Position numbers and translations under genes: made by a program
Part shown: positions 1 through 60,877 of the stretch, in pieces
Position numbering within the stretch: position 1 is the first letter of the stretch
Layout: each line of letters begins with the position of its first letter
IMG/VR virus record: IMGVR_UViG_3300050821_004293
Coordinates: 1-60,877 of that record
Strand: one strand, 5' to 3'
DNA: 60,877 nucleotides
Origin: a virus
Notes under the pieces: generated by a model
Told to the model about the DNA's origin: nothing
What the model saw: only the letters and a program-made list of their open reading frames with translations
Database searches by the model: none

Positions 1-98
1 ACGCCGACCACCACGCGCACCATGTCAGGCAACGCGCTCTGCTTCACCCTGCATCCGTCGAGCATCGCCCGCGTCCACAGAGCGCCTGGCACATCGTC
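1..98. repeat. Inverted 98-bp copy of internal terL sequence at the contig end
   Basis: Bases 1-98 are the exact reverse complement of 23398-23495, inside the large terminase gene. Identity stops abruptly at base 99. Because the copy lies exactly at the window edge and carries a mid-gene piece of terL, an assembly join is the simplest explanation. A real inverted duplication cannot be excluded from sequence alone. Confidence 0.9.
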
Positions 99-125
99 CG
101 CCTTGATCTCTTCCCAGTCGCTCAT
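1..125 (-). CDS. Partial, probably chimeric ORF: unknown N-terminus joined to terminase fragment
   Basis: An ATG at 125 overlaps the TGA of the 122-988 gene (ATGA), the usual coupling in this phage. The first residues (MSDWEEIKA) look like a genuine next gene of the leftward operon. From about residue 10 the frame reads terminase sequence (DDVPGALWTRAML), identical to the large terminase encoded at 22642-24036. The frame stays open to the window edge. The first nine codons probably belong to an unseen gene, and the rest is an assembly artefact. Confidence 0.45.
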   Translation of the reverse strand, partial: MSDWEEIKADDVPGALWTRAMLDGCRVKQSALPDMVRVVVG

Positions 126-988
126 TGCAGATCAGGCGCAATCGCTGGCAACCGCCCGTTAGCAGGACCCTTGCGGCTTCCGTTGGGATTGCCGCTGCGG
201 CGCTTGCGCTCTTGCGCCTGCCCTTGCGGGGCGCGCTCCTGCCGACGACGCGCGACCTCTGCGTTGAACCAGGACAGCAGCTCGGCCGTATCTTCGTCGC
301 GCTCGATCGGGTCGTAGTAGCGCTTCTCCTGGGGCTTGCGCCCCATCGTCTTGGTGATCTCCAGGAATTCATGGTCATCGGGACCGCAGATGCGGAACTT
401 GCCATAGCGCCGAGCTTTCTGAGGGCGACCGTCGCCCATCCCCACGATCTGCCCGGCCGATGCGAGCAGATTCATGATCTGCTCATCGGTCAGGGGATTG
501 ACCTTGTATTCGATCTCGACCGTGCACGCCCATTGCGGGAAAAAGGGCCGGGTGCGCACGTCGGGGGTGCGCGCCGCGTCGCTGGAGCGCACCATATCCA
601 TGCCCAGCACCGGCAAGCCATAGAGGTTGATGTTCTCGCTGACGACATTCGTCCATCGCTCGATCTGCGCCTTGGCCGGCCCGTCGACATCGAGAGCCGA
701 GGACGAGAGGCACCCATGCACCATGCCATCGGGGAGATGGAAGAGGGTCGGGGTCTTCGGGTCGCGGTTCAGATAGAAGCTGCCGCGATATTCCTCGACT
801 GGATCGTGCTTCAGGCTCGTCGCCCGCTCATTGCGGTTCTTCCTCTGCGAGGGGTAGAGCAGCTCGCGCCAGGCTTTGGCGTTGAACCGATGCATGATGA
901 ACGGGGTCGTTCCGACGATGTCGATGATGATCCGACGCATCTTGATCGGCTGGATTTCGACGACGGCCTTCTTCGCTGCAAATGCCAT
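122..988 (-). CDS. Conserved phage protein of unknown function, 288 aa
   Basis: The start is supported by AGGGAG about ten bases upstream. The N-terminus contains the stretch IVGTTPFIMHRFNAKAWREL, which I associate loosely with a recurrent but uncharacterised phage early-protein family; I cannot name a domain. The middle holds a mixed alpha/beta stretch with GQIVGMGDGRPQKARRYG. The last 40 residues are basic and low in complexity (RRRQERAPQGQAQERKRRS), suggesting nucleic-acid contact. It lies in a leftward operon downstream of the 1082-1342 gene, with two copies of the GAAATTTC element just upstream. Involvement in early DNA or RNA metabolism is inference. Confidence 0.75.
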   Translation of the reverse strand: MAFAAKKAVVEIQPIKMRRIIIDIVGTTPFIMHRFNAKAWRELLYPSQRKNRNERATSLKHDPVEEYRGSFYLNRDPKTPTLFHLPDGMVHGCLSSSALDVDGPAKAQIERWTNVVSENINLYGLPVLGMDMVRSSDAARTPDVRTRPFFPQWACTVEIEYKVNPLTDEQIMNLLASAGQIVGMGDGRPQKARRYGKFRICGPDDHEFLEITKTMGRKPQEKRYYDPIERDEDTAELLSWFNAEVARRRQERAPQGQAQERKRRSGNPNGSRKGPANGRLPAIAPDLQ

Positions 989-1027
989 CTGCGTGGCTCC
1001 CTGTGGGGTTACGGTGGAGCTTCATGG

Positions 1028-1045
1028 TGGCGGAAATTTCCACCA
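1028..1045 (-). promoter_or_regulatory. GAAATTTC element upstream of the 288-aa gene
   Basis: TGGCGGAAATTTCCACCA is an 18-bp palindrome with one mismatch, about 40 bp upstream of the leftward start at 988. A second, shorter copy in the opposite sense (GAATTTCCGCC) lies at 1070-1080. The same core recurs at the start of most other transcription units here (1690, 17793, 18480, 21869, 22261, 60836). Confidence 0.7.
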
Positions 1046-1081
1046 TGCGCAAGTCGAAAGGCGAGATGTGAATTTCCGCCA

Positions 1082-1342
1082 TCATCGCGGCTTGGGACGC
1101 AGATGCAAGAGTGCCTGCCCCATCGCTTCGAGCGCAGCCGCGAAGTCCATCACCGTCTTGTCATTCGCCTTGGCGAGCGCCGCACGTAGGCCTTCGGCGT
1201 TGCCGCGTCCTTCGGTCAGCAACTGCGCAAAGGGCTTCGTCGCCGCGATGATCGGGGCATAAGCGCCGAACACCGACCAGTCGACATATGTCCCGGCCTC
1301 GCGCTCGCTCTTCGCCTCCTCAAGTCGATCGAAGTTACTCAT
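1082..1342 (-). CDS. Small hypothetical protein, 86 aa
   Basis: The chosen start (MSNFDRLEEAKSEREAG) has the ribosome-binding site AGGAGAGG at normal spacing, better than the upstream in-frame ATG at 1378. The protein is mostly helical, with an alanine-rich C-terminal half (EALMQ-type helices ending LHLRPKPR). No family recognised. It is first in a leftward operon and is preceded by a leader of about 350 bases with a GAAATTTC promoter-like element at its far end. Confidence 0.7.
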   Translation of the reverse strand: MSNFDRLEEAKSEREAGTYVDWSVFGAYAPIIAATKPFAQLLTEGRGNAEGLRAALAKANDKTVMDFAAALEAMGQALLHLRPKPR

Positions 1343-1689
1343 GACGTCCTCTCCTGTGTTTGGACCGCTGTCTTTCATTCTTGTCCCCGGTCTTTCTCTC
1401 TTTAATGATTGGTGGAGAGGGGTGGAGCTTTCCCATAAACCCCCCTCCCCTTAGGCCATGGGCCTGAAGGGTTAGGGGATCGATGGGAGCAATGATCGGC
1501 CGAGCCGGGGCATCGCGATCCCAGCCGTCCTTGCGGATACGGCGTCCGACGTTCAACCCGCATGAGCCCGCTCGGATGTTTAACCCCGGCTGCCGCCCGC
1601 ATGCGAACGAGTTCCGACCCAGAAACAGGACGTGCTGACACGTCCGGCGACTTTCTTGTCCAGGCGCATCGGAGAGCGGGGTTTGCACA
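1343..1689 (-). other. Non-coding stretch, probable long 5' leader of the leftward operon
   Basis: About 350 bases with no convincing gene; the open frames here lack ribosome-binding sites and have odd composition. If transcription starts at the element near 1700, this is an untranslated leader. It contains runs of C/G-rich self-complementary sequence (for example around 1435-1480) but no riboswitch class that I recognise. Confidence 0.4.
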
Positions 1690-1709
1690 GCGGAAATTTC
1701 TACGCTATA
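1690..1709 (-). promoter_or_regulatory. Promoter-like TATAGC plus GAAATTTC element, leftward
   Basis: Read on the minus strand, TATAGC (1709-1704) is followed three bases later by GAAATTTCCGC. The same TATAGC-then-GAAAT arrangement occurs rightward at 2288-2303. No clear -35 box is visible. It would drive the leftward genes 1342 and 988. Confidence 0.5.
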
Positions 1710-1773
1710 TGTGCATCTCGCTCCGCTTGACACCGATCCGCCTGGACAGCTCAGTTCGGTAACAAGCATTCAG

Positions 1774-1811
1774 AAAGAGCCCTGGCCTCCCGGTCGGGGC
1801 TCTTTGCTTTT
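1774..1811. terminator. Rho-independent terminator
   Basis: A 9-bp stem (AAAGAGCCC with GGGCTCTTT) and 14-base loop, followed on the plus strand by GCTTTT. On the minus strand it ends in CTCTTTCTG. It lies just beyond the leftward gene ending at 1846, so it probably ends that leftward transcript. Confidence 0.65.
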
Positions 1812-1845
1812 GTGCGCCTGACTCGGCCGTTCCGTCAACGCCAAA

Positions 1846-2052
1846 TCAAAGCTGTGGATAACTCTGTGGATTGTGGCTGAGCGAGAGGGGAGAGCGCTTG
1901 GGCCGTCGATACACAGCATCGCCTGACGGGAAGATGCAGCCCTGGTGCGTGTAGATGATGTGCTCGTGGATGATGGTCGCTGGCGGCTCATCGCGCTTGT
2001 TGAACTCCAGCTCTGCCAGCTTCCCGTCACGCTGGACGATGACGAGCTTCAT
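1846..2052 (-). CDS. Small hypothetical protein, 68 aa
   Basis: Starts MKLVIVQRDGKLAELEF, a short beta-rich protein with a Pro/Ser-rich tail. It overlaps the 3' end of the upstream leftward gene (2027-2251), so the two are probably translationally coupled. No family recognised. The terminator at 1774-1811 follows it. Confidence 0.6.
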   Translation of the reverse strand: MKLVIVQRDGKLAELEFNKRDEPPATIIHEHIIYTHQGCIFPSGDAVYRRPKRSPLSLSHNPQSYPQL

Positions 2053-2251
2053 TGCAGGCGAGCCCCTGTTCCCTGGCGCGCTTCGGGCCTTCGGTCTCGA
2101 TATGGTCGATGGTCGCGCGAAGGTCGATGAGTTTCGCCATCGCAAGAAGCGCGTTGCGCAGATGATCGATGCGCTTGCCCATGAAGTAGAGCGTGGCCCA
2201 GTTGGCGGCGACGGCCACAAACAAGGCCCAGAACCCGAATTCATCCGTCAT
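2027..2251 (-). CDS. Small single-pass membrane protein, 74 aa
   Basis: Starting at the ATG reading MTDEFGFWALFVAVAANW, the protein has one N-terminal hydrophobic helix (about residues 5-25) followed by a charged helical tail. The tail pattern (HLRNALLAMAKLIDLRATID) suggests a coiled coil. It is transcribed divergently from the HTH gene at 2333. Function unknown. Confidence 0.65.
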   Translation of the reverse strand: MTDEFGFWALFVAVAANWATLYFMGKRIDHLRNALLAMAKLIDLRATIDHIETEGPKRAREQGLACNEARHRPA

Positions 2252-2263
2252 CGCGATTCCCCG

Positions 2264-2303
2264 TTGCCAAACTCGCTTGGTCGGGTCTATAGCAGAAATC
2301 TCC
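2264..2303 (+). promoter_or_regulatory. Candidate sigma70-like promoter with GAAATCTCC element
   Basis: TTGCCA (2264-2269) is followed after 18 bases by TATAGC (2288-2293), then one base later GAAATCTCC (2295-2303). That last element differs by one base from GAAATTTCC seen at other promoters here. It lies in the divergent gap between the genes at 2251 (leftward) and 2333 (rightward) and would drive the rightward early operon. Confidence 0.5.
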
Positions 2304-2332
2304 TGCATCACAGAGAGGCTTGCTCACCACGA

Positions 2333-2719
2333 ATGAGCCAGTGGTTCAAACCGATCAGCGCCATCGCGTTCGAGGCCTTCAAGGTCTACCTCAAGGAATT
2401 CTTTGAGGCTTGCCCGGAATGGACGAGAGCGTCATTATTGCGCTCGGCGAAGATGGACCCAGGCTTCATCCGCAGAGTCGAGCGGGGGCAAGGCTACAAT
2501 GTGAAGAGCCTCGACCGGCTGTTGCGGTTCATGGGCCGCGCCGTCAGCGGCAAGGTGCAAATGGCGGCGGCCCCAAAACAAGTGCATCGAAAGGGCAATG
2601 GGCATGAACGATATGGCTCGAAGCGAGGACCTGGGCGATCTGCCTCCAGCAGCGGCGCCGTCCAAGGGCAAGCGCGGCGCCGGCAAGGCAAAGGCGAAGA
2701 AACCCGCCAAGGCCGCTAA
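2333..2719 (+). CDS. Cro/CI-like helix-turn-helix protein
   Basis: From the ATG at 2333 the protein reads MSQWFKPISAIAF. At about residues 20-62 it has a helix-turn-helix-like pattern (RASLLRSAKMDPGFIRRVE, then NVKSLDRLLRFM), as in lambda-repressor-type regulators. The C-terminal third is basic and low in complexity and overlaps the next gene by about 120 bases in another frame, so the true end is uncertain. It is first in the rightward early operon, opposite a leftward operon, where a regulator is expected. No integrase is present, so a lysogeny role is not supported. Confidence 0.6.
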   Translation: MSQWFKPISAIAFEAFKVYLKEFFEACPEWTRASLLRSAKMDPGFIRRVERGQGYNVKSLDRLLRFMGRAVSGKVQMAAAPKQVHRKGNGHERYGSKRGPGRSASSSGAVQGQARRRQGKGEETRQGR

Positions 2720-3323
2720 GGCGAAGGAAGCCAAGGCCCCTTCGAAAAGGTCGACGAAGACCACGACCGAGGTGGTGGCCGAGTTCGAGCAGGACCAGCG
2801 CGTGCAGGCGCGCGAGGGCCGCAACACGCAAGGGATCGAGGGGCGCGAGAATTCGATCCGGGCCTTCATCGTCGACTGGCGCGGTCTCATCGGCGACAAG
2901 AACAAGATCATCTCGAAGATGGGCGTGCGCGCCGCCGATGCGAAGAATGCAGGCGTTCCGGTGAAGCTCGTCAAACAGCTCCTGAAAGAGCTGGACAAGC
3001 CGGAAGAGGCAGCGACCATGCAGAATATCATGAACCAGCTGCGCGGCCTGGTCTCTCTCCCGCATGGTGAGCCGATCGACGACATGTCCACCTATGAGGG
3101 CGACGACACCGCCGATGCGCGTGCCTACAAGGCAGGCCGCATGCATGTGTGGCGCGGCGGTCGCTCGCAGGACAATCCGTATCACGGCGACGTGAAGCGC
3201 GGCCAGGAATGGTTGCGCGGGTTCAATGACGCCTATGCCGAGGCCGAGGCGTCGTCCTCTGCTCACGCCATGAAAAAGCTCCACGCGCTCGCTACCGAGG
3301 CTGCAAAGTCCGCGACTGCGTAG
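2598..3323 (+). CDS. Lys/Ala-rich protein with C-terminal RMF-like domain, 241 aa
   Basis: The first 55 residues are a lysine/alanine-rich, histone-H1-like tail (KGKRGAGKAKAKKPAKAAK). The middle (about 90-140) is helical and unrecognised. The C-terminal part contains AYKAGRMHVWRGGRS, then NPY and QEWLRGFNDAY. This matches the ribosome modulation factor pattern (GYxAGxxGRS, xPYxxxxxRxxWLxGWxxA). RMF binds the 16S rRNA 3' end and dimerises ribosomes in stationary phase; whether this protein touches ribosomes is inference. It may start at 2598 or 2604. A 240-base gap with hairpins follows. Confidence 0.7.
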   Translation: MGMNDMARSEDLGDLPPAAAPSKGKRGAGKAKAKKPAKAAKAKEAKAPSKRSTKTTTEVVAEFEQDQRVQAREGRNTQGIEGRENSIRAFIVDWRGLIGDKNKIISKMGVRAADAKNAGVPVKLVKQLLKELDKPEEAATMQNIMNQLRGLVSLPHGEPIDDMSTYEGDDTADARAYKAGRMHVWRGGRSQDNPYHGDVKRGQEWLRGFNDAYAEAEASSSAHAMKKLHALATEAAKSATA

Positions 3324-3416
3324 AGAGAGATGATCCAAGGGACCCGCACAGCGCGGTAAGGGTGGGGAAGTGCGAGCGCTCGTCACGCGAGCTAACCCCA
3401 AAGACGGCCCTCGGAT

Positions 3417-3447
3417 GCGCCTTCCTGCTGGAAAGGCGCCTTCGTTT
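3417..3447 (+). terminator. Probable rho-independent terminator
   Basis: GCGCCTT pairs with AAGGCGC across a 9-base loop, followed by CTTCGTTTT. It lies about 95 bases after the RMF-like gene, in a 240-base gap. Confidence 0.5.
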
Positions 3448-3498
3448 TGAGAGATTGGTCTGGCTCTGCCGCTTCGCAATCGTCTGAGCCAGCCAATA

Positions 3499-3547
3499 GA
3501 CCCCGAGGGCGTTCGGTTTGCCCCCCACGCCACGCGCCTTCGGGGTC
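3499..3547 (+). terminator. Long hairpin upstream of the RuvC-like gene
   Basis: GACCCCGAGGGCG (3499-3511) pairs with CGCCTTCGGGGTC (3535-3547) with a single G-T mismatch, then GCTTTGAAGGAAG leads to the start at 3565. It could be a second terminator or an attenuator controlling the genes from 3565 onward. The T-run is weak. Confidence 0.4.
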
Positions 3548-3564
3548 GCTTTGAAGGAAGTCAG

Positions 3565-4134
3565 ATGCGCGCGCTCGCTCTTGATCCCGCAACCATCACA
3601 GGCTTCGCCTTCGGCATCTTCGGCGAGCGCCCGAGGAGCGGCACGATCCGGCTGCCGACCGTCGATCCTGATGATGTGGGCCATCGTTTCTCCGTCCTCG
3701 AAGGCGCCGTGCGCGATCAGATCAGCGGCAACAAGGCCGAGAAGCTGATCATCGAAGACATCTATCTCAACCCCATGAACAAGTTCTCCCCGAGGCAGGA
3801 CTTCCTGCTGAAGGGTTATCGGGCCGCGATCATCATGGCCGCGCACAAGTGCGGGCTTCACGGGAAGAGGGACTGCGTCTGGGTCTATCCGGGCTCGTGG
3901 CGCAAGACGTTCGGGACGAGCCACGTGCCGAAGGAAGTGCGCGACTCGAAGAAATCAGACGCCATCCGCAAGTATCTCAAGACGGCTGCCTTCGAGCGCT
4001 GCCGCGAGCTGGGATGGGACCCGCGCAACGAAGACGAGTCTGACGCGTTGGGACTTTGGTCTCACGGAGAGACGCTGTTCAGCCAGGGCGATTCGAACGA
4101 GCGCATGCCGCTGTTCGCGGCGACGCCGCTGTGA
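3565..4134 (+). CDS. RuvC-like Holliday-junction resolvase / RNase H-fold nuclease
   Basis: The fold is recognised from acidic residues in the RuvC order: ALDPATITGFAFG at the N-terminus (Asp7), KLIIEDIYL (Glu64) and NEDESDALGLW near the C-terminus (Asp157/Asp160). Length (189 aa) fits RuvC (about 170-190). Phage relatives resolve recombination or replication intermediates before packaging. The next gene starts inside its stop codon (GTGA), so they are coupled. Confidence 0.8.
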   Translation: MRALALDPATITGFAFGIFGERPRSGTIRLPTVDPDDVGHRFSVLEGAVRDQISGNKAEKLIIEDIYLNPMNKFSPRQDFLLKGYRAAIIMAAHKCGLHGKRDCVWVYPGSWRKTFGTSHVPKEVRDSKKSDAIRKYLKTAAFERCRELGWDPRNEDESDALGLWSHGETLFSQGDSNERMPLFAATPL

Positions 4135-4322
4135 GCTACCAGCGCGAAAGCTACGTCAAGGCCGAGCCGAAGGCGCGCAGGCTTTACGAGGAGCACATGC
4201 ACGGAATGCGCAAGGCGGCGCGGTGGGACAAGCTGCCGATCGCCACGCGCAACGCCTGGTATGAGATTTACGTCCGCAGCCGCGAGGAAAAGGCGGCAGC
4301 GGACAGGAAGCGGTCGAAGTGA
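4131..4322 (+). CDS. Small charged hypothetical protein, 63 aa
   Basis: A GTG start overlaps the TGA of the RuvC-like gene. The sequence (VSYQRESYVKAEPKARRLYE...) is strongly basic and helical, ending EEKAAADRKRSK. No family recognised; its place in a replication/recombination operon suggests an accessory DNA-metabolism role. Confidence 0.6.
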   Translation: MSYQRESYVKAEPKARRLYEEHMHGMRKAARWDKLPIATRNAWYEIYVRSREEKAAADRKRSK

Positions 4323-4427
4323 CAGCCGATCCGATCATCCGCGAGCTGCCCTCCGGCCAGCGCATCTTTACGCGCAGGCCGGTGCGGGCGGCGAATCGCA
4401 CTGGCGGCAGACCACATGGAGAGCTTC

Positions 4428-4703
4428 ATGAGCGAGATCGTGCGGACGGCCCTGCCAGGCACAGCGGCTCACACTTTGATGAAGGCGATCATCCGCGAGG
4501 CACGCGGCATGGACCAGAGCGACGTGATCAACGCGACGCTGTCCGTGATGCTCGAAGCGTTCTTCCAGAAGCATAATCGGCGCGCCCAGGTCGAGCCGCA
4601 CTTCGACGAGACGATCGCCCGCGTGAAGTCGACGCTCATGGCGAAGTATGATCCCGTCAGCGGTAAGCGCCGCTCGACCGAACGGATCATTCTCAGCTCA
4701 TGA
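4428..4703 (+). CDS. Hypothetical helical protein, 91 aa
   Basis: The ATG at 4428 has GGAGA eight bases upstream, better than the in-frame ATG at 4416. The protein (MSEIVRTALPGTAAHTLMK...) is predominantly helical with a basic C-terminus. It lies 88 bases before dnaB; a helicase-loader role would fit the position but nothing in the sequence shows it. Confidence 0.65.
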   Translation: MSEIVRTALPGTAAHTLMKAIIREARGMDQSDVINATLSVMLEAFFQKHNRRAQVEPHFDETIARVKSTLMAKYDPVSGKRRSTERIILSS

Positions 4704-4790
4704 CCGAGAAAAAAGCTGTGGACAAGTAGCGGCTTTCATTGAGGCCAGCGCGCATCGGCCTACGGTGGGGTCTCCAGTCCAGGCGGCCCC

Positions 4791-7268
4791 ATGTCCAATC
4801 GCAAACGAGAGGCGGCATCGACCGCCGACATGAATATTCCGGCCGAGCAATCGCTCCTCGGCTGCGTGCTGCGGCGCGACCAGGTGTTCTTCGAGGTCCA
4901 CAACGATCTTGAGCCCGCAGACTTCGCCGATCCCCGCCATCAACTGATCTGGAAGACGATCGAGAAGATCGCCAGCCGGGCGCAAGGACGCTTCGATGCG
5001 GCGACCGTCGCGGACTTCCTGCAAGGGACAGACGAGAGCGTGCCTCGCGACTATCTCGACGCTCTCGCCGACGCCGTCTCCGATCCCTCGGCTATCCAGC
5101 AATACGTCCGCACCGTGGTCGACCTCTCGCGCCAGCGTGCCATGGTCCAGGCGATGCAGGACGGGATCACCAGGCTTCGCATGCGGGCTCCCGACGAGGC
5201 GCTTAACGAAGTTGTCGACGAGATCAATGGCAATGTGCTCGACGCAGGTCGCGCGGATTCATCGACCCAAAAGACCCTCGGTGAATTCGCCGAGCTGAGC
5301 TACCGGCGCATAGAGGCTGTGCGCTTCGGCCACACCAAGAGCGTCAATCTCAGCTGGGGCCTGTCCGCCATGGATGAGGCATGCGGCCCGGCAATCCCCG
5401 GACATCTGCATGTCATCGGTGGTCGGCCGGAAATGGGCAAGGCATTAAGCCTCTGCGCTCGGGTGCTCTTGGCTGATGGCCAATGGAAGGCAATGGGCGA
5501 ACTGATGCTTGGCGACCGCCTCGCATCGATTGACGGCGCAGCATCCCGCATATCGGGAATTTTCCCGCGAGGGAGACGACAAGTTTTCAATGTTCGGTTC
5601 CGTGACGGAAGGACAACGCAGGCATGCGGTGAACATCTGTGGCGCGTTCATCATCGCCATTGGGACGAGCCGCGCATACTGACGACGGACGCTGTCGCCA
5701 GCTTGCTACAAAGAAAGCGCTATCAGCGACGCCTCTATATCGATCTAGTCAGCGGCCACTTCGGCGATCCTAAGTTGCAGTTACCGATCGATCCCTATGT
5801 TCTAGGGTGTTTGCTAGGGCACAGCTCGTTTAGAGAAAGCTCATTGAGGATAGGGTCCGTTGACCATGAAGTTATCGAGAGGATGCAAGCGAGAACAGGC
5901 GAGGCCAAAATAAGCGCTACTGCGGGAGACCGCCATGTTTATTCCATCAGATCCTCAGTTCCCGGTCCGCCGATTAACTGGCTTATGGATGCCCTTGCGC
6001 GCATGGGTTTGGAGGGCAAGCGGTGTGACGAGAAATTCGTTCCCGACATCTATCTTCAGGCTGATCGCCAGAGCCGCCTTGAACTCCTGCGAGGGCTCAT
6101 GGATACGGACGGTCACGCCTCTTACGGCGCCGTCGAATTCAGCTCGACCAGCGAGAGACTGGCTTTGGATGTGCAATCGCTGGCGCGATCCCTTGGTGCC
6201 GTAGCCCGGATCGAGCGCAGAAAGACGCGGTGTTTCTACAAAGGTGAGATGCGCGGACAGGATTCCTTCCGCTGCCGTATTAGGCACGAGCAGGCCCAGG
6301 ACTTCTTCACCCTTCCGCGCAAGATGGCCGGTGCGACTCGGGTCGGTCACAACACAGTGACACTTACCTTTGACAGCATCGAGCCTGTCGGTATCCGCGA
6401 AACGCGCTGTATTGCGGTTACACATCCTTCCAGTCTGTATGTGACGGACGGATACATAGTCACGCACAACACGGCGCTCGCGACCACCATCGCCCTCGCC
6501 CTTGGACGCCAGGCACCGGGCGGCATCATTCAGCTGGAAATGCGCGGCGAGGCCGTGGCCGATCGCTCTCTCTCCCATCTGACCGATATCCCGGCCTGGA
6601 AGATCACACGCAACGAGGCGCACAACTCCGGTTATCTGGAGAAATATGCCGATGCAATCGCCGAGCTGCACCGGCTGCCGATCCGGGTAGAGGCGAGGCC
6701 AGGGCTCACCACCGCGCAGATCAGGGCGAAGTGCATCGGCATGAAGCGCCGCTATGGATGCGTCTGGTTCATCTTCGACCATATCCAGATCGTGCAGGCC
6801 GCGATGCGCCGCGCTGATCCGAGCGACACGATCGACGAGTTCTGCCGCACCACGGCCGCTCTCGCGAAAGAGCTGGACGCGGTGATGATCGCGCTCAGCC
6901 AGGTCAATTCGAAGAACCGCGATCGGGACAATGACCGGCCGCAGCCGCGCGACCTCATGTATTACAACTCGATCGAGCCGCACGCGGACGTGATCGCGTT
7001 TCCCTACCGACCGGAAGTGGCGCTGCGGGAACGCAGGCCTCCAGAGCCGATGAAGGACGATACCAAGGCCGAGAACCTATACTTCGACTGGCAACAGCGC
7101 ATGGAGGCCGCGAAGGACAAGGCCGAGATCATCTGCGGCAAGAACCGCCATGGCCCATCCGGCGAATTCCGACCGTGCCTCTGGGATGGTCCCACCATGC
7201 GCTTCAAGCCGCTCGAAAGCGCGCTGCGCAGCGCCGACGATAACCAAGCCTATCTTCCGGAGATGTGA
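4791..7268 (+). CDS. dnaB: Replicative DNA helicase DnaB, interrupted by an intein
   Basis: The precursor is 825 aa; removing residues 218-560 leaves 482 aa, the normal DnaB size. The N-terminal domain begins IPAEQSLLGCVLRRD. The RecA-like core has its Walker A motif split by the intein: GRPEMGK up to residue 217 and TALATT from residue 561, restoring GRPEMGKT after splicing. The Walker B region (CVWFIFDHIQIV) and the IALSQVNSK motif follow. DnaB forms a hexamer that unwinds DNA 5'-3' at the fork. The following gene overlaps its stop (GTGA). Activity must depend on splicing, because the P-loop is incomplete in the precursor. Confidence 0.95.
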   Translation: MSNRKREAASTADMNIPAEQSLLGCVLRRDQVFFEVHNDLEPADFADPRHQLIWKTIEKIASRAQGRFDAATVADFLQGTDESVPRDYLDALADAVSDPSAIQQYVRTVVDLSRQRAMVQAMQDGITRLRMRAPDEALNEVVDEINGNVLDAGRADSSTQKTLGEFAELSYRRIEAVRFGHTKSVNLSWGLSAMDEACGPAIPGHLHVIGGRPEMGKALSLCARVLLADGQWKAMGELMLGDRLASIDGAASRISGIFPRGRRQVFNVRFRDGRTTQACGEHLWRVHHRHWDEPRILTTDAVASLLQRKRYQRRLYIDLVSGHFGDPKLQLPIDPYVLGCLLGHSSFRESSLRIGSVDHEVIERMQARTGEAKISATAGDRHVYSIRSSVPGPPINWLMDALARMGLEGKRCDEKFVPDIYLQADRQSRLELLRGLMDTDGHASYGAVEFSSTSERLALDVQSLARSLGAVARIERRKTRCFYKGEMRGQDSFRCRIRHEQAQDFFTLPRKMAGATRVGHNTVTLTFDSIEPVGIRETRCIAVTHPSSLYVTDGYIVTHNTALATTIALALGRQAPGGIIQLEMRGEAVADRSLSHLTDIPAWKITRNEAHNSGYLEKYADAIAELHRLPIRVEARPGLTTAQIRAKCIGMKRRYGCVWFIFDHIQIVQAAMRRADPSDTIDEFCRTTAALAKELDAVMIALSQVNSKNRDRDNDRPQPRDLMYYNSIEPHADVIAFPYRPEVALRERRPPEPMKDDTKAENLYFDWQQRMEAAKDKAEIICGKNRHGPSGEFRPCLWDGPTMRFKPLESALRSADDNQAYLPEM
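5442..6470 (+). other. Class 3-type intein with degenerate LAGLIDADG endonuclease domain
   Basis: 343 residues inserted between Lys and Thr of the DnaB P-loop. Intein residue 1 is Ala, so the standard Cys/Ser1 nucleophile is absent. Class 3 hallmarks are present: Trp67 in block B (GEHLW), Cys323 in block F (RETRCIAV), and Thr as the first C-extein residue after the terminal His-Asn. The prototype, the mycobacteriophage Bethlehem DnaB intein, has the same Ala1/Trp67 arrangement. The endonuclease domain has an intact second motif (LLRGLMDTDG, intein 215-224), but in the first (LGCLLGHSS, 121-129) the catalytic Asp is His127. Homing activity is therefore probably lost or reduced. Confidence 0.9.
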
Positions 7269-8692
7269 AAATGGCGCTCGCAATGGCGGCTACCGACAGC
7301 GATTACGCGACTTTTCTTGAAAGTCGCCTTCACAGTTCCGAGCATGGGTTTGATCCGACTTTCATGCCCGACTGCCTTTTTGATTTCCAGGTATCGCTAG
7401 TCGAATGGTCGGTGCGCAAGGGACGGTCGGCGATCTTCGCGGACTGCGGCATGGGCAAGACACTCTGCCAGCTCGTCTGGTCTGAAAATATCGTAAGGAA
7501 GACCAATCTCCCGGTGCTGATCACGACGCCTCTCGCCGTAGCGAGGCAGACGGCGCGCGAGGCCGAGAAGTTCGGGATCGAGGCCCATGTCTCGCTCGAC
7601 GGCAAGATCAGGCCAGGCATCAACATCACGAACTATGAGCGCCTGCATTATTTCAGCCCGAGCGATTTCGTCGGAATGGTCTGCGACGAGAGCGCGATCT
7701 TGAAGTCCTTCGATGGAACGCGCCGCCAAGAGATCACGGACTTCATGCGCAAGATGGCCTATCGGCTTCTCTGCACTGCGACGCCTTCGCCGAACGAGTA
7801 TGTCGAGCTTGGCACCAGTTCCGAGGCTCTCGGCTATCTCGGCTACATGGACATGCTGTCGCGGTTCTTTAAGAACGACCAGGGCAACAGCATCAGGGCC
7901 TTCCGCTCGCGGTACAAAGGCCGTGATTTCCGGCAACTCGATGACAATGCCAAATGGCGGTTCAAGGGACATGCCGAGACGCCATTCTGGAAATGGGCTT
8001 GTTCCTGGTCGAGAGCGGTGCGGAAGCCGTCTGATCTCGGCTTTGACGATGGGTCTTTCATTCTGCCGCCGCTGATCGAGCGCCAGCATGATGTCGAGAG
8101 CCGCAGAAATCCCAGCGAAATGCTGTTTGCGCTTCCCGCATTCGGGCTTGCCGAGCAGCGCGAGGAGCGGCGCCGCACCATTGACGAGCGCTGCGAGCAA
8201 GCAGCACTTCTCGTTGATGATGGGGAATCGGCGATCATCTGGTGCCATCTCAACCCAGAAGGCGACATCCTGGAGAGGCTAATTCCCGATTGCGTCCAAG
8301 TGAGCGGGCGCGACAGTGACGAGGCCAAGGAAGAAAAGTTCCTGGCCTTCATCGACCAGAAGCCAGGCGCGCGGCGGCTTATCACCAAGGAGCGGATCGG
8401 CGCTTGGGGAATGAACTTCCAGCACTGCGCCCATTCGGTGCATTTCCCGACGCACAGCTTCGAGGGCTACTACCAGAGCATTCGCCGCTGCTGGCGTTTC
8501 GGGCAAACGCGCCCTGTTGTGGTCGATATCGTGACCACCGAAGGCGAGAAGGACGTCCTGCGAAACCTGCAACGCAAGTCGGCTGCGGCCGACAGGATGT
8601 TCTTGGGCCTTGTCCGGCACATGCGCGAGGTGCTCCACATTGATCGCGCCAACAATTTCACACAGGAAGCAGAGATCCCCTCATGGCTGTGA
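7265..8692 (+). CDS. SNF2/DEAD-like superfamily 2 helicase, 475 aa
   Basis: Starts with GTG overlapping the dnaB stop, or ATG at 7271. Superfamily 2 motifs appear in order: FADCGMGKTLCQL (Walker A), TTPLAVARQ (Ia), VCDESAILK (DE[ST]A form of Walker B), TATPSPN (III), and near the C-terminus SIRRCWRFGQTRPV (motif VI). This arrangement is typical of phage helicases encoded beside a DNA methyltransferase, as here (next gene overlaps by 10 bases). A role in replication, recombination or genome modification is inferred from position. Confidence 0.85.
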   Translation: MKMALAMAATDSDYATFLESRLHSSEHGFDPTFMPDCLFDFQVSLVEWSVRKGRSAIFADCGMGKTLCQLVWSENIVRKTNLPVLITTPLAVARQTAREAEKFGIEAHVSLDGKIRPGINITNYERLHYFSPSDFVGMVCDESAILKSFDGTRRQEITDFMRKMAYRLLCTATPSPNEYVELGTSSEALGYLGYMDMLSRFFKNDQGNSIRAFRSRYKGRDFRQLDDNAKWRFKGHAETPFWKWACSWSRAVRKPSDLGFDDGSFILPPLIERQHDVESRRNPSEMLFALPAFGLAEQREERRRTIDERCEQAALLVDDGESAIIWCHLNPEGDILERLIPDCVQVSGRDSDEAKEEKFLAFIDQKPGARRLITKERIGAWGMNFQHCAHSVHFPTHSFEGYYQSIRRCWRFGQTRPVVVDIVTTEGEKDVLRNLQRKSAAADRMFLGLVRHMREVLHIDRANNFTQEAEIPSWL

Positions 8693-9681
8693 TCGATCAA
8701 AGGCTCTCGTCTCGCTATGCTCTGATCAATGGCGATTGCATCGAATACATGAAAAGCCTTCCGTCCGAGCGCGTGCATCTCTCGATCTATTCGCCGCCGT
8801 TCGGAGGGCTGTTCTGCTACTCATCCTCGGAGCGCGATCTCTCGAACTGCGTCAGCTACGATCAGTTTTTCGAGCACTATGAGTTCTGCGTGAAAGAGAT
8901 TTTCCGCCTCACGCTTCCTGGCCGCATGACCTGCGTGCATTGCATGGATGTGCCGTCCGGCAACACCGGGACTGATTTCCTGATCGACTTTCCGGGTGAT
9001 CTGATCCGCCTGCACAAGGAAATCGGCTTCGATTACATCGCTCGCTATGCGATCTGGAAAGAGCCGCTCGCAGTGCGCAATCGAACAATGGCGAAGAACC
9101 TAGCTCACAGAACCATCGTGGAGGATTCCTCGCGGTGCAGCTCGGCCGCCGCTGATTATCTCCTCGTCTTTCGCCGCAAGGGACAGAACAAGGTCCCGAT
9201 CGCTCATCCGCATGGGCTACTCGATTATGCCGGCTCCCGACCGCTCCCGGCCGAACTGCTCAAATATCGCGGCTGGGGGGGCAATCAGATCGAGAACCGC
9301 TATTCGCATTGGATTTGGAGGCAATACGCTTCGGCTTTCTGGGATGACATCCGCATAGGCCGAGTGCTTCCGTTCCGCGACAGCCGCGATGAGGATGACG
9401 AAAAGCATGTTCATCCTCTTCAGCTCGACGTAATCGAGCGTTGCCTGACGCTTTGGTCCAATCCGGACGAGACGGTGCTAACGCCATTCATGGGCGTAGG
9501 TTCCGAGGTCTATGGCGCTCTTAACCTCGGCCGTAAGGGCATCGGTATTGAGCTGAAACCGTCCTACTTCCAGCAATCAATCCGCAACATCGAGGCCGTA
9601 GGAAAGGCCGATATCGAGCAACCCGCTTTTGATCTCGGCGACGATATCGCCTGGGCAGAAGCAGAAGCGGCAGCCGAGTGA
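8683..9681 (+). CDS. DNA methyltransferase, beta-class (N6-adenine or N4-cytosine), 332 aa
   Basis: The catalytic motif IV is SIYSPPFGG (about residues 34-42). The SAM-binding motif I, LTPFMGVGSEVYGAL with GIGIELKPSYF, comes near the C-terminus. This order defines beta-class amino-methyltransferases; SPPF is common in N4-cytosine and some N6-adenine enzymes. No restriction endonuclease is adjacent, so it is an orphan enzyme. Protection from host restriction is the usual inference. It overlaps the upstream helicase gene and is followed immediately by a GTG/ATG start. Confidence 0.9.
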   Translation: MAVIDQRLSSRYALINGDCIEYMKSLPSERVHLSIYSPPFGGLFCYSSSERDLSNCVSYDQFFEHYEFCVKEIFRLTLPGRMTCVHCMDVPSGNTGTDFLIDFPGDLIRLHKEIGFDYIARYAIWKEPLAVRNRTMAKNLAHRTIVEDSSRCSSAAADYLLVFRRKGQNKVPIAHPHGLLDYAGSRPLPAELLKYRGWGGNQIENRYSHWIWRQYASAFWDDIRIGRVLPFRDSRDEDDEKHVHPLQLDVIERCLTLWSNPDETVLTPFMGVGSEVYGALNLGRKGIGIELKPSYFQQSIRNIEAVGKADIEQPAFDLGDDIAWAEAEAAAE

Positions 9682-9686
9682 TCACC

Positions 9687-10016
9687 ATGTCGACCGTCAG
9701 CGATGCAAAACTGCGCGAGACGATCGCAGATGGTCTCGCCGTGATGGGCACCTACGCCGAGAACGCCATCAACTTCCTGACGATCGGCGACGACAAGGGG
9801 GCCGAGTATGCGATCAAGAAGGCTGCCGCGCATTTCAAACAGGCGGTCGATTTCCTGTCCGAGTTGAAGAAACGAAACATGACCCAAGCCAAGGAGGAAC
9901 TGTATGCTGTCGCGCAGCCCGCAAGACGATCCATTCGGGATCAGCAAGCTCGACCAAATGGAACCTCCTCACCAGAGCCACGCGACGCTGGAGCGGCTGG
10001 AGACATCGGCGACTAG
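9687..10016 (+). CDS. Hypothetical protein, about 109 aa
   Basis: Starts MSTVSDAKLRETIADGL; an in-frame GTG at 9678 overlaps the methyltransferase stop. The N-terminal 75 residues are helical and alanine-rich. The C-terminal 37 codons overlap the next gene, which has a strong ribosome-binding site of its own (AAGGAGG), so the functional end is uncertain. No family recognised. Confidence 0.55.
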   Translation: MSTVSDAKLRETIADGLAVMGTYAENAINFLTIGDDKGAEYAIKKAAAHFKQAVDFLSELKKRNMTQAKEELYAVAQPARRSIRDQQARPNGTSSPEPRDAGAAGDIGD

Positions 10017-10341
10017 CGAGCCGATCCCAGGGCGCGAAGCTGCCATCGCCTACGCCGTTGCCATTGAGCCACGATATCTCGACGCCTGCGCCGACCAGCT
10101 CGGAAGCCTCGGATGGGTCGCGCCTCTCGTCGGATCGATTGTCGGGCTCGCTCTCAATTCGGCCGCTGGCGGCGCGACACTGGACGCCGGCACCATCTCG
10201 CGCGATCTCGCGGTGCTGCGCTCCTGTATCATCGAGCCGTCGCCGTCCTATCTCGCGAGCTTCAACCCGGCGAGCTTCGCCGAAGCCTTGGAAGTCCAGG
10301 GCGAGCAGGAGCGCAGGCGCCGGTTGCGGGCTCTCTCATGA
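9904..10341 (+). CDS. Hypothetical protein, 145 aa
   Basis: A strong Shine-Dalgarno (AAGGAGG) lies seven bases before ATG 9904. The protein contains a Gly/Ala-rich hydrophobic stretch (PLVGSIVGLALNSAAGGATL, about residues 77-96) and a charged C-terminus (GEQERRRRLRALS). It overlaps the upstream gene by 113 bases in a different frame and is coupled by ATGA to the next small gene. Function unknown. Confidence 0.65.
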   Translation: MLSRSPQDDPFGISKLDQMEPPHQSHATLERLETSATSEPIPGREAAIAYAVAIEPRYLDACADQLGSLGWVAPLVGSIVGLALNSAAGGATLDAGTISRDLAVLRSCIIEPSPSYLASFNPASFAEALEVQGEQERRRRLRALS

Positions 10342-10430
10342 GCGAACGTCACGACAAGCGCACAGAAGAGAGCTTCACCTTCGATGGCGTGAAGTATCAG
10401 AGGCGCGAGGATGTCATCGCCGCCCTATGA
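10338..10430 (+). CDS. Micro-protein, 30 aa
   Basis: MSERHDKRTEESFTFDGVKY continuing to IAAL, with ATGA overlap to the preceding gene. Coupling and sensible composition support expression. Function unknown. Confidence 0.45.
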   Translation: MSERHDKRTEESFTFDGVKYQRREDVIAAL

Positions 10431-10466
10431 AGTGTGCAACGTATGAGGCGATCCTGGAGGCACGTC

Positions 10467-10664
10467 GTGGACGATGACGAAGGAAATAGTTCAGCTGCGG
10501 CGCGTCGAGCCAGCTATCATGTCGAGGAGCGTGATGCGCATGCCAAGCTTGCGGCGGCGGCTTATTGGCAGATCGCGATGCGCAAGCGCAGGCTCTACCG
10601 CGAGGAGTCAGAGCGCCATGCGAGTGAAGAGGGCATCCGGCCGCACAAAGCTGTGAGTGCCTGA
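10467..10664 (+). CDS. Small helical protein, 65 aa
   Basis: A GTG start at 10467 follows GGAGG at 10456-10460, which decides the start over the upstream in-frame codon at 10434. The sequence (VDDDEGNSSAAARRASYHV...) is charged and helical. No family recognised. Confidence 0.5.
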   Translation: MDDDEGNSSAAARRASYHVEERDAHAKLAAAAYWQIAMRKRRLYREESERHASEEGIRPHKAVSA

Positions 10665-10712
10665 CCATCTTGGGTTGCGGGGGCTCCTCCAGCGTCCTAT
10701 TTCAGGCCGACC

Positions 10713-10970
10713 ATGAAAACCCAGACCAAGCTGCGCATGGTGGAAATCCAGTGCGCTCACCGAGCTGCGGTCACTGCTACGCTCAAGCTCATGAAGACGG
10801 CCGACCGCGTGCGCGAGCAAGAGCCTGACGGGCCGGTCGCGGCGATCCTCGTCGGCGCCTACGCGGATATCCGTCTCGCGGCCGAGATGCTGGAGGCGAT
10901 CATCCTCGATCGGCGCGAGGGGAGACACGGGTGTGGCGAAAGGGACCACGCAGCTGGTCAAGCCTATTGA
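10713..10970 (+). CDS. Hypothetical protein, 85 aa, end of the rightward early block
   Basis: Helical protein starting MKTQTKLRMVEIQCAHRAAV. The last 20 or so codons overlap the convergent gene at 10900-11115 and look less natural (GRHGCGERDHAAGQAY). An alternative GTG-started frame from 10932 (VAKGTTQLVKPIERPVK) is also sensible for its first 30 codons. The exact end of the rightward block is therefore uncertain. Confidence 0.5.
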   Translation: MKTQTKLRMVEIQCAHRAAVTATLKLMKTADRVREQEPDGPVAAILVGAYADIRLAAEMLEAIILDRREGRHGCGERDHAAGQAY

Positions 10971-11115
10971 GCGCCCGGTGAAGATCGCCGGCCTGGCGGA
11001 ACGGCTGGAAGCGCTTCGTGGCTCCCATCGCCTTCGCCTCCGAGCCCATGACCCTCATCAAGGCTCTCGCGGTCCGTTCGATGCGCAACAGAGCGCCGAT
11101 CTCTTCGTCAGTCAT
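10900..11115 (-). CDS. Hypothetical protein, 71 aa, end of leftward middle block
   Basis: ATG at 11115 follows AAGGGA. The N-terminus (MTDEEIGALLRIERTARAL) is convincing as protein. The C-terminal third overlaps the convergent 10713-10970 frame and is arginine-rich. It is last in the leftward operon that begins near 17708. Confidence 0.55.
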   Translation of the reverse strand: MTDEEIGALLRIERTARALMRVMGSEAKAMGATKRFQPFRQAGDLHRALNRLDQLRGPFRHTRVSPRADRG

Positions 11116-11180
11116 GATGGTTTCCCTTGCGTGCCCCCGCGAGGGGTTTCCCCAAGTCTTAGGACGGCCAAGGGCGGCCG

Positions 11181-11393
11181 TCACTGGTCGGCGTGGGCTC
11201 TCAGAGCCTCCAGGGCCTCGATCGCCTTCTCAGCCCTCCTGAGAGCCCGGACGAGCGTGCTGGTCCTGCGCCCATGCATCCCCTGGATAGCGTCACGGCA
11301 GCCCTTGAGCGCGTCCTCGGCCTCATAGAGGACCGGGACAGTCTTCGCCATCCAGTCCTTCAGGTCGATCGCCCTGTCCACGATGAGGCTCAT
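11181..11393 (-). CDS. Helical hypothetical protein, 70 aa
   Basis: MSLIVDRAIDLKDWMAKTV followed by an Arg/Ala-rich, probably coiled-coil C-terminus (LRRAEKAIEALEALRAHAD). Its start overlaps the stop of the upstream gene (ATGA). Function unknown. Confidence 0.6.
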   Translation of the reverse strand: MSLIVDRAIDLKDWMAKTVPVLYEAEDALKGCRDAIQGMHGRRTSTLVRALRRAEKAIEALEALRAHADQ

Positions 11394-11752
11394 AGCGGAG
11401 CCGAGAAGCGCTCGGACACAGCGGGCTCGGTGGTCTCGCCGCAGATCACACGAGCGTCGACGACATCGCCATCCTTGAGATGGTCGAAGTTGTTGTTGAT
11501 GTAGATGTGCGCGGCGAGCATTGTGCGGACGTTATGTCCCCACCGGTGCGGATCGATGTGGCCCTCATCGGTTGCTAGCTTGATGACCGCCACGCGGTAG
11601 GAGCCTTCCATGCCGAGGCCGCAGCGAGCAAGCAGGTAGCGCTGCGCTTCGTTCGGAATGCCGCCGAGCGCGTTGATGTCCGGCACCAGCTCGACCGCGA
11701 TGACGGGAATAAACGTGTGATGGTCTCTGATCTCAAGGGCCTTGGCGATCAT
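11390..11752 (-). CDS. Hypothetical protein, 120 aa
   Basis: Beta-rich protein beginning MIAKALEIRDHHTFIPVIAV and containing RYLLARCGLGMEG and INNNFDHLKDGDVVD. It resembles conserved hypothetical phage proteins of this length but I cannot assign a domain. It overlaps neighbours on both sides by four bases. Confidence 0.7.
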   Translation of the reverse strand: MIAKALEIRDHHTFIPVIAVELVPDINALGGIPNEAQRYLLARCGLGMEGSYRVAVIKLATDEGHIDPHRWGHNVRTMLAAHIYINNNFDHLKDGDVVDARVICGETTEPAVSERFSAPL

Positions 11753-12171
11753 GGCAGTGTCACCCGTTGCTCGATGATGCGGTAACGCTTCTCCACGTCA
11801 TGCGGAACGACGTAGGCCTCAAAGTCCTTGAGCCGAAGCTCCTGGCGCGCCGTGATGCGGTGCTGTCCGTCGACGAAGCACAAGAACCGGTATGGTCGAT
11901 GCGGCTCATTCTCGATCAGTATGACGGGCAGCGCGAGAGCGTGTGGCGTTCCCTTGATCTTGTCGACGCGGTCGCGGCTGACGTTGCCCGATTCCCAATC
12001 CGTATCGGCGACGAAGGCCATCGACAGGGTGATCTTCTGAAACTCGCCGCGATCGGCCGCGTCCTGGAGCCTGGTGACATTCCAGGTGATCTCCTCGCCG
12101 AGGAAGCGCGCGTCGAGCGTGAAGACCGTGTCGGCGAGATTGCCGCCATTGAGGATGACTACTTCGGTCAT
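11749..12171 (-). CDS. ParB/Srx-like nuclease-domain protein, 140 aa
   Basis: Starting at MTEVVILNGGNL, the C-terminal half contains FVDGQHRITARQEL followed by LKDFEAYVV. This is the DGQHRLxAxxxLGxxxxPxxVV signature of the ParB N-terminal/sulfiredoxin-like fold. In ParB this region binds CTP; in some phage proteins it has nuclease activity. No parS site or partner ParA was seen, so partitioning is unlikely. The longer frame upstream to 12255 has no support. Confidence 0.65.
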   Translation of the reverse strand: MTEVVILNGGNLADTVFTLDARFLGEEITWNVTRLQDAADRGEFQKITLSMAFVADTDWESGNVSRDRVDKIKGTPHALALPVILIENEPHRPYRFLCFVDGQHRITARQELRLKDFEAYVVPHDVEKRYRIIEQRVTLP

Positions 12172-12503
12172 GGCTGGCCTCTCTTGGCGGCTTTGTTTGC
12201 TGCATTGAAGGCGCGTATGTCCGCTCTTCCACGCAAGCCGCCAGAGCTGACCCACTGATCGTAGGCAGCCTTCGATCCGTAGCTCAAGGGAGGGGCGTTG
12301 TTGCGCAGGAACCGGATGTAGCCGCGCAGCACTGGTAAGTTATTCTCATCGGCGTGCAGCACCGCCCTCTCCAGATCGTTCGACAGCACCGCTTCGAGGA
12401 AGGTCCCAACGGGCACGCCCTGATCAAGATATCGCAACAAGCCCTCGCGCATATAGCGCGGGATGCCAGTGCCGATCCATTCCTTCTCGTCGATCTCGAT
12501 CAT
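12168..12503 (-). CDS. Conserved hypothetical phage protein, 111 aa
   Basis: MIEIDEKEWIGTGIPRYMRE with a pattern of short helices (TFLEAVLSNDLERAVLHAD). ATGA overlap links it to the ParB-like gene. The pattern resembles small proteins of other phages of unknown role. Confidence 0.65.
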   Translation of the reverse strand: MIEIDEKEWIGTGIPRYMREGLLRYLDQGVPVGTFLEAVLSNDLERAVLHADENNLPVLRGYIRFLRNNAPPLSYGSKAAYDQWVSSGGLRGRADIRAFNAANKAAKRGQP

Positions 12504-12504
12504 G

Positions 12505-12729
12505 TCATCCTCCTATGTTGATGTGCGAAAGTAGCTCCTCGGCGCCAAAGACCTGATCGGCGCCGCATGATTCGCATTCGTAATTGCGGGCGTCTGGCTC
12601 GCAGCCGCCTCGCTCCTGGCCGCAGATCAGGCAGAACCCAGGATCGTCGAGATCGAGAATCCAGCGCTTCACCGCGTCGACGATCACGTCGTCGGTAAGC
12701 GAGGCATGCCAGAGCCCGCGCGCCATCAT
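12505..12729 (-). CDS. Small zinc-ribbon protein, 74 aa
   Basis: Two Cys pairs in CLICGQERGGCEPD and YECESCGADQVFG give a CxxC...CxxC arrangement typical of a zinc ribbon. The N-terminus is helical. Probably nucleic-acid or protein binding; the exact role is unknown. Confidence 0.65.
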   Translation of the reverse strand: MMARGLWHASLTDDVIVDAVKRWILDLDDPGFCLICGQERGGCEPDARNYECESCGADQVFGAEELLSHINIGG

Positions 12730-12998
12730 TGCTGCGGCCCTCCGCTGGCGCCCGGCATGAAGTCCGGCATGGACTGGTCCTTCGCCTTCACGTGCTCGCC
12801 GATTGCCGCGAGCACGCCATCAATCTGCCGATGTAGGGGGACTTGGGAGAGCACCATCTCCCTGGCCATGCGCTGCACCTCTGGCGTTGCCATGTGGTGC
12901 AGGCGGTTGATGATTACGCCATCGTTGACAAGAGACGTGCGCAGCGCCGCGAGAATCGCATGCAGCGAGACGATTGTGATGTCGTCGCGGTTCATCAT
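12726..12998 (-). CDS. Hypothetical helical protein, 90 aa
   Basis: MMNRDDITIVSLHAILAALR, all-helical by composition, Pro/Gly-rich at the C-terminus. It overlaps both neighbours by four bases (ATGA), so it is certainly part of the operon. No family recognised. Confidence 0.65.
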   Translation of the reverse strand: MMNRDDITIVSLHAILAALRTSLVNDGVIINRLHHMATPEVQRMAREMVLSQVPLHRQIDGVLAAIGEHVKAKDQSMPDFMPGASGGPQQ

Positions 12999-13384
12999 CG
13001 CGCGGGCCTCCGCTGACGCAGCTGGCCCTGGCGGCCGAGCTTGATGAGCAGCGAGCGCACGGCCGCGCGTGTCCAGTTCGTGCCGCCGCGCTGCATGGGG
13101 ATACGACGCCGCTCGAACTCGCGCACGAGCTGCCCGGTCCCGGTCTTGCCGGAGCCGGCGAGCTTCTCGACGATCGGCCGCATGGTCTCATGCCATGGCT
13201 TCGCAGGCGGCAGCGCGTCGCCGGCAGCCTTGATGATGGCGCGCGTCGCCGCGAAGGGCTTGGCGCTCTTCGAGGCGGCCTTGCTCGGCTTCGCCGGAAA
13301 GACCATGACTGCGCTCTGAAGCACGTCGAGGAAGCGCAGCAGATCGGCGTCTGACGCTTCGATGGTGATGTTGAATTTCGGCAC
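12995..13384 (-). CDS. Hypothetical protein with basic C-terminus, 129 aa
   Basis: Starts MPKFNITIEASDADLLRFLD. The C-terminal region (RRRIPMQRGGTNWTRAAVRS) resembles the recombinase/resolvase-type helix found in small phage DNA-binding proteins, where TNWTxxxVxxIL is common. I see no catalytic domain. It could be a small DNA-binding accessory factor. Confidence 0.6.
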   Translation of the reverse strand: MPKFNITIEASDADLLRFLDVLQSAVMVFPAKPSKAASKSAKPFAATRAIIKAAGDALPPAKPWHETMRPIVEKLAGSGKTGTGQLVREFERRRIPMQRGGTNWTRAAVRSLLIKLGRQGQLRQRRPAR

Positions 13385-13426
13385 GTCGGTTCTCCTGGTG
13401 TGGGGTGTGATCAGGCGCCGGCTGGG

Positions 13427-14089
13427 TTACGCTGCGACCTTCTCCCTTCTCCGCTTCACGGGCACAGGCGCCGAGTGCCATGCTGGCGCCTCGGCATTGG
13501 CATGCCCGCGAATGGGCATGAGGACGCCGATCGTGTAGGGGCCGCCGGCTGATTCGGGGAAGGTGACGAGCGCGGCATCGTCTCCATTCGGGGCGATGTA
13601 GGTCTTGCCCATGCACCCGTTCATGTGGCCGAGCTTGCGCGCCACCTGGTTGAAGCTCGCTACATAGTCGCCGTCGAAGTAGGCTCGTTTGAGGTTGACC
13701 TCGCGCGGCATGACGCGGCGCCAGTCCGGGAACGTGCCGTCGATCGGGGCGAAGTTGTGCATGTCACCCCACAGGAAGAGGCTGAGCTGATCGTCACCGC
13801 GTCGAGAGAGACGCGCGTCATCGCCAGTCTCGCGCGTCTTGAGCTTGAAGTGCCGGCACGACAGCGTCGGGATGATGAACGTGCCGGTGAGCGTGTTGCG
13901 CTCGTCCTTCTCGCCGAGCGGAGCGTAGTGCGCCACGAGGCGATGCCCATCGGTCGCGACGTAGATGGTCGCGTCCTCGGTGATCTCAAGGCAGACGCCG
14001 CAGAGATAGTGGCGCGTCACGGTCTCGCTGCTCGCCACGAGCGAGACGGCCGCGAGCGCGCGCAGATTGATGCGTGCTTCATCAGGCAT
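13427..14089 (-). CDS. Short DNA sliding clamp-like (beta-clamp) protein, 220 aa
   Basis: Several beta-clamp (DnaN) signatures occur in the right order: YLCGVCLEI and IYVATDGHRLVAHY (ATDGHRL is diagnostic), FIIPTLSCRHFK, APIDGTFPDWRRVMP (like IEGxFPDYxRVIP), and near the end PYTIGVLMPIRG (like YxVMPMRL). Bacterial clamps are about 370 aa with three domains; this one holds roughly the last two-thirds, as seen in some phage clamps. It should encircle DNA and tether a polymerase, but none is encoded in the window. The usual acidic DnaN C-terminus is replaced by a basic tail (VKRRREKVAA). Confidence 0.75.
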   Translation of the reverse strand: MPDEARINLRALAAVSLVASSETVTRHYLCGVCLEITEDATIYVATDGHRLVAHYAPLGEKDERNTLTGTFIIPTLSCRHFKLKTRETGDDARLSRRGDDQLSLFLWGDMHNFAPIDGTFPDWRRVMPREVNLKRAYFDGDYVASFNQVARKLGHMNGCMGKTYIAPNGDDAALVTFPESAGGPYTIGVLMPIRGHANAEAPAWHSAPVPVKRRREKVAA

Positions 14090-14156
14090 TGGATAATCCT
14101 CCGGGTGGACAAGCCCACCATGGGCCGGCGCCTCGCGACGCCGGCCGGTGCTGGGC

Positions 14157-14642
14157 TCAGAGCGAGCAGTAGAGCGGTTCGTTCAACTCTATGGAGCGCT
14201 TCAAGAGAGCGATGAGCCTGGCGTGGTCGCCCTGGTAGCCCTTGAGCCATTCCTCGAATGGGTCTTGCGAGGTGTGGCCTTCAAGACGCCAGCGTTCGAG
14301 GCGCGCTTTCACGGCTTCGGCTGTCACCGGCTTTGCTTCCAGCATCGCGATGAATTCGTGCGCCTTGGGGATCGGCAGGAAGCCATCGTCGAGCATCGGG
14401 ACGACGTCCTGCCACCATGAGAAGCCGATCAGGCTCGCGAGGTTGCCGCCGTTGTAGGCGTCGCGGAAGTAGCCCCTGCTCCGCATGTGCGTGAAGGCCG
14501 CGTCGACTTCCTTTTGTGCCTCCCTGGCCTGCTCGCTGTCGCGCGGGAGGCCATCGCGCTTGCTGACGGCCGCCTCGAATATCGGCTGCCACTGTTTCAG
14601 GTGAGGCTCGTATTCGCTGTTCAGATAGATATCGGCTCCCAT
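14157..14642 (-). CDS. Conserved hypothetical protein, 161 aa
   Basis: Begins MGADIYLNSEYEPHL with AGGAG upstream. It contains GYFRDAYNGGNLASLIGFSW followed by WQDV. This matches a widespread uncharacterised family (MGADIYL...GYFRDSYN...LGLSWW) that I recall from bacteria and phages. No catalytic motif recognised. An in-frame start at 14705 is less likely because it would overlap the next gene. Confidence 0.7.
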   Translation of the reverse strand: MGADIYLNSEYEPHLKQWQPIFEAAVSKRDGLPRDSEQAREAQKEVDAAFTHMRSRGYFRDAYNGGNLASLIGFSWWQDVVPMLDDGFLPIPKAHEFIAMLEAKPVTAEAVKARLERWRLEGHTSQDPFEEWLKGYQGDHARLIALLKRSIELNEPLYCSL

Positions 14643-14701
14643 GTGAATCTCCTGTCGGTGATGGGAACCGGCCACGCATGAGCGCGAGGCCGGCAGGCGT
14701 A

Positions 14702-15043
14702 TCAATGGCCGTGGTGCCAGGTCTTCCCGCCATCATGGCTGTGATGGCCGTGGGCGAGCGCCTTACGGTCGACAGAGCGGCCGGCAAGCTGCTCGGCCCT
14801 GGCGATAGCGGCCTTGGCCAGCGCCGAGCCTGTGACCATCAGGCGGCGATAGGCGCAGGAGTCGGTGACGCCGTCGCGATCCTCGTCGGGGAGGCCAACG
14901 AAGGTGATGGCGCCTTGCGGGCCGACCTTGGGTTTGATGGTGCCGCTGGCGAGGCCCTTGGAGATGCGCTCGACCGCAGCACGCACTTCACTGGCGCGCT
15001 GTTGGATCGTCTGGCGCGGCTTAAGTCTGGTGTCGCAGGGCAT
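14702..15043 (-). CDS. Small His-rich-tailed protein next to the Ycf46-like ATPase, 113 aa
   Basis: MPCDTRLKPRQTIQQRASEV followed by a helical core and a histidine-rich C-terminus (HGHHSHDGGKTWHHGH) that could bind metal. Proteins with MPCDTR starts occur beside Ycf46-like ATPases elsewhere, from memory. A partner or substrate role for the ATPase at 15880-17466 is inference. Confidence 0.6.
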   Translation of the reverse strand: MPCDTRLKPRQTIQQRASEVRAAVERISKGLASGTIKPKVGPQGAITFVGLPDEDRDGVTDSCAYRRLMVTGSALAKAAIARAEQLAGRSVDRKALAHGHHSHDGGKTWHHGH

Positions 15044-15046
15044 GGC

Positions 15047-15850
15047 TCAATCTCCCAATTCGATGGCAGGCGCGATGGCGCTCACGCCCATGGCGAAGTC
15101 GTCGTCATAGCCCTCTGGCACGAGGTCGAGCCCGCGCCCGCTCTCGGCGACCGGGGCCTGAACCTCGGTTGCCTCTCCGATATCGAGGAAGGCGGTGCGC
15201 GCCTCGGTGATCTTGCGGATCGCGGCCGTGTCGATCTCCTGTGCCGCCTGCTCGCCGGCCTTGACGATTTGCTTGGCGCTGTTGCGCGCCGCGTCGATCG
15301 CGATCTGGATGCGCGCCTGGGCATCGGGGGAGAGCATTTCCCCCAGGCCCTTGGCCCTCGATGCCGCGTCGCGCACCACCTTGACGTCGAGCTTGGCGAT
15401 GCCGTCCGCCATGTCCGAGAGCAAGTCGCGGACTTCCGAGTTGATGGCCTTGACCGCCTCGACGTCGTCGGGGGCGATGCGGCCGGTCATCACGTAGCAG
15501 CTCACGCGGGTGAGCTTGGCCGTGGCGTTGAAGGTATCGGCCACGCGCCGCGCTTCCGCGATGGCGCGCTCCAGGTTCTCGGCTTCCGCTTCCGGGCAGA
15601 GCAGCCCGAAGGCCGAGTGAGCGCACACGCTGGTGATGATCGTCCTGATCTTCGAGCGCGCCTTGGTTGCCGCTTCGTGCTCGACGGGATCGGCGATTAC
15701 CCGCTCCGTCTCCCATTTGGCGCGCTCGGCCCCGTCATCGGTGACGTGGAGGGCTTCGACTTCGACGGTGCGATAGTTGACGTTGCCGCGCAGGCCCGTC
15801 TTCAAGCTGACGAGCAGGCCGGGGCGAAGGGTGCTGGTGGAAATGGTCAC
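15047..15850 (-). CDS. Helical hypothetical protein, 267 aa, likely partner of the AAA+ ATPase
   Basis: Beta-rich N-terminus (PGLLVSLKTGLRGNVNYRTV) followed by long alanine-rich amphipathic helices to the end (AKGLGEMLSPDAQARIQIAI and similar). It lies immediately downstream of the AAA+ gene in the same operon. No family assigned. The long helices suggest oligomerisation. Confidence 0.7.
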   Translation of the reverse strand: MTISTSTLRPGLLVSLKTGLRGNVNYRTVEVEALHVTDDGAERAKWETERVIADPVEHEAATKARSKIRTIITSVCAHSAFGLLCPEAEAENLERAIAEARRVADTFNATAKLTRVSCYVMTGRIAPDDVEAVKAINSEVRDLLSDMADGIAKLDVKVVRDAASRAKGLGEMLSPDAQARIQIAIDAARNSAKQIVKAGEQAAQEIDTAAIRKITEARTAFLDIGEATEVQAPVAESGRGLDLVPEGYDDDFAMGVSAIAPAIELGD

Positions 15851-15879
15851 GATGGTTCTCCTGTCGGGGTTCTGGATGA

Positions 15880-17466
15880 TCAGAGGTCAAGGCTGCCGCG
15901 AGCCAAGCCGGTCTTGGCCTCGGTGGTCTCCGTCACGGCCGTCGCCGGCCGGGCACGTCCTTCCGCCCACTTGCGCAGGCCGCCGATTTTCTCGGCCGAG
16001 GTCTTGCTGAGCGGGACTACGGTCGTCGCCGCCGCGAGCAAATCCTCCGTGGTGATCTCGCGCTCGCCATCCGCGAAGGCGGTGAAGAGCGCGTCGGGCA
16101 CGATCGCTGCGATCTCGGCCCCGGTGAAGCCGGCGCAGACGGTCGCCACCTTGCGGTGGAGGATCGTCTCGACGCCGCGTCTGTGAGCCTTGAGCGTCGC
16201 CTGGAGGATCGCTGCGCGCTCATCCTCCGTGGGGAGGTCGACCCACCACACTTCGTCGAAGCGGCCTTTGCGAAGCAGCTCCGGTGGCAGGCTCGATACA
16301 TCGTTCGCTGTCGCGATCACGAAGGCCTCGCCCTGACGCTCCTGCATCCAGGAGAGGATGCCGCCAAGAGCGTCGGATGAGACGCCACCATCGGCTGAGC
16401 CGCTGGTCGCGCCCTGGAGGGCCTTCTCGACCTCGTCGATCCAGACGACGCAGCGACCAATCGCCTCGATCACCCGGAAGGCCTTGCGGAGATTGCCCTC
16501 GCTCTCGCCGACGAATTTCGACTTGAGCGCGCCGAGGTCGAGCCGCAACAGGGGCACGCCCCAGGCCGTAGCAATGGCCTTGGCGGTCATGGACTTGCCG
16601 CAGCCAGGGACGCCCACGAGAAGGGCGCCCTTGGGCGCAGGAAGGCCGTAGGCGCGGGCCTTGGGGCTGTAGGCGAGGCGCCGGGAGGCGAGCCACGCCT
16701 TGAGGTTGTCCAGGCCGCCGACGCTGTCGAGCCCGCCAGGGAGCGGATCGTGCCATTCGAGCACGCGCTCGCGGGCGATCACGCGGCGCTTCTCTTTCGC
16801 CACGGCGACCGGGTCGATGCGCCTGAACTGCACAAGGCTCTTGGCGTAGCAGGCAGCCGCCTCCTCGCCGCTCAGACCGACCGCCGCATCGATCGCGGAA
16901 TCACGGGCGCCATTGGGCGCTGCGGTCGCTTGCAGCTCCTCCGGCAGTCCGTTGATGGCGGCGTCGAGGATCGAGGCGATCTCCTCGCGATCCGGGAGAG
17001 GCCACTCGATCACAGTCGCATGAGCCGACAGCTCCTGCGGGACATCGCCAGACGGCGAGATCACGATCACGGCCTGGGCGCGTTCCCGCTGCACGCTGGG
17101 GAGCAACCGGGCGAGGTTGCGCAGCTGGCGCAAGGTGGTGATGCCGCCAGGCCCGGACAGCCATGCCGGCAGGTCACGCATGACCCACACGCAGCGGTCG
17201 CCGTTGTCCTTGGCGCGATCGGCGATGAGGTTGAGGGTGTCGGCAGGATCGGCCGAGCCGCCGACCGTCGAGCGCGCGCCGCCAAGCTCGGTGACGCCCT
17301 GCGCCACATCCCAGAAGCGCGCGATGTAGCCGGCCGCTCCCGCCGCCTCGAAGAGATAGCGCTCGGCCCTCGCCTCCTCGCGCGTCACGATCCAGAGCAG
17401 CGGGTTGCGGGCTCTGAGCAGCGCCGCGACATCCGCCGCGACGATCTGGCTTCTACTTTTCGTCAT
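15880..17466 (-). CDS. Ycf46-like AAA+ ATPase, 528 aa
   Basis: The N-terminal region ([20 protein letters not shown]) matches the Ycf46 family, which has a degenerate first ATPase-like half. The C-terminal AAA+ module has Walker A GVPGCGKS (285-292), Walker [11 protein letters not shown] (Asp344/Glu345), a sensor-1-like IATAND, and an arginine finger in RKGRFDE. The lid has the [14 protein letters not shown] pattern of FtsH/spastin-type ATPases. In plastids and cyanobacteria Ycf46 is poorly characterised and implicated in photosynthesis regulation. Its role in a phage is unknown; remodelling of a host or replication complex is plausible. Confidence 0.85.
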
Positions 17467-17493
17467 ATGGTCCTCCTATCCAGGAATGCGGAA

Positions 17494-17519
17494 AGCCCGC
17501 GCAGGGATTTGCGCGGGCT
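17494..17519 (-). terminator. Strong hairpin between two leftward genes
   Basis: AGCCCGCGCA pairs perfectly with TGCGCGGGCT across six bases. On the leftward strand it is followed by TTCCGCATTCC, a poor T-run. It could partially terminate or attenuate transcription between the 60-aa gene and the AAA+ gene. Confidence 0.5.
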
Positions 17520-17525
17520 CGGTTG

Positions 17526-17708
17526 TCACTGGTGAGCGGCCTTCCAGGCCTCGATGTAGTTGGTCAAGGCCAAGCGCCGGAAGGCCTGCGCCTGCTCGCG
17601 GTTGAAGAGCCATTCGGCCTCGGTCGTGGACTTGGCCCTGGCGAATTTGCCAGCGACCTCGTCGAATTTCGCGGCCTTGGCGATCTTGGCGACGTTGAAG
17701 TGTTGCAT
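17526..17708 (-). CDS. Small hypothetical protein, 60 aa
   Basis: MQHFNVAKIAKAAKFDEVAG, charged and helical throughout. First gene of the leftward middle operon, divergent from the NusG-like gene; the palindromic GAAATTTC element lies between them and could serve both. Confidence 0.6.
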   Translation of the reverse strand: MQHFNVAKIAKAAKFDEVAGKFARAKSTTEAEWLFNREQAQAFRRLALTNYIEAWKAAHQ

Positions 17709-17792
17709 CTAAGGCTCCTATCCAGGAGGTGGCGCGGCGCCCCATAGCGCCGGGAGAGGCGGATGCCTCAAACGGGCATGTAGGGATTGGTA

Positions 17793-17808
17793 GCGGAAAT
17801 TTCCACCA
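17793..17808 (+). promoter_or_regulatory. GAAATTTC element between divergent operons
   Basis: GCGGAAATTTCCACCA, preceded directly by TAGC, lies between the leftward 17708 gene and the rightward NusG-like gene (start 17899, about 90 bases downstream). The element is nearly symmetrical so it could act in both directions. Confidence 0.65.
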
Positions 17809-17898
17809 TCGGCAAGAACTGTTGAAAACGCCGCGTAAGCCCTTGAAGCCGCACGGAAGGCCGCTACGGTGTCGGCTTTCCAGGTTCGGAGGCAGGAA

Positions 17899-18402
17899 AT
17901 GGCGGCAACATGGTGGTGCGCTGTCTATACCGATGCGCAGAAAGAGGATCAGGCAAGGGAGGGCCTGGTCGGGCTCGCCTACAATGTGTTCCTGCCGGTC
18001 GAGCGCTATTTCAGCCGGCGCCTCAAGGAAGTCCGCGAGCGTCCGCTCTTCTCGCGCTACCTCTTCGTCGGTCTGGAGGAAGGCCAGGCGTTCGGGCCTA
18101 TCAAGGCAACCGAGGGCGTGCGCCAGCTCCTGACCTACGCGGACGGCGCCGGAGGCCGCAAGCCGCTCGTGGTCAAGACCAAGGTGATCGAGGAGCTGCA
18201 ACGCGCCGAATCGAATGGCGTCTTCGACAACGTGCCGGATCGGCTCAAGGCCGGTGACGAGGTCGCGGTAGACGGGCCGATGTCCTACCTGATCGGCAAG
18301 ATCAAAGGCTCCAGCAAGCGCGACCGCATGAAGGTCCTGTATTCGGTCATGGGGCGACAGATCGAGGCTGACGTGCCACTTTCAAGTATCAAGAGAATAT
18401 GA
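17899..18402 (+). CDS. NusG/RfaH-like transcription elongation factor, 167 aa
   Basis: The start at 17899 (MAATWWCAVYTDAQKEDQAR) follows GGAGGCAGG. Residues 1-105 match the NusG N-terminal domain, which binds RNA polymerase: WWCAVYT, the long-range FLPVERYFS, and the hallmark PLFSRYLFVGLEEGQ. After a linker, residues 120-167 form a KOW domain (LKAGDEVAVDGPMSYLIGKI). Host NusG is essential and highly conserved; divergent paralogues (RfaH, LoaP, UpxY) are operon-specific antiterminators. It lies alone between two operons with a GAAATTTC element upstream. A role as a phage antiterminator acting on late or accessory operons is a reasonable inference. Confidence 0.85.
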   Translation: MAATWWCAVYTDAQKEDQAREGLVGLAYNVFLPVERYFSRRLKEVRERPLFSRYLFVGLEEGQAFGPIKATEGVRQLLTYADGAGGRKPLVVKTKVIEELQRAESNGVFDNVPDRLKAGDEVAVDGPMSYLIGKIKGSSKRDRMKVLYSVMGRQIEADVPLSSIKRI

Positions 18403-18471
18403 TAATTCTGTCCACCGATCAGACCGGCGTGCGATGATTTAGCGATTTGATCACCTAGGCGGAGCCCTGCC

Positions 18472-18488
18472 TACACTCCGAAATTTCA
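18472..18488 (+). promoter_or_regulatory. TACACT plus GAAATTTCA element before the 18494 gene
   Basis: TACACT (18472-18477) is followed two bases later by GAAATTTCA (18480-18488), and the ATG at 18494 comes five bases after that with no Shine-Dalgarno. The arrangement suggests a very short or leaderless transcript. Confidence 0.55.
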
Positions 18489-18493
18489 ACCCC

Positions 18494-18850
18494 ATGATAA
18501 TCTGCTCTGTTGAAGGCTGTCTGGCGCGGGCCAAGAGCTTCGGACTATGCGGGAAGCATTACATGCGCGCGCGCCGTCACGGCGGCGATCCGAAAGCCGT
18601 TGTCGTCGAGACTGATCCTCTCAAGCTGGCGTATTCCAAGTTGCTCCGCACACTCTCGCTCTCGAAACTTCGAAGATATGCGAAGCGACCGCCTGTCGGT
18701 TTCGACGTTGCTGACATCCAATTCGAGATAGTCAGGCGCTCACGTCCAAATGGCATCGCTCCTATTCATGATATGCCCCTACCGTCATTCTTCCACCTGG
18801 CCCCGCGCCGGAGTCGCAATGGAAGAAGGCCTTCGCCAGAAAATCGATGA
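18494..18850 (+). CDS. Small zinc-finger protein resembling HNH endonuclease N-termini, 118 aa
   Basis: CSVEGCLARAKSFGLCGKHY at residues 4-23 matches the CxxxC...CxxH zinc knuckle seen at the N-terminus of many phage HNH endonucleases and DNA-binding proteins. The catalytic HNH core is absent. The C-terminus is basic. It could be a truncated homing endonuclease or a small DNA-binding regulator. No Shine-Dalgarno precedes the ATG. Confidence 0.55.
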   Translation: MIICSVEGCLARAKSFGLCGKHYMRARRHGGDPKAVVVETDPLKLAYSKLLRTLSLSKLRRYAKRPPVGFDVADIQFEIVRRSRPNGIAPIHDMPLPSFFHLAPRRSRNGRRPSPENR

Positions 18851-18946
18851 TTAACGTTCCGGCGAGCGCCATCGACCGCAATCCCATTATACCCAGAGGC
18901 CCATCTGGCACGGCTCGCAAGGCCTCCAGCACTCTTTGAGGACGGC

Positions 18947-19543
18947 ATGACCGTAGGGACGCAGTCCGTGGGCCGCCCCACCTTCGCCGACGATCTGAGG
19001 GCGTTCATCACGCTTCTCGACAGGTGTCATCCCCTCGCCGATCGGCTCGAAGAAGCGATCAGGGTTCTTGGCCGCGCCGTCTATGAGGGGCGACCGATTC
19101 TCATCTGCGGCAATGGCGGGTCAGCGTCGGAAGCAGAGCACATGACGGCCGAGCTGGTGGGGCGATTCCTGATCAAACGCGAGCCAATCAACGCGATCTG
19201 CCTCAATAGCAATAGCGCGATGATGACGGCCTGGGCGAACGATGTCGCCTACAAGACTATTTTCGAGCGCCAGGTGCAGGCACACGGTTCACCTGGCGCC
19301 GCGCTCGTTTGCTTCTCGACCAGCGGCGACTCAATCAACGTCGTCAAGGCAGCGCGGATGGCGCACATTCACGGAATGCCGGTGATCTCGCTCACAGGCG
19401 AAGGCGGCGGCAGACTTGCAAACGAGACGGATGTGCTTCTCTCTGTCCCGTCACGCTCGACGCCGATGATCCAGCAAGTCCACCAGCTGCTCATGCATCA
19501 CATCTGCGGCGCGCTCGAAGCTTCCTTAAGCGAGGTGATATAG
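18947..19543 (+). CDS. gmhA: Sedoheptulose-7-phosphate isomerase GmhA
   Basis: A SIS-domain phosphosugar isomerase of normal length (198 aa). It has ILICGNGGSASEAEHMTAEL at about 51-70 and FSTSGDSINVV at 123-133 for phosphate binding. The C-terminal helix IQQVHQLLMHHICGALE supplies the catalytic His (about residue 179). GmhA converts sedoheptulose-7-phosphate to D-glycero-D-manno-heptose-7-phosphate, the first step of ADP-heptose synthesis. It converges on, and overlaps by 46 bases, the 3' end of hldD. The next pathway enzymes (HldE, HldD) are encoded beside it. Confidence 0.93.
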   Translation: MTVGTQSVGRPTFADDLRAFITLLDRCHPLADRLEEAIRVLGRAVYEGRPILICGNGGSASEAEHMTAELVGRFLIKREPINAICLNSNSAMMTAWANDVAYKTIFERQVQAHGSPGAALVCFSTSGDSINVVKAARMAHIHGMPVISLTGEGGGRLANETDVLLSVPSRSTPMIQQVHQLLMHHICGALEASLSEVI

Positions 19544-20469
19544 GCCGATACGCCGGCCCGCACGTCTCGTAAATACCGGTGATACCCGGCCAGCCAAAGC
19601 TTCGTGATGTCAGCCCGCGTGTAGTGCTGATATCGACCGCGTAGCTCCTCCGGCATATCGACCATCTCGACGCAGTCGCTCCAGGCTCTCTCGTCGGACG
19701 GGATGATGGCCGAGATGACTTTCCCAAAGCTCGTCGCCCTGCCGCTGCCGACGTTGTAGATGCCGCTCACCGGCCTCGCCTGCATCAGCCAGAGCATCAC
19801 GTCGACGGCGTCGTCGACATGGACCCAGTCGCGCGTGCTATACCTGGCATTGCCGAAGAGCTTGATCTTGCCGCCCGAGCGGAACGCGTCGACCGACTTG
19901 GTGATGAAGCTCTGCATCTTGCCCTTGTGCTGCTCGCCTGGGCCGTAGACGTTGAAGAACTTCAAGCCATACCAGTGCGACGGCACATCGCTGTCATGTG
20001 CTAATGCCTCGATCGCCACATCTGCGTTGTGCTTCGATCCGGCATATGGGTTCAGCGGCCGGAGATCATTGAGCGGTGTCGATTCGGAGAAGCCGTGCTC
20101 TCCGTCCCCGTAGGTTGAGGCCGAGGAGGCATAGACGATCGGCACATCGTGCATCCCGCACCAGCGCCAGAGCTTGATGGTGAAGTCGGTGTTCTGCCAG
20201 TAGAGCTTATTGACGTCGGTGCAGGTCGTGTCGGTGATTGCACCGAGATGGTAGACGGCGGTGATCTCGGAGGCGCGCCCATCAAGCCACGGTAAGACAT
20301 CGAGCCACGACAGAAGATGATGCGCATAGCTCTTGAGCGCATTGCATCTGCCCCACATATCGCGCGGCGCCATATCTTCGACGATGGCGATCTCGTCACC
20401 AGACAGCCGCGCGAGCGCCTTCACGAGATTCGAGCCGATGAAGCCGGCGCCTCCTGTCACGATGATCAT
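19498..20469 (-). CDS. hldD: ADP-L-glycero-D-manno-heptose-6-epimerase HldD
   Basis: 323 aa short-chain dehydrogenase/epimerase. NAD(P)-binding motif TGGAGFIGSN at residues 5-14; active-site Tyr142 and Lys146 in NPYAGSK. HldD-specific signatures: YHLGAITDTTCTD and FFNVYGPGEQHKGKMQS. It epimerises ADP-D-glycero-D-manno-heptose to the L,D form, the donor for LPS inner-core heptosyltransferases. ATGA overlap with hldE shows a two-gene leftward operon. Ends converge with gmhA. Confidence 0.94.
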   Translation of the reverse strand: MIIVTGGAGFIGSNLVKALARLSGDEIAIVEDMAPRDMWGRCNALKSYAHHLLSWLDVLPWLDGRASEITAVYHLGAITDTTCTDVNKLYWQNTDFTIKLWRWCGMHDVPIVYASSASTYGDGEHGFSESTPLNDLRPLNPYAGSKHNADVAIEALAHDSDVPSHWYGLKFFNVYGPGEQHKGKMQSFITKSVDAFRSGGKIKLFGNARYSTRDWVHVDDAVDVMLWLMQARPVSGIYNVGSGRATSFGKVISAIIPSDERAWSDCVEMVDMPEELRGRYQHYTRADITKLWLAGYHRYLRDVRAGVSAYITSLKEASSAPQM

Positions 20470-21851
20470 GCCTTGGTCCTTTCGATGATGGCGCTCGACG
20501 AGACGCCTTTGACGCTTTCCACGATGAGAACCTTGCCGCCGTAGTTCGACACGAACGGCGCGCCCACGATCCGCTCATAGTCGTAGTCCGCTCCCTTCGA
20601 GAGCACGTCCGGCCGCAAGTCCATGATGAGCGGCATCGGACCCTTGTCGAAGACCACTACGAGGTCGACAGCATTGAGCGCGGTGAGCATCTTCGCCCGC
20701 GTCTCGACCCCGTTCACCGGGCGACCATCGCCCTTCAACTCCCGCACAGACTGATCAGAGTTGAGACCGACGATGAGCCGGTCGCAGTGCTTCCTTGTCT
20801 CTTCGAGCAGATGCACGTGGCCGTGGTGCAGGATGTCGAAGCAGCCGTTGGTGAAGCCGATGCGCTCGCCCTTCGCGCGCCAGCGGGCGACACGATGGGC
20901 AGCCTCGCCAACGCTGACCAGGTTCACGCCGTCGCCAAGCACATCATGCATCTCGGCCGGCGTGACGGTCGCTGTGCCGCGCTTGCCGACCACGATCCCC
21001 GCCGCGACATTTGCGATCTCGGCAGCTTCTGACGGGTCGCAGCCGGCAGCGATGGCAGAGGCGAAGACGGCGATCACCGTGTCGCCAGCGCCGGAGACGT
21101 CGAACACCTCTCGTGCGTGAGAACGAATGTGGTAATTGGCGCTGCCGAATCGAGCGACAGTCATGCCGTGCTCGGCTCGCGTGAGGAGAACATTGGCGTC
21201 GGTCAAGTTGAAGATAATCTGAGCGGCTTGGGCGGCTGCCTCATCATCATCAGCATCGACGAGGGTTGCCTCTAAGGATTCCTTACGGTTCGGCGTGATC
21301 CAATCCGCGCCCTGGTAGAAGCTGAGGTGTGAACGCTTCGGGTCGACGAAGACGAGCTGCCCCGGCCTCTTCGCTTTGACGATCGCCTTGAACGTGTTCC
21401 TGGTCACGACGCCCTTGCCGTAATCCGACACGATGACCGCATCGACGTGCGGCATCTCCGCACCGATTACCTCTTGAAGCACAGTCTCGGTGTGCTGATC
21501 ATAGGGTTCGTCGTTCTCTAGGTCCGATCGGAACACTTGCTGGCCGCCCACCATGAAACGTGTCTTGGCGGTGCGGTGTCGGTTGCTCCTGACGACGCGC
21601 TCTATCACGGCAGGGTCGAGGGGAATGCCCTCCAGGTTCGTCACTCCGCAGAGCGTGACCTCGGCTCCGATCGCCGCGACATTGTTCGCCACATTCGCGG
21701 CCCCGCCTCCGCAGAATCTCTGGCTCTCGAAGACGAAGACCGGCACCGGAGCCTCAGGCGATAAGCGCTCGATCCGTCCTGTCACGTAGTGGTCGATCAT
21801 GATGTCGCCGACCACGAGGATGCGGGCCTTGGTGAAATCTGGGAGCTGCAT
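20466..21851 (-). CDS. hldE: Bifunctional heptose-7-phosphate kinase / heptose-1-phosphate adenylyltransferase HldE
   Basis: 461 aa, the usual two-domain length. Residues 1-310 are a PfkB-type kinase with CGGGAANVANNVAAIGA (47-63) and the signature DVSGAGDT (251-258, catalytic Asp257). Residues 330-461 are a cytidylyltransferase-like domain with FTNGCFDILHHGHVHLLE (HxGH at 342-345). It makes heptose-1,7-bisphosphate, then activates heptose-1-phosphate with ATP. The intervening phosphatase GmhB is not encoded in the window and would have to come from the host. The start has AGGGG upstream, 32 bases from a divergent gene with a GAAATTTC element. Confidence 0.95.
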   Translation of the reverse strand: MQLPDFTKARILVVGDIMIDHYVTGRIERLSPEAPVPVFVFESQRFCGGGAANVANNVAAIGAEVTLCGVTNLEGIPLDPAVIERVVRSNRHRTAKTRFMVGGQQVFRSDLENDEPYDQHTETVLQEVIGAEMPHVDAVIVSDYGKGVVTRNTFKAIVKAKRPGQLVFVDPKRSHLSFYQGADWITPNRKESLEATLVDADDDEAAAQAAQIIFNLTDANVLLTRAEHGMTVARFGSANYHIRSHAREVFDVSGAGDTVIAVFASAIAAGCDPSEAAEIANVAAGIVVGKRGTATVTPAEMHDVLGDGVNLVSVGEAAHRVARWRAKGERIGFTNGCFDILHHGHVHLLEETRKHCDRLIVGLNSDQSVRELKGDGRPVNGVETRAKMLTALNAVDLVVVFDKGPMPLIMDLRPDVLSKGADYDYERIVGAPFVSNYGGKVLIVESVKGVSSSAIIERTKA

Positions 21852-21868
21852 GCGGAACCCCTGATGAT

Positions 21869-21879
21869 GGAAATTTCAA
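21869..21879 (+). promoter_or_regulatory. GAAATTTC element immediately before the 21884 gene
   Basis: GGAAATTTCAA ends four bases before the ATG at 21884, in a 32-base gap between divergent starts. No Shine-Dalgarno for the rightward gene; leaderless translation is possible. Confidence 0.55.
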
Positions 21880-21883
21880 GGCT

Positions 21884-22075
21884 ATGAGCATCGCGCGCCA
21901 GTATCACCAGATGCAAGCGAAGAAGCGCCAGAACGGCCATCATCCACAAGCAAAGGGCGCGGACCTCCTCGTGGAAGCCCGCGCCCAGGTCAAGGCGCTC
22001 GAAGCGAAGGTCAGGGCCAAGGAAGACGAGATAGCCCGGTTGCACCGCGAGCTGATCAAGAAGAAGGGCGCATAG
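21884..22075 (+). CDS. Small coiled-coil protein, 63 aa
   Basis: MSIARQYHQMQAKKRQNGHH followed by a heptad-patterned helix (KALEAKVRAKEDEIARLHRE) and a lysine tail. Likely dimeric and basic. It lacks a Shine-Dalgarno but has the GAAATTTC element directly upstream. Function unknown. Confidence 0.6.
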   Translation: MSIARQYHQMQAKKRQNGHHPQAKGADLLVEARAQVKALEAKVRAKEDEIARLHRELIKKKGA

Positions 22076-22205
22076 GCTTCCAGCGCGGGTCGGCAAGACG
22101 CTTTGCGACCGCCGCGCGCCTCGCCCTCACCTCGTCCAGCCATTCCAGGCCGAAGCCGGCACCGATCGCCGCTACGAGAGCTGATATGCCGATAACGTAT
22201 GCCAT
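22056..22205 (-). CDS. Micro membrane protein, 49 aa
   Basis: On the minus strand, ATG at 22205 opens MAYVIGISALVAAIGAGFGL, a clear hydrophobic helix, followed by a basic tail ending RPSS. GAGGGAATTTCGATC lies directly before the ATG, giving both a weak ribosome-binding site and a variant of the GAAATTTC element. The 3' end overlaps the convergent 21884 gene by 20 bases. Function unknown. Confidence 0.5.
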   Translation of the reverse strand: MAYVIGISALVAAIGAGFGLEWLDEVRARRAAVAKRLADPRWKPMRPSS

Positions 22206-22260
22206 GATCGAAATTCCCTCTGTCAGGTTGCCACTAGCTGAGACAGATGGGAACTGAGCA

Positions 22261-22274
22261 TAGAAATTTCCACC
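22261..22274 (+). promoter_or_regulatory. GAAATTTC element immediately before terS
   Basis: TAGAAATTTCCACC is directly followed by the ATG at 22275 with no Shine-Dalgarno. This is the start of the long late operon, so the element probably controls all packaging, structural and lysis genes. Confidence 0.6.
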
Positions 22275-22799
22275 ATGTCAAATCGAGCCGCAGATATGGA
22301 AGAGCTAGGCGACCCGCCCCCAGAGTTCCCGCAGACCACGAAGCAAGCCCTCGTGCCGGCGCCGCTATCGAGCAAAAACAATGGCGCCCAAAGGCCAAAG
22401 GGCGGCCCCGGAAGGAAGCTCGGCATACCGAACCGAGTGACCAGGGAAATCCGCAACCTCGCGAGGCAATACAGCGAGGAGGCCGTGGCGCGGGCTGTGC
22501 AGATCATGCGCAGGTCCAATAGCGACATGGCGAAGCTCGCCGCGATCAACCTTATCCTCGACCGGGCCTATGGAAAGCCGAAGCAGGTGATTCAGGCTGA
22601 CGTTGATGTAGACGTCGATGTGACAGTGACGGAAATCACGGATGCAAGGCTCGTTCTCGAAAATCGAATTGCTGGCGTCTTTGCCCGCATGGGCGAAGCA
22701 GGAAGTTCTGAACTCCCTAACGGACGAGCAGGCGGCAGCGATCCTCTGGGATTGGCCGACATGGGCGAGGCCCTCCCAGCGCCAGCCAGAAGGCAATAA
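22275..22799 (+). CDS. Terminase small subunit, 174 aa
   Basis: The core GRKLGIPNRVTREIRNLARQ, then YSEEAVARAVQIMR and AAINLILDRAYGKP, matches the terminase small-subunit family that precedes this type of TerL. It should recognise the packaging site and regulate the large subunit. The final 50 codons overlap the terL start in another frame (158 bases) and read as low-complexity. The functional part may end near residue 120. Confidence 0.8.
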   Translation: MSNRAADMEELGDPPPEFPQTTKQALVPAPLSSKNNGAQRPKGGPGRKLGIPNRVTREIRNLARQYSEEAVARAVQIMRRSNSDMAKLAAINLILDRAYGKPKQVIQADVDVDVDVTVTEITDARLVLENRIAGVFARMGEAGSSELPNGRAGGSDPLGLADMGEALPAPARRQ

Positions 22800-24036
22800 G
22801 TGGCTGATCTGGCTGATCCTGGCGGGCCGTGGCTGGGGTAAGACGCGGGTCGGCGCCGAGACCATCCGCTCCTGGGTATGCGGCGACACGCCGCTGTCGC
22901 GCGGGCTCTACCGCCGCATCGCGCTCGTTGCCGAGACCGCAGCTGATGCGCGCGATGTGCTCGTCGAGGGAGAGAGCGGGCTGCTCGCCTGTCATCCGCG
23001 AGACTTCCGGCCGCGCTATGAGCCTTCAAAGCGTCGCCTGACATGGTCGAATGGCGCCTTTGCGACGCTCTACAATGCGACCGAGCCTGATCAGCTGCGC
23101 GGCCCGCAGCATGACGCGGCCTGGTCCGACGAGCTGGCGAAGTGGGCATATGTCCGCGAGACCTGGGACATGCTCCAGTTTGGGCTGCGCTCCGGTGATC
23201 ATCCTCGCCAGATCATCACGACGACGCCGCGCCCGATCCCGGTGCTCAAGGAGATCATCGGGCTCGAAGGAACGGTCGTCACTGGCGGCTCGACTGGTGA
23301 GAACCGCGCCAATCTCGCGCCGAGCTTCCTACGCACGATTGTGTCGCGCTACGAGGGCACGCGCCTCGGACGCCAGGAGCTGAACGCCGAAATCCTCGAC
23401 GATGTGCCAGGCGCTCTGTGGACGCGGGCGATGCTCGACGGATGCAGGGTGAAGCAGAGCGCGTTGCCTGACATGGTGCGCGTGGTGGTCGGCGTCGATC
23501 CATCAGGGACGCGCGGTGATCGCGGCGACATGGTCGGGATCGTGGTCGGCGGCAAGGGCGTCGACGGGCTTGGATATGTGCTCGCGGATCGCTCTTGTCG
23601 CAAGTCGCCAGCTGGCTGGGGGGCGGAAGTGGCGAAGGCCTATCACGAGTTCGGCGCTGACCGCGTGATCGCCGAGGTCAACTTCGGTGGCGCGATGGTC
23701 GAGCACGTGATCCGCACGGCCGATCCAGACATCTCGTATGAGGAGGTGAAAGCCTCGCGCGGCAAGATCGTTCGGGCCGAGCCGGTCGCGGCGCTCTATG
23801 AGCAGAGCCGCATCAAGCACGCGATCAGCTCGCCTACGCTTGAGGATCAGCTGTGCGCCTTCACGCCTGATGGCTACGTAGGCGAAGGCTCGCCTGACAA
23901 TGCCGACGCGCTGGTGTGGGTGATGACCGAACTGATGCTTGGCGAATACACCTACGACACCTCGATGTCATGGGTTGGCACGGCCGAAGAGCGCAAGCAA
24001 TTTGCCGAGCCCTCGATCTACAGGAGTTTCCGATGA
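22642..24036 (+). CDS. terL: Terminase large subunit
   Basis: 464 aa. ATPase: WLILAGRGWGKTRVGAE (Walker A, GRGWGKT at about 62-68), Walker B in HDAAWSDELAKW, and the coupling motif IITTTPRP. Nuclease: VVVGVDPSG, RVIAEVNFGGAMVE and NADALVWVMTE supply the acidic residues of the RNase H-like fold. It packages DNA into the prohead and cuts concatemers. Start is inside terS. Bases 23398-23495 reappear inverted at the contig's left end. Confidence 0.95.
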   Translation: MQGSFSKIELLASLPAWAKQEVLNSLTDEQAAAILWDWPTWARPSQRQPEGNKWLIWLILAGRGWGKTRVGAETIRSWVCGDTPLSRGLYRRIALVAETAADARDVLVEGESGLLACHPRDFRPRYEPSKRRLTWSNGAFATLYNATEPDQLRGPQHDAAWSDELAKWAYVRETWDMLQFGLRSGDHPRQIITTTPRPIPVLKEIIGLEGTVVTGGSTGENRANLAPSFLRTIVSRYEGTRLGRQELNAEILDDVPGALWTRAMLDGCRVKQSALPDMVRVVVGVDPSGTRGDRGDMVGIVVGGKGVDGLGYVLADRSCRKSPAGWGAEVAKAYHEFGADRVIAEVNFGGAMVEHVIRTADPDISYEEVKASRGKIVRAEPVAALYEQSRIKHAISSPTLEDQLCAFTPDGYVGEGSPDNADALVWVMTELMLGEYTYDTSMSWVGTAEERKQFAEPSIYRSFR

Positions 24037-25178
24037 CGGTTGAACTGAGACCCGCCGACTTTCTCGACACGAACGAAGCCCTGCGCAAGCTCGAAGCTGC
24101 GATCAATGCAGGCGGCGGAGGCGGCGGCAGCCTAACGGGGCTCACGAGCGCCGCTGATACGGCCCTCGGCATCGGGACCCCTGCCAACACGGACAATAAC
24201 AACACGTCGATCGGGGTTGACGCCGGCCAAAGGCTTACCAGCGGAGGGAGTAATACCAGCATCGGGCGGAACGCCGGCAAGGCGATAATCAACGGAAATT
24301 CCAACACGAGCGTAGGGGTTGGCGCTGGGGCGCTGATCACGAGTGGCGGCAACAACACCAGTTTAGGCTTTGGGTCCGGAAGCTCGGTAACAACCGGATC
24401 GGGCAATATCTCGATCGCCGACGACACGAGCGGCAACGTCACGAGTGGCAACGGCAACATCGTCATAGGCCCCGCGCTTGTTCCTGACGGCACGGCCAGC
24501 CATCAGCTCGTGGTGATGTCTGGAGATGGAGCTATTCCGCTTGCCTTCGCGGTCGCAAATGACACGGCCTTCGGTGCAGGCACGCCGACCCCTCCAGTAA
24601 CGGCGCAATGGGGCACGTGGTTCGGCACGCTCGCCGGGCATGCGCAGACCACGGGCGTCGGCAATACCGGAGTCGGCTGGCAAGCGCTGACATCCTTGAC
24701 TTCAGGTGGCTTCAACACAGCCGTTGGCGATGCTGCGGGGAAGCTACTAACTATTGGTCAATCTAACACTATCATCGGAGCTTATTCCGGGGGCAGCATC
24801 ACGACAGGCATCGATAACACCATCGTCGGCGAGGCAGCCGGCGGCTTGCTTAACACCGGGAACGGGAACACTATCGTTGGGCAGATAGCCAATGTATCCG
24901 CTATTGGCGCAACCAACCGTATCGCCATTGGGCAGGCCGCTCTTGCTACTGCGGACAACTCCACGCAGATCGGCAACAACAGCATGATCACGTTGCGGGC
25001 TGGCGCCCCCGTAGCCGTTGCGAGCCTGCCATCTGCTTCAGTAGTCGGTGCCGGAGCGCGCGCCTTCGTGACGGATGCTCTCACCACGGTCGCTCTCGGC
25101 ATCGGCCAGGTCGTCGCCAACGGTGGCGCGAACTTCACGCCGGTCTATTCGGACGGCGCCGCTTGGCGGTATGGGTGA
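24033..25178 (+). CDS. YadA/adhesin head-like beta-repeat protein, 381 aa
   Basis: After a short N-terminus (MTVELRPADFLDTNEALRKL) and a Gly linker, the protein consists of about a dozen imperfect repeats of roughly 20-25 residues built on NTSIGxxAGxxLTSGGxN. These resemble the YadA-like left-handed beta-roll of trimeric autotransporter heads and some phage fibres. The C-terminus (FTPVYSDGAAWRYG) is typical of phage fibre ends. The start overlaps the terL stop (ATGA). A fibre between terminase and portal is unusual; it could be a head or neck fibre, or a late acquisition. Confidence 0.7.
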   Translation: MTVELRPADFLDTNEALRKLEAAINAGGGGGGSLTGLTSAADTALGIGTPANTDNNNTSIGVDAGQRLTSGGSNTSIGRNAGKAIINGNSNTSVGVGAGALITSGGNNTSLGFGSGSSVTTGSGNISIADDTSGNVTSGNGNIVIGPALVPDGTASHQLVVMSGDGAIPLAFAVANDTAFGAGTPTPPVTAQWGTWFGTLAGHAQTTGVGNTGVGWQALTSLTSGGFNTAVGDAAGKLLTIGQSNTIIGAYSGGSITTGIDNTIVGEAAGGLLNTGNGNTIVGQIANVSAIGATNRIAIGQAALATADNSTQIGNNSMITLRAGAPVAVASLPSASVVGAGARAFVTDALTTVALGIGQVVANGGANFTPVYSDGAAWRYG

Positions 25179-25187
25179 GCGAGCCCG

Positions 25188-25277
25188 ATGACCGGCAAGA
25201 CCTGGAAGACGACAGTGACGCATGATGCGTGCCTGCTTCATGCGGACGCGGCTCTGCGCGCTGGCAAAGGCGGCTGA
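25188..25277 (+). CDS. Micro-protein, 29 aa
   Basis: MTGKTWKTTVTHDACLLHAD, ending three bases before the portal start. Coding is plausible from position only. Confidence 0.35.
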   Translation: MTGKTWKTTVTHDACLLHADAALRAGKGG

Positions 25278-25280
25278 CCG

Positions 25281-27476
25281 ATGGGCTTCCACGAGATCAA
25301 GGACTCGTTGATCAACTTCGTCACCGGGCTTGGCACGGCCAAGGACCCGACGACGACGAGCCGCTATTACTTCAAGGAGATGGACCGCAACGAGCTGGAG
25401 AAGGCCTATCGGTCTGACTGGCTCGCAAGGGCGATCGTCGATGCGCCGGCCGAGGATGCGACGCGCGAGTGGCGCACGTGGCAGGCGACGAATGAGCAGA
25501 TCGCGTCGATCGACGCATTGGAGAAGACCTTCGATCTCCAGCGCAAGCTGAAGTATGCGATCATCCGGGCGAGGCTCTATGGCGGCGCGGCGCTGGTGAT
25601 GGGCGTCGAGCAGGGCGAGAGCTGGGAAGAGCTGGACATGGACAAGGTCGGCAAGGACGACCTGAAGTTCGTGGTCGTGCTCAACCGCTATGAGCTGATG
25701 GCGGGGCCACGCATCTACAACGTCGACAGTCCCTGGTATACGCGGCCTGAGTATTACACGGTGGCAACGCCGATGTTCGGCTTCTCATTCGAGGGCGGCC
25801 GGGCATTCCCGACCGGCTTCAATCCGAACCTGCTCGTCTCGCCGCAGCGCAATCAGGGGCAGGCGGCAGCGGCGCGCCTTCAGCGCGGCGACTGGGGTAA
25901 GCAGATGACGCCCTCGCAAGGCATGGTGCAGGTCCATCCATCACGGGTGATCGAGTTCGCCGGCAACGAGCTGCCCGATTGGCGCTTGATCCCTCTCGGC
26001 GGCCTGTGGGGCGACAGCGTGCTCCAGACGGTCGACGAGATGCTGAAAGACTGGGGCCTCGTGGTCGGCGGTTTGGCCAACATGGTCAACGACGCCAAAA
26101 TGGATGTCGTGAAAATTCCGGGCCTGTCGCAGAAGCTCGCCACTTCGGAATATGCCTCACGCCTTCTTGCGCGCTTCCAGGCTTCCAATCTCGCGAAGTC
26201 GACGGTCAACACACTGCTCCTCGACAAAGAGGAGGAATGGAACCGCATTTCGACGAGCTTCTCCGCGCTGCCGCAGCTCATGCGCGAGTTCATGACGGTC
26301 GTAGCCGGCGCCGGCCGCATTCCGGTCTCGCGGCTCATGGGCCAGTCGCCGGGGCGCGGCTTGAGCGCCTCCGGATCAAGCGGCGGTGAGAGCGATCTCA
26401 GGAACTACTACGACGGCGTCACGTCGCAGCAAGAGACGGTCTACGAGCCAGCCTTGCGTCCGCTCGACGAGGTGCTCATTCGCTCGGCGCTGGGCAAGTT
26501 CGATCCGAACGTCGTCTATGAGTGGAACCCGCTCTATCAGGCGGACCCGGAGGAGGTCTCGAAGATCGCGCTTCAGGATGCGCAGACGACTCAGATTTAC
26601 GTCAACAGTGGCCTCATCAATGAGAACGCGCTGCGCAAGGGCGTCGTCAACACGCTGATCGAGAAGGGCACCTACCAGGGCTTCGAGGGTGCGATCGACG
26701 AGTTCGGCGAGGAGCCGGATATTGTGGAGGCTCGCGTCTGGTCGCCTGGCTATGATCCTGTCACGGGCAAGCCGCTTGCTGCGCCTGCGGGCGGTGGGGG
26801 CGGTGGCTTTGGTGGCAAGGGCGGCGCAGAGAGTGGCGGGGCGACAAAGCCCGAGGCTCCTGACACGATGACGGGCCAGACGCATGACGCTCAGCTACGC
26901 ACGCTCTATGTGAGCCGTGACGTGCTGAATGGAGCAGATATCGTCGCATGGGCCAAGGAACAAGGCTTCCCTGTGACGGTAGGCGCTGACGCGATGCATG
27001 TGACGATCGCCTTCTCGCGCAACCCGGTCGACTGGATGAAGGCCGGTAGTGATGACTTTGGTCCACACGGCGACGATCCAGGCGTTACAATCCCGGCGGG
27101 TGGTGCGCGGCTTATCCAGAAGCTCGGCGATGCGATCGTGCTGCTCTTCAATTCCTCGCGGCTCGGCTGGCGGCACGAAGCCATCAAGCAAGCTGGCGCG
27201 TCCTGGGATCACGACGAGTATCAGCCGCACATCACGATCACATGGGAGGCTGGCGACTTCGACTGGTCCAAGGCCGAACCCTATCGCGGCAAGATTGTGC
27301 TTGGCCCCGAGATATTCGAGGAGCTTGACGGGGACTGGCGCTCGACGATCACGGAGGACGCAAATGGCGATGACGATGGCAAGCGCGCTGATGTGGGCGC
27401 GGCACATGATCCTGATGCGGACCCCGCCAAAGGCATCAGGCCACGCCGTCATCCCGCCAGCCGAAGCACCGAATAG
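25281..27476 (+). CDS. Portal protein (DUF1073) fused to Acb1-like anti-CBASS 2H phosphodiesterase domain, 731 aa
   Basis: Residues 1 to about 490 are a DUF1073-type portal: DWLARAIVDAPAEDATREWR, RLYGGAALVMGVE, the GRIPVSRLMGQSPGRGLSAS motif, and ESDLRNYYDGVTSQQETVYE. A Gly-rich linker (about 500-515) follows. Residues 540-690 form a 2H phosphoesterase-like domain with two His-x-Thr motifs, MHVTIAF (His573/Thr575) and PHITITW (His650/Thr652), as in Acb1, which degrades CBASS cyclic-nucleotide signals. Portal rings connect head and tail. The C-terminal 40 residues are charged and disordered. It lies after terminase and before the head genes, as expected. Confidence 0.88.
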   Translation: MGFHEIKDSLINFVTGLGTAKDPTTTSRYYFKEMDRNELEKAYRSDWLARAIVDAPAEDATREWRTWQATNEQIASIDALEKTFDLQRKLKYAIIRARLYGGAALVMGVEQGESWEELDMDKVGKDDLKFVVVLNRYELMAGPRIYNVDSPWYTRPEYYTVATPMFGFSFEGGRAFPTGFNPNLLVSPQRNQGQAAAARLQRGDWGKQMTPSQGMVQVHPSRVIEFAGNELPDWRLIPLGGLWGDSVLQTVDEMLKDWGLVVGGLANMVNDAKMDVVKIPGLSQKLATSEYASRLLARFQASNLAKSTVNTLLLDKEEEWNRISTSFSALPQLMREFMTVVAGAGRIPVSRLMGQSPGRGLSASGSSGGESDLRNYYDGVTSQQETVYEPALRPLDEVLIRSALGKFDPNVVYEWNPLYQADPEEVSKIALQDAQTTQIYVNSGLINENALRKGVVNTLIEKGTYQGFEGAIDEFGEEPDIVEARVWSPGYDPVTGKPLAAPAGGGGGGFGGKGGAESGGATKPEAPDTMTGQTHDAQLRTLYVSRDVLNGADIVAWAKEQGFPVTVGADAMHVTIAFSRNPVDWMKAGSDDFGPHGDDPGVTIPAGGARLIQKLGDAIVLLFNSSRLGWRHEAIKQAGASWDHDEYQPHITITWEAGDFDWSKAEPYRGKIVLGPEIFEELDGDWRSTITEDANGDDDGKRADVGAAHDPDADPAKGIRPRRHPASRSTE

Positions 27477-27571
27477 GGATCAGCCATCATCCTGGTTATG
27501 CATCGGCTCGGCCGCAATTAAGGATACACAGGCGAGTTTCCTACCTTCATGCGAGCACTACATCGTTCGCC

Positions 27572-28144
27572 ATGACAGTTGAAGGATACGGTCCTGACTT
27601 CTTCGAGATGCACGTCCCATGGCGCGCCGAGTATGAGCGGTTCGCCGATTCGATCGCGAAGCATCTTGCCTTCGAGAGCGTCCTCGATCTCGGCTGCGGC
27701 AATGGTTTCCTGATCGAGCATCTGTCGCACGTGCATGGAAAGGCGGCCTGGGGCGTCGATGGCTCTCCGGATGCGGTCAACGCAAACCCACGTGTGGCGA
27801 TCGAGCACTTCGATCTGCGCCGGCCATATATGGGTGGCTCCTTCGGCCTCGTGATCTGCACCGAGGTCGCCGAGCACATCGAGAGGCTTTACGAGAACGT
27901 GCTCGTGCAGAGCATCGCCAGAGCATCAAGCGGGCTCGTCCTCTTCAGCGCGGCGAAGCCTGGTGCTGGCGGATATCTCCACGTCAACGAGCGTCCGCAA
28001 GCTCACTGGGTTCGCAAGTTCCGCAACTGGCGGTTTCAGCTGGACGCCGAGAAGACGGCATCGATCCGGGCCGATCTCGCAGCGAACATCGAAACCTGGT
28101 GGTTTACGCAGAACGTGATTGTCCTCAGAAACGGAAAGGGATGA
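27572..28144 (+). CDS. SAM-dependent methyltransferase, class I, 190 aa
   Basis: Motif I is SVLDLGCGNGFLIEHL (about 36-51), followed by AWGVDGSPDAV (motif II acidic residue) and LVICTEVAEHIE (motif IV). These match small-molecule or sugar/lipid methyltransferases (UbiE/COQ5-like), not DNA enzymes. It sits between portal and head genes, out of place for a structural operon. It may modify a glycan or virion component; see the glycosyltransferase gene at 50336. Confidence 0.85.
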   Translation: MTVEGYGPDFFEMHVPWRAEYERFADSIAKHLAFESVLDLGCGNGFLIEHLSHVHGKAAWGVDGSPDAVNANPRVAIEHFDLRRPYMGGSFGLVICTEVAEHIERLYENVLVQSIARASSGLVLFSAAKPGAGGYLHVNERPQAHWVRKFRNWRFQLDAEKTASIRADLAANIETWWFTQNVIVLRNGKG

Positions 28145-28147
28145 GCC

Positions 28148-28369
28148 ATGATCGCAATCGCCATTGGCATTCTGTGGCTGTGCATCGGGATCATTGTCCT
28201 CGGTGCGATCATCTATATCGCCTTGCGCGTCGTGCGCATGTTCTTCAGCGGCATGGACGCTCGCGTTGATCAAGCCGTTTGGGCGATCTTCGGCATTCTG
28301 ATCCTGATCTACGTGCTCGAAGCGGTCGTGGGCGGTGGGGGGCTGCCCCATCCCCAGCTCTTTCGATAG
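28148..28369 (+). CDS. Small membrane protein, 73 aa
   Basis: Two hydrophobic segments: residues 2-27 (IAIGILWLCIGIIVLGAIIY) and 42-62 (AVWAIFGILILIYVLEAVV). Size and topology resemble phage membrane proteins of unknown role; a holin is possible but the position is far from the lysins. Confidence 0.65.
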   Translation: MIAIAIGILWLCIGIIVLGAIIYIALRVVRMFFSGMDARVDQAVWAIFGILILIYVLEAVVGGGGLPHPQLFR

Positions 28370-28438
28370 GCCTAAATATCGGCCAGTGGCTGACGTTCCA
28401 ATTCCGCCAGCGCCGCCGCCGATCTGCGAGGGTTGCTA

Positions 28439-29863
28439 ATGCTCCTCGACCAGACGATTGCCGACAGCTACTACGACCGCACCGCGAAGCTCGTCGCCAA
28501 TTGCGTCGTTACTTACGCCTATGACCAGCCCTGGCTTGCGAACCGCTCGCGCTACCCGGTCGACGGCCGGATGGTGGTGTCGATCGACCAGCGCATTCCG
28601 CGCACCCTGAAATGCGGCATCGACACCTCGAAGAGCCTGCCCTGGCATGAGCTGTCCGAGTGGCTGGCGATGAACGCAGGGCTGCCCTACGACCACTCTT
28701 CGCCTGGCGGGCGCGGCCACGTGACGGCGCACAATGATGTCGCAACGCCACTGGAGCGCCAGGAAGTCGAGCGCCAGAAGCCCGACGATCCGACGATCTG
28801 GGCGCGCTACACGCACGAGATGGACGGCCTGATCATCGACGTTGATGACGAGCGCATCGAGCACACGATGCCCGGCCAGGACCTCCGGCAGTTCGAGGAG
28901 GACGATCGCAAGCTCCTGCGCGAGACGATGGCAGCCGAGACCAAAGACGCGCTGGTGGTTGACGCCAGCTCGCACGATCCGACCGGCACGGGCGCGCTCC
29001 GCAAGCGCTTCGGCAAGGACATGATGCGGCGCTGGCGCCGGCTCATGGCGCTGACGAGAGAGGCGATAGCGGAAAAGGACATCTTCGGCCTCGGCGGCGT
29101 GACGCCGGAGAGCATCGCGCATGGCGATCCTGTCGCAGCCTTCTCTCGGTGGTTCGAGCACGCGGCCTCTCAGATCGTCCAGGGCGGCTCTGGCGGCTGG
29201 ATGGCACCCTACATGGCCCAGGCTACCGAGATGGGCGCCACGCGAGCCCGCAGCGGCCCTGGCGCGGCCAATCGGACGCAACACTTCCTATCCTTGGCTT
29301 CTTCGGAGCTGAAAGGCGTGATCTCTGCCGCAGGGCAACAGGCCGTTCGTGTCATGGCGGACGGCAGAGCTCAGCGGCAGCGGCCGGCGCAAATCGCCAG
29401 AGCGGTCGCAATGAGGCTCAAGGCGATAGGCGCCGTGCGTTCCCAGGCCATCGTCGCCTACATGGTGGTGAAGGCCTTCAATGGTGCGATCCTCGACGGG
29501 CTGCGAGCACAGGGGCGCACGCGGGTCGGTATTCAGGCCGAGCACATTCACAGGCCGAAGCTCACGGATGCGGCGCGCAACGTCCCTCAAAAGCGCCATG
29601 GCAAGACCGGCAAGTTCGTGGCCTTCGCGAAGAAGCCTTCGCAATACAAGATCAGGAAAGCGCAAGAGGCCGAGCGGCGCTTGCAGGCTCTGCGCGAAGT
29701 GGACGTCGAGACGGCCGATGACGCGGACGTGTGCATCGTCTGTGAGGAGATCGCGGACAATGGCCCCTACGACATCAACACGGCCGAGGGGTTAATTCCT
29801 CAACATCCAGGGTGCCGCTGTTGCTTCATTCCGGCCGGTGAGCCGCGCGACGATGAGGATTGA
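28439..29863 (+). CDS. Head morphogenesis (MuF/SPP1 gp7-like) protein with N-terminal extension, 474 aa
   Basis: The C-terminal half matches MuF-like minor head proteins, ending with the Cys cluster VCIVCEEIADNG and LIPQHPGCRCCF. The first 155 residues (DQTIADSYYDRTAKLVANCV... LPWHELSEWLAMNAGLPYD) form a separate domain I do not recognise; MuF proteins often carry extra effector domains. The start at 28439 gives MLLDQTIADS. The 3' end overlaps the antisense HNH gene by 64 bases. Confidence 0.8.
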   Translation: MLLDQTIADSYYDRTAKLVANCVVTYAYDQPWLANRSRYPVDGRMVVSIDQRIPRTLKCGIDTSKSLPWHELSEWLAMNAGLPYDHSSPGGRGHVTAHNDVATPLERQEVERQKPDDPTIWARYTHEMDGLIIDVDDERIEHTMPGQDLRQFEEDDRKLLRETMAAETKDALVVDASSHDPTGTGALRKRFGKDMMRRWRRLMALTREAIAEKDIFGLGGVTPESIAHGDPVAAFSRWFEHAASQIVQGGSGGWMAPYMAQATEMGATRARSGPGAANRTQHFLSLASSELKGVISAAGQQAVRVMADGRAQRQRPAQIARAVAMRLKAIGAVRSQAIVAYMVVKAFNGAILDGLRAQGRTRVGIQAEHIHRPKLTDAARNVPQKRHGKTGKFVAFAKKPSQYKIRKAQEAERRLQALREVDVETADDADVCIVCEEIADNGPYDINTAEGLIPQHPGCRCCFIPAGEPRDDED

Positions 29864-30435
29864 GGAGAAGCCATAAACTCGGCTAGGCGCTTGGCAACGT
29901 CAAGCTTCATAATTTTGCTGGCGCTGTCTGGCCAATGCTCAATTGCATGACAATTGCAGCATAAGGTCTCAAGGTTCTCCTCAGCCGTGTTGGCCCGATC
30001 TCGATCTCTGTGATGAACTACCAAGCCCCTCGCATCATCGAAACCACAGCGCTCGCAGGAAAGTTTTCCATTTCGCCTGATGCAGGACGCAAAGCCTTTA
30101 ACGACGTAGTTCTTTTCTCCGGAGAGAACATGATTGGCCAGTGATGAACATCGGCGGCTACAGAAGCGTCTTTCGCCACTTTGGAAAACTCTCCGTCCTG
30201 TGATGATTTCTCCGCAGACTTGGCAGGGGCTCCGCTCAATGCATGCTCTGCTGCAATAGGCCGTGCTATGTGACCGGGCCAACGTGTTCCTACGAAAATG
30301 CTTCCCACACGTCAGGCACACACGTTCCACATAGCGTGCCTGATAGGTGCATGCCTTGCTGCAAAATATTTGGCGCTTGCCGCCGCGCCTATAGTGCCTC
30401 TTAAAAGCTGTTCCGCAGATTTCACATTGATCCAT
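29800..30435 (-). CDS. HNH homing endonuclease with zinc fingers, antisense in head operon, 211 aa
   Basis: Repeated CxxC...CxxxC knuckles (CEICGTAFKR, FCSKAC, VCLTCGKHFRR, YCSRAC, PCQVCGE, FCSRRC) precede the HNH core: SCERCGFDDARGLVVHHRDR, then AEENLETLCCNCHAIEH. It is the only minus-strand gene in the 36-kb late operon and is visibly more AT-rich than its flanks. Its start lies 12 bases before the next sense gene and its end overlaps the MuF gene. A free-standing homing endonuclease inserted between head genes is the best reading. Confidence 0.9.
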   Translation of the reverse strand: MDQCEICGTAFKRHYRRGGKRQIFCSKACTYQARYVERVCLTCGKHFRRNTLARSHSTAYCSRACIERSPCQVCGEIITGRRVFQSGERRFCSRRCSSLANHVLSGEKNYVVKGFASCIRRNGKLSCERCGFDDARGLVVHHRDRDRANTAEENLETLCCNCHAIEHWPDSASKIMKLDVAKRLAEFMASPQSSSSRGSPAGMKQQRHPGC

Positions 30436-30447
30436 GGGAGGTAGCTC

Positions 30448-32106
30448 ATGCCGCTTGTAAAAGGTGCCTCTAAGAAGGCGGTGGGCGAAAATATAGGGCG
30501 CCTCGTCTCTGAGGGGAAATCAAAAGAACAGGCCGAGGCTATCGCGCTTAAGGAAGCCGGTCTGTCGAAGGACGAGTGGACGCAGATGCAAGACGCCGGC
30601 ATGACGCATCATGATCTCTTCGATACCTTCGTTATCGACGGCACCAGGCGCACGCGGGACGGCTACATGACCGCCTTCGCCAAGGTCGCCCGCACGGGCA
30701 TCCAGATCTACAATGGCAAGGAGCTGGGGCGTCCCGATCTCGGCGATGTGGCGGTCTACCGTCCATCGGAAGAAGTGTTCCATGCGGACGCGATGCGCTC
30801 GATGGCGCATCGGCCCGTCACGCTCCACCATCCTTCAGAATCCGTGAACGCCGACAACTGGTCGAAATACGCGCGCGGCTACACGGGCGATGAGGTGGTG
30901 CGCGATGGCGACCATGTCCGCGTGCCGCTGATGATCACGGACGGGAGGACCATCAAGGCGATCGAGGCCGAGGACACTCGCGAGCTGAGCATGGGCTACT
31001 CGACCGATCTCAAATGGGAGAAGGGCACCACGCATGACGGTCAGCCCTATGACGCGGTGCAGACGGCGATCCGCGCCAATCATCTAGCGGTCGTGCCCGT
31101 GGCGCGCGGCGGCTCGACGCTCCGTCTCGGCGACCAGGACGGCAAGAAGCAATGCCAGAACTGCGGTGCGTCGATGCAGATGGACGCGACGAAATGCCCG
31201 GCCTGCCTGAGCGACGTGAAGGACCAGTTCTACGACCGCGACTTCACGGCCGAGCAGCGCAAGAAGCTCTCGAAGAGTGGCGCTGCGATGCCGGATGGTT
31301 CCTTTCCGATCTCGACGCGCGCCGATCTCGCCAATGCCATCAAGGCTGTCGGCAGGGCGAAGGACTACGCCAAGGCGAAGGCGCACATCATCTCGCGAGC
31401 GCGTGCGCTCGGAGCGACGGCAAGCCTACCCGACGACTGGGTCAAGTCGACCAAGGATGCCGCCCCTGGCGGCCAACGTAGAGGAGATAAGCTGATGCTG
31501 ACGACAATCATCGTCGATAGCGTCCCGGTCGAACTTGATGACGTGGGCGCGCAGATCGTGAGGCGCGAGATCGGGCGCCTGATGACGGCTCTCGACGCTT
31601 CCGAGAAGAAAGTCACGAAGTCCGAGGCCGACAAGGAAGAGGCCGAGGAGGAGAGTCAGAAGCAGATGGATGCGATGAAGAAGAGCTGCGACGCGAAGGA
31701 CGGTGAGATCGCGGTCCTGAAGAAGCAGGTCTCGGACGCGGCCATCACGCCGGAGAAGCTCGACGCCCTACTCAAGGATCGCATGGCGGTCGTCGATGCG
31801 GCCTCGCGCGTCCTCGACAGGGCATTCGTCTTCGACGGCAAGAAGGTCGAGGACATCCGGCGCGCGGCCGTGTCCGCTAAGCTCGGTGACGCGGTCGTCA
31901 AGGAGATGAACGACGCCGCGATCGAAGGCGCCTTCAAGGCGATCACCGTCGATGCGCCGCAGGGTGGCACGCGGGCGCTGGCGCGGGCGCTCAGCTCGCA
32001 GCAACAGAACGGGCGCATGAGCGCGACCGACATGCGCGACGCCGCCTTCGCCGAGAATGAGAAGCGTCTCAACGACGCCTGGCGGGGTCCAGCTAGGCGC
32101 GCCTGA
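30448..32106 (+). CDS. DUF2213 prohead protease-scaffold fusion, 552 aa
   Basis: N-terminal ChaB-like segment (KAVGENIGRLVSEGKSKEQA), then the DUF2213 domain (about 50-230): RTRDGYMTAFAKVARTG, VTLHHPSESVNADN, ELSMGYSTDLKWEKG and NHLAVVPVARGG. A zinc ribbon follows (CQNCGASMQMDATKCPACLS), then a ChaB/Lys-Ala segment. From about residue 350 a coiled-coil scaffold with Glu/Lys-rich helices runs to the end. DUF2213 proteins occur as prohead proteases. GGAGG precedes the ATG. Confidence 0.85.
   Translation: MPLVKGASKKAVGENIGRLVSEGKSKEQAEAIALKEAGLSKDEWTQMQDAGMTHHDLFDTFVIDGTRRTRDGYMTAFAKVARTGIQIYNGKELGRPDLGDVAVYRPSEEVFHADAMRSMAHRPVTLHHPSESVNADNWSKYARGYTGDEVVRDGDHVRVPLMITDGRTIKAIEAEDTRELSMGYSTDLKWEKGTTHDGQPYDAVQTAIRANHLAVVPVARGGSTLRLGDQDGKKQCQNCGASMQMDATKCPACLSDVKDQFYDRDFTAEQRKKLSKSGAAMPDGSFPISTRADLANAIKAVGRAKDYAKAKAHIISRARALGATASLPDDWVKSTKDAAPGGQRRGDKLMLTTIIVDSVPVELDDVGAQIVRREIGRLMTALDASEKKVTKSEADKEEAEEESQKQMDAMKKSCDAKDGEIAVLKKQVSDAAITPEKLDALLKDRMAVVDAASRVLDRAFVFDGKKVEDIRRAAVSAKLGDAVVKEMNDAAIEGAFKAITVDAPQGGTRALARALSSQQQNGRMSATDMRDAAFAENEKRLNDAWRGPARRA
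31495..32106 (+). CDS. Likely internal start producing separate scaffold protein, 203 aa
   Basis: In-frame ATG at codon 350 of the DUF2213 gene, preceded by GAGGAG at 31481-31486. It would yield MLTTIIVDSVPVELDDVG plus the coiled-coil scaffold, as lambda C/Nu3 and similar phages do. Inference from position and ribosome-binding site only. Confidence 0.5.
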   Translation: MLTTIIVDSVPVELDDVGAQIVRREIGRLMTALDASEKKVTKSEADKEEAEEESQKQMDAMKKSCDAKDGEIAVLKKQVSDAAITPEKLDALLKDRMAVVDAASRVLDRAFVFDGKKVEDIRRAAVSAKLGDAVVKEMNDAAIEGAFKAITVDAPQGGTRALARALSSQQQNGRMSATDMRDAAFAENEKRLNDAWRGPARRA

Positions 32107-32142
32107 TACGAGATACCCTAGCCCCGAAGCGCAATGGGTTTA

Positions 32143-32175
32143 GGGCCGGCGCAACGCTGGTGAGGATGCCGGCCC
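32143..32175 (+). terminator. Hairpin in the gap before the cement protein gene
   Basis: GGGCCGGC pairs with GCCGGCCC across a 17-base loop, followed by TCCTCTTCCCC. It lies in a 159-base gap between scaffold and cement genes and could lower or process transcription here; a true terminator is doubtful in a late operon. Confidence 0.35.
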
Positions 32176-32265
32176 CTCCTCTTCCCCTTCACACAATCTG
32201 TGATGCCTGACCGTGCGCCATCCCGGCGCGCGGAACGCTGAACCATATCTGAAAGGAGATAGGGC

Positions 32266-32781
32266 ATGCTCACTCCGGCCCCGGTTCAATCCACCTATCA
32301 ACAGTTCGCCAACATCGGCCAGGTCGGCATGCCTGCGTCTATGTCCGGTTGGGATGTTGACACGCGCATTGCCGAAGCTGCGTCTGCCGATGGCATTGGC
32401 TTTGGTCTCGCCGTCTCGCAAAGCGCGATCACCGATCGGGGCGCCGTCATCGGCCTCCTGAGCGGTGGCACCTTCGTCGGCATCACGTGCGCCGATCCGA
32501 CCTTGCCGAACGTGACCCCCGGCTTCACCGATCTCTACCAGGAGGGCGACAACATGGCCGTCGCCATCCGTGGCGACTGGTGGGTCGTGGTCACCGGCAA
32601 CATCGCGGCCGGCTCCGACGTCTACTTCAATTCGGTGACGGGTGCGCTCGGGCCGTCGACGATCTCGAATGCCGTGAAGATCGACAATGCCAAGTGGATG
32701 ACGACGATACCCTACACCACGCAGCTGATCACGCTCGGCAACATGGGCGTCGTGCGTCTCAACGGCATCTTCACCTCGTAA
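32266..32781 (+). CDS. Head decoration / structural cement protein, 171 aa
   Basis: The beta-rich fold with AIRGDWWVVVTGNIAAGSDV and YFNSVTGALG matches structural cement proteins (phage Gp24-like) that stabilise the capsid. It lies directly upstream of the major capsid gene, the usual place. Confidence 0.75.
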   Translation: MLTPAPVQSTYQQFANIGQVGMPASMSGWDVDTRIAEAASADGIGFGLAVSQSAITDRGAVIGLLSGGTFVGITCADPTLPNVTPGFTDLYQEGDNMAVAIRGDWWVVVTGNIAAGSDVYFNSVTGALGPSTISNAVKIDNAKWMTTIPYTTQLITLGNMGVVRLNGIFTS

Positions 32782-32875
32782 TACCGGCGCCGGCTCCCTG
32801 CCGGCTCCGCCTTATCGGGGGCTGCTCTGTCTTCGAGCCCTGGCCCTGTCGAATTCAAAAGAAAGGAATGCAACC

Positions 32876-33838
32876 ATGCGCGTTGCTTTGATGGACTCGC
32901 AACAGGCCCTCGGGTTCCTGATCGAGCAGACGACTTACATCGAGGCCGAGGTCTACCGGACTCAATACCCGGAAATCAATTACCAGGAGCTTGTGCCGAT
33001 CGACACGTCGGCCGGCGAATGGGCGAAGTCGGTCACCTACTTCTCGCTCGATAAGGTGGGCGAGGCCGATTGGTTCAACGGCATGGCGACCGATATGCGC
33101 ATCGCCGACATCAATCGGAACAAGTTCGAGCAGGGCATCGAGATGGCCGGCATCGGCTATCGCTACACCCTGGAGGAACTGGGCCAGGCGATGCAGGTTC
33201 CTGGCTTGAACCTATCGGCCGAGCGCGCCGACTCCGCACGCTTCGCCTACGAGAGCTTCATGCAGCGCCACGCCTATGTGGGCTCAACCTCGAAGGGCGT
33301 CACGGGCCTCGTCAACTCACCGCTCGTCACGGTGATCGAGGCGCAGGCGGATGGCACGGGCGGTTCGTCCGACTGGTCGACGAAGACGGCCGACCAGATG
33401 ATCCGCGACGTGAACCTAGGCCTGACTGGCGTCTATGAAGGATCGCTGATGGTCGAGATCGCCGACACGGTGCTCCTGCCGATCGGCGCGATGGAACTCC
33501 TTGCTAACACGCGCGTGCCGAACACCTATGGCAACGCGCTCAACTACCTGAAGGAGTTCAACACCTACACGCACCAGACGGGCCAGCCGCTGACCATCCG
33601 TGGCATCCTGAACCTGGATAGCGCCGGCACAGGCGGCACCGGGCGCATGATCTGCTACCGGCGTGACCCTCGCGTGCTGAAGCTGCACATGCCTATGGTC
33701 CACCGCTTCCTGCCAGTCTGGCAGACCGGTCCGATCACCTTCGACATCCCTGGCATCTTCCGCGTGGGCTCCGTCGAAATCCGCCGCCCTGGCGCAATGC
33801 GCTACGTCGACGGCATCTCTGGACCCGGGTCGCCCTGA
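32876..33838 (+). CDS. Major capsid protein (DUF2184-like), 320 aa
   Basis: Contains the family pattern WAKSVTYFSLDKVGEADWFN, ADINRNKFEQGIEMAGIGYR, and near the C-terminus the interface motif IPGIFRVGSVEIRRPGAMRY. Length and position fit a HK97-fold capsid protein. AAAGAAAGGA precedes the ATG. Confidence 0.88.
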   Translation: MRVALMDSQQALGFLIEQTTYIEAEVYRTQYPEINYQELVPIDTSAGEWAKSVTYFSLDKVGEADWFNGMATDMRIADINRNKFEQGIEMAGIGYRYTLEELGQAMQVPGLNLSAERADSARFAYESFMQRHAYVGSTSKGVTGLVNSPLVTVIEAQADGTGGSSDWSTKTADQMIRDVNLGLTGVYEGSLMVEIADTVLLPIGAMELLANTRVPNTYGNALNYLKEFNTYTHQTGQPLTIRGILNLDSAGTGGTGRMICYRRDPRVLKLHMPMVHRFLPVWQTGPITFDIPGIFRVGSVEIRRPGAMRYVDGISGPGSP

Positions 33839-33902
33839 TCCGTAGCGTGAGGCGTGGGGCAATCCTGCCCCACGGCCATCCATCATTCGCAAGGGTTCAC
33901 TC

Positions 33903-34190
33903 ATGGCGTTCTACGACATCTTCAATCCCGGCCCCAATCCGCGCGTGCTCTACGACGGGATCAAGCGCGGCTCCCGCTCGGAAGAGCTTGCCCAGGTCGA
34001 GAAGACGATCCGCATTGCTCCCGGCGAGACGCGCAAGGGCATCGAGCTTGCCGACCACGTGGTGAAGCGCCTCGCCTTTCTCCGCAAGGCTGATCCGCAA
34101 CACTCGCTGAAGCTCGTCGAGGCTGGCAAGGCCGAGCTGGAGCTTGGAGACGAGCCGCCTGCCAAGATCGCGCAGGCTGCGCGGAAGTGA
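33903..34190 (+). CDS. Small head-associated protein sharing a domain with the 50336 glycosyltransferase, 95 aa
   Basis: Starts MAFYDIFNPGPNPRVLYDGI and contains IRIAPGETRKGIELADHVVK. The first 60 residues align with the N-terminus of the 1108-aa protein at 50336 (IHNPLRASRVIHDGL... IGPGQTVENVQLADAVV). Shared positions include NP, RV, DG, PG-T, LAD-VV. Lies immediately after the capsid gene, so probably a virion component, function unknown. Confidence 0.7.
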   Translation: MAFYDIFNPGPNPRVLYDGIKRGSRSEELAQVEKTIRIAPGETRKGIELADHVVKRLAFLRKADPQHSLKLVEAGKAELELGDEPPAKIAQAARK

Positions 34191-34219
34191 TCTGACAATC
34201 CCGAAAGGAAGCATCACCG

Positions 34220-34411
34220 ATGAACGGACATCAAGAGACTGTCACGGCCCGCGAACTCGTCGATGCTTCCGTCATTCGGGGCGCCGGGGCTTTTGAGCAG
34301 GCTGCCGCGCATGGCCGCTATGAGGTCGAGTGCATCGGCCCAGACGGCAAGGTGAAGTGGCGCGACACCATCGAGAACGTGGTGATGCGAGCGCTGCGGA
34401 CCATCAGTTAG
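34220..34411 (+). CDS. N-terminal part of an Ala/Ser/Asp repeat virion protein (frame broken), 63 aa
   Basis: GAAAGGAAG precedes the ATG. The sequence contains GRYEVECIGPDGKVKWRDTI and ENVV, the conserved N-terminus of a phage virion protein normally followed by a long C-terminal region. Here the frame ends soon after ENVV (MRALRTIS). The repeat region continues in the -1 frame (34330-35112), so the two are probably one gene. Confidence 0.6.
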   Translation: MNGHQETVTARELVDASVIRGAGAFEQAAAHGRYEVECIGPDGKVKWRDTIENVVMRALRTIS

Positions 34412-35112
34412 CCCAAGCGATCTTCGCTGTAGCGGCGACCGAAGCGGCGAACGCCGCTGATACCCAAAGCGCGGAAGTCGTCTTCGCCGCTGCTATGGCC
34501 GAGACCGCCAGCGCTAGCGATACGCAAGACGCGGCGACGGTTGCCGTCATCTCAGAAGCCGCCGTGGCGGCCGATAGCGCGTCCAGCACGGCAATCTTCG
34601 CAGTCTCGGCCGCTGAGGTGGCTTCGGCGTCCGATAATGTCTCTGCGGCCACCGTAGGGGCTGCCAGCGCTATCGAGGCGGCAAGCGCCACAGATGCCAC
34701 GGACGCGGTGAGGATCACGTCGGTAGGCTTAAGCGAGGGCGCCAATGCCTCGGACAGCACGGACGCCTCGATCATCTTCCACGCTGCCGTGGTTGAAACA
34801 GCCGGCGCCAGCGATACCGCGACTTCATCGAGCACCTATGCGGCCACGCAAATCGAGGCGGCATCGGCCTCTGATCTGTCTATTGCCTCATCGGTCTATG
34901 ATGTCGCGATTGTCGAAGCTGCGAATGCCAACGATCAGCCGTCAGGACTGGCCGGAAGGGCAAGGAAGGCGGCGACGTTCCTCCTCGCGCAGCGTGGCAT
35001 CTCAGCGCGGCAAGCCGGGCGCTCGACGCCAAGCCTCCAGGCGGGACGGTCGCGCCAGGTGCTAACGGCTACTCACGCGCCGATCCAGATCAAGGCAAGA
35101 CGAGCCGCATAG
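34330..35112 (+). CDS. Ala/Ser/Asp repeat region, C-terminal part of the frame-broken virion protein
   Basis: From about 34381 the frame reads tandem repeats of 15-20 residues of type EAANAADTQSAEVVFAA (at least ten copies). The first repeat unit (DASAADHQLAQAIFAV) begins exactly where the upstream frame (34220-34411) goes astray. The codons before it, from a GTG at 34330, mirror the other gene and are not natural protein. The C-terminus is basic (RQAGRSTPSLQAGRSRQ). A -1 frameshift, programmed or mutational, would join both parts. Confidence 0.55.
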   Translation: MHRPRRQGEVARHHRERGDASAADHQLAQAIFAVAATEAANAADTQSAEVVFAAAMAETASASDTQDAATVAVISEAAVAADSASSTAIFAVSAAEVASASDNVSAATVGAASAIEAASATDATDAVRITSVGLSEGANASDSTDASIIFHAAVVETAGASDTATSSSTYAATQIEAASASDLSIASSVYDVAIVEAANANDQPSGLAGRARKAATFLLAQRGISARQAGRSTPSLQAGRSRQVLTATHAPIQIKARRAA

Positions 35113-35119
35113 GTGAGCG

Positions 35120-35473
35120 ATGTCGATCCTCCAGAACTTCTCGATCCCGTCCGGCGATGTTCAGCCCGTGCAGTTCCAGATCGAGGATGACACGATCTCG
35201 CTGCATGCGGCCATGATCAGCGTCGAGGTGTTCGGGCAGACGCATGGCGTGCAGGACGGGAACCCACCGATCATCACCAAGACGAACGGCAGCCCTGGCG
35301 GCATCACCTTGATCGAATCGCCAGCGAGCTTCACAGTGGCTTTCGAGCGGGCTGACACGATCAATCTCCTCGGCAACTACTACTTCGAGGCGCGTGTGGT
35401 CGATTCGCTGAACGAGTTCATCACCGTGACTTATGGGATCATGACAGTCACGCAAACGGAGATCAGGCCATGA
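35120..35473 (+). CDS. Beta-rich virion protein, 117 aa
   Basis: MSILQNFSIPSGDVQPVQFQ with an immunoglobulin-like beta pattern (ISVEVFGQTHGV, FTVAFERADTINLLGNYYFE). This resembles small head or neck proteins. ATGA overlap with the next gene. Confidence 0.65.
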   Translation: MSILQNFSIPSGDVQPVQFQIEDDTISLHAAMISVEVFGQTHGVQDGNPPIITKTNGSPGGITLIESPASFTVAFERADTINLLGNYYFEARVVDSLNEFITVTYGIMTVTQTEIRP

Positions 35474-35697
35474 GCAATCCAGCTCTCACGCAATTCTCTC
35501 TGCTCGATCCGCATTTGCTCGCTAAGCAGATCGAGGCCTCATTCGGCAACGAGGTGATCTTCGACACGTTCTCCTATCTCGATCCGCTGCGCATGCAGAA
35601 GCAGATCGAGGAGGAGGCCGGCAAGGTCGTGTTCAAGCCGAAGTCGCTCCTCGATCCCGGCTGGTCGCCGCCCGCGCTCGCTGCCGCCATCGGGTGA
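35470..35697 (+). CDS. Small hypothetical virion-operon protein, 75 aa
   Basis: MSNPALTQFSLLDPHLLAKQ with two internal repeats of the pattern S-LDP--L-KQIE (LLDPHLLAKQIEASFG and YLDPLRMQKQIEEEAG). Function unknown. Confidence 0.6.
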   Translation: MSNPALTQFSLLDPHLLAKQIEASFGNEVIFDTFSYLDPLRMQKQIEEEAGKVVFKPKSLLDPGWSPPALAAAIG

Positions 35698-35701
35698 TGC
35701 C

Positions 35702-36073
35702 ATGGCAATCACGGCGAATAATGTGCGTATGAAGTTCTCGGAATTCGCGGACACGACGGCCGTGCCGGACGCGATGATCGAGATGGCGATCGAGGAGGCC
35801 AATCTCGGCGTCGACAACTCGTGGCTCGCATCGAACGTCAACCTCGGGCTGCTCTATCTCACGGCGCATTACCTGATGGTGACGATCTCGCGCGCTGAGT
35901 CGGCGACCGGGCAACAGGTCCAGTCCGAGTCCTACGGCTCGGAACTGAAGATCACCTACAAGGTCAAGGACGATGTGCCGCCGACGGATGCGACGCTCCT
36001 GGACACGACGCCCTATGGCATCCGCTACCTGGAGCTTGTCGGCATGAACCAGCCCGCAGTGGCGATCATCTGA
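35702..36073 (+). CDS. Head-tail connector protein (DUF4054-like), 123 aa
   Basis: The pattern FSEFADTTAVPDAMIEMAIE... LYLTAHYLMVT... SYGSELKITY... TPYGIRYLEL matches DUF4054 connector proteins (HK97 gp6/SPP1 gp15 type). Position after capsid and before tail genes agrees. Confidence 0.8.
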   Translation: MAITANNVRMKFSEFADTTAVPDAMIEMAIEEANLGVDNSWLASNVNLGLLYLTAHYLMVTISRAESATGQQVQSESYGSELKITYKVKDDVPPTDATLLDTTPYGIRYLELVGMNQPAVAII

Positions 36074-36082
36074 GGAGTGGCC

Positions 36083-36283
36083 ATGGACGCGCAGGCAATC
36101 GAGCGTAGCGTGGCCGAGATCAAGAAGGCCATGATCGCCGATGACCATGGTAGGGCCACCGAGGCAGCGCTCGACCTAGCCCAGGGCTTCCTGGCCAATT
36201 TGAGCCGCATAGCCGATGCGCTCGAAGCCATCGCCGCGAGCCGCGAGCCGGTGGCGCCGCAGGGCCTTCTGAGGCGCAGCTGA
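36083..36283 (+). CDS. Small helical protein, 66 aa
   Basis: MDAQAIERSVAEIKKAMIAD, all helical, ending where the next gene begins (TGATG). GGAG precedes the ATG. Possible neck or scaffold accessory; no family recognised. Confidence 0.6.
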   Translation: MDAQAIERSVAEIKKAMIADDHGRATEAALDLAQGFLANLSRIADALEAIAASREPVAPQGLLRRS

Positions 36284-36681
36284 TGCCTGTCGGCCAGATC
36301 AATTATGCGCGGTCCCAGGCAGTTGCCGACCGCATGATCCGCAAGGGCGGCATGCAGGCGGTGCTGCGGCGCCCCGGCATGGCGGATCGGCCCTGCTCCG
36401 TGCTTCAGATGGAATTCAGCCCGATGGAGCGCATGGGCAAGCCGATCCTGGCCATCCAGCTGGTCAACCCGACCGACCGCAAGTTCATCGTGTCGACGAT
36501 CGTTCCAGGAGCTGGGGGAACGCTAATCGCACCAGATGCTGAGCAAGACGCCCTGGTGACCTTCGTGCAGCCTCCTGGGTCGCCTCCTGTCCAGCATGAG
36601 GTGCTGCGCATCGTGGCGCCTGTAGGCAAGAGCGCGCTCGCCGATGTCGTGGTCTTCTGGCGTCTGACGGTGCGGCGATGA
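36283..36681 (+). CDS. Head-tail joining (stopper-like) protein, 132 aa
   Basis: Beta-rich sequence with LVTFVQPPGSPPVQHEVLRI near the C-terminus, a size and pattern seen in stopper/neck proteins. It lies between connector and tail terminator genes. The assignment rests mainly on order. Confidence 0.6.
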   Translation: MPVGQINYARSQAVADRMIRKGGMQAVLRRPGMADRPCSVLQMEFSPMERMGKPILAIQLVNPTDRKFIVSTIVPGAGGTLIAPDAEQDALVTFVQPPGSPPVQHEVLRIVAPVGKSALADVVVFWRLTVRR

Positions 36682-37193
36682 GCAAAGAAAAGTGGAAAAA
36701 AATTGCAAGTTTTCCCGGATACGCTGTCAGCTCTCACGGGAGAGTGAGCGGAAGGCAGAAGGCACTCCTAACGCCGTTCATCGGCGGCAATGGCCATCCG
36801 TCCGTCTATCTATATCGAGACGGCGGGGCCGTCGTGCGAAGAGAATCCGTTCATGTGCTTGTCCTGGAGACATTCTTCGGACCAAGGCCCAAGCCAGGGA
36901 TGCAGGGGCGGCATCTTAACGGCAAAAAAACGGTCAACCGGCTCAGCAATCTCAAGTGGGGAACGCCGCTTGAGAACGTGCATGATGCCATGAAACATGG
37001 CGTCCACGTCCGCCCCAAGTTTGGCGAAAAGCACATGGGGGCAACCATAACGGACGCTGTTGCTAAGGAAATCAAAAGGCGGCTCGCCGAAGGTTTGACG
37101 ACGCGACAGATTGTCGATGCGACTGGCGTGAAGCGGCACACCGTCAACAATATCAAAGCCGGGCGTTCTTTCAGATTGGTGACGGCATCGTGA
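36678..37193 (+). CDS. NUMOD4-HNH homing endonuclease, 171 aa
   Basis: N-terminal NUMOD4 motif (WKKIASFPGYAVSSHGRVSG), HNH core (ESVHVLVLETFFGPRPK, GRHLNGKKTVNRLSNLKWGT), then a helix-turn-helix (LTTRQIVDATGVKRHTVNNI) for DNA binding. It overlaps both neighbours (ATGA and GTGA), so it is neatly threaded into the operon. It is more AT-rich than its flanks, a sign of transfer. Confidence 0.92.
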   Translation: MSKEKWKKIASFPGYAVSSHGRVSGRQKALLTPFIGGNGHPSVYLYRDGGAVVRRESVHVLVLETFFGPRPKPGMQGRHLNGKKTVNRLSNLKWGTPLENVHDAMKHGVHVRPKFGEKHMGATITDAVAKEIKRRLAEGLTTRQIVDATGVKRHTVNNIKAGRSFRLVTAS

Positions 37194-37687
37194 CCGACAC
37201 GCGCGAGCAGATCATCGTCCAGCTGGTGACCCTGCTCGCGAATGTGAGCGGGCTGCTCGGTGTCTATCGCAACCGCTCGCAGCTGCCCGATGATCTTCGC
37301 CCGGCCGCGATCGTGCTCGACGGCAATGAGAAGCAGACGACGCTGATCGCGCCGCAGAAGACGGTTAAGATGCCGCCCGCGATCATGGCGTTACGGCCGC
37401 AAATCTTCGTGCTCCTGCCGATCCGCACTGACCAGGCTAACACGATCGTCAACGGCGTCTTCGACCCGGTCGGGCCGGAGCTGTCGCAATACCGCATCCA
37501 GGTTCTCGATGCGGTCATCAACGACCCGACACTGATCAATCTCGTCGGCGGCCCGCGCGGCAATGGTCAGATCGAATACCTCGGCTGCGACACCGACATG
37601 CAGACTGGCATGGCGATCGGAACTCTTGGCGCCGAGCTGCAAATGCATTTCGAGTTCCGCTACGTGCTGCAACCCCCAACATCCTAG
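37190..37687 (+). CDS. Tail completion/terminator protein, 165 aa
   Basis: GTG start overlapping the HNH stop. The alpha/beta pattern (QIIVQLVTLLANVSGLLGVY... QIFVLLPIRTDQA) and position before the tail tube fit a tail terminator or head-tail joining factor. Confidence 0.65.
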   Translation: MTDTREQIIVQLVTLLANVSGLLGVYRNRSQLPDDLRPAAIVLDGNEKQTTLIAPQKTVKMPPAIMALRPQIFVLLPIRTDQANTIVNGVFDPVGPELSQYRIQVLDAVINDPTLINLVGGPRGNGQIEYLGCDTDMQTGMAIGTLGAELQMHFEFRYVLQPPTS

Positions 37688-37702
37688 CAAGGAGACTTGG
37701 CC

Positions 37703-38260
37703 ATGCCCTTCGTTCAGCCGACCCCGCATATCGATTCCCCGAACATCGGCAACTATTACATCGGGCGCGGCATCATGTATGCCCAGCTCATCGGTGATTC
37801 GGGCTTCGTCGACATGGGCAATGCGACTGCCGTCACCATCACGGTCAAGCCGACGATCCTGCCGCATTTCTCGTCTCGCGTCGGCACGCGGTTCAAGGAC
37901 TTTACGGCTGTCACCGAGATCGACGCGACCGGGCAATGCACGCTCGAAGAGTGGACGCCGCGCAATCTGGCGCTTTATCTGCTCGGCACCACGGGAGCGG
38001 ATAGCCCGACCGGCGAAGTCATCGACATGTATGCGACGCCGCAGATTTTCGCGTCGTTCAAGTTCGTCGGCACGAACACCATCGGCCCGCAGTGGACCTT
38101 CACGATGCCTCTGGTGCAGCTGTCGCCGCAGAAGGCGATCGACCTGATCGCGGCGGGGTCCGGCAACTGGGGCTCGATCGATCTTCAGTTCGATATCCTC
38201 AAGGACCCGACGTCCGGTCAGTTCCTGATTGCCAGCGCGACGGATTTCGCGCAATCTTGA
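37703..38260 (+). CDS. Major tail (tube) protein, 185 aa
   Basis: AAGGAG precedes ATG 37703. The beta-rich sequence (YYIGRGIMYAQLIGDSGFVD, FASFKFVGTNTIGPQWTFTM, SIDLQFDILKDPTSGQFLI) fits tube-forming major tail proteins. Followed by a terminator and the tail chaperone. Confidence 0.75.
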   Translation: MPFVQPTPHIDSPNIGNYYIGRGIMYAQLIGDSGFVDMGNATAVTITVKPTILPHFSSRVGTRFKDFTAVTEIDATGQCTLEEWTPRNLALYLLGTTGADSPTGEVIDMYATPQIFASFKFVGTNTIGPQWTFTMPLVQLSPQKAIDLIAAGSGNWGSIDLQFDILKDPTSGQFLIASATDFAQS

Positions 38261-38288
38261 TCTGATCCTGAGAAATCGAAGTCAAAGC

Positions 38289-38315
38289 GCCCCGAGCATC
38301 GTCTCGGGGCCTTTT
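38289..38315 (+). terminator. Rho-independent terminator after the tail tube gene
   Basis: GCCCCGAG pairs with CTCGGGGC (8 bp) across CATCGT, then CTTTT. It separates the highly expressed tube gene from the tail chaperone and may set relative expression. Confidence 0.7.
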
Positions 38316-38333
38316 GCGAAAAGGGAAACAACG

Positions 38334-38867
38334 ATGAACGACGCAGCTCCGATCTCTGTCAATGCACGTCGCATCGGGCTGCGTGATCTGCGCAAGAGGA
38401 TGGAGAAAGTTCTCGTCGGAGAGACTGGCGAGTATCTTGAGGTCCAGGGCGTCACGGCGGCGCAGATCGACGATCTCATGGGCCGCTTTCCACAGATCAG
38501 CGATGCGCTCTCCGGCAAGGGCGTCAAGGGCGATGATCTCGTGAAGCTGGCGCGGCCAGTCCTGTGCGCTCTGATCGCCTCGTCGATCGGGCGCCATGGC
38601 GAAGATGAGGCCGAGAAGGAGGCCGCTTCTTTGACGCCAGAGATGCAGGTCGAGATCATCGCGGCGATGGCGAGGGCGACCTTTGGGCCTGGTGGCTTCG
38701 GCCCTTTCGTGGACCGCGCCAAGGTGATGTTCGGAGCCGGTTCCGCGCCAGCTGGAAGGCCGGAGGATTCGAAATTGCCGAATCAATTGAGGCCTTCGCG
38801 GCAGCCTATGGCGGCGAAACAACATTTGCAGGAAGGGGAGCCTGGGACCTTACCCCTCGCCAAATAG
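38334..38867 (+). CDS. Tail assembly chaperone, first frame (G-like), 177 aa
   Basis: MNDAAPISVNARRIGLRDLR, helical, located between tube and tape-measure genes where lambda G/T-type chaperones lie. The last 40 or so residues ([16 protein letters not shown]...) look unnatural, while the -1 frame over the same DNA is protein-like and continues to 39001. This suggests a G-GT frameshift. Confidence 0.75.
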   Translation: MNDAAPISVNARRIGLRDLRKRMEKVLVGETGEYLEVQGVTAAQIDDLMGRFPQISDALSGKGVKGDDLVKLARPVLCALIASSIGRHGEDEAEKEAASLTPEMQVEIIAAMARATFGPGGFGPFVDRAKVMFGAGSAPAGRPEDSKLPNQLRPSRQPMAAKQHLQEGEPGTLPLAK

Positions 38868-39001
38868 AGGCTTGGCTGTTCTTCGCCAATAAGCGCGAAG
38901 TCCGCAAGATGCATCGCGATCTCTGTATCTTGACGCTGGCCCATCATGGCGACCGAGACGCGAAGCGAGATCAAATCAAGGATTGGGAAGACATGCTCTA
39001 G
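38762..39001 (+). CDS. Tail assembly chaperone extension (T-like), read by -1 frameshift
   Basis: In the -1 frame relative to the previous gene: [20 protein letters not shown], then [20 protein letters not shown] and IKDWEDML. No start codon with ribosome-binding site exists in this frame, and LTPRQI-x-x-L is typical of the second part of tail chaperones. The slip site is not certain; A-containing runs at 38770-38775 and 38815-38818 are candidates. Confidence 0.7.
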
Positions 39002-39152
39002 GGAGCGCAGTCCCCCTCGGCCTCTGGTTTCGCGATTGCTGGCTCCGTGTGGCCCAGAGGCAATTCGCAGGCTCATATCCGCGATTGTTGTCTACTCGTT
39101 CAAGGGTTAGATGTGGGGATGGCCTTCGTCCCATGTCAGTCAGGAACCAAAC

Positions 39153-39704
39153 GTGACCGGCATCCGCGTCGTCTTCTCCTGGTCACAGGCCGGTCCAAGG
39201 TTCCGGCAGAACCTGACCAGGCAGGCGACGCGCGTGCGGGAGGCGGCGCGCGGCGCGGCGCGCGAGACAGCCAAGCGTATCGAGACGCTCGGACGCGCCG
39301 ACATTCGCAGAGGCGGTAACTTCGGCTCGCGCTGGACGGACGGGCTCCATGCCGACGTAACCGAGGGCGGCGGCAACATTCGCATCTCCGTCTACGACGA
39401 CGTCCCATACTTCAACATTTTCCAGTATGGCGGCGTGATCAAAGGCAAGCCGATGCTGTGGATCCCGCTCGACTTTGCCACAGACGCGCAGGGCGTATCG
39501 GCGAAGGATTTCCGAGGCGGCTTGTTCCGCGTCGATCGTGAATCAGGCGCCCCTCTCTTGCTTTCGATCGAGGACAAGCAACCGAAATACTTCGGCAAGG
39601 AATCGGTGACGGAGCCGAAGAAATTTCACATCGTCGAGATCGCGCAAGATCAGGCTCGCCGCATGCGCGACATCTACCGCGAGCGCTTCAAGGAACTCGG
39701 ATAG
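39153..39704 (+). CDS. Tail-region structural protein, 183 aa
   Basis: GTG start at 39153 ([20 protein letters not shown]) with AGGAA upstream; an in-frame ATG at 39111 is less likely. It contains [20 protein letters not shown] and WIPL, a pattern seen in HK97 gp10-like/minor tail or neck proteins. The gap 39002-39152 holds no supported gene. Confidence 0.6.
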
Positions 39705-39707
39705 CCG

Positions 39708-42700
39708 ATGGCTGACGACGACCAGATCATCCAGTCGATCATCCTACAGGGTATCGATCAGGCTGTCGCACAGCTCCAGGAGCTTGGCGAGACGGCGCAG
39801 AGTGCCTTCGCTCAGATGGGCGATGCAGCGAATGGGCTGTCCAGCTCGCTAGCTGGCGTCGGCGATGCGGCGGACAAGGCCGAGGGCGTCGGCGACAAGG
39901 TTGGCAAAGCCGGTGAGAAGTCTAAGGAGGCCGGCGCGTCATTCACGGAGCTAGGGGAGCGCGGCACGCGCGCCTTCGAGGGGCTGACGCAATCGTCAGA
40001 GCGCTTCATCTCCTCGCTATCTGGCCTGTCGGTTGGCGGGGCGATCGGCGCCTTCGAGGGGCTAACTAGCGCTGTCGGAAGCACCACGAGCGCATTTGGC
40101 GTCTTCGGTCGTGTCGTCGGTGTTACGGTCGGCGCCTTCGGGGCTGCGGTCGCCGGCACGGCAGCGCTCACCTACGCGCTCAAGGAATTTGCCGGCGAGT
40201 CCGCGAGCGCGATCGTCGGGCTGGATAATCTTTCGAAGGAAGCTGGCACCTCATTCGAGAACGTCGCCGGGCTGAAATCAGCTTTTGCCGATTCCGGCGT
40301 AAGCGCGGAAGCCTTCGGTTCTGCCATGCGCATTGCCGCCTTCCGCATCCAGGCAGAATGGCCCGAGATCAAGCGATCAGTCCGCGATGCCTCGGACACG
40401 ATCATTGGCGACATGATCAAGGTCCGGGAGGCATCGACGGCGCTTGCCGGCGCACAGGACCAAGTGAGGAGCGCCTATATCGCCGCGCGTGAAGCCGCGA
40501 TCAATGCCGAAGGTGCCGAGAATAGGTCGGCAGAAGCAACGATCAAGACAAAGCAGGCGGCGCTCGCTCTTGCCGATGCACAGGCGACATCCAGGAATTC
40601 GCATCTCGCCTTGCAGAGCGCGCTGCTCAGCGTCGAGCATGCCGAATATAACCTGACGCTCGCTCAAGGCGGCTCGCGCGACAAGGAATACGAGCAATAT
40701 CTGAAACAGAAGGACGCCGAGAATGCTCTAGCCGAGGCCAAGAAGCGCGTCTCCGATGTCAGGCGTCAGAATGAGCGCGACCAGCTTGCCGAGCAATCGG
40801 CGGCGCTCGCCTACCAGAGTGCTCTCCGGGACCAGGAAAAAGCCGGCCTTGACGCTGAGAAGTCGCAGATCGAACTGCGTAATGCGCAGCGCGCGGCTAG
40901 CGATGCCGATCTCAAGACGCAGACCTTGCAGATCGAGAAACGTGCGGCACTCGCCAAGCTCGACGATGATCGCCTCAAGGACATCAATGCAATCGCGGCG
41001 ACGACCGAGCGCGCCGGCAAGGGGCAGTCAGACGCGCAGAAGGATGTCAACCTTCACCTCGTCGAGACGCAGGACCTGTTCAAGTCGATCATCCTGACCG
41101 CTTCGAGACAGCCAGGCGGCGCCACGGTTCAGAACACCATTCTCGCCATGGCCGATGCCTTCAAGGCCATGGGCAACTCGGCTGACACGGCGGCGACAAA
41201 GCTCGCTCTCGTGCGCCAGCTTGGGCGCGGCCTTGGGCAGGAATTCGTCAACGCTCTGGACGTCGGCGGCGAACAGCTCAAAGAGGACGCGGGTATTCGC
41301 TCCTCCCGTGCGGATCAGGGGGGCCAAAGCAAATCTCTCCAGGACCTTGCCAAGCAAGTTGATGCGGCGCGGGCCTTCACGATCGCCCAGAGCCAGCTCG
41401 ACGATGAACTGGAGAAGACGAAGCTACTGATCGGCTCGACTTTTTTCTCCGGCTTTACCGAGGGCATGAGGAGGGTCAGCGAATCGCTAGGAGCCAATCG
41501 CGACAAGACCGTGGATTGGTTCAAGAGCCTCACGGCCCTCCACGACATCATCGACGATGTGTTCAAGGTCCTGGCCGGCGATACCGACAAGCTTAAGTCG
41601 CCATGGGTGCAGGCCATGGTGAGCGGCTTCGAGGCGGTTAAGAAGACCGCGCTTGAGATAGCCGACATCATCGACCGGATTTCGAAGAGCGCGCTCTTCA
41701 ATGCGTTATTTCCGGCCATCCAGAAGCAGGAGGCCAAGCCAGGCGTAGGGCCTGGATTGTTCAGCGCGGTCAGCGGTGGCGCGCCCATTCCGCAATCATC
41801 GCCGGAGTCGAATGTTCCGGGCACGGCGCGCGCCCTTGGTGGCGGCTCGTCACCGATCGTTCCGAACATCAGCCCGTTCGGTCTCGATCTCGGGGTAGCG
41901 CCCACCATTCCTGAGCCTGGCACTCCTGGAGGGCCGCTCGGATATAGCAGCCTTGGCTCCCTGATCGGCAGCATCTTCAACACGCGGCCTAGGACGCCCG
42001 GCGTCGCCGAGGCTCTTCCTGGGCTTGGCGCCGTTGATGGAGCGCCTGGAACTTTTCCTCCCCAGCGCCAACAGATCACGCCGAACTTTGGCGAGACGCT
42101 GGCTTCCTTCCAGCAACGCAGCGGCGCTCAATCCCCGGTTCCTGTGACCGTCGTGTCTGGAAGTGGCGCTCCCCTCCCGGCGAGCATTCCAACGTCCCAA
42201 GATACACGATCGGCACGCGAACAAGGGCTTGCGCCGCAAGGCACTGGGCTTACCCCGCAGCAATATTTCCAGACACAGCTCCAATCACGGCCAGGGTATG
42301 TCGCGCCGTCCTCCAGCATCGTCTATGCCCCACAAGCCCCAGGGGAAGCCCCACAGGCGCCTTTGACGTCGCAGGCTGGCCAAGCATCATCCGGATCGAC
42401 ACAGGGCATCAGCGCCATCGCCAGCGCGGCGAGCGAGGCAGCGCCGAAGATCAGCAGTCTAGGCGGCGCGATCGACCCGGTGATCAGCGCGCTCTCTAGC
42501 CTGACGGCGGCGCTGGCGAGTGCGGCAAGCACTGCATCGCAGCCGGCCCAGGGCCACGCGTCTGGTGGAATGATCCATGGTCCAGGCACCTCGACGAGCG
42601 ATTCGATCCTCGCCCGTCTCTCCCATGGTGAGTTCGTGATGAGCGCACAGGCCGTGCAGCACTATGGCGCCTCTGCCATGCAGAGCCTTAACCAGATGCG

Positions 42701-43040
42701 CCTGCCGAATGTGTCCTTCGCGGCGGGCGGCCTCGTCGATTGGGTTTCCCGGATCAAGCTTCCGAGGTTCAGCGCGGGCGGCATGGTCGAGATGGCAGCT
42801 GGCGGCCTGATCGATGCACTCTCGCGGCCCATGATGGCCTCGCATGCCATTCCTGCGTTCGCTGACGGCGGTGCAGTATCCGCCCCGGCTGGACAGAGCG
42901 CCAAGCGCTTCACCCTGGTCCTGGGCGACAAATCCTTCGACAATCTGACGGGGCCGGATCACGTCATGACGCAGCTGGAGCGCCATGCTGTGTCGCGGCA
43001 GCTCTCGTCGGCGGGCCGCAAGCCCTCGTGGAATAGGTGA
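39708..43040 (+). CDS. Tape measure protein, 1110 aa
   Basis: Long helical, alanine-rich protein with hydrophobic segments near residues 105-160 (VGVTVGAFGAAVAGTAALTY), extended coiled coils at about 230-430, and a Pro/Gly-rich region. It ends with HASGGMIHGPGTSTSDSILA followed by LSHGEFVMSAQAVQHYG, a motif characteristic of phage tape measures. At 1110 codons the predicted tail is about 160 nm by the 1.5 A per residue rule. It sets tail length and is ejected at infection. Confidence 0.92.
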   Translation: MADDDQIIQSIILQGIDQAVAQLQELGETAQSAFAQMGDAANGLSSSLAGVGDAADKAEGVGDKVGKAGEKSKEAGASFTELGERGTRAFEGLTQSSERFISSLSGLSVGGAIGAFEGLTSAVGSTTSAFGVFGRVVGVTVGAFGAAVAGTAALTYALKEFAGESASAIVGLDNLSKEAGTSFENVAGLKSAFADSGVSAEAFGSAMRIAAFRIQAEWPEIKRSVRDASDTIIGDMIKVREASTALAGAQDQVRSAYIAAREAAINAEGAENRSAEATIKTKQAALALADAQATSRNSHLALQSALLSVEHAEYNLTLAQGGSRDKEYEQYLKQKDAENALAEAKKRVSDVRRQNERDQLAEQSAALAYQSALRDQEKAGLDAEKSQIELRNAQRAASDADLKTQTLQIEKRAALAKLDDDRLKDINAIAATTERAGKGQSDAQKDVNLHLVETQDLFKSIILTASRQPGGATVQNTILAMADAFKAMGNSADTAATKLALVRQLGRGLGQEFVNALDVGGEQLKEDAGIRSSRADQGGQSKSLQDLAKQVDAARAFTIAQSQLDDELEKTKLLIGSTFFSGFTEGMRRVSESLGANRDKTVDWFKSLTALHDIIDDVFKVLAGDTDKLKSPWVQAMVSGFEAVKKTALEIADIIDRISKSALFNALFPAIQKQEAKPGVGPGLFSAVSGGAPIPQSSPESNVPGTARALGGGSSPIVPNISPFGLDLGVAPTIPEPGTPGGPLGYSSLGSLIGSIFNTRPRTPGVAEALPGLGAVDGAPGTFPPQRQQITPNFGETLASFQQRSGAQSPVPVTVVSGSGAPLPASIPTSQDTRSAREQGLAPQGTGLTPQQYFQTQLQSRPGYVAPSSSIVYAPQAPGEAPQAPLTSQAGQASSGSTQGISAIASAASEAAPKISSLGGAIDPVISALSSLTAALASAASTASQPAQGHASGGMIHGPGTSTSDSILARLSHGEFVMSAQAVQHYGASAMQSLNQMRLPNVSFAAGGLVDWVSRIKLPRFSAGGMVEMAAGGLIDALSRPMMASHAIPAFADGGAVSAPAGQSAKRFTLVLGDKSFDNLTGPDHVMTQLERHAVSRQLSSAGRKPSWNR

Positions 43041-43045
43041 CGTAA

Positions 43046-43495
43046 ATGGCTCTGGCCGACTCAGGGACGCTGCTCGTCCTCCTGAATATCGGAGTGCCCT
43101 TCTATTCGGCGCGTGGGCTCACGCAGACGCTTACGCCCATCCAGGCCATCCGCAACAACAAGAACAACCTGCGGCGCACGATCGGAGGAACGCTCCTCGA
43201 TCTCACGCCGCCGCAGTTCCTGAAATATGGCTCGCGCATCTCCGCGACGGATGTGGCGCCTCCCGCGATCAACGGCGTCTTTCCGGGAACCACGATCACC
43301 GTCGAGTGCGTCGCGGAGCTGGCTTATGCGGTCGGCGGCTCGCCAACCCGGCCCGAGGTTTCGGGATCGTCGGTCACGGCCAATGGCTTCGTCTTCTATC
43401 GCCCCGTCCTCGCCATGATGGTCGTCGACCTGAGCGAGAGCTTCGCCGAGTGGCAGGGCGAGAATAATTGGTTCATCGATCTTGAAGAGGTGTGA
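43046..43495 (+). CDS. Distal tail/baseplate protein, 149 aa
   Basis: Beta-rich protein (LLVLLNIGVPFYSARGLTQT) between tape measure and hub genes, the usual distal tail position. Ends WQGENNWFIDLEEV. Assignment from order. Confidence 0.6.
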   Translation: MALADSGTLLVLLNIGVPFYSARGLTQTLTPIQAIRNNKNNLRRTIGGTLLDLTPPQFLKYGSRISATDVAPPAINGVFPGTTITVECVAELAYAVGGSPTRPEVSGSSVTANGFVFYRPVLAMMVVDLSESFAEWQGENNWFIDLEEV

Positions 43496-43498
43496 TCG

Positions 43499-45991
43499 GT
43501 GAGCACTTTTCCGTTCTATTTCAGTTGGGTCGCACCCGGCACGCCGTTCAATCCGGCGATCCACAATGTGCAGGATGAGGAAATCCTGTCGTTCAAGATC
43601 GAGCACTCGGAAGGCGAAATCCCGTCGCTGACGATCGAGATACGCAATCCGCGCATCGGGCTTCTCGCGCCGGGCCGGCTTGTCTGGGCCTGGTTCTCCT
43701 GGGATTCGCAGGCGAGCGACGGGATCGTGGCATTGTTCTTCGGGCGCCTGGTGAGCGTGCCTACCGATCTTCTCGGAGAGGCAGTGACGCTCCGCTTCAG
43801 CGCTCAGCCGCTGAACTTCCTGGTGCAGAAGCAGAGCCTCGCTCCGAGCTTGCAGGTTCGGCCCTATTGGGACCCGGTCTTCATCGACATCGCCCATCGC
43901 CTCGATCCGGACTCAGTGCTCGAAGGCTACTCGGCCTTCTGGCATGTGGACCGTGTCTTCAACTTGGTGTCGATCTCCGATGTGCTCGTCGGCGAGGATG
44001 GGCTTATCTCGATCACGAGCAGCGAGGGCTTCTACGATTCTGTCAATTTGTCGGTCGACAAGCCGCCGCTGCGTTCGGTCTATGTGAAGGCGACCGTCAA
44101 ATGGACGCAGCAAGCGGTCGGCACTGTCGACATGCTGCCGCAGCACATCCAGTCATATTCGGGAGACGGGCTGATCAGCGGGTGGCCGAAGCCTCTCGCC
44201 TCCCTCGGCGCCGGCTGGACCGTCGCTTACTCGTCTGCCTATGACGTCTACAATGTCGCGAAGACGCAGACGATCACCATCACCACGAGCTGGAAGAACC
44301 AGGAGAAATCGCACAACTACGGCGACCCGATGAGCTTCAACCAATCGTGGACGCGGCCGATCTTCCGCTGCCCCTATCTGCGCCAGGTGGTCACCTCCTA
44401 CAGCAAGATCGCGATCATCGACCAAGACCCAGATGGCTTTAATGACCCGACTGCGACGACGAGTTACACTGATGTCTGGGTCCCGCTCTGGACTGTCTCG
44501 ACGACCTTGGTGCTGCGCTACGAGGCGATGCGCCAGAGAACCGAGGACGTGCGCTTCACGCTTGCCGCCGATCTGCAACCCGTGTTCACCGATCCGGGCG
44601 GACAGGCAGCTAATTTCGCGCAGGATTCCGAGCTGATCGATGTGCAGGGGAGCGTCGGGCTCGAAGGCCCCTATGGCACCGATCGCGGCACATGGGCGCC
44701 CGACACGCAATACTACCTCTACGACTACTTCATCGTCACCGTCGCAGGCATCCAGCACGCCTATTATGTTCTTCGCGACCATGTAAGCGAACCGGCCTTC
44801 AACGAGCAGTCGACAGCCGGCGTCTGGCAGCCTTTCACCTATTACGGGCAGGGCGAGAACGTCTACGTCGGGGGCGAGGTCTTTGCCGTTCTCGTCAGCC
44901 ACCAGAGCAAGGCGGGGTTCAATGCGGCGGCCCTCGATGGCAACGGTAACCTGATCTACCAGTTCCGGCCAAACCCGTTCTCAGGCCAGCGCCTCTATTC
45001 GCCGATCCCTAACTATCGCGGTGCATGGCTGCCCTCGACCGTCTATGTGGGCAATGACATCGTGATTGCGCCGGGAGGCACCTATTACAAGGTCATCATC
45101 GGTCACACGTCGGGGTCGACATTCGATCCCTATGGCACCGACCCGACCGGACAGCTGCTCTTCGCGCTCCTGCTCAACCCCGCGCCGATTGGTGACTTGT
45201 CGAGGCGCTCCTATCTCCCGACCGATCGTGGCCTGTGGAGCCTCGAATACCTGATCATGCGCGCGCGGGCCGCGCTCGTCTCGCGCTCTCGCGCGGTCAA
45301 GGTGACTTTCGAGTGCCCCTTCCATCTCGCGGTCTATCTGTCGTGCCGCAAGAATGCGCAGCTCTTTGATTCGCGTCTTCCGGGAGGCCAGGCTACAGGC
45401 AAGGTCACCTCCTACAAGCTCATCGGGGTTGGCGTCGACAGCGCTCCATACGCGAGCATCACGATCTCCTGTGCTGTCGGCAATGGAAATGCCGTTCACG
45501 AGTTCGACGGCAACCCAACCTACGCGGCGCCAGGATACGCGGTTATTGGCTACCAGTATTACACCGACCGTGAGACCTTGATCGGTGCTGGAGACGTCAA
45601 CTACTCCTATCCGGCCGACAGCCCGATTGACGACGGTCTCGTCTTTCCGCTCGATAAGACGCAGTCGGTGATCAGCGAGACGATCACCACCAATCCGATC
45701 TCCCAGGAACAGGCGATCATCACTGCCTATACGGGATCGCAACAGCAACAGCTGTTCCTGGCGCAGATCGAGGCCGGCATCAGCGAGGCGCAGGCGCAGA
45801 TCAACCTCATCCAGTCGCAGCACATTTCACAGGCGCAGCTCTATGAGCAGGCGCTAGCAGCAAATCCATCCTGGTATGAATTGGTGCTCAACCCGGTTGT
45901 CAACGGCCCCTTCTCCACTGAATATGACATCACCGTGAGCGAACTCATGGTCCCGCAACAGATCAATCTCGCCGCCCCATCATCGCCGTGA
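43499..45991 (+). CDS. Baseplate hub / tail-associated protein with carbohydrate-binding modules, 830 aa
   Basis: GTG start. The N-terminal 200 residues (EEILSFKIEHSEGEIPSLTI... IALFFGRLVSVPTDLLGE pattern) match gp27-like hubs. The middle contains tandem RGTWAPDTQYYLYDYFIV and RGAWLPSTVYVGNDIVI units, the W...Y..GD.V pattern of CBM5/12 chitin-binding-like modules. C-terminal Gln-rich helix (AQAQINLIQSQHISQAQ). The hub probably contacts the host surface sugar or peptidoglycan. Confidence 0.8.
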   Translation: MSTFPFYFSWVAPGTPFNPAIHNVQDEEILSFKIEHSEGEIPSLTIEIRNPRIGLLAPGRLVWAWFSWDSQASDGIVALFFGRLVSVPTDLLGEAVTLRFSAQPLNFLVQKQSLAPSLQVRPYWDPVFIDIAHRLDPDSVLEGYSAFWHVDRVFNLVSISDVLVGEDGLISITSSEGFYDSVNLSVDKPPLRSVYVKATVKWTQQAVGTVDMLPQHIQSYSGDGLISGWPKPLASLGAGWTVAYSSAYDVYNVAKTQTITITTSWKNQEKSHNYGDPMSFNQSWTRPIFRCPYLRQVVTSYSKIAIIDQDPDGFNDPTATTSYTDVWVPLWTVSTTLVLRYEAMRQRTEDVRFTLAADLQPVFTDPGGQAANFAQDSELIDVQGSVGLEGPYGTDRGTWAPDTQYYLYDYFIVTVAGIQHAYYVLRDHVSEPAFNEQSTAGVWQPFTYYGQGENVYVGGEVFAVLVSHQSKAGFNAAALDGNGNLIYQFRPNPFSGQRLYSPIPNYRGAWLPSTVYVGNDIVIAPGGTYYKVIIGHTSGSTFDPYGTDPTGQLLFALLLNPAPIGDLSRRSYLPTDRGLWSLEYLIMRARAALVSRSRAVKVTFECPFHLAVYLSCRKNAQLFDSRLPGGQATGKVTSYKLIGVGVDSAPYASITISCAVGNGNAVHEFDGNPTYAAPGYAVIGYQYYTDRETLIGAGDVNYSYPADSPIDDGLVFPLDKTQSVISETITTNPISQEQAIITAYTGSQQQQLFLAQIEAGISEAQAQINLIQSQHISQAQLYEQALAANPSWYELVLNPVVNGPFSTEYDITVSELMVPQQINLAAPSSP

Positions 45992-45998
45992 GGAAGAG

Positions 45999-46202
45999 AT
46001 GCCGTCCTTCGAGGAAATCGTCAGACCATTCCAGACGCCCGATATCACCCCGCCAAAGCAGGGCACGGACGACGTGCCATCCGTGGTGCCTAATGTCATC
46101 GTGATCGCGGGCGGCACCGGCAGCGGCAAGGTCATGCAGGGCAACTATCAGGCGACGTCCACCGTCTATGTGATCAAGAGGCCCAAGGAAAAGACCAGCT
46201 GA
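45999..46202 (+). CDS. Small tail-module protein, 67 aa
   Basis: MPSFEEIVRPFQTPDITPPK followed by a hydrophobic beta stretch (NVIVIAGGTGSGKVMQGNY). The GGTGSGK run is a coincidental P-loop look-alike in a protein too short for an ATPase. Likely a baseplate accessory. Confidence 0.6.
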   Translation: MPSFEEIVRPFQTPDITPPKQGTDDVPSVVPNVIVIAGGTGSGKVMQGNYQATSTVYVIKRPKEKTS

Positions 46203-48040
46203 TGCCGGCCGAGACCGACCGCAAGACGCACATGATCCGGATCACCGATCCGAACAATTCGTCGAGCTATGTGGACGTCAAGATCATCGACGAGATCAGC
46301 TTCATAGACCAGCACGACAATGCTCAAGAGACGACCTACACGGTCGACAATCACAACGATAACACCAATCGCCAGGTCCATGTCGTCACGGTCACCGGAA
46401 GTGATGGAGTGAGCACGGCGGACGTCGAGCGAGTAGACGTCTGGTCAGTCCTCGACCCACACGATCAGACGAATGCGGCGCAGGAGAGCCAGTTCGCTCT
46501 CATCGGCAATATGCAAGAGCCGCCAGTGCATCTCGTGACGCATGATTTCACGATCGTGAATCCGGACAACTCGAATATCTGGATCAAGGTGCAGAGGATC
46601 GACCAGCTATCTGTCGTCGACCAGCATGATCCGGATAATGCGGCACAGGAGACTATCTACACGCTCAACTGGCCTGACGATGACAGCACCAATCCGTCTG
46701 TGGTTGACACCTCAGACGACGGCACTTCCATCAACCCGCCGTGGCGCCTCGATCCCTTCCAGAACATCATCGATCTTCAATGGGGCGGCGTCTGCATTGT
46801 GGTGACGGAGGCCTCGCAGATATTCTGGTCAGCAGACGGCACGACCTGGGCGGAAGTCGACACGCTCGCGAAGCTACCGAATGGCTTCCCTGCCAACGTG
46901 TCGCCTCCAAATTCGGACGTCTTCTATGCCACCGACTGCGCAACCTACGATGTGCAGAGCAAGACCTTCTTCGTCATTCAGTCGTCGGGCCGCGTGTCGA
47001 ACATGTGGGAGTCGAATGACGGCAAGACCTGGGCGGTCTCGGACGGATGGAATTCCTGGCCCTACTTCGTCGAGAACGGCCCGATAAATTCCTACGAGGA
47101 GACCGGGCTGATCGATGCGAGCTTAGGCGTCGGCGGTCCATGGTCGATCAATGGCGGCCAGACCTGGAACCGCTCGGGGCACATTCCGGTCGGCCAGGAA
47201 AAGGGAGTGATCTACCCGGCTCCTGTTGTGATCTTGAAGAGCGACATGGACAGCCCAGGAGGGGGCACGACCTATGTTGTCGACACGACCAACGACAACC
47301 TGATCGATGCTAGCGGGCACGTTATCCCGATCAGTCGTGGACAACGCTTTGCGGCAGGGAACGGCACACTCGTCGGCTTCGATTCCAACAATCAGGGCGC
47401 TCCTGTCCTCGTTGTGTCGACAGACAACGTAAAATGGCAAGTCATACCTAAGGTCGGGGACATCCCAGGAGAGACGCCTGGAACGCCGGATGCCTTTCAG
47501 AATTTCGCTAACGCTCAGCTGATCTTCGCATTCGGGAAATTCGTGTTCGCCGGCAACACAGCGGTCAATCTCGGTGGCCAATGGTTCGCTAATCCGACAG
47601 AGATTTACACTTCTCCCGACGGGCTAAAATGGACCAAGGTCTTTCAGGCTGGGTATACGAATCACACCAGCGCACCGCAGTTTGTCACCACTCCCGCGAT
47701 GACGATCTACTACTACATAGCGATTGGGATGGGAGTGGCGCCTGGAACGCTTATCGCCTTCACGCAGCTCGTCGGTGCGGGCGGCCAGCCCGTCGCAGTT
47801 CCCTCCGGGTGGTCCTTCAACTTGGTGCCATCGCCGCCGACGCTTACGCTTTCGCCGCCGATCTACAACCCGCCTGCCGCAGCGACATACCAGCTTCTTT
47901 ATAACCCGCTCATTTATGACTATACGAGCCCGGTCGACGTGCCGGAGGTCTCCGAGTGGCAGGGCTTTGACATGCGGGCGTGCGGCATCGCGGTTGTGAC
48001 ATCTGGACCGCCCTTCCCCATTCCTCCTTCCCCAGGCTAG
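46202..48040 (+). CDS. Tail protein with N-terminal repeats and sialidase-like propeller, 612 aa
   Basis: Residues 10-160 hold three repeats of about 45 residues of type RITDPNNSSSYVDVKIIDE, then ISFIDQHD and AQETTYTVD. The following 350 residues contain BNR/Asp-box-like turns (QIFWSADGTTWAEVD, NMWESNDGKTWAVS, EIYTSPDGLKWTKV), indicating a beta-propeller of the sialidase type. Probably a receptor-binding protein; catalytic residues are not evident. Confidence 0.75.
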   Translation: MPAETDRKTHMIRITDPNNSSSYVDVKIIDEISFIDQHDNAQETTYTVDNHNDNTNRQVHVVTVTGSDGVSTADVERVDVWSVLDPHDQTNAAQESQFALIGNMQEPPVHLVTHDFTIVNPDNSNIWIKVQRIDQLSVVDQHDPDNAAQETIYTLNWPDDDSTNPSVVDTSDDGTSINPPWRLDPFQNIIDLQWGGVCIVVTEASQIFWSADGTTWAEVDTLAKLPNGFPANVSPPNSDVFYATDCATYDVQSKTFFVIQSSGRVSNMWESNDGKTWAVSDGWNSWPYFVENGPINSYEETGLIDASLGVGGPWSINGGQTWNRSGHIPVGQEKGVIYPAPVVILKSDMDSPGGGTTYVVDTTNDNLIDASGHVIPISRGQRFAAGNGTLVGFDSNNQGAPVLVVSTDNVKWQVIPKVGDIPGETPGTPDAFQNFANAQLIFAFGKFVFAGNTAVNLGGQWFANPTEIYTSPDGLKWTKVFQAGYTNHTSAPQFVTTPAMTIYYYIAIGMGVAPGTLIAFTQLVGAGGQPVAVPSGWSFNLVPSPPTLTLSPPIYNPPAAATYQLLYNPLIYDYTSPVDVPEVSEWQGFDMRACGIAVVTSGPPFPIPPSPG

Positions 48041-48049
48041 GCCCCAGAC

Positions 48050-49381
48050 ATGGCAGTCACCTACAGGACAACCGGACCATGGGGCGCTGGCTCAGCGTCT
48101 GACCTTCCGGCTGCGACGATCGATGAGAACTTCTGGACGTTGGTCCAGGAGATCATCACGCTCACGAGCGAGATCAGCGGCTCGGTCGTCTCGATCGCGA
48201 GCGCCACCGTCGTTGGAAACCAGCTCACCTTCACGCTGACCAACAGCGCGGTTCTCGGTCCTTACACGCTTCCCGTCGCGCAGTGGAACTGGCGCGGCCC
48301 TTGGCAGCCTCTTACCACCTACGCGATCCAGGACGTGATCACCGACAATGCCTCGGTCTATCTCGTCATCTGGAACCATACGTCGGCGGCAACCTTCAAC
48401 CCCGGCGCTAATGACGGCCTAGGCCACAACTATTATGCCCTCCTCTTGACGATTCCCGGCAGCGCACTCCCGGCGCACGGTTCGACGAACCAGGTGCTCG
48501 CCAAGATCAACGGCACCGACTTCAACACCTACTGGGCGACGCTCACGCTCGAATATCTGGAGGACGTTCAGCATTCGCCAGGCCCGGCGAATGGCGATCT
48601 GATCCAATATGAGTCGGGTCTATGGCGCTTCGTCGAGGCATCTTCGCTTGCCCTCTTGTGGTCGCAGCTGACCGGGACGATACCCTACGATTCGCTACGC
48701 AACCCGACCGTGACTGTGCTCGGAACATCCGGCTCTGTGGCGCTCGATCCGTCGCTCGGCGACGTCTTCACCGTGATCCCGACCGGCAACATCACGCTCG
48801 ATGCGCTCTTCGCGCCGGCTGATGCCAAGATCGTGGTCATCATCACGACGAGCGGCAGCGCGGATCACACCATCACGCTCGGGACGCTATTCGCGACCGC
48901 AGACGTGATCCACACGGGCACGACTAGCGGCGTGGACATCACGCTGACTTTCACAGGAGACGGCAGCAATCTCTATAGCACCGGGCGATCTTCAGTCGTT
49001 GCGCAGCCGGCCGACTACCAGGCTGACAACCCGCGCCTGACCTTGACCACTGACAGCGTGTGGGGAGCGGCGGTTCCGGTCACGCTGACGGATGCCGGCA
49101 CGATCTCGATGGACTTCTCGACCTTCATCAACGCCTTCGTGACGCTAGGCGGAAACAGGACGCTTGGCACTCCCGCGAATGTGAAGCCGGGGCAGTCGGG
49201 GCTGATCGAGATCGACCAGGATTCAACGGGCACGCGCACCCTCACGCTTGGCTCTGGATATCTCACCGCTGGGGGCGCAGGCATCACGCTCTCGACGGCG
49301 CCCAATGCCAGGGACGCAATCGCCTATACGGTCCTGCATGATGGCGACGTTCTCTTGAGTCTCCAGGCGGCGCTCGCGTGA
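48050..49381 (+). CDS. Tail fibre protein, 443 aa
   Basis: N-terminus MAVTYRTTGPWGAGSASDLP, then a helix; the middle contains RGPWQPLTTYAIQDVI, a W...Y..D.V sugar-binding module. The rest is beta-rich Thr/Ser/Gly (ITLTFTGDGSNLYS, RTLTLGSGYLTAGG), fibre-like. Its stop overlaps the next gene (GTGA). Confidence 0.75.
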   Translation: MAVTYRTTGPWGAGSASDLPAATIDENFWTLVQEIITLTSEISGSVVSIASATVVGNQLTFTLTNSAVLGPYTLPVAQWNWRGPWQPLTTYAIQDVITDNASVYLVIWNHTSAATFNPGANDGLGHNYYALLLTIPGSALPAHGSTNQVLAKINGTDFNTYWATLTLEYLEDVQHSPGPANGDLIQYESGLWRFVEASSLALLWSQLTGTIPYDSLRNPTVTVLGTSGSVALDPSLGDVFTVIPTGNITLDALFAPADAKIVVIITTSGSADHTITLGTLFATADVIHTGTTSGVDITLTFTGDGSNLYSTGRSSVVAQPADYQADNPRLTLTTDSVWGAAVPVTLTDAGTISMDFSTFINAFVTLGGNRTLGTPANVKPGQSGLIEIDQDSTGTRTLTLGSGYLTAGGAGITLSTAPNARDAIAYTVLHDGDVLLSLQAALA

Positions 49382-50331
49382 TCCCTGGGAACATCAATCT
49401 TTCGGTGCTCGCCTCTGGCGGGGGCGGCCCTCCTCCCCCGCCACCAGGGCAGAGCTACAGCAATTACGAAGGCTCCGGCAGCCGCAGGGCGCCGGTCCTG
49501 GCAACCACTACCGCAACGTCGGCGGCCGGCGACGTCACCTATCTGCTCGACGGCACGGGCGGCAATACCTGGCAGTGGAACAACGGCCAGAGCGGCCTCA
49601 CGGTCACTTTCGATCTCGAAGCGAGCACCGAGGACACGACCCATCGCGTGATCGATGAGGCCACGTGGCTCCAGTCGACGACGGATGTGCATGGCACATG
49701 GCAGTGGGCTGGATCGAACGACAACGTCACCTACACCAATATCGGCTCGACCTTCACGCTCGGTGGCTCGACGAGCCAGGTCCTGACGACGCTGCACGGC
49801 AACGCCACCGCCTATCGCTATTACCAGCTGCAACAGACGGGAGGCACGACGTCGGGGACGCCGTTCCTGCAAAGCCTCACCTTCAGGATCGATGCGGCGC
49901 TCACGCTCGGCTATTTCGGCACCTATGGCGTCGGCAACCGCACCTCGGCGATCACGGTCACCTCGACCGCCGTAGCAAGCGGTTCGCCTAGCCAGCTTCT
50001 CGACGGTAGCTTCGGCCAAAGTTACTACTGGGTCGGCGGCCAGACAGGCCTTGTCGTGCATTTCGACTTTGGCACTGGCGTCATCGTCAATGAGGCCTTC
50101 TGGTATCAGAGCGCGGCCATCGCTGAAGGGACCTGGCAGTGGCAGGGCTCTAACGACGATTCGACCTGGACTAACATCGGATCGACCTTCACGCTCGGGG
50201 GCGCGGTCATGCAGCGCCACACGCAGCTGAATGGCAATACCACGTCATATCGTTACTATCGGATGGAGCAGACGGGCGGGACGACGTCAAACGCCTCCTT
50301 CCTCCTGGAGATCGAATTCAGCACGGGATGA
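49378..50331 (+). CDS. Tail protein with two discoidin (F5/8 C)-like domains, 317 aa
   Basis: After a poly-Gly/Pro linker, two homologous domains of about 140 residues. Both contain GTWQW-GSND---T-TNIGSTF and TSYRYYRMEQTGGTTS-like strings, the galactose-binding discoidin pattern. Duplication is visible even in the DNA. Probably receptor binding via sugars. Confidence 0.78.
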   Translation: MIPGNINLSVLASGGGGPPPPPPGQSYSNYEGSGSRRAPVLATTTATSAAGDVTYLLDGTGGNTWQWNNGQSGLTVTFDLEASTEDTTHRVIDEATWLQSTTDVHGTWQWAGSNDNVTYTNIGSTFTLGGSTSQVLTTLHGNATAYRYYQLQQTGGTTSGTPFLQSLTFRIDAALTLGYFGTYGVGNRTSAITVTSTAVASGSPSQLLDGSFGQSYYWVGGQTGLVVHFDFGTGVIVNEAFWYQSAAIAEGTWQWQGSNDDSTWTNIGSTFTLGGAVMQRHTQLNGNTTSYRYYRMEQTGGTTSNASFLLEIEFSTG

Positions 50332-50335
50332 GCTT

Positions 50336-53300
50336 ATGTTCTCGATCCACAATCCGCTGCGCGCCTCGCGGGTGATCCATGACGGACTTCGCCCTGGCAA
50401 GAGAGGCGAGATCGCGATCGGCCCCGGACAGACGGTCGAGAACGTGCAGCTGGCGGACGCGGTCGTGAGGAACCTGGAGAACCGGCGCAACGATCTTCGA
50501 CTGACGAGGCTCGGACCTCCTGGTCCACCAGTCTCCTTCATTGCCGCGCAAAGGGAGCCAGAGCGACGCGTGCCGAAACCCGCGATCGTCATCACCGGCA
50601 TGTGGGGCATCGGCGACAATCTTCACCAGCGGGCCGTGATGCGCGAGCTGATGAAGACGCATGATGTGTGGCTCGAAACCTGCCACTATCTCGTCTACCA
50701 CGATCTCGTTGCGCAGGGCCTGAAGCTAATCCGCAAGCACACGTCGCTTCGAGCCCAGGCGAAGACGATTGCGCGCGAGACTTCGATGTTCCCCTACGCT
50801 AACCCTCCTCCGATGAATGCCAGGCGCGGCATTAAGCTCTGGTATCACCGCAACGAGATCGAGCGCGACGGCAGCATCATCGAGGCCATGATGGCGTCTG
50901 GTGGCGTCGGCGGCGTGAGGCCGGATTTCAGCATGCCGGTGCCAGATGAATGGCGCAATGCGGCGCGCAAGCTGATCTCGCAATGGGACATAAAGGGCAA
51001 GCCGCTCCTCGTCTATCGGCCAATCGTGTTGAGGAAGGAATGGAACGGGAGCGCCCGCAATCCCGATCCGGAAGCCTATGCGACGCTGTTCCAATCCATC
51101 CGCGATCGGTTCTTCGTGGTGAGCCTTGCCGACCTGGAGCAGGGCAAGGAGTGGATCGTCGGAGAGGAACAGGACGCCGACGTGAAGCTCCACCGTGGCG
51201 AGCTGGATTTTCAGACCATGGCCGGGCTCTTCGCCGAGGCCGATATGATGTTCGGCAATGCCGGCTTCGGCCCGGTCCTGGCGCAGGCAGTCGGCACGCC
51301 GCTCATCGTGGTCTATGGGGGCCGCGAGAGCTACCGCACCACCGAGCGCGGGGGCGCCCATCTCGCCCCCACTCTCGGCATTGATCCGGACAAGCCATGT
51401 GATCGGCACAACGACTGCCGGCGCGATGTCACGGTCAGGACCAAGAATGGCGGTATCTGCCCCTGTGACAAGCACATCTCGATCGAGCCGGCGCTGGCGA
51501 GGATCGCCGAATTCGTGGACAAGCATCTGCCGAAGCCAGCGCGCACGCTGATCTTCGCCACCACCTATGTCGACTCGGATGATCGGGTGAAGCTTACGGA
51601 CCATTGGCTCACGCTGATGCGCGCGCTCAACCCTGATTGCGATCTGCTCATCGTTGACTCGGACTCGCCGAGGAAGGCCTTCATCGACGCCAGGCACGGA
51701 GGCTTCACGCCCTACCAGTCCGGCGCCAAGGCGAAACAGGCGTTCTACAGCTTCCCGGACAATGTCGGGCATCTGTCGCGCAAGGGGCGCGATGGCTGGG
51801 GACGGGCTTTCAGCTTCGGGCTGCAAGCGGCGATCGACTGCGGCTATGACTACGTTGCGCACATCGAAGGCGACTCACTCTTCAGGCTTCCGGTGTCGCC
51901 GATCATCGACCAAATGGAGCGTGACAAGGCAGACGCGCTCTCGGTCGCGGTGACCGGCACAAATCGCCAGTGGTTCGGCTGGGCCGAGACGGGCCTGATG
52001 TTCTTCCGCACGAAGTATCTCGCCGAGAGCAATTTCGTCCGTAATTACGACTGGCAGAACCGCAAGGTTAGCCCCACGCCTGAGATCGTCGTGTCGAAGC
52101 TCCTCGGTCCACGCCTTCGCCTCATGCCGTGGAAGGCCTGGAGAGGCGACAAGAACCAGATCACGAGCGGCAATGTTGTCTCGCTCAATCTTGATTGGGT
52201 CACGCATTGCCACAGCGACATGGGCGTCTATGACCACTTTCTCGAAGCTGCTATAGGAAAGTCGGCCTGCTCCAACGGGGCGATTGACATCGCTGGCAAA
52301 CTGAAGGAACGGGCTGAGCCTGAGTTGCCGCCAGCTTCTCAGGCTCCTTTGACATCTGAGCTTACCGGGGCAGAGCCTGCGCTCAAGTGCCAGCCGGGGA
52401 GCGAGGTGAAAGCCCTCGCGCCCATCAAGCTCAACTTCGGATGCGGGACGAACAAGCTCGCCGGCTGGCAGAACTTCGACGCCGAGATCGACATCGGCAA
52501 GCCGCTTCCATTCCCAGACAATCACGCAGACTTCATCTTCGCTGAGCACGTGGTCGAGCACATCGACTATTACGCGGCGCTGGCCTTTTTCCAGGAATGC
52601 CTGCGTGTGCTGAAGCCGCAAGGCGTGGTCCGGATCACGGTGCCTTCGGTCGAGCAGATCATGAAATGCGGCGACGAGGGCTACTTCAAGTTCACGACCA
52701 AGTTCCACGACAAGGGCGCGACCGTGCGCGGCGCCATGCACAACATCATTCACTGCCACGGGCACCGCACGGCCTGGACAGCCTCGCTGATGGATTCGTC
52801 GCTGTTCTTCGTGGGCTTCGAGGGGCTGGAGCAATGCAAGCCGCGCGAGTCCTCGCGCTCCGATCTGCGCGGCGTCGAGGGGCACGGCGCTGTGATCGGC
52901 GACCGCTGGAATGAAATCGAGTCGCTCGTCTTCGAAGGCACAAAGCCCGGCGAGAGGCTGATCGCCATGGACGGTCCCGCGCGCACCAGGGTCGCTGTGG
53001 TGGTCGGCGGCGCCGAGTGTGTCTTCGAGGACATCGCCAAGGCGCGCGAGCTGTGCGCCGAGACCGGGTGCGAGCCGGTGTTCTTCGTCATCAACGACAT
53101 GATCTCGCTGTTTGAGGGCGGCATGATTGCCGTATCGCTACATCCGGACAAGCTCGCGACGTGGCTTGGTGACCGAGCGGCGAAGCGCTATCCCGCGCCG
53201 CTCCAGGTCTGGGCGCACCGCCCTCACAAGTCGGCGACGCACCACACTCCGGACTGGGGCGGATCCTCGGGACTGTTCTCGGCCAAGCTCGCGATCGAGC

Positions 53301-53662
53301 AGGGGTTCAAGCAAGTCCTCCTGTGCGGCGTGCCGATGACTCTGGACGGCAAGCATGTCGTTCGGAAGCAGAACTGGAGCGCCTTCCACGCCTTCCGGGG
53401 CGCTTGGGATCGCCATCGCCGCGAGATCGTTCCCTACGTGAGGAGCTTTTCCGGCTGGACGGCCGATGTGCTTGGCAAGCCCGATCACGGCTTCCTGGGC
53501 GGCTGGGCGCCGGCTCCAGCCATCACCATAGCGGCCCCACCAGTCGACCGGGCTCCTGAGCCACGGGAAAGGCTGGACGAGCCTCCCGCGCCGGTTCCGG
53601 TTCCTATGCAGCTCATGCCAAGGCCCATGCGACCTTGGGCGATCCGCAGCCGCCACCGCTGA
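50336..53662 (+). CDS. Multi-domain glycosyltransferase/methyltransferase protein, 1108 aa
   Basis: Domains in order. 1-65: small domain shared with the head-associated protein at 33903. About 82-395: GT-B glycosyltransferase of GT9 (heptosyltransferase) type, with VITGMWGIGDNLHQ and MFGNAGFGPVLAQAVGTPLI (305-324) resembling the GNDSGxxHLAAAxGTP motif. About 402-640: GT-A-like domain with HIEGDSLF (Glu511/Asp513, a DxD-like metal site). About 697-800: SAM methyltransferase (LNFGCGTNKLAGW, EHVVEHIDY). About 885-1045: DUF115/MptE-like domain (VVVGGAECVFEDIAKA, AIEQGFKQVLLCGVP), as in Maf flagellin glycosyltransferases. Pro-rich tail. Located between fibre and lysin genes. Confidence 0.8.
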   Translation: MFSIHNPLRASRVIHDGLRPGKRGEIAIGPGQTVENVQLADAVVRNLENRRNDLRLTRLGPPGPPVSFIAAQREPERRVPKPAIVITGMWGIGDNLHQRAVMRELMKTHDVWLETCHYLVYHDLVAQGLKLIRKHTSLRAQAKTIARETSMFPYANPPPMNARRGIKLWYHRNEIERDGSIIEAMMASGGVGGVRPDFSMPVPDEWRNAARKLISQWDIKGKPLLVYRPIVLRKEWNGSARNPDPEAYATLFQSIRDRFFVVSLADLEQGKEWIVGEEQDADVKLHRGELDFQTMAGLFAEADMMFGNAGFGPVLAQAVGTPLIVVYGGRESYRTTERGGAHLAPTLGIDPDKPCDRHNDCRRDVTVRTKNGGICPCDKHISIEPALARIAEFVDKHLPKPARTLIFATTYVDSDDRVKLTDHWLTLMRALNPDCDLLIVDSDSPRKAFIDARHGGFTPYQSGAKAKQAFYSFPDNVGHLSRKGRDGWGRAFSFGLQAAIDCGYDYVAHIEGDSLFRLPVSPIIDQMERDKADALSVAVTGTNRQWFGWAETGLMFFRTKYLAESNFVRNYDWQNRKVSPTPEIVVSKLLGPRLRLMPWKAWRGDKNQITSGNVVSLNLDWVTHCHSDMGVYDHFLEAAIGKSACSNGAIDIAGKLKERAEPELPPASQAPLTSELTGAEPALKCQPGSEVKALAPIKLNFGCGTNKLAGWQNFDAEIDIGKPLPFPDNHADFIFAEHVVEHIDYYAALAFFQECLRVLKPQGVVRITVPSVEQIMKCGDEGYFKFTTKFHDKGATVRGAMHNIIHCHGHRTAWTASLMDSSLFFVGFEGLEQCKPRESSRSDLRGVEGHGAVIGDRWNEIESLVFEGTKPGERLIAMDGPARTRVAVVVGGAECVFEDIAKARELCAETGCEPVFFVINDMISLFEGGMIAVSLHPDKLATWLGDRAAKRYPAPLQVWAHRPHKSATHHTPDWGGSSGLFSAKLAIEQGFKQVLLCGVPMTLDGKHVVRKQNWSAFHAFRGAWDRHRREIVPYVRSFSGWTADVLGKPDHGFLGGWAPAPAITIAAPPVDRAPEPRERLDEPPAPVPVPMQLMPRPMRPWAIRSRHR

Positions 53663-53672
53663 AAGGGCTCCC

Positions 53673-54161
53673 ATGAAGGACAACCGCGCCATCGCCATTG
53701 CCTACCTCAAGGAAGATGAGGGCGGATACGCCGAGCGTGCGACTGAACCGGGAGGAGCCGTCAACCACGGCATCTCGCTCACAGCCTTTCGCGAGTGGAG
53801 GAACCGGAAGGGGCGCCCGACGCCGACCATCTTCGATCTCAAGGAGATCAGCGACGCAGAGGTGATGGAGTTCTACGGCGAGGTCTGTGACCGCATCCGC
53901 TTCGATTTCCTGCCGAGCGGCTTCGACTATGCCGCGCTTGACGCTGCCGTGAATGAGGGCGAAGGCGAGTGCGCGGCTCTCCTGATCGTCACCAAGCGGC
54001 TCGCGGACATCAAGGCGCGCATCCATGCCATGAGTGATTGTCGCTTGGCCGTGAAGCGCCTCGATCCTGAATGGGCCAACGCTGGCGCCGGCTGGATGGC
54101 CAGGATCGGCGCGCGCGTGCCGCAGCGCGCTATTGAAATGCTGGGGAAAACTCCTGCCTAA
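53673..54161 (+). CDS. Glycoside hydrolase family 108 endolysin, 162 aa
   Basis: The N-terminal signature LKEDEGGYAERATEPGGAVN, with catalytic Glu16, and NHGIS are diagnostic of GH108 N-acetylmuramidases; the C-terminal half shows the Pfam PG_binding_3 pattern (FDYAALDAAVNEG). It cleaves the glycan backbone of peptidoglycan at lysis. No signal peptide. Confidence 0.88.
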   Translation: MKDNRAIAIAYLKEDEGGYAERATEPGGAVNHGISLTAFREWRNRKGRPTPTIFDLKEISDAEVMEFYGEVCDRIRFDFLPSGFDYAALDAAVNEGEGECAALLIVTKRLADIKARIHAMSDCRLAVKRLDPEWANAGAGWMARIGARVPQRAIEMLGKTPA

Positions 54162-54260
54162 GCACCGACACCCGAGGAGGATCGAGCGTAAGCTCTTCCT
54201 GAGACGGCTCAAGGCGAAGCCGGGGCCGAAGAAAGGGCGCGCTCAACCGGAGAGAGAACC

Positions 54261-54815
54261 ATGTGGAACGGATTCGACCCCACGCCCTACGACCGCGCCG
54301 AGTGGCTCGCGCACGTCAAGGCGATCCGCAAAGCTCAAATGACCTGGAGCCCGATCGGCTGCACGCTGCACAATACCGGATCGCCGAACTTGAAGCAGTG
54401 GGTAGAGACTGGCCCGCAGCACGACGCCAGGCTCCGCAATCTGGAGAACTACTATGAGAAGCAGCTTGGGTGGCACCATGGACCGCACTGCTTCATCTCG
54501 CGCACTCGTATCAATGGCTTTTCTCCGCTCACGCAGCACGGCATCCACTCCACATGCTTTAACGCAAACCGTTTCGGGCTGGAGATGGTCGGAAATTTCG
54601 CTCCTGGAGGAGACCTATTCGATTCCGGTGATGGTGCTCTCGTTCGAGACAATGCCGTGTGGGCTCTCGCATGCCTGCACAAGGCCTTCGGCTTCGATGC
54701 CGACAAGCTGACATTCCATCATGATTGCCCGGCAGACCACCATGACTGTCCTGGGCACCTCGTCTCGAAGGCCGACATCATCGAGCGCGTTAAGACGGTG
54801 ATGGCGACGCTGTGA
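54261..54815 (+). CDS. N-acetylmuramoyl-L-alanine amidase (Amidase_2), 184 aa
   Basis: Zinc ligands of the T7-lysozyme/PGRP type: His37 in CTLHNTGSP, His153 in TFHHDCPADHHDCPG and Cys163 at its end. It cuts the amide between muramic acid and L-Ala. A second lysin beside the GH108 enzyme; together they hydrolyse both backbone and crosslinks. Confidence 0.85.
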   Translation: MWNGFDPTPYDRAEWLAHVKAIRKAQMTWSPIGCTLHNTGSPNLKQWVETGPQHDARLRNLENYYEKQLGWHHGPHCFISRTRINGFSPLTQHGIHSTCFNANRFGLEMVGNFAPGGDLFDSGDGALVRDNAVWALACLHKAFGFDADKLTFHHDCPADHHDCPGHLVSKADIIERVKTVMATL

Positions 54816-54848
54816 GCACCGTTTGCTGAGAGGCTGGGGAGCTGGGGG

Positions 54849-55070
54849 ATGCATAGAGACCGACGCGGCTACATGCGGGCTTACCATCTGCGGATGGGGC
54901 ACACTACGGGGACCATGGGCAAGCGCCTCGCTGAAGATGAACGCCCTCCGTCCCATGTCTGGTCAGAGCGCGACCGCGCCATCGCCGCATCGATACGCAT
55001 GAGCCTGACGGCGAAGATCATGGGCGACCCGCTTCCAGGGCGCTCGGCTTTGGAACGTGACGAAGGGTAG
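54849..55070 (+). CDS. Small basic protein, 73 aa
   Basis: MHRDRRGYMRAYHLRMGHTT, Arg-rich N-terminus; C-terminus ends SALERDEG. The RRGYMRAYHLR pattern is recurrent in small phage proteins, unknown role. Within the lysis region. Confidence 0.5.
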   Translation: MHRDRRGYMRAYHLRMGHTTGTMGKRLAEDERPPSHVWSERDRAIAASIRMSLTAKIMGDPLPGRSALERDEG

Positions 55071-55106
55071 CGTAGCCTGATGTGATTCAAAAACGGGGCT
55101 GGAAAC

Positions 55107-55277
55107 ATGCGCTATCACCATTTCGATAAAGCCCGCGTCGCCGAACTCCATTCGCAGAAGCTTCGTCTGGAAAAGCAGGATAGGGCAGATGACCGTTTCG
55201 TCATGGTCCTCGGGGCGCTTATGCTGATGATGTCGGTCATTGCCCTCGTGATCTCGCTGATAACGAAGACGCCATAG
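55107..55277 (+). CDS. Small single-TM protein of the lysis region, 56 aa
   Basis: MRYHHFDKARVAELHSQKLR, charged helix, then one transmembrane segment (VMVLGALMLMMSVIALVISL) near the C-terminus. A tail-anchored topology. Candidate holin/antiholin or spanin-type accessory; position between lysins and protease supports a lysis role. Confidence 0.55.
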   Translation: MRYHHFDKARVAELHSQKLRLEKQDRADDRFVMVLGALMLMMSVIALVISLITKTP

Positions 55278-55290
55278 GGAGGAAGAAACC

Positions 55291-56076
55291 ATGCGCTACT
55301 ATGGCCGCGAGCCGGATCGCTTCGATCAACGCGATCAACACTTCATGGCCGCGCACCCAGCACTGAAGACCGCGCCGCTCCTCCCAAGCGTCGATCTACG
55401 CGCGCAGCTGCCGCCGTCCTATGACCAGGGCCAGCTTGGAAGCTGCGGCGCGAATTCGATGAAGCGGCTCATGGCCTTTCTCTACCCCGGCTTCGACGGC
55501 TCGCGGCTGGAGATGTATTGGAACGTGCGGGAGCGCGAGGGCACAGTCGGCCAGGATTCAGGCGTCGAGACGCGCGACCTGTTCATTGTGGCGCAACAGA
55601 TCGGCATGGCGCCGGAGAATGACTATCCCTATGACATCGCGACTTTCACCGACAAGCCGAGCGCGCGATGCCAGGCTGACGCCGCCTCCCACCGGATATC
55701 TGCCTACTCACGCCTCTCGACCGCGCATGACGTGCTGGCCTGCCTCTCAGGCGGCATGGTCTGCATCGCCGGATTCGAGGTGCCTCAGCCCTTCGAGGGC
55801 GTGGAGATCGAGAGCACGGGCATCATGACCATGGGGCATACGGCTGGCACGATTGTCGGCGGCCATGACGTGTGCTGCGTGGGCTACAACATGAACTTCA
55901 AGTCCTCGCCGTTCTTCCGCGCATCTGGTGTCGATCCGGCGCTCGTCACCGACCACATGCTGCTCTTCGCGAATTCGTGGGGACCGGACTGGGGAGATGC
56001 GGGGCATTTCTGGGCGCCGCTCATCTGGATGATCGATGTCTCAACGGGCGCCGACATCTGGACAGGAAGGAAGTGA
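55291..56076 (+). CDS. Papain-like cysteine protease (C1A family), 261 aa
   Basis: Catalytic residues in papain order: oxyanion Gln46 and Cys52 in YDQGQLGSCGANS, His192 in VGGHDVCCVGYN, Asn228 in ANSWGPDWGDAGHFW. No signal peptide or long propeptide is visible. GGAGG precedes the ATG. C1A proteases occur sporadically in phages and bacteria. In a lysis/late cluster it could act on host proteins, virion proteins or the cell envelope; which is unknown. Confidence 0.88.
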   Translation: MRYYGREPDRFDQRDQHFMAAHPALKTAPLLPSVDLRAQLPPSYDQGQLGSCGANSMKRLMAFLYPGFDGSRLEMYWNVREREGTVGQDSGVETRDLFIVAQQIGMAPENDYPYDIATFTDKPSARCQADAASHRISAYSRLSTAHDVLACLSGGMVCIAGFEVPQPFEGVEIESTGIMTMGHTAGTIVGGHDVCCVGYNMNFKSSPFFRASGVDPALVTDHMLLFANSWGPDWGDAGHFWAPLIWMIDVSTGADIWTGRK

Positions 56077-56078
56077 AC

Positions 56079-56441
56079 ATGCGTCATCCGATCATCGGAT
56101 CGCTTGCTGCCGTCATCGGCCTTGGTCTTGCCGCCTGCCAGACCACAGGCACGACGATCACCTTCTCTCCGCAAGCCGTGCAAGCGGCTGTGCTCGCAGG
56201 GTGTTCCTACCAGGTGCCAGCCGAAGAGATCGCCGGCCTCCTGGCAACCGGAAATCCGGCGATCACGACTGTCTCAGCTGCCGCTCAGATCATCTGCGCC
56301 GCCGCTGCCGGAACCACGATCACGCCTGCGCCTGCTCCGGTCATCGGCCCGGCGCCGACGCCAGCTACCGTCGTCGCCAAGACGGCTCGCCGCACGACGG
56401 TTGTCGTCTATGGCGTCACTCTCCACGCGACGAAGAGGTAG
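56079..56441 (+). CDS. Small lipoprotein, 120 aa
   Basis: Signal peptide with lipobox: MRHPIIGSLAAVIGLGLAAC. The mature part is Ala/Pro/Thr-rich (PAPAPVIGPAPTPATV), as in outer-membrane spanin (o-spanin) proteins, though longer. Possible o-spanin for outer-membrane disruption. Confidence 0.65.
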   Translation: MRHPIIGSLAAVIGLGLAACQTTGTTITFSPQAVQAAVLAGCSYQVPAEEIAGLLATGNPAITTVSAAAQIICAAAAGTTITPAPAPVIGPAPTPATVVAKTARRTTVVVYGVTLHATKR

Positions 56442-56446
56442 CCGTC

Positions 56447-56857
56447 ATGGACACCACGCAGCTTAATTTGCTGATTCCCATCGTCCTCTCGATCTGCTCT
56501 CCGCTCTTTGCCAAGCTTGGGCTTACGCAGGAACAGGCTTCTGGCACGGTCGGATGGGTGCTGTCTTATGGCGTGCCTGCGGGGTCTGCCGTATGGGCAT
56601 GGTTCCAGACGCAGCGTGCCGCGCGGCTCAAGAGAGCGGCGGCAACGTCAGGGGTGGTGGCGATCCACATGGACAGCGATGCCGGAGCTGCCGCGCTCGG
56701 CAAGGCTGGGGCGAATGACAATATCCTGGGGCCGAGCGAGGTCCCCGCTGCCGTTGTCGGCAGAAATGGCATCAAGGCTGTCGTCATGAGCACAGAGGCA
56801 GCCGCCAAGGCTATTCCGAATGACAATGTCGTAGGGCCGTCGAAGCTGGCGGCCTGA
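56447..56857 (+). CDS. Membrane protein with two N-terminal TM segments, 136 aa
   Basis: Hydrophobic stretches at residues 6-24 (NLLIPIVLSICSPLFAKLGL) and 33-52 (GTVGWVLSYGVPAGSAVWAW), then a charged segment and a cytoplasmic Ala/Asn-rich tail with two similar Asn-Asp-Asn motifs (ANDNILGPSEV, PNDNVVGPSKL). Holin-like size and topology. Confidence 0.6.
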   Translation: MDTTQLNLLIPIVLSICSPLFAKLGLTQEQASGTVGWVLSYGVPAGSAVWAWFQTQRAARLKRAAATSGVVAIHMDSDAGAAALGKAGANDNILGPSEVPAAVVGRNGIKAVVMSTEAAAKAIPNDNVVGPSKLAA

Positions 56858-56880
56858 CGCCAACAAGGGCCGGGGGAAAC

Positions 56881-57225
56881 ATGGATGTCGCGCTCATCTG
56901 GGACATCGGAGTCAAGTCCGGCCCTTTTTTCATCTTGCTCGTGGCGGGTGCGCTGGCCTTTGTGTTCAGCAAGCTTGCCTCGGTCGATCGCTCGATAAGG
57001 ATACAGGCTGCCGCGCAACAGGCGCAGGCGCAGGCGACTGACAAGCTCGCTGACGGATTGCTCGCCGTATCGAGAAATCAGGAGCGCTCCGGAGAAGGCA
57101 CGGACGACATGATCCGTATGATGGAGCGTTTCCAGGCCGCCGAGGCAGAGCGCCATGCCTCCAATGTCAATTCACTGAACGGCATCCTGACAGCCGTGAA
57201 CAATAATGGCCGGCATAGACCATGA
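56881..57225 (+). CDS. N-terminal TM plus coiled-coil protein, i-spanin-like, 114 aa
   Basis: TM at residues 14-34 (SGPFFILLVAGALAFVFSKL), then a Gln/Ala-rich coiled coil. This is the i-spanin arrangement, with the lipoprotein at 56079 as possible partner. ATGA overlap with the next gene. Confidence 0.6.
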   Translation: MDVALIWDIGVKSGPFFILLVAGALAFVFSKLASVDRSIRIQAAAQQAQAQATDKLADGLLAVSRNQERSGEGTDDMIRMMERFQAAEAERHASNVNSLNGILTAVNNNGRHRP

Positions 57226-57464
57226 CCCTTATGAGTTCGCTGCGGACGTGGCTAAGGCGCCTGCGTATCGGCGCAGACTATATAGATGCGTCATCAGAGA
57301 ACCTGACGATGTCAGCCAAGAACGCTGTAGAAGCCGGCGAGGAAGTGCTGGAAAGGTCCAAGCGCACAAGGACCAAAATTCACACGCAGAGGCAGCGTGT
57401 AGCCAGGAGCTTCGATGCCATTACCAAGCTCGTCGATGCGACGCGCCACCAAAGCAAACGGTGA
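57222..57464 (+). CDS. Small helical basic protein, 80 aa
   Basis: MTLMSSLRTWLRRLRIGADY followed by a long basic helix (LERSKRTRTKIHTQRQRVAR). No TM segment. Overlaps the TM/coiled-coil gene by four bases. Unknown. Confidence 0.55.
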   Translation: MTLMSSLRTWLRRLRIGADYIDASSENLTMSAKNAVEAGEEVLERSKRTRTKIHTQRQRVARSFDAITKLVDATRHQSKR

Positions 57465-57482
57465 AATCACTTGGACATCTCC

Positions 57483-57878
57483 ATGCAAGTCACGGTCAGA
57501 GAATGGGTGCTTGAGGCTTCTACGCTCGTTTCATTCTGTATGCTCGCAGTGTGGCTTTGGTTCCTTGTTCCGCGCGTGTGCACGAGCCGCTTCTATGCCG
57601 ATGATACGACACGTGGGATCATCGCGATCGCAGCCTTCGTCATAGGCGGCCTGTTGCGCGGGGGATGGGTCAGTGGGCTGCTATGGTCCTTTTCGCACCA
57701 CGAGGACGTGGACAAGGTCGCTGCCCTGTGGCCGATCGACCTTATCGGCGGAATCGTGACCGTGACTGGAGGGCTCTGCGTGATCCGCGAATTCGCTCCT
57801 GACGGATATGGGACACGCCTTGCGATCATCGCAGCCTTCGCGAGCGCTGCCAGCTTGCTGATCATCCACGTGCTGTAA
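57483..57878 (+). CDS. Multi-pass membrane protein, 131 aa
   Basis: At least three hydrophobic segments (VSFCMLAVWLWFLVPRVC, IIAIAAFVIGGLLRGGWVS, LAIIAAFASAASLLIIHVL) plus a weaker one near WPIDLIGGIVTVTGG. Start could be TTG 57471; ATG 57483 preferred. Holin or superinfection-exclusion protein possible. Confidence 0.6.
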   Translation: MQVTVREWVLEASTLVSFCMLAVWLWFLVPRVCTSRFYADDTTRGIIAIAAFVIGGLLRGGWVSGLLWSFSHHEDVDKVAALWPIDLIGGIVTVTGGLCVIREFAPDGYGTRLAIIAAFASAASLLIIHVL

Positions 57879-57918
57879 ATTCTAAATTCCAACCATCGAC
57901 CTGGACAGAAGTGCAGCC

Positions 57919-58689
57919 ATGGCTGAGCAGACGAGTTCGAAACGATTGGCAGACGAGGCTGCAAATAACCGTCCTAGCGGCTCTATGGGCATTGGTGTCG
58001 ATGCATTCGGTGGGGCAGTTATCGACCCCACCAGAAATGTCCTCGACTTGGTGCATGCCGAGAGCAAATACCAGGATGGAATGCGCGATAACCTGGAGAA
58101 GATGCTCGACCAGGCCCGCGAGTATGAAGCCAAGTTGCAGCACAATGCCAAGGACGCGGAATCGAAGCTCCAGACCTTGAGAGCAGATGCTGAGAGCAAA
58201 CGCATCGATCAGCTCGCCGAACTGCGCCAGATTTACGATAAGCGAATTGCCGATATGCTCAGCGAATCGGTGCGCTCTACATCGTCGCTAGTCTCGACGC
58301 AGCTGGTGCAGATTCAGGCAACGTTCGATGCGCGCGTGTCGAAGCTTGAGGAGTTCCGCTGGCAGAGCACTGGGAGGAGCAGCGTAGCCGATCCGGCGTT
58401 GTCGGCCTCGCTCGAAGCGCTCGGATCGAGCATTGGCAACATGCAGTCCTCTTTCGCTGAAACCCTTGGCAAGCTCACCGCAGCCCAATCTGATGCGATG
58501 ACGAAGGTAATGGCGAGCATTTCGGCGTTGCAGGAATCTGGAAGTTCCACTAAAGGCCAAGGCCTCGGGCGAAGGGACGTGGCAGCCTGGGTCTTCGCTG
58601 GCCTAATGGCTCTCGCGGCAGTCGCTGGGCCGATCATCACTATCGTTACGGTAACTTCAACGACGCATTCGACAACGACGCATGGCTGA
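57919..58689 (+). CDS. Coiled-coil protein with C-terminal TM segment, 256 aa
   Basis: N-terminal flexible region, coiled coils from about 45 to 205 (Glu/Lys/Ala-rich heptads), and a C-terminal TM helix (VAAWVFAGLMALAAVAGPII) ending in a Thr/Ser tail. Tail-anchored. A weak GAAATTTC-like motif (TAAATTCCAACCAT) lies about 40 bases upstream. Confidence 0.65.
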   Translation: MAEQTSSKRLADEAANNRPSGSMGIGVDAFGGAVIDPTRNVLDLVHAESKYQDGMRDNLEKMLDQAREYEAKLQHNAKDAESKLQTLRADAESKRIDQLAELRQIYDKRIADMLSESVRSTSSLVSTQLVQIQATFDARVSKLEEFRWQSTGRSSVADPALSASLEALGSSIGNMQSSFAETLGKLTAAQSDAMTKVMASISALQESGSSTKGQGLGRRDVAAWVFAGLMALAAVAGPIITIVTVTSTTHSTTTHG

Positions 58690-58709
58690 GCAGGACGTTG
58701 AACCAGAAA

Positions 58710-59060
58710 ATGTCGACAACCACAGACCTTCTGAGCGTCTATGAGAGGCTGCAAGCCGTGCAGCAGTTGATGCACGACATGACCAGGAAAGGACAAAGCC
58801 TCATGGCTACGATCGACGACCTCAACAATGCAATCGCTGCGCTCGCCTCGGATGTCACGACCATTGTCGCTGATCTCAATACCGAGATCGCCGCACTGGC
58901 GGCTGCGAATTCAGCATCAACTCCGAACCCGGCAATCGAAGCATCTGTAACGAACCTGAACGCGCTCTCAGCCCAGCTCGCGGCAGCCATCGCGGCTGTT
59001 CCGGCTGGTCCGACGGGAGGGACTGGTCCGACCGGCGCCACAGGCGCCACTGGACCTTGA
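58710..59060 (+). CDS. Helical protein with collagen-like C-terminus, 116 aa
   Basis: Starts MSTTTDLLSVYERLQAVQQL (alternatives TTG 58698 or ATG 58803 with AGGAAAGG nearby). Helical coiled coil, then GPTGGTGPTGATGATGP, a short collagen-like Gly-X-Y repeat. Last gene of the late operon; terminator follows. Confidence 0.6.
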   Translation: MSTTTDLLSVYERLQAVQQLMHDMTRKGQSLMATIDDLNNAIAALASDVTTIVADLNTEIAALAAANSASTPNPAIEASVTNLNALSAQLAAAIAAVPAGPTGGTGPTGATGATGP

Positions 59061-59096
59061 GAGATCGCCGTCGTCTACCGCGACGGTGGAGAACTG

Positions 59097-59127
59097 GGCC
59101 GGACGCAGTTGCGCCCGGCCTTTTTTT
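59097..59127 (+). terminator. Rho-independent terminator ending the late operon
   Basis: GGCCGG pairs with CCGGCC, with three further pairs inside (CGC/GCG), followed by TTTTTTT. Clear end of the rightward late transcript. A second, weaker hairpin (GGCCGGCAC/GTGTCGGCC then TTTT) lies at 59215-59243. Confidence 0.85.
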
Positions 59128-59187
59128 GTGTAGCGTCAGCCCTCGATGGTCGAGCGGCATGTAACCGCGAAGACGATCATGCTCTCT

Positions 59188-59436
59188 CTAGGTTACTCCT
59201 GTCTTGGGCGGAAGGGCCGGCACTCGCGAGGTGTCGGCCTTTTCTATTTCGGCCATATCATGCAGGTATTGTTCTCTAGACCAGCGTTCCAAAGCGGCTT
59301 TGCGGGCGATCTCGCTGCGGCGTTCTGGCGTGAGCTTCGCGGCTCGCGCAATGCCGCCAGCGATACGGCTGGCAATCTTCGGCTTCTTCGCTGGCCTGAT
59401 CTTGCCGACGATTAGCCAATCACGATCGACGATCAT
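59188..59436 (-). CDS. Small basic protein with ARKAALERW motif, 82 aa
   Basis: MIVDRDWLIVGKIRPAKKPK, then ASRIAGGIARAAKLTPERRS and EIARKAALERWS. The ARKAAxxRW motif is common in small phage and plasmid proteins of unknown role. Start at 59436 overlaps the upstream stop (ATGA). Last gene of the right-hand leftward operon. Confidence 0.65.
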   Translation of the reverse strand: MIVDRDWLIVGKIRPAKKPKIASRIAGGIARAAKLTPERRSEIARKAALERWSREQYLHDMAEIEKADTSRVPALPPKTGVT

Positions 59437-59684
59437 GGCTCGGCGGCGCTCATCGCCTGGCACCAGAGCATGTGCACCCTGATCGGCATGTCGTATTGCG
59501 CGACCTTCACGGCGAGCGGATAGCGGCCGAAGAGCTTATCTTCGATGCGCACGATCAGCTCGGCCTTGAGGAGGTTGTCGCGGGTGCTCGTCGCCATCCA
59601 GGGTGAGTTATTGCCGCAGCCGATCGCGTCGAGGATGCGGCGCTCTGCCGGTGTGCGACCGGGGTGCTTGGGCTTGGTCATCAT
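59433..59684 (-). CDS. Hypothetical protein, 83 aa
   Basis: MMTKPKHPGRTPAERRILDA followed by ATSTRDNLLKAELIVRIEDK, which resembles a small winged-helix segment. Coupled to the 3' gene. No family assigned. Confidence 0.6.
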   Translation of the reverse strand: MMTKPKHPGRTPAERRILDAIGCGNNSPWMATSTRDNLLKAELIVRIEDKLFGRYPLAVKVAQYDMPIRVHMLWCQAMSAAEP

Positions 59685-59705
59685 GGCGCGCTCGTGACCT
59701 CGCGA

Positions 59706-59990
59706 TCACGTTTTCGGGACATATGGCAATCCTCTCTGGGCAGCGATCGATGGATATTTCGGCCACGTCTCGATGTCCTTATGGCCGCAGTCTGCGCAGG
59801 CCATGCCGAGGCCGGCATCCGGAATGAAGCACATGGGATCGACGTCATCGATCGGCACCTCGACCGTGACCTTGCAGCGGTCGCACCTGGCATAGAGATG
59901 GGCGCAACCGCGTATCACGGCCGAGAGCACGATGTCGGGTTTCTTCATCAATCCAGTGCGCGGATCGTATCTGCGCCGCGATACCGCCAT
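59706..59990 (-). CDS. Small zinc-ribbon protein, 94 aa
   Basis: Starts MAVSRRRYDPRTGLMKKPDI. Two Cys pairs, YARCDRCKVTVEV and MACADCGHKD, form a probable zinc ribbon. The stop-start overlap (TCATG region) joins it to 59990-60253. Confidence 0.65.
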   Translation of the reverse strand: MAVSRRRYDPRTGLMKKPDIVLSAVIRGCAHLYARCDRCKVTVEVPIDDVDPMCFIPDAGLGMACADCGHKDIETWPKYPSIAAQRGLPYVPKT

Positions 59991-60253
59991 CAGTGAACGA
60001 CGGCCGCCCTGAGAGCTTCCTTGTTGTCGGGGCTCTCCGCGACGGCGTCGATGATCTGCTCGGGGTTGATGTCGAACCGAGCGATCAGCCCAGCGATGAG
60101 TCCAAGCGCGTCCTCGATCGACAGCTTCATATCCACGAGCGGAGCGTTCGATGCGTCCTCGATCGTCATGATCATCGTCGGCGCGCCGCAACAGGAGCAG
60201 GCGCAGACCGACGAGAGCGTGAGATGTTCGCCTTCGGGGATGCAGCTCATCAT
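59990..60253 (-). CDS. Hypothetical protein, 87 aa
   Basis: Cys-rich N-terminus (VCACSCCGAPTM) then helical acidic part (LSIEDALGLIAGLIARFDIN). Could bind metal. Operon member. Confidence 0.55.
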   Translation of the reverse strand: MMSCIPEGEHLTLSSVCACSCCGAPTMIMTIEDASNAPLVDMKLSIEDALGLIAGLIARFDINPEQIIDAVAESPDNKEALRAAVVH

Positions 60254-60257
60254 TGTC

Positions 60258-60458
60258 TTACCTCCATTGATTATTGCGCTCGCTGCGAAAGAGCTTCTTC
60301 AGCTTGGTCGAGTCATGCAGGAAGCGGACGCCAAACTTGGTGCTGTCGATCGAGATGATCTCAGCCGGCAGCCAGACGTCCCGCGCGACGACGCCTTCGA
60401 GGTGTATCTCATGGACCTCGATGACGTCGCCGATTTGCAGCTCGCGCTGCATCCTCAT
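60258..60458 (-). CDS. Small beta-rich protein, 66 aa
   Basis: MRMQRELQIGDVIEVHEIHL..., an SH3/KOW-like small beta pattern ending KLKKLFRSERNNQWR. The start overlaps the upstream stop (ATGA). Possibly nucleic-acid or protein binding; unassigned. Confidence 0.6.
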   Translation of the reverse strand: MRMQRELQIGDVIEVHEIHLEGVVARDVWLPAEIISIDSTKFGVRFLHDSTKLKKLFRSERNNQWR

Positions 60459-60790
60459 AGCTTGTCCTGCCCGTTGCCAGACGTGATCGACATGATCCAC
60501 TTGAGCGCTTCCTGGCGCGCATAGACATCGCGCGGACCGATGTCGAGCTTGCCGCGCATCTGGACGATTCGGGAGATGATCGCTTCCTCCACGGCCGCCT
60601 CGATCGAGCGCTCGGCATGCTCCGTTGCCGAGTCGGTCGCGCGCATGGCCGCACGGTTGCGGTCGAAGGCCACGAACGGTCGCCCTCTCGGCGGCTGCTC
60701 TGCCTGGGGCTGCTCGTCGGTCGGCTGATCAATCGCCCTGGCGACCTCCGATTCGATGTGGGACATTTGGTCTTGATTAGGTTCGTTCAT
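60455..60790 (-). CDS. Hypothetical protein, 111 aa, first gene of the right leftward operon
   Basis: MNEPNQDQMSHIESEVARAI, Gln/Pro-rich disordered N-terminus, helical C-terminus. GGAGAGAG precedes the ATG. Preceded 46 bases upstream by the GAAATTTC element. Confidence 0.6.
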   Translation of the reverse strand: MNEPNQDQMSHIESEVARAIDQPTDEQPQAEQPPRGRPFVAFDRNRAAMRATDSATEHAERSIEAAVEEAIISRIVQMRGKLDIGPRDVYARQEALKWIMSITSGNGQDKL

Positions 60791-60835
60791 GGCTCTCTCC
60801 GGTGATTCGAGTGGATGGTCAGGCTAGGCACGTAT

Positions 60836-60854
60836 GGCGGAAATTTCAACTACC
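60836..60854 (-). promoter_or_regulatory. GAAATTTC element upstream of the right leftward operon
   Basis: On the minus strand GGTAGTTGAAATTTCCGCC, about 46 bases before the start at 60790. TAGT precedes the core, like TAGC at 17791 and 1704-1707. Confidence 0.6.
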
Positions 60855-60877
60855 GTTTCCGCGCCGGTATCTTGCGC

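Follow-up and report, generated by a model that had tools for sequence, protein, structure and literature searches.

A five-module fusion protein encoded between phage tail and lysis genes, a candidate enzyme for glycosylation of the phage's own particle

The 60,877-nt viral stretch analysed here (the window; IMG/VR record IMGVR_UViG_3300050821_004293) contains, between its tail genes and its lysis genes, one gene (50336..53662, + strand) that encodes several glycosyltransferase (GT) modules together with a methyltransferase, which raises the questions of what this protein modifies and whether it uses heptose made with phage-encoded enzymes. The reading frame is open from position 50231 (1,143 aa); within it, the ATG at 50336, located four bases after the stop codon (50329-50331) of the upstream gene, is the likely start, giving a product of 1,108 aa, because it is from this codon onward that the N-termini of 12 relatives can be aligned with that of the fusion protein. 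The same module order is present in relatives at 45-54% identity, and an origin of the fusion by chance or misassembly is thus very unlikely. The original prediction described a four-enzyme protein, and its four module calls (GT-B/GT9-like, GT-A, SAM methyltransferase, and MptE-like) were all confirmed by profile matches, Foldseek, and AlphaFold models, but a fifth part, consisting of the N-terminal ~62 aa, had been overlooked. In the surrounding region, tail-region proteins with CBM_5_12 carbohydrate-binding modules are encoded at 43499-45991 and 48050-49381 (+), and a gene for a papain-family cysteine protease (55291-56076, +; PF00112, E=2e-7) adjoins the lysis genes.

The GT9-like GT-B module occupies residues 83-398 (50582..51529, +), of which residues 84-337 match phrog_6804 (E=3e-34). 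An AlphaFold model of this module, built from an alignment of 42 relatives, had a pLDDT of 93.2 and a pTM of 0.92. In agreement with the predicted heptosyltransferase pattern, the closest solved structures identified by Foldseek were those of WaaF (1psw, 3e-8), a Veillonella GT9 protein (3tov), TibC (4rap/4rb4, TM up to 0.58), and WaaC (2h1h, 2gt1); all top matches were heptosyltransferases or GT9 proteins (E 3e-8 to 1e-5, TM 0.40-0.58). Family matches were weak yet consistent (RfaQ, heptosyltransferase II/III, and TibC/Aah), and WaaF was the sole PDB sequence match of the module profile at E<=1 (0.014). The gathering cut-off of Pfam PF01075 was not reached by the module, with no match for the window as a single sequence and matches in 4 of the 42 relatives (best E 0.0088).

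Strongly conserved segments of the module comprise an N-terminal GxGD, RP.....EW..R, ADL..G.EW, and a cysteine cluster. G12, G14, and D15 of the GxGD are invariant in the 42 relatives, and the aspartate may be the equivalent of the catalytic base of WaaC/TibC, as judged from its position. The ADP-heptose pocket assumed in the original prediction found no support in the WaaF motif NDSGLMH, of which the glycine alone is kept when WaaF is aligned to the profile, most clade members carrying NAGFGP or NAGFAP; because this motif is not conserved, the donor sugar cannot be read from the sequence. A scan with seven homologs detected 206 viral relatives of the module, and in the module tree the heptose-associated members are placed at three positions, with weak support for the deep branches.

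The GT-A module (residues 402-640; 51539..52255, +) contains an invariant aspartate, D115 in domain numbering, in an HIEGDSL stretch. Its model (pLDDT 91.9) matched GT-A enzymes in Foldseek, e.g. UGGT, glycogenin, and TarP, and Glycos_transf_2 was matched by 8 of 40 relatives (best 1e-6). It is followed by a SAM-dependent methyltransferase module (residues 693-875; 52412..52960, +; PF08241, E=3e-8) and by an MptE-like/CST-I-like module (residues 884-1055; 52985..53500, +). The latter matches PF01973 (MptE-like) in 13 of 42 relatives (best 4e-5), with one relative weakly matching CST-I, and is 35% identical to the product of a Paracoccus phage Pkon1 gene that lies after the Pkon1 major capsid gene. 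Neither the C-terminal nor the GT-A profile gave informative matches when searched against PDB sequences, the GT-A matches being short and to designed repeat proteins. A second methyltransferase is encoded between the portal and head genes of the window (27572..28144, +), and its homolog in relative G001 (46%) is located directly after the fusion gene.

The remaining part of the protein is the N-terminal domain (residues 1-62; 50336..50521, +). This domain is a paralog (43% identity, E=8.6e-4) of a 95-aa protein encoded at 33903..34190 (+), directly after the gene for the major capsid protein (32876..33838, +; phrog_264, E=2e-84), the nearest relatives of which are found in an Acinetobacter phage (50%) and then in Rhizobium phages (45%). 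To avoid circularity, a hidden Markov model (HMM) was built solely from 13 fusion N-termini and was searched against 12,286 stop-to-stop frames from the window, 14 related records, and two isolate stretches. Beyond the fusions, it matched one small protein encoded directly after the capsid gene in all 12 clade records with a capsid gene, including the window (E 3e-15 to 3e-4; window, E=8.6e-10), and nothing else in these frames, the next-best frame having an E-value of 2.4. These matches indicate that a paralog of the protein encoded beside the capsid gene forms part of the fusion enzyme. The domain may therefore dock the enzyme on the phage particle, and it points to the virion as the target. 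Searches of isolate phages by tblastn with the N-domain and with the capsid-adjacent protein gave no match. A NUMOD4/HNH homing-endonuclease-like gene (36678-37193, +) is present amid the head-tail genes of the window.

The full fusion belongs to a clade whose members have in common tail genes, the portal protein (51-66%), and the major capsid protein (60-76%); in the clade relatives the fusion still follows the tail genes. Alignments were required to find these relatives, as neither the whole fusion nor the GT-A module, used as a single protein, had a match in viral or genome contigs; with alignments, the GT-A module detected 50 loci and the C-terminal module 80 loci, the comparison genomes being nearly all metagenomic records and many of them incomplete. 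The architectures comprise everything from single modules up to N-GT9-GTA-MT-CT and GT9-GTA-MT, with 22 ORFs each when repeat views of identical contigs are included, and split versions also occur (GT9 | GTA | MT-CT in L220 and L221). In 14 ORFs the GT9-like module was called twice (GT9-GT9), some of these possibly representing one split match, and L213:7919-10705 has the order GT9-GT9-GTA. The GT9-like module of the window is 77% identical to that of relative G089, but the values for the N-domain and the C-terminal module are 32 and 52%, respectively; such unequal identities suggest differing rates or module exchange.

The window also contains three genes for heptose synthesis, about 29-31 kb from the fusion gene: gmhA, encoding sedoheptulose-7-phosphate isomerase (18947..19543, +; TIGR00441, 2e-45, below the curated cut-off; PF13580, above the cut-off), hldD, encoding ADP-heptose 6-epimerase (19498..20469, -; TIGR02197, 287 bits against a curated cut-off of 274.6), and hldE, encoding the bifunctional heptose-7-phosphate kinase/heptose-1-phosphate adenylyltransferase (20466..21851, -; PRK11316, 1e-132). 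HldD alone passes its NCBIfam cut-off, the two hldE domain models giving 306/345 and 179.9/181.5 bits, below the cut-offs. All three genes, as originally called, are genuine by NCBIfam comparison and apparently intact. The further claim of a complete pathway was not sustained: a GmhB-type phosphatase (TIGR01656) was detected in none of 10 records (the window and nine relatives), with all 14 controls positive, and of 34 records searched the window was the only one with gmhA. Just upstream of gmhA, a NusG/RfaH-like protein is encoded (17869-18402, +; PF02357, E=2e-11); in bacteria, factors of the RfaH type regulate long operons, among them those for LPS. Other window genes include those for an AAA ATPase (15880-17466, -), which matches FtsH/PAN and the model of the anti-phage ATPase IteA and has a 63% relative in G090, and for a DnaB helicase (4791-7268, +) with a LAGLIDADG-type stretch at residues 430-479, probably an intein.

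The connection between the fusion and heptose is closer in several relatives. In G090, a single-strand operon runs from the fusion gene (30961-27707) through genes for a methyltransferase, an HldE kinase, and an adenylyltransferase to that for HldD, which ends at 24512. In G089, all that is left of an HldE kinase, directly after the fusion gene, is its first ~60 residues (L322:3165-3383), a remnant that suggests the decay of a one-time heptose operon. The gene directly after the fusion in G093 encodes an HddA kinase (NF049969, 2e-37), from a family unrelated to HldE; it is followed by genes for an SDR epimerase and for a second GT-A protein. In G094 the HldE/HldD set adjoins the terminase gene, the same placement as in the window; a cupin-like gene is present between the HldD and portal genes of G094 (L330:10761-14296). 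Co-occurrence with heptose genes in other phages, which had been proposed as a check of the prediction, was thus found in these four relatives and lends the heptose link independent support, but HldE was detected in just 3 of 13 full-fusion relatives.

In a first co-occurrence test, hldE and gmhA were found in 0 of 50 GT9-bearing records; the absence of a link with heptose that this implied was superseded by the full-fusion relatives found via the GT-A and C-terminal modules. The second test covered records reached by way of the other modules, with the window as a positive control, and detected HldE in three, all of them carriers of the full fusion. Over both tests, the 3 of 13 full-fusion relatives with HldE compare with 0 of 82 records with a partial module set (Fisher p=0.002), and among records of at least 40 kb the corresponding numbers are 3 of 9 and 0 of 39 (p=0.005), although these p-values ignore phylogeny and many of the records are fragments. 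Heptose genes are patchy across the fusion clade and, because of this, the heptose link rests on a minority of the relatives. Patchy presence would be expected if the heptose genes merely supplement the host supply, and the hosts of Mesorhizobium prophages that carry the three-module form (one such prophage being that of M. ciceri WSM4083, L359) encode HldE, which can account for relatives without it.

We propose that the protein is a virion-directed glycosylation enzyme that assembles a glycan on the phage's own particle, with heptose supplied by the phage in this case, and assign this reading a probability of roughly 0.5. Two features of virion-glycosylation cassettes, i.e. several GTs and a methyltransferase encoded together and a location in the virion gene region, are present. 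This phage and some of its relatives probably coat their particles with a methylated, heptose-containing sugar chain, and the fusion probably uses heptose in this phage, the use of ADP-heptose being backed by genomic context. A more specific version, in which such a glycan sits on the capsid, a single enzyme is docked there by a duplicated capsid-associated domain, and heptose is self-supplied, in some relatives from an operon that starts with the enzyme, is put forward more tentatively, at somewhat less than even odds.

The alternative that survives best retains the virion as the target but assumes that the GT9-like module uses another nucleotide sugar and that the heptose genes serve another purpose. 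The divergence of the pocket motif from WaaF is consistent with this, as is the finding that most fusion-bearing relatives and the phages with standalone GT9-like proteins lack heptose genes, and the GT9-like family was found in 0 of 38 other hldE-bearing records. These points are countered by the two non-homologous types of heptose-7-phosphate kinase that, in different relatives, are encoded directly after the fusion, by closest folds that all belong to heptosyltransferases or GT9 enzymes, and by the result that no NTP_transferase-type sugar nucleotidyltransferase was identified in any of 34 records. We regard another donor as possible but unlikely.

Less probable still, and in our judgement distinctly unlikely, is a role of the fusion and the heptose genes in modifying the host surface (LPS or another glycan), e.g. 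for superinfection block. The LPS core typically contains heptose, and changes of host serotype by phage GTs are known in general (PMC12619734), but no segment of the fusion protein is a convincing membrane span (maximum 19-residue hydropathy, 1.67), the gene is located between tail and lysis genes, and the N-domain is paralogous to a capsid-adjacent protein. Glycosylation of phage DNA (hypermodification) or of another intracellular target is very improbable, since, although phage GTs that modify DNA are known (cited in PMC12619734), the fusion gene lies in the virion gene block and carries the capsid-paralog domain, and no base-hypermodification genes were recognised among those genes that were searched.

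Under the proposed virion-directed function, a single soluble polypeptide would work as an assembly line for glycans, its target being a component of the phage particle itself. The N-domain would place the enzyme on the capsid or on a capsid-bound partner, and the GT9-like module would transfer heptose from a nucleotide-activated heptose. In this phage, GmhA, HldE, and HldD of the phage would raise the supply of this donor, and the GmhB step would be left to a host phosphatase. Further sugars may be added by the GT-A and MptE/CST-I-like modules, and the methyltransferase module may cap or tailor the chain, the order and the sugars in this scheme being conjectural. Relatives without heptose genes would use host nucleotide sugars. 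A benefit might lie, for example, in shielding from host surface defence or recognition.

To our knowledge, glycosylation of phage virions is known in few systems. An enzyme fused to a paralog of a capsid-adjacent protein provides a testable targeting mechanism for virion proteins, and the heptose operon beside the fusion suggests that the donor sugar is, in some cases, provided by the phage itself. A heptosylated capsid, if it exists, would be a phage coat of a new type, with a bearing on how phages are recognised and how stable they are.

Compared with known enzymes, the GT9-like module has WaaF and WaaC among its top fold matches but differs from them in lacking NDSGLMH, in falling below the Pfam GT9 cut-off, and in being part of a fusion. 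TibC, which is proven to heptosylate proteins, relies on Asp-110, Thr-226, Lys-230, Arg-286, and Trp-305 and requires both a four-cysteine iron finger and its N-terminal domain for function (PMC4358343). The module shares with TibC/AAH the GT-B fold and a cysteine cluster near the C-terminus, and the acceptors of TibC are proteins, whereas the identity is 11-14%, the cysteine spacing differs, and TibC is a single-enzyme dodecamer. The predicted resemblance to Maf flagellin glycosyltransferases (DUF115/MptE-like) holds at the level of the MptE-like superfamily for the C-terminal module of ~170 aa; the remaining Maf architecture is absent, the rest of the fusion consisting of GT-B, GT-A, and methyltransferase modules. 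Cyanophages such as P-SSM2 likewise carry HldE-like genes.

The original prediction knew of no such combination of a phage fusion with heptose genes, and no report of one was found in the accessible literature, which lacks most subscription papers. The closest counterparts are cassettes of separate genes. Related GT9-like proteins are encoded in or beside the virion-gene blocks of D3, PAJU2, Psp6, Mulvp2, and others, and several D3-like phages have methyltransferase and 'alpha-2,3-sialyltransferase' genes near the GT9-like gene. The D3/PAJU2-type cassette thus has a homologous GT9-like protein (phrog_6804, 30-33% identity), three corresponding kinds of enzymes, and a location in the head-tail block, but its genes are small and separate, and the GT-A module and the N-domain were not found there. 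A fusion of exactly these D3-like genes was considered and rejected, because in BLAST comparisons with 24 phage proteins clear homology was limited to the GT9-like part, the D3-like methyltransferase and sialyltransferase-like genes not being close relatives of the fusion modules.

In cluster O mycobacteriophages, the capsid and tail tube are modified by three tandem GTs with an O-methyltransferase, according to PMC11600133, which cites Freeman et al. 2023. In both cases, three GTs and a methyltransferase are encoded together by the phage, the action on the virion being shown there and proposed here. The two systems are likened by gene content and differ in that the enzymes described here form one polypeptide with a capsid-gene-paralog domain and that some members carry heptose supply genes. 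The kind of cassette is known; what is new here is that the enzymes form one polypeptide, that a domain paralogous to the capsid-adjacent protein is attached, and that heptose genes are joined to the fusion in relatives.
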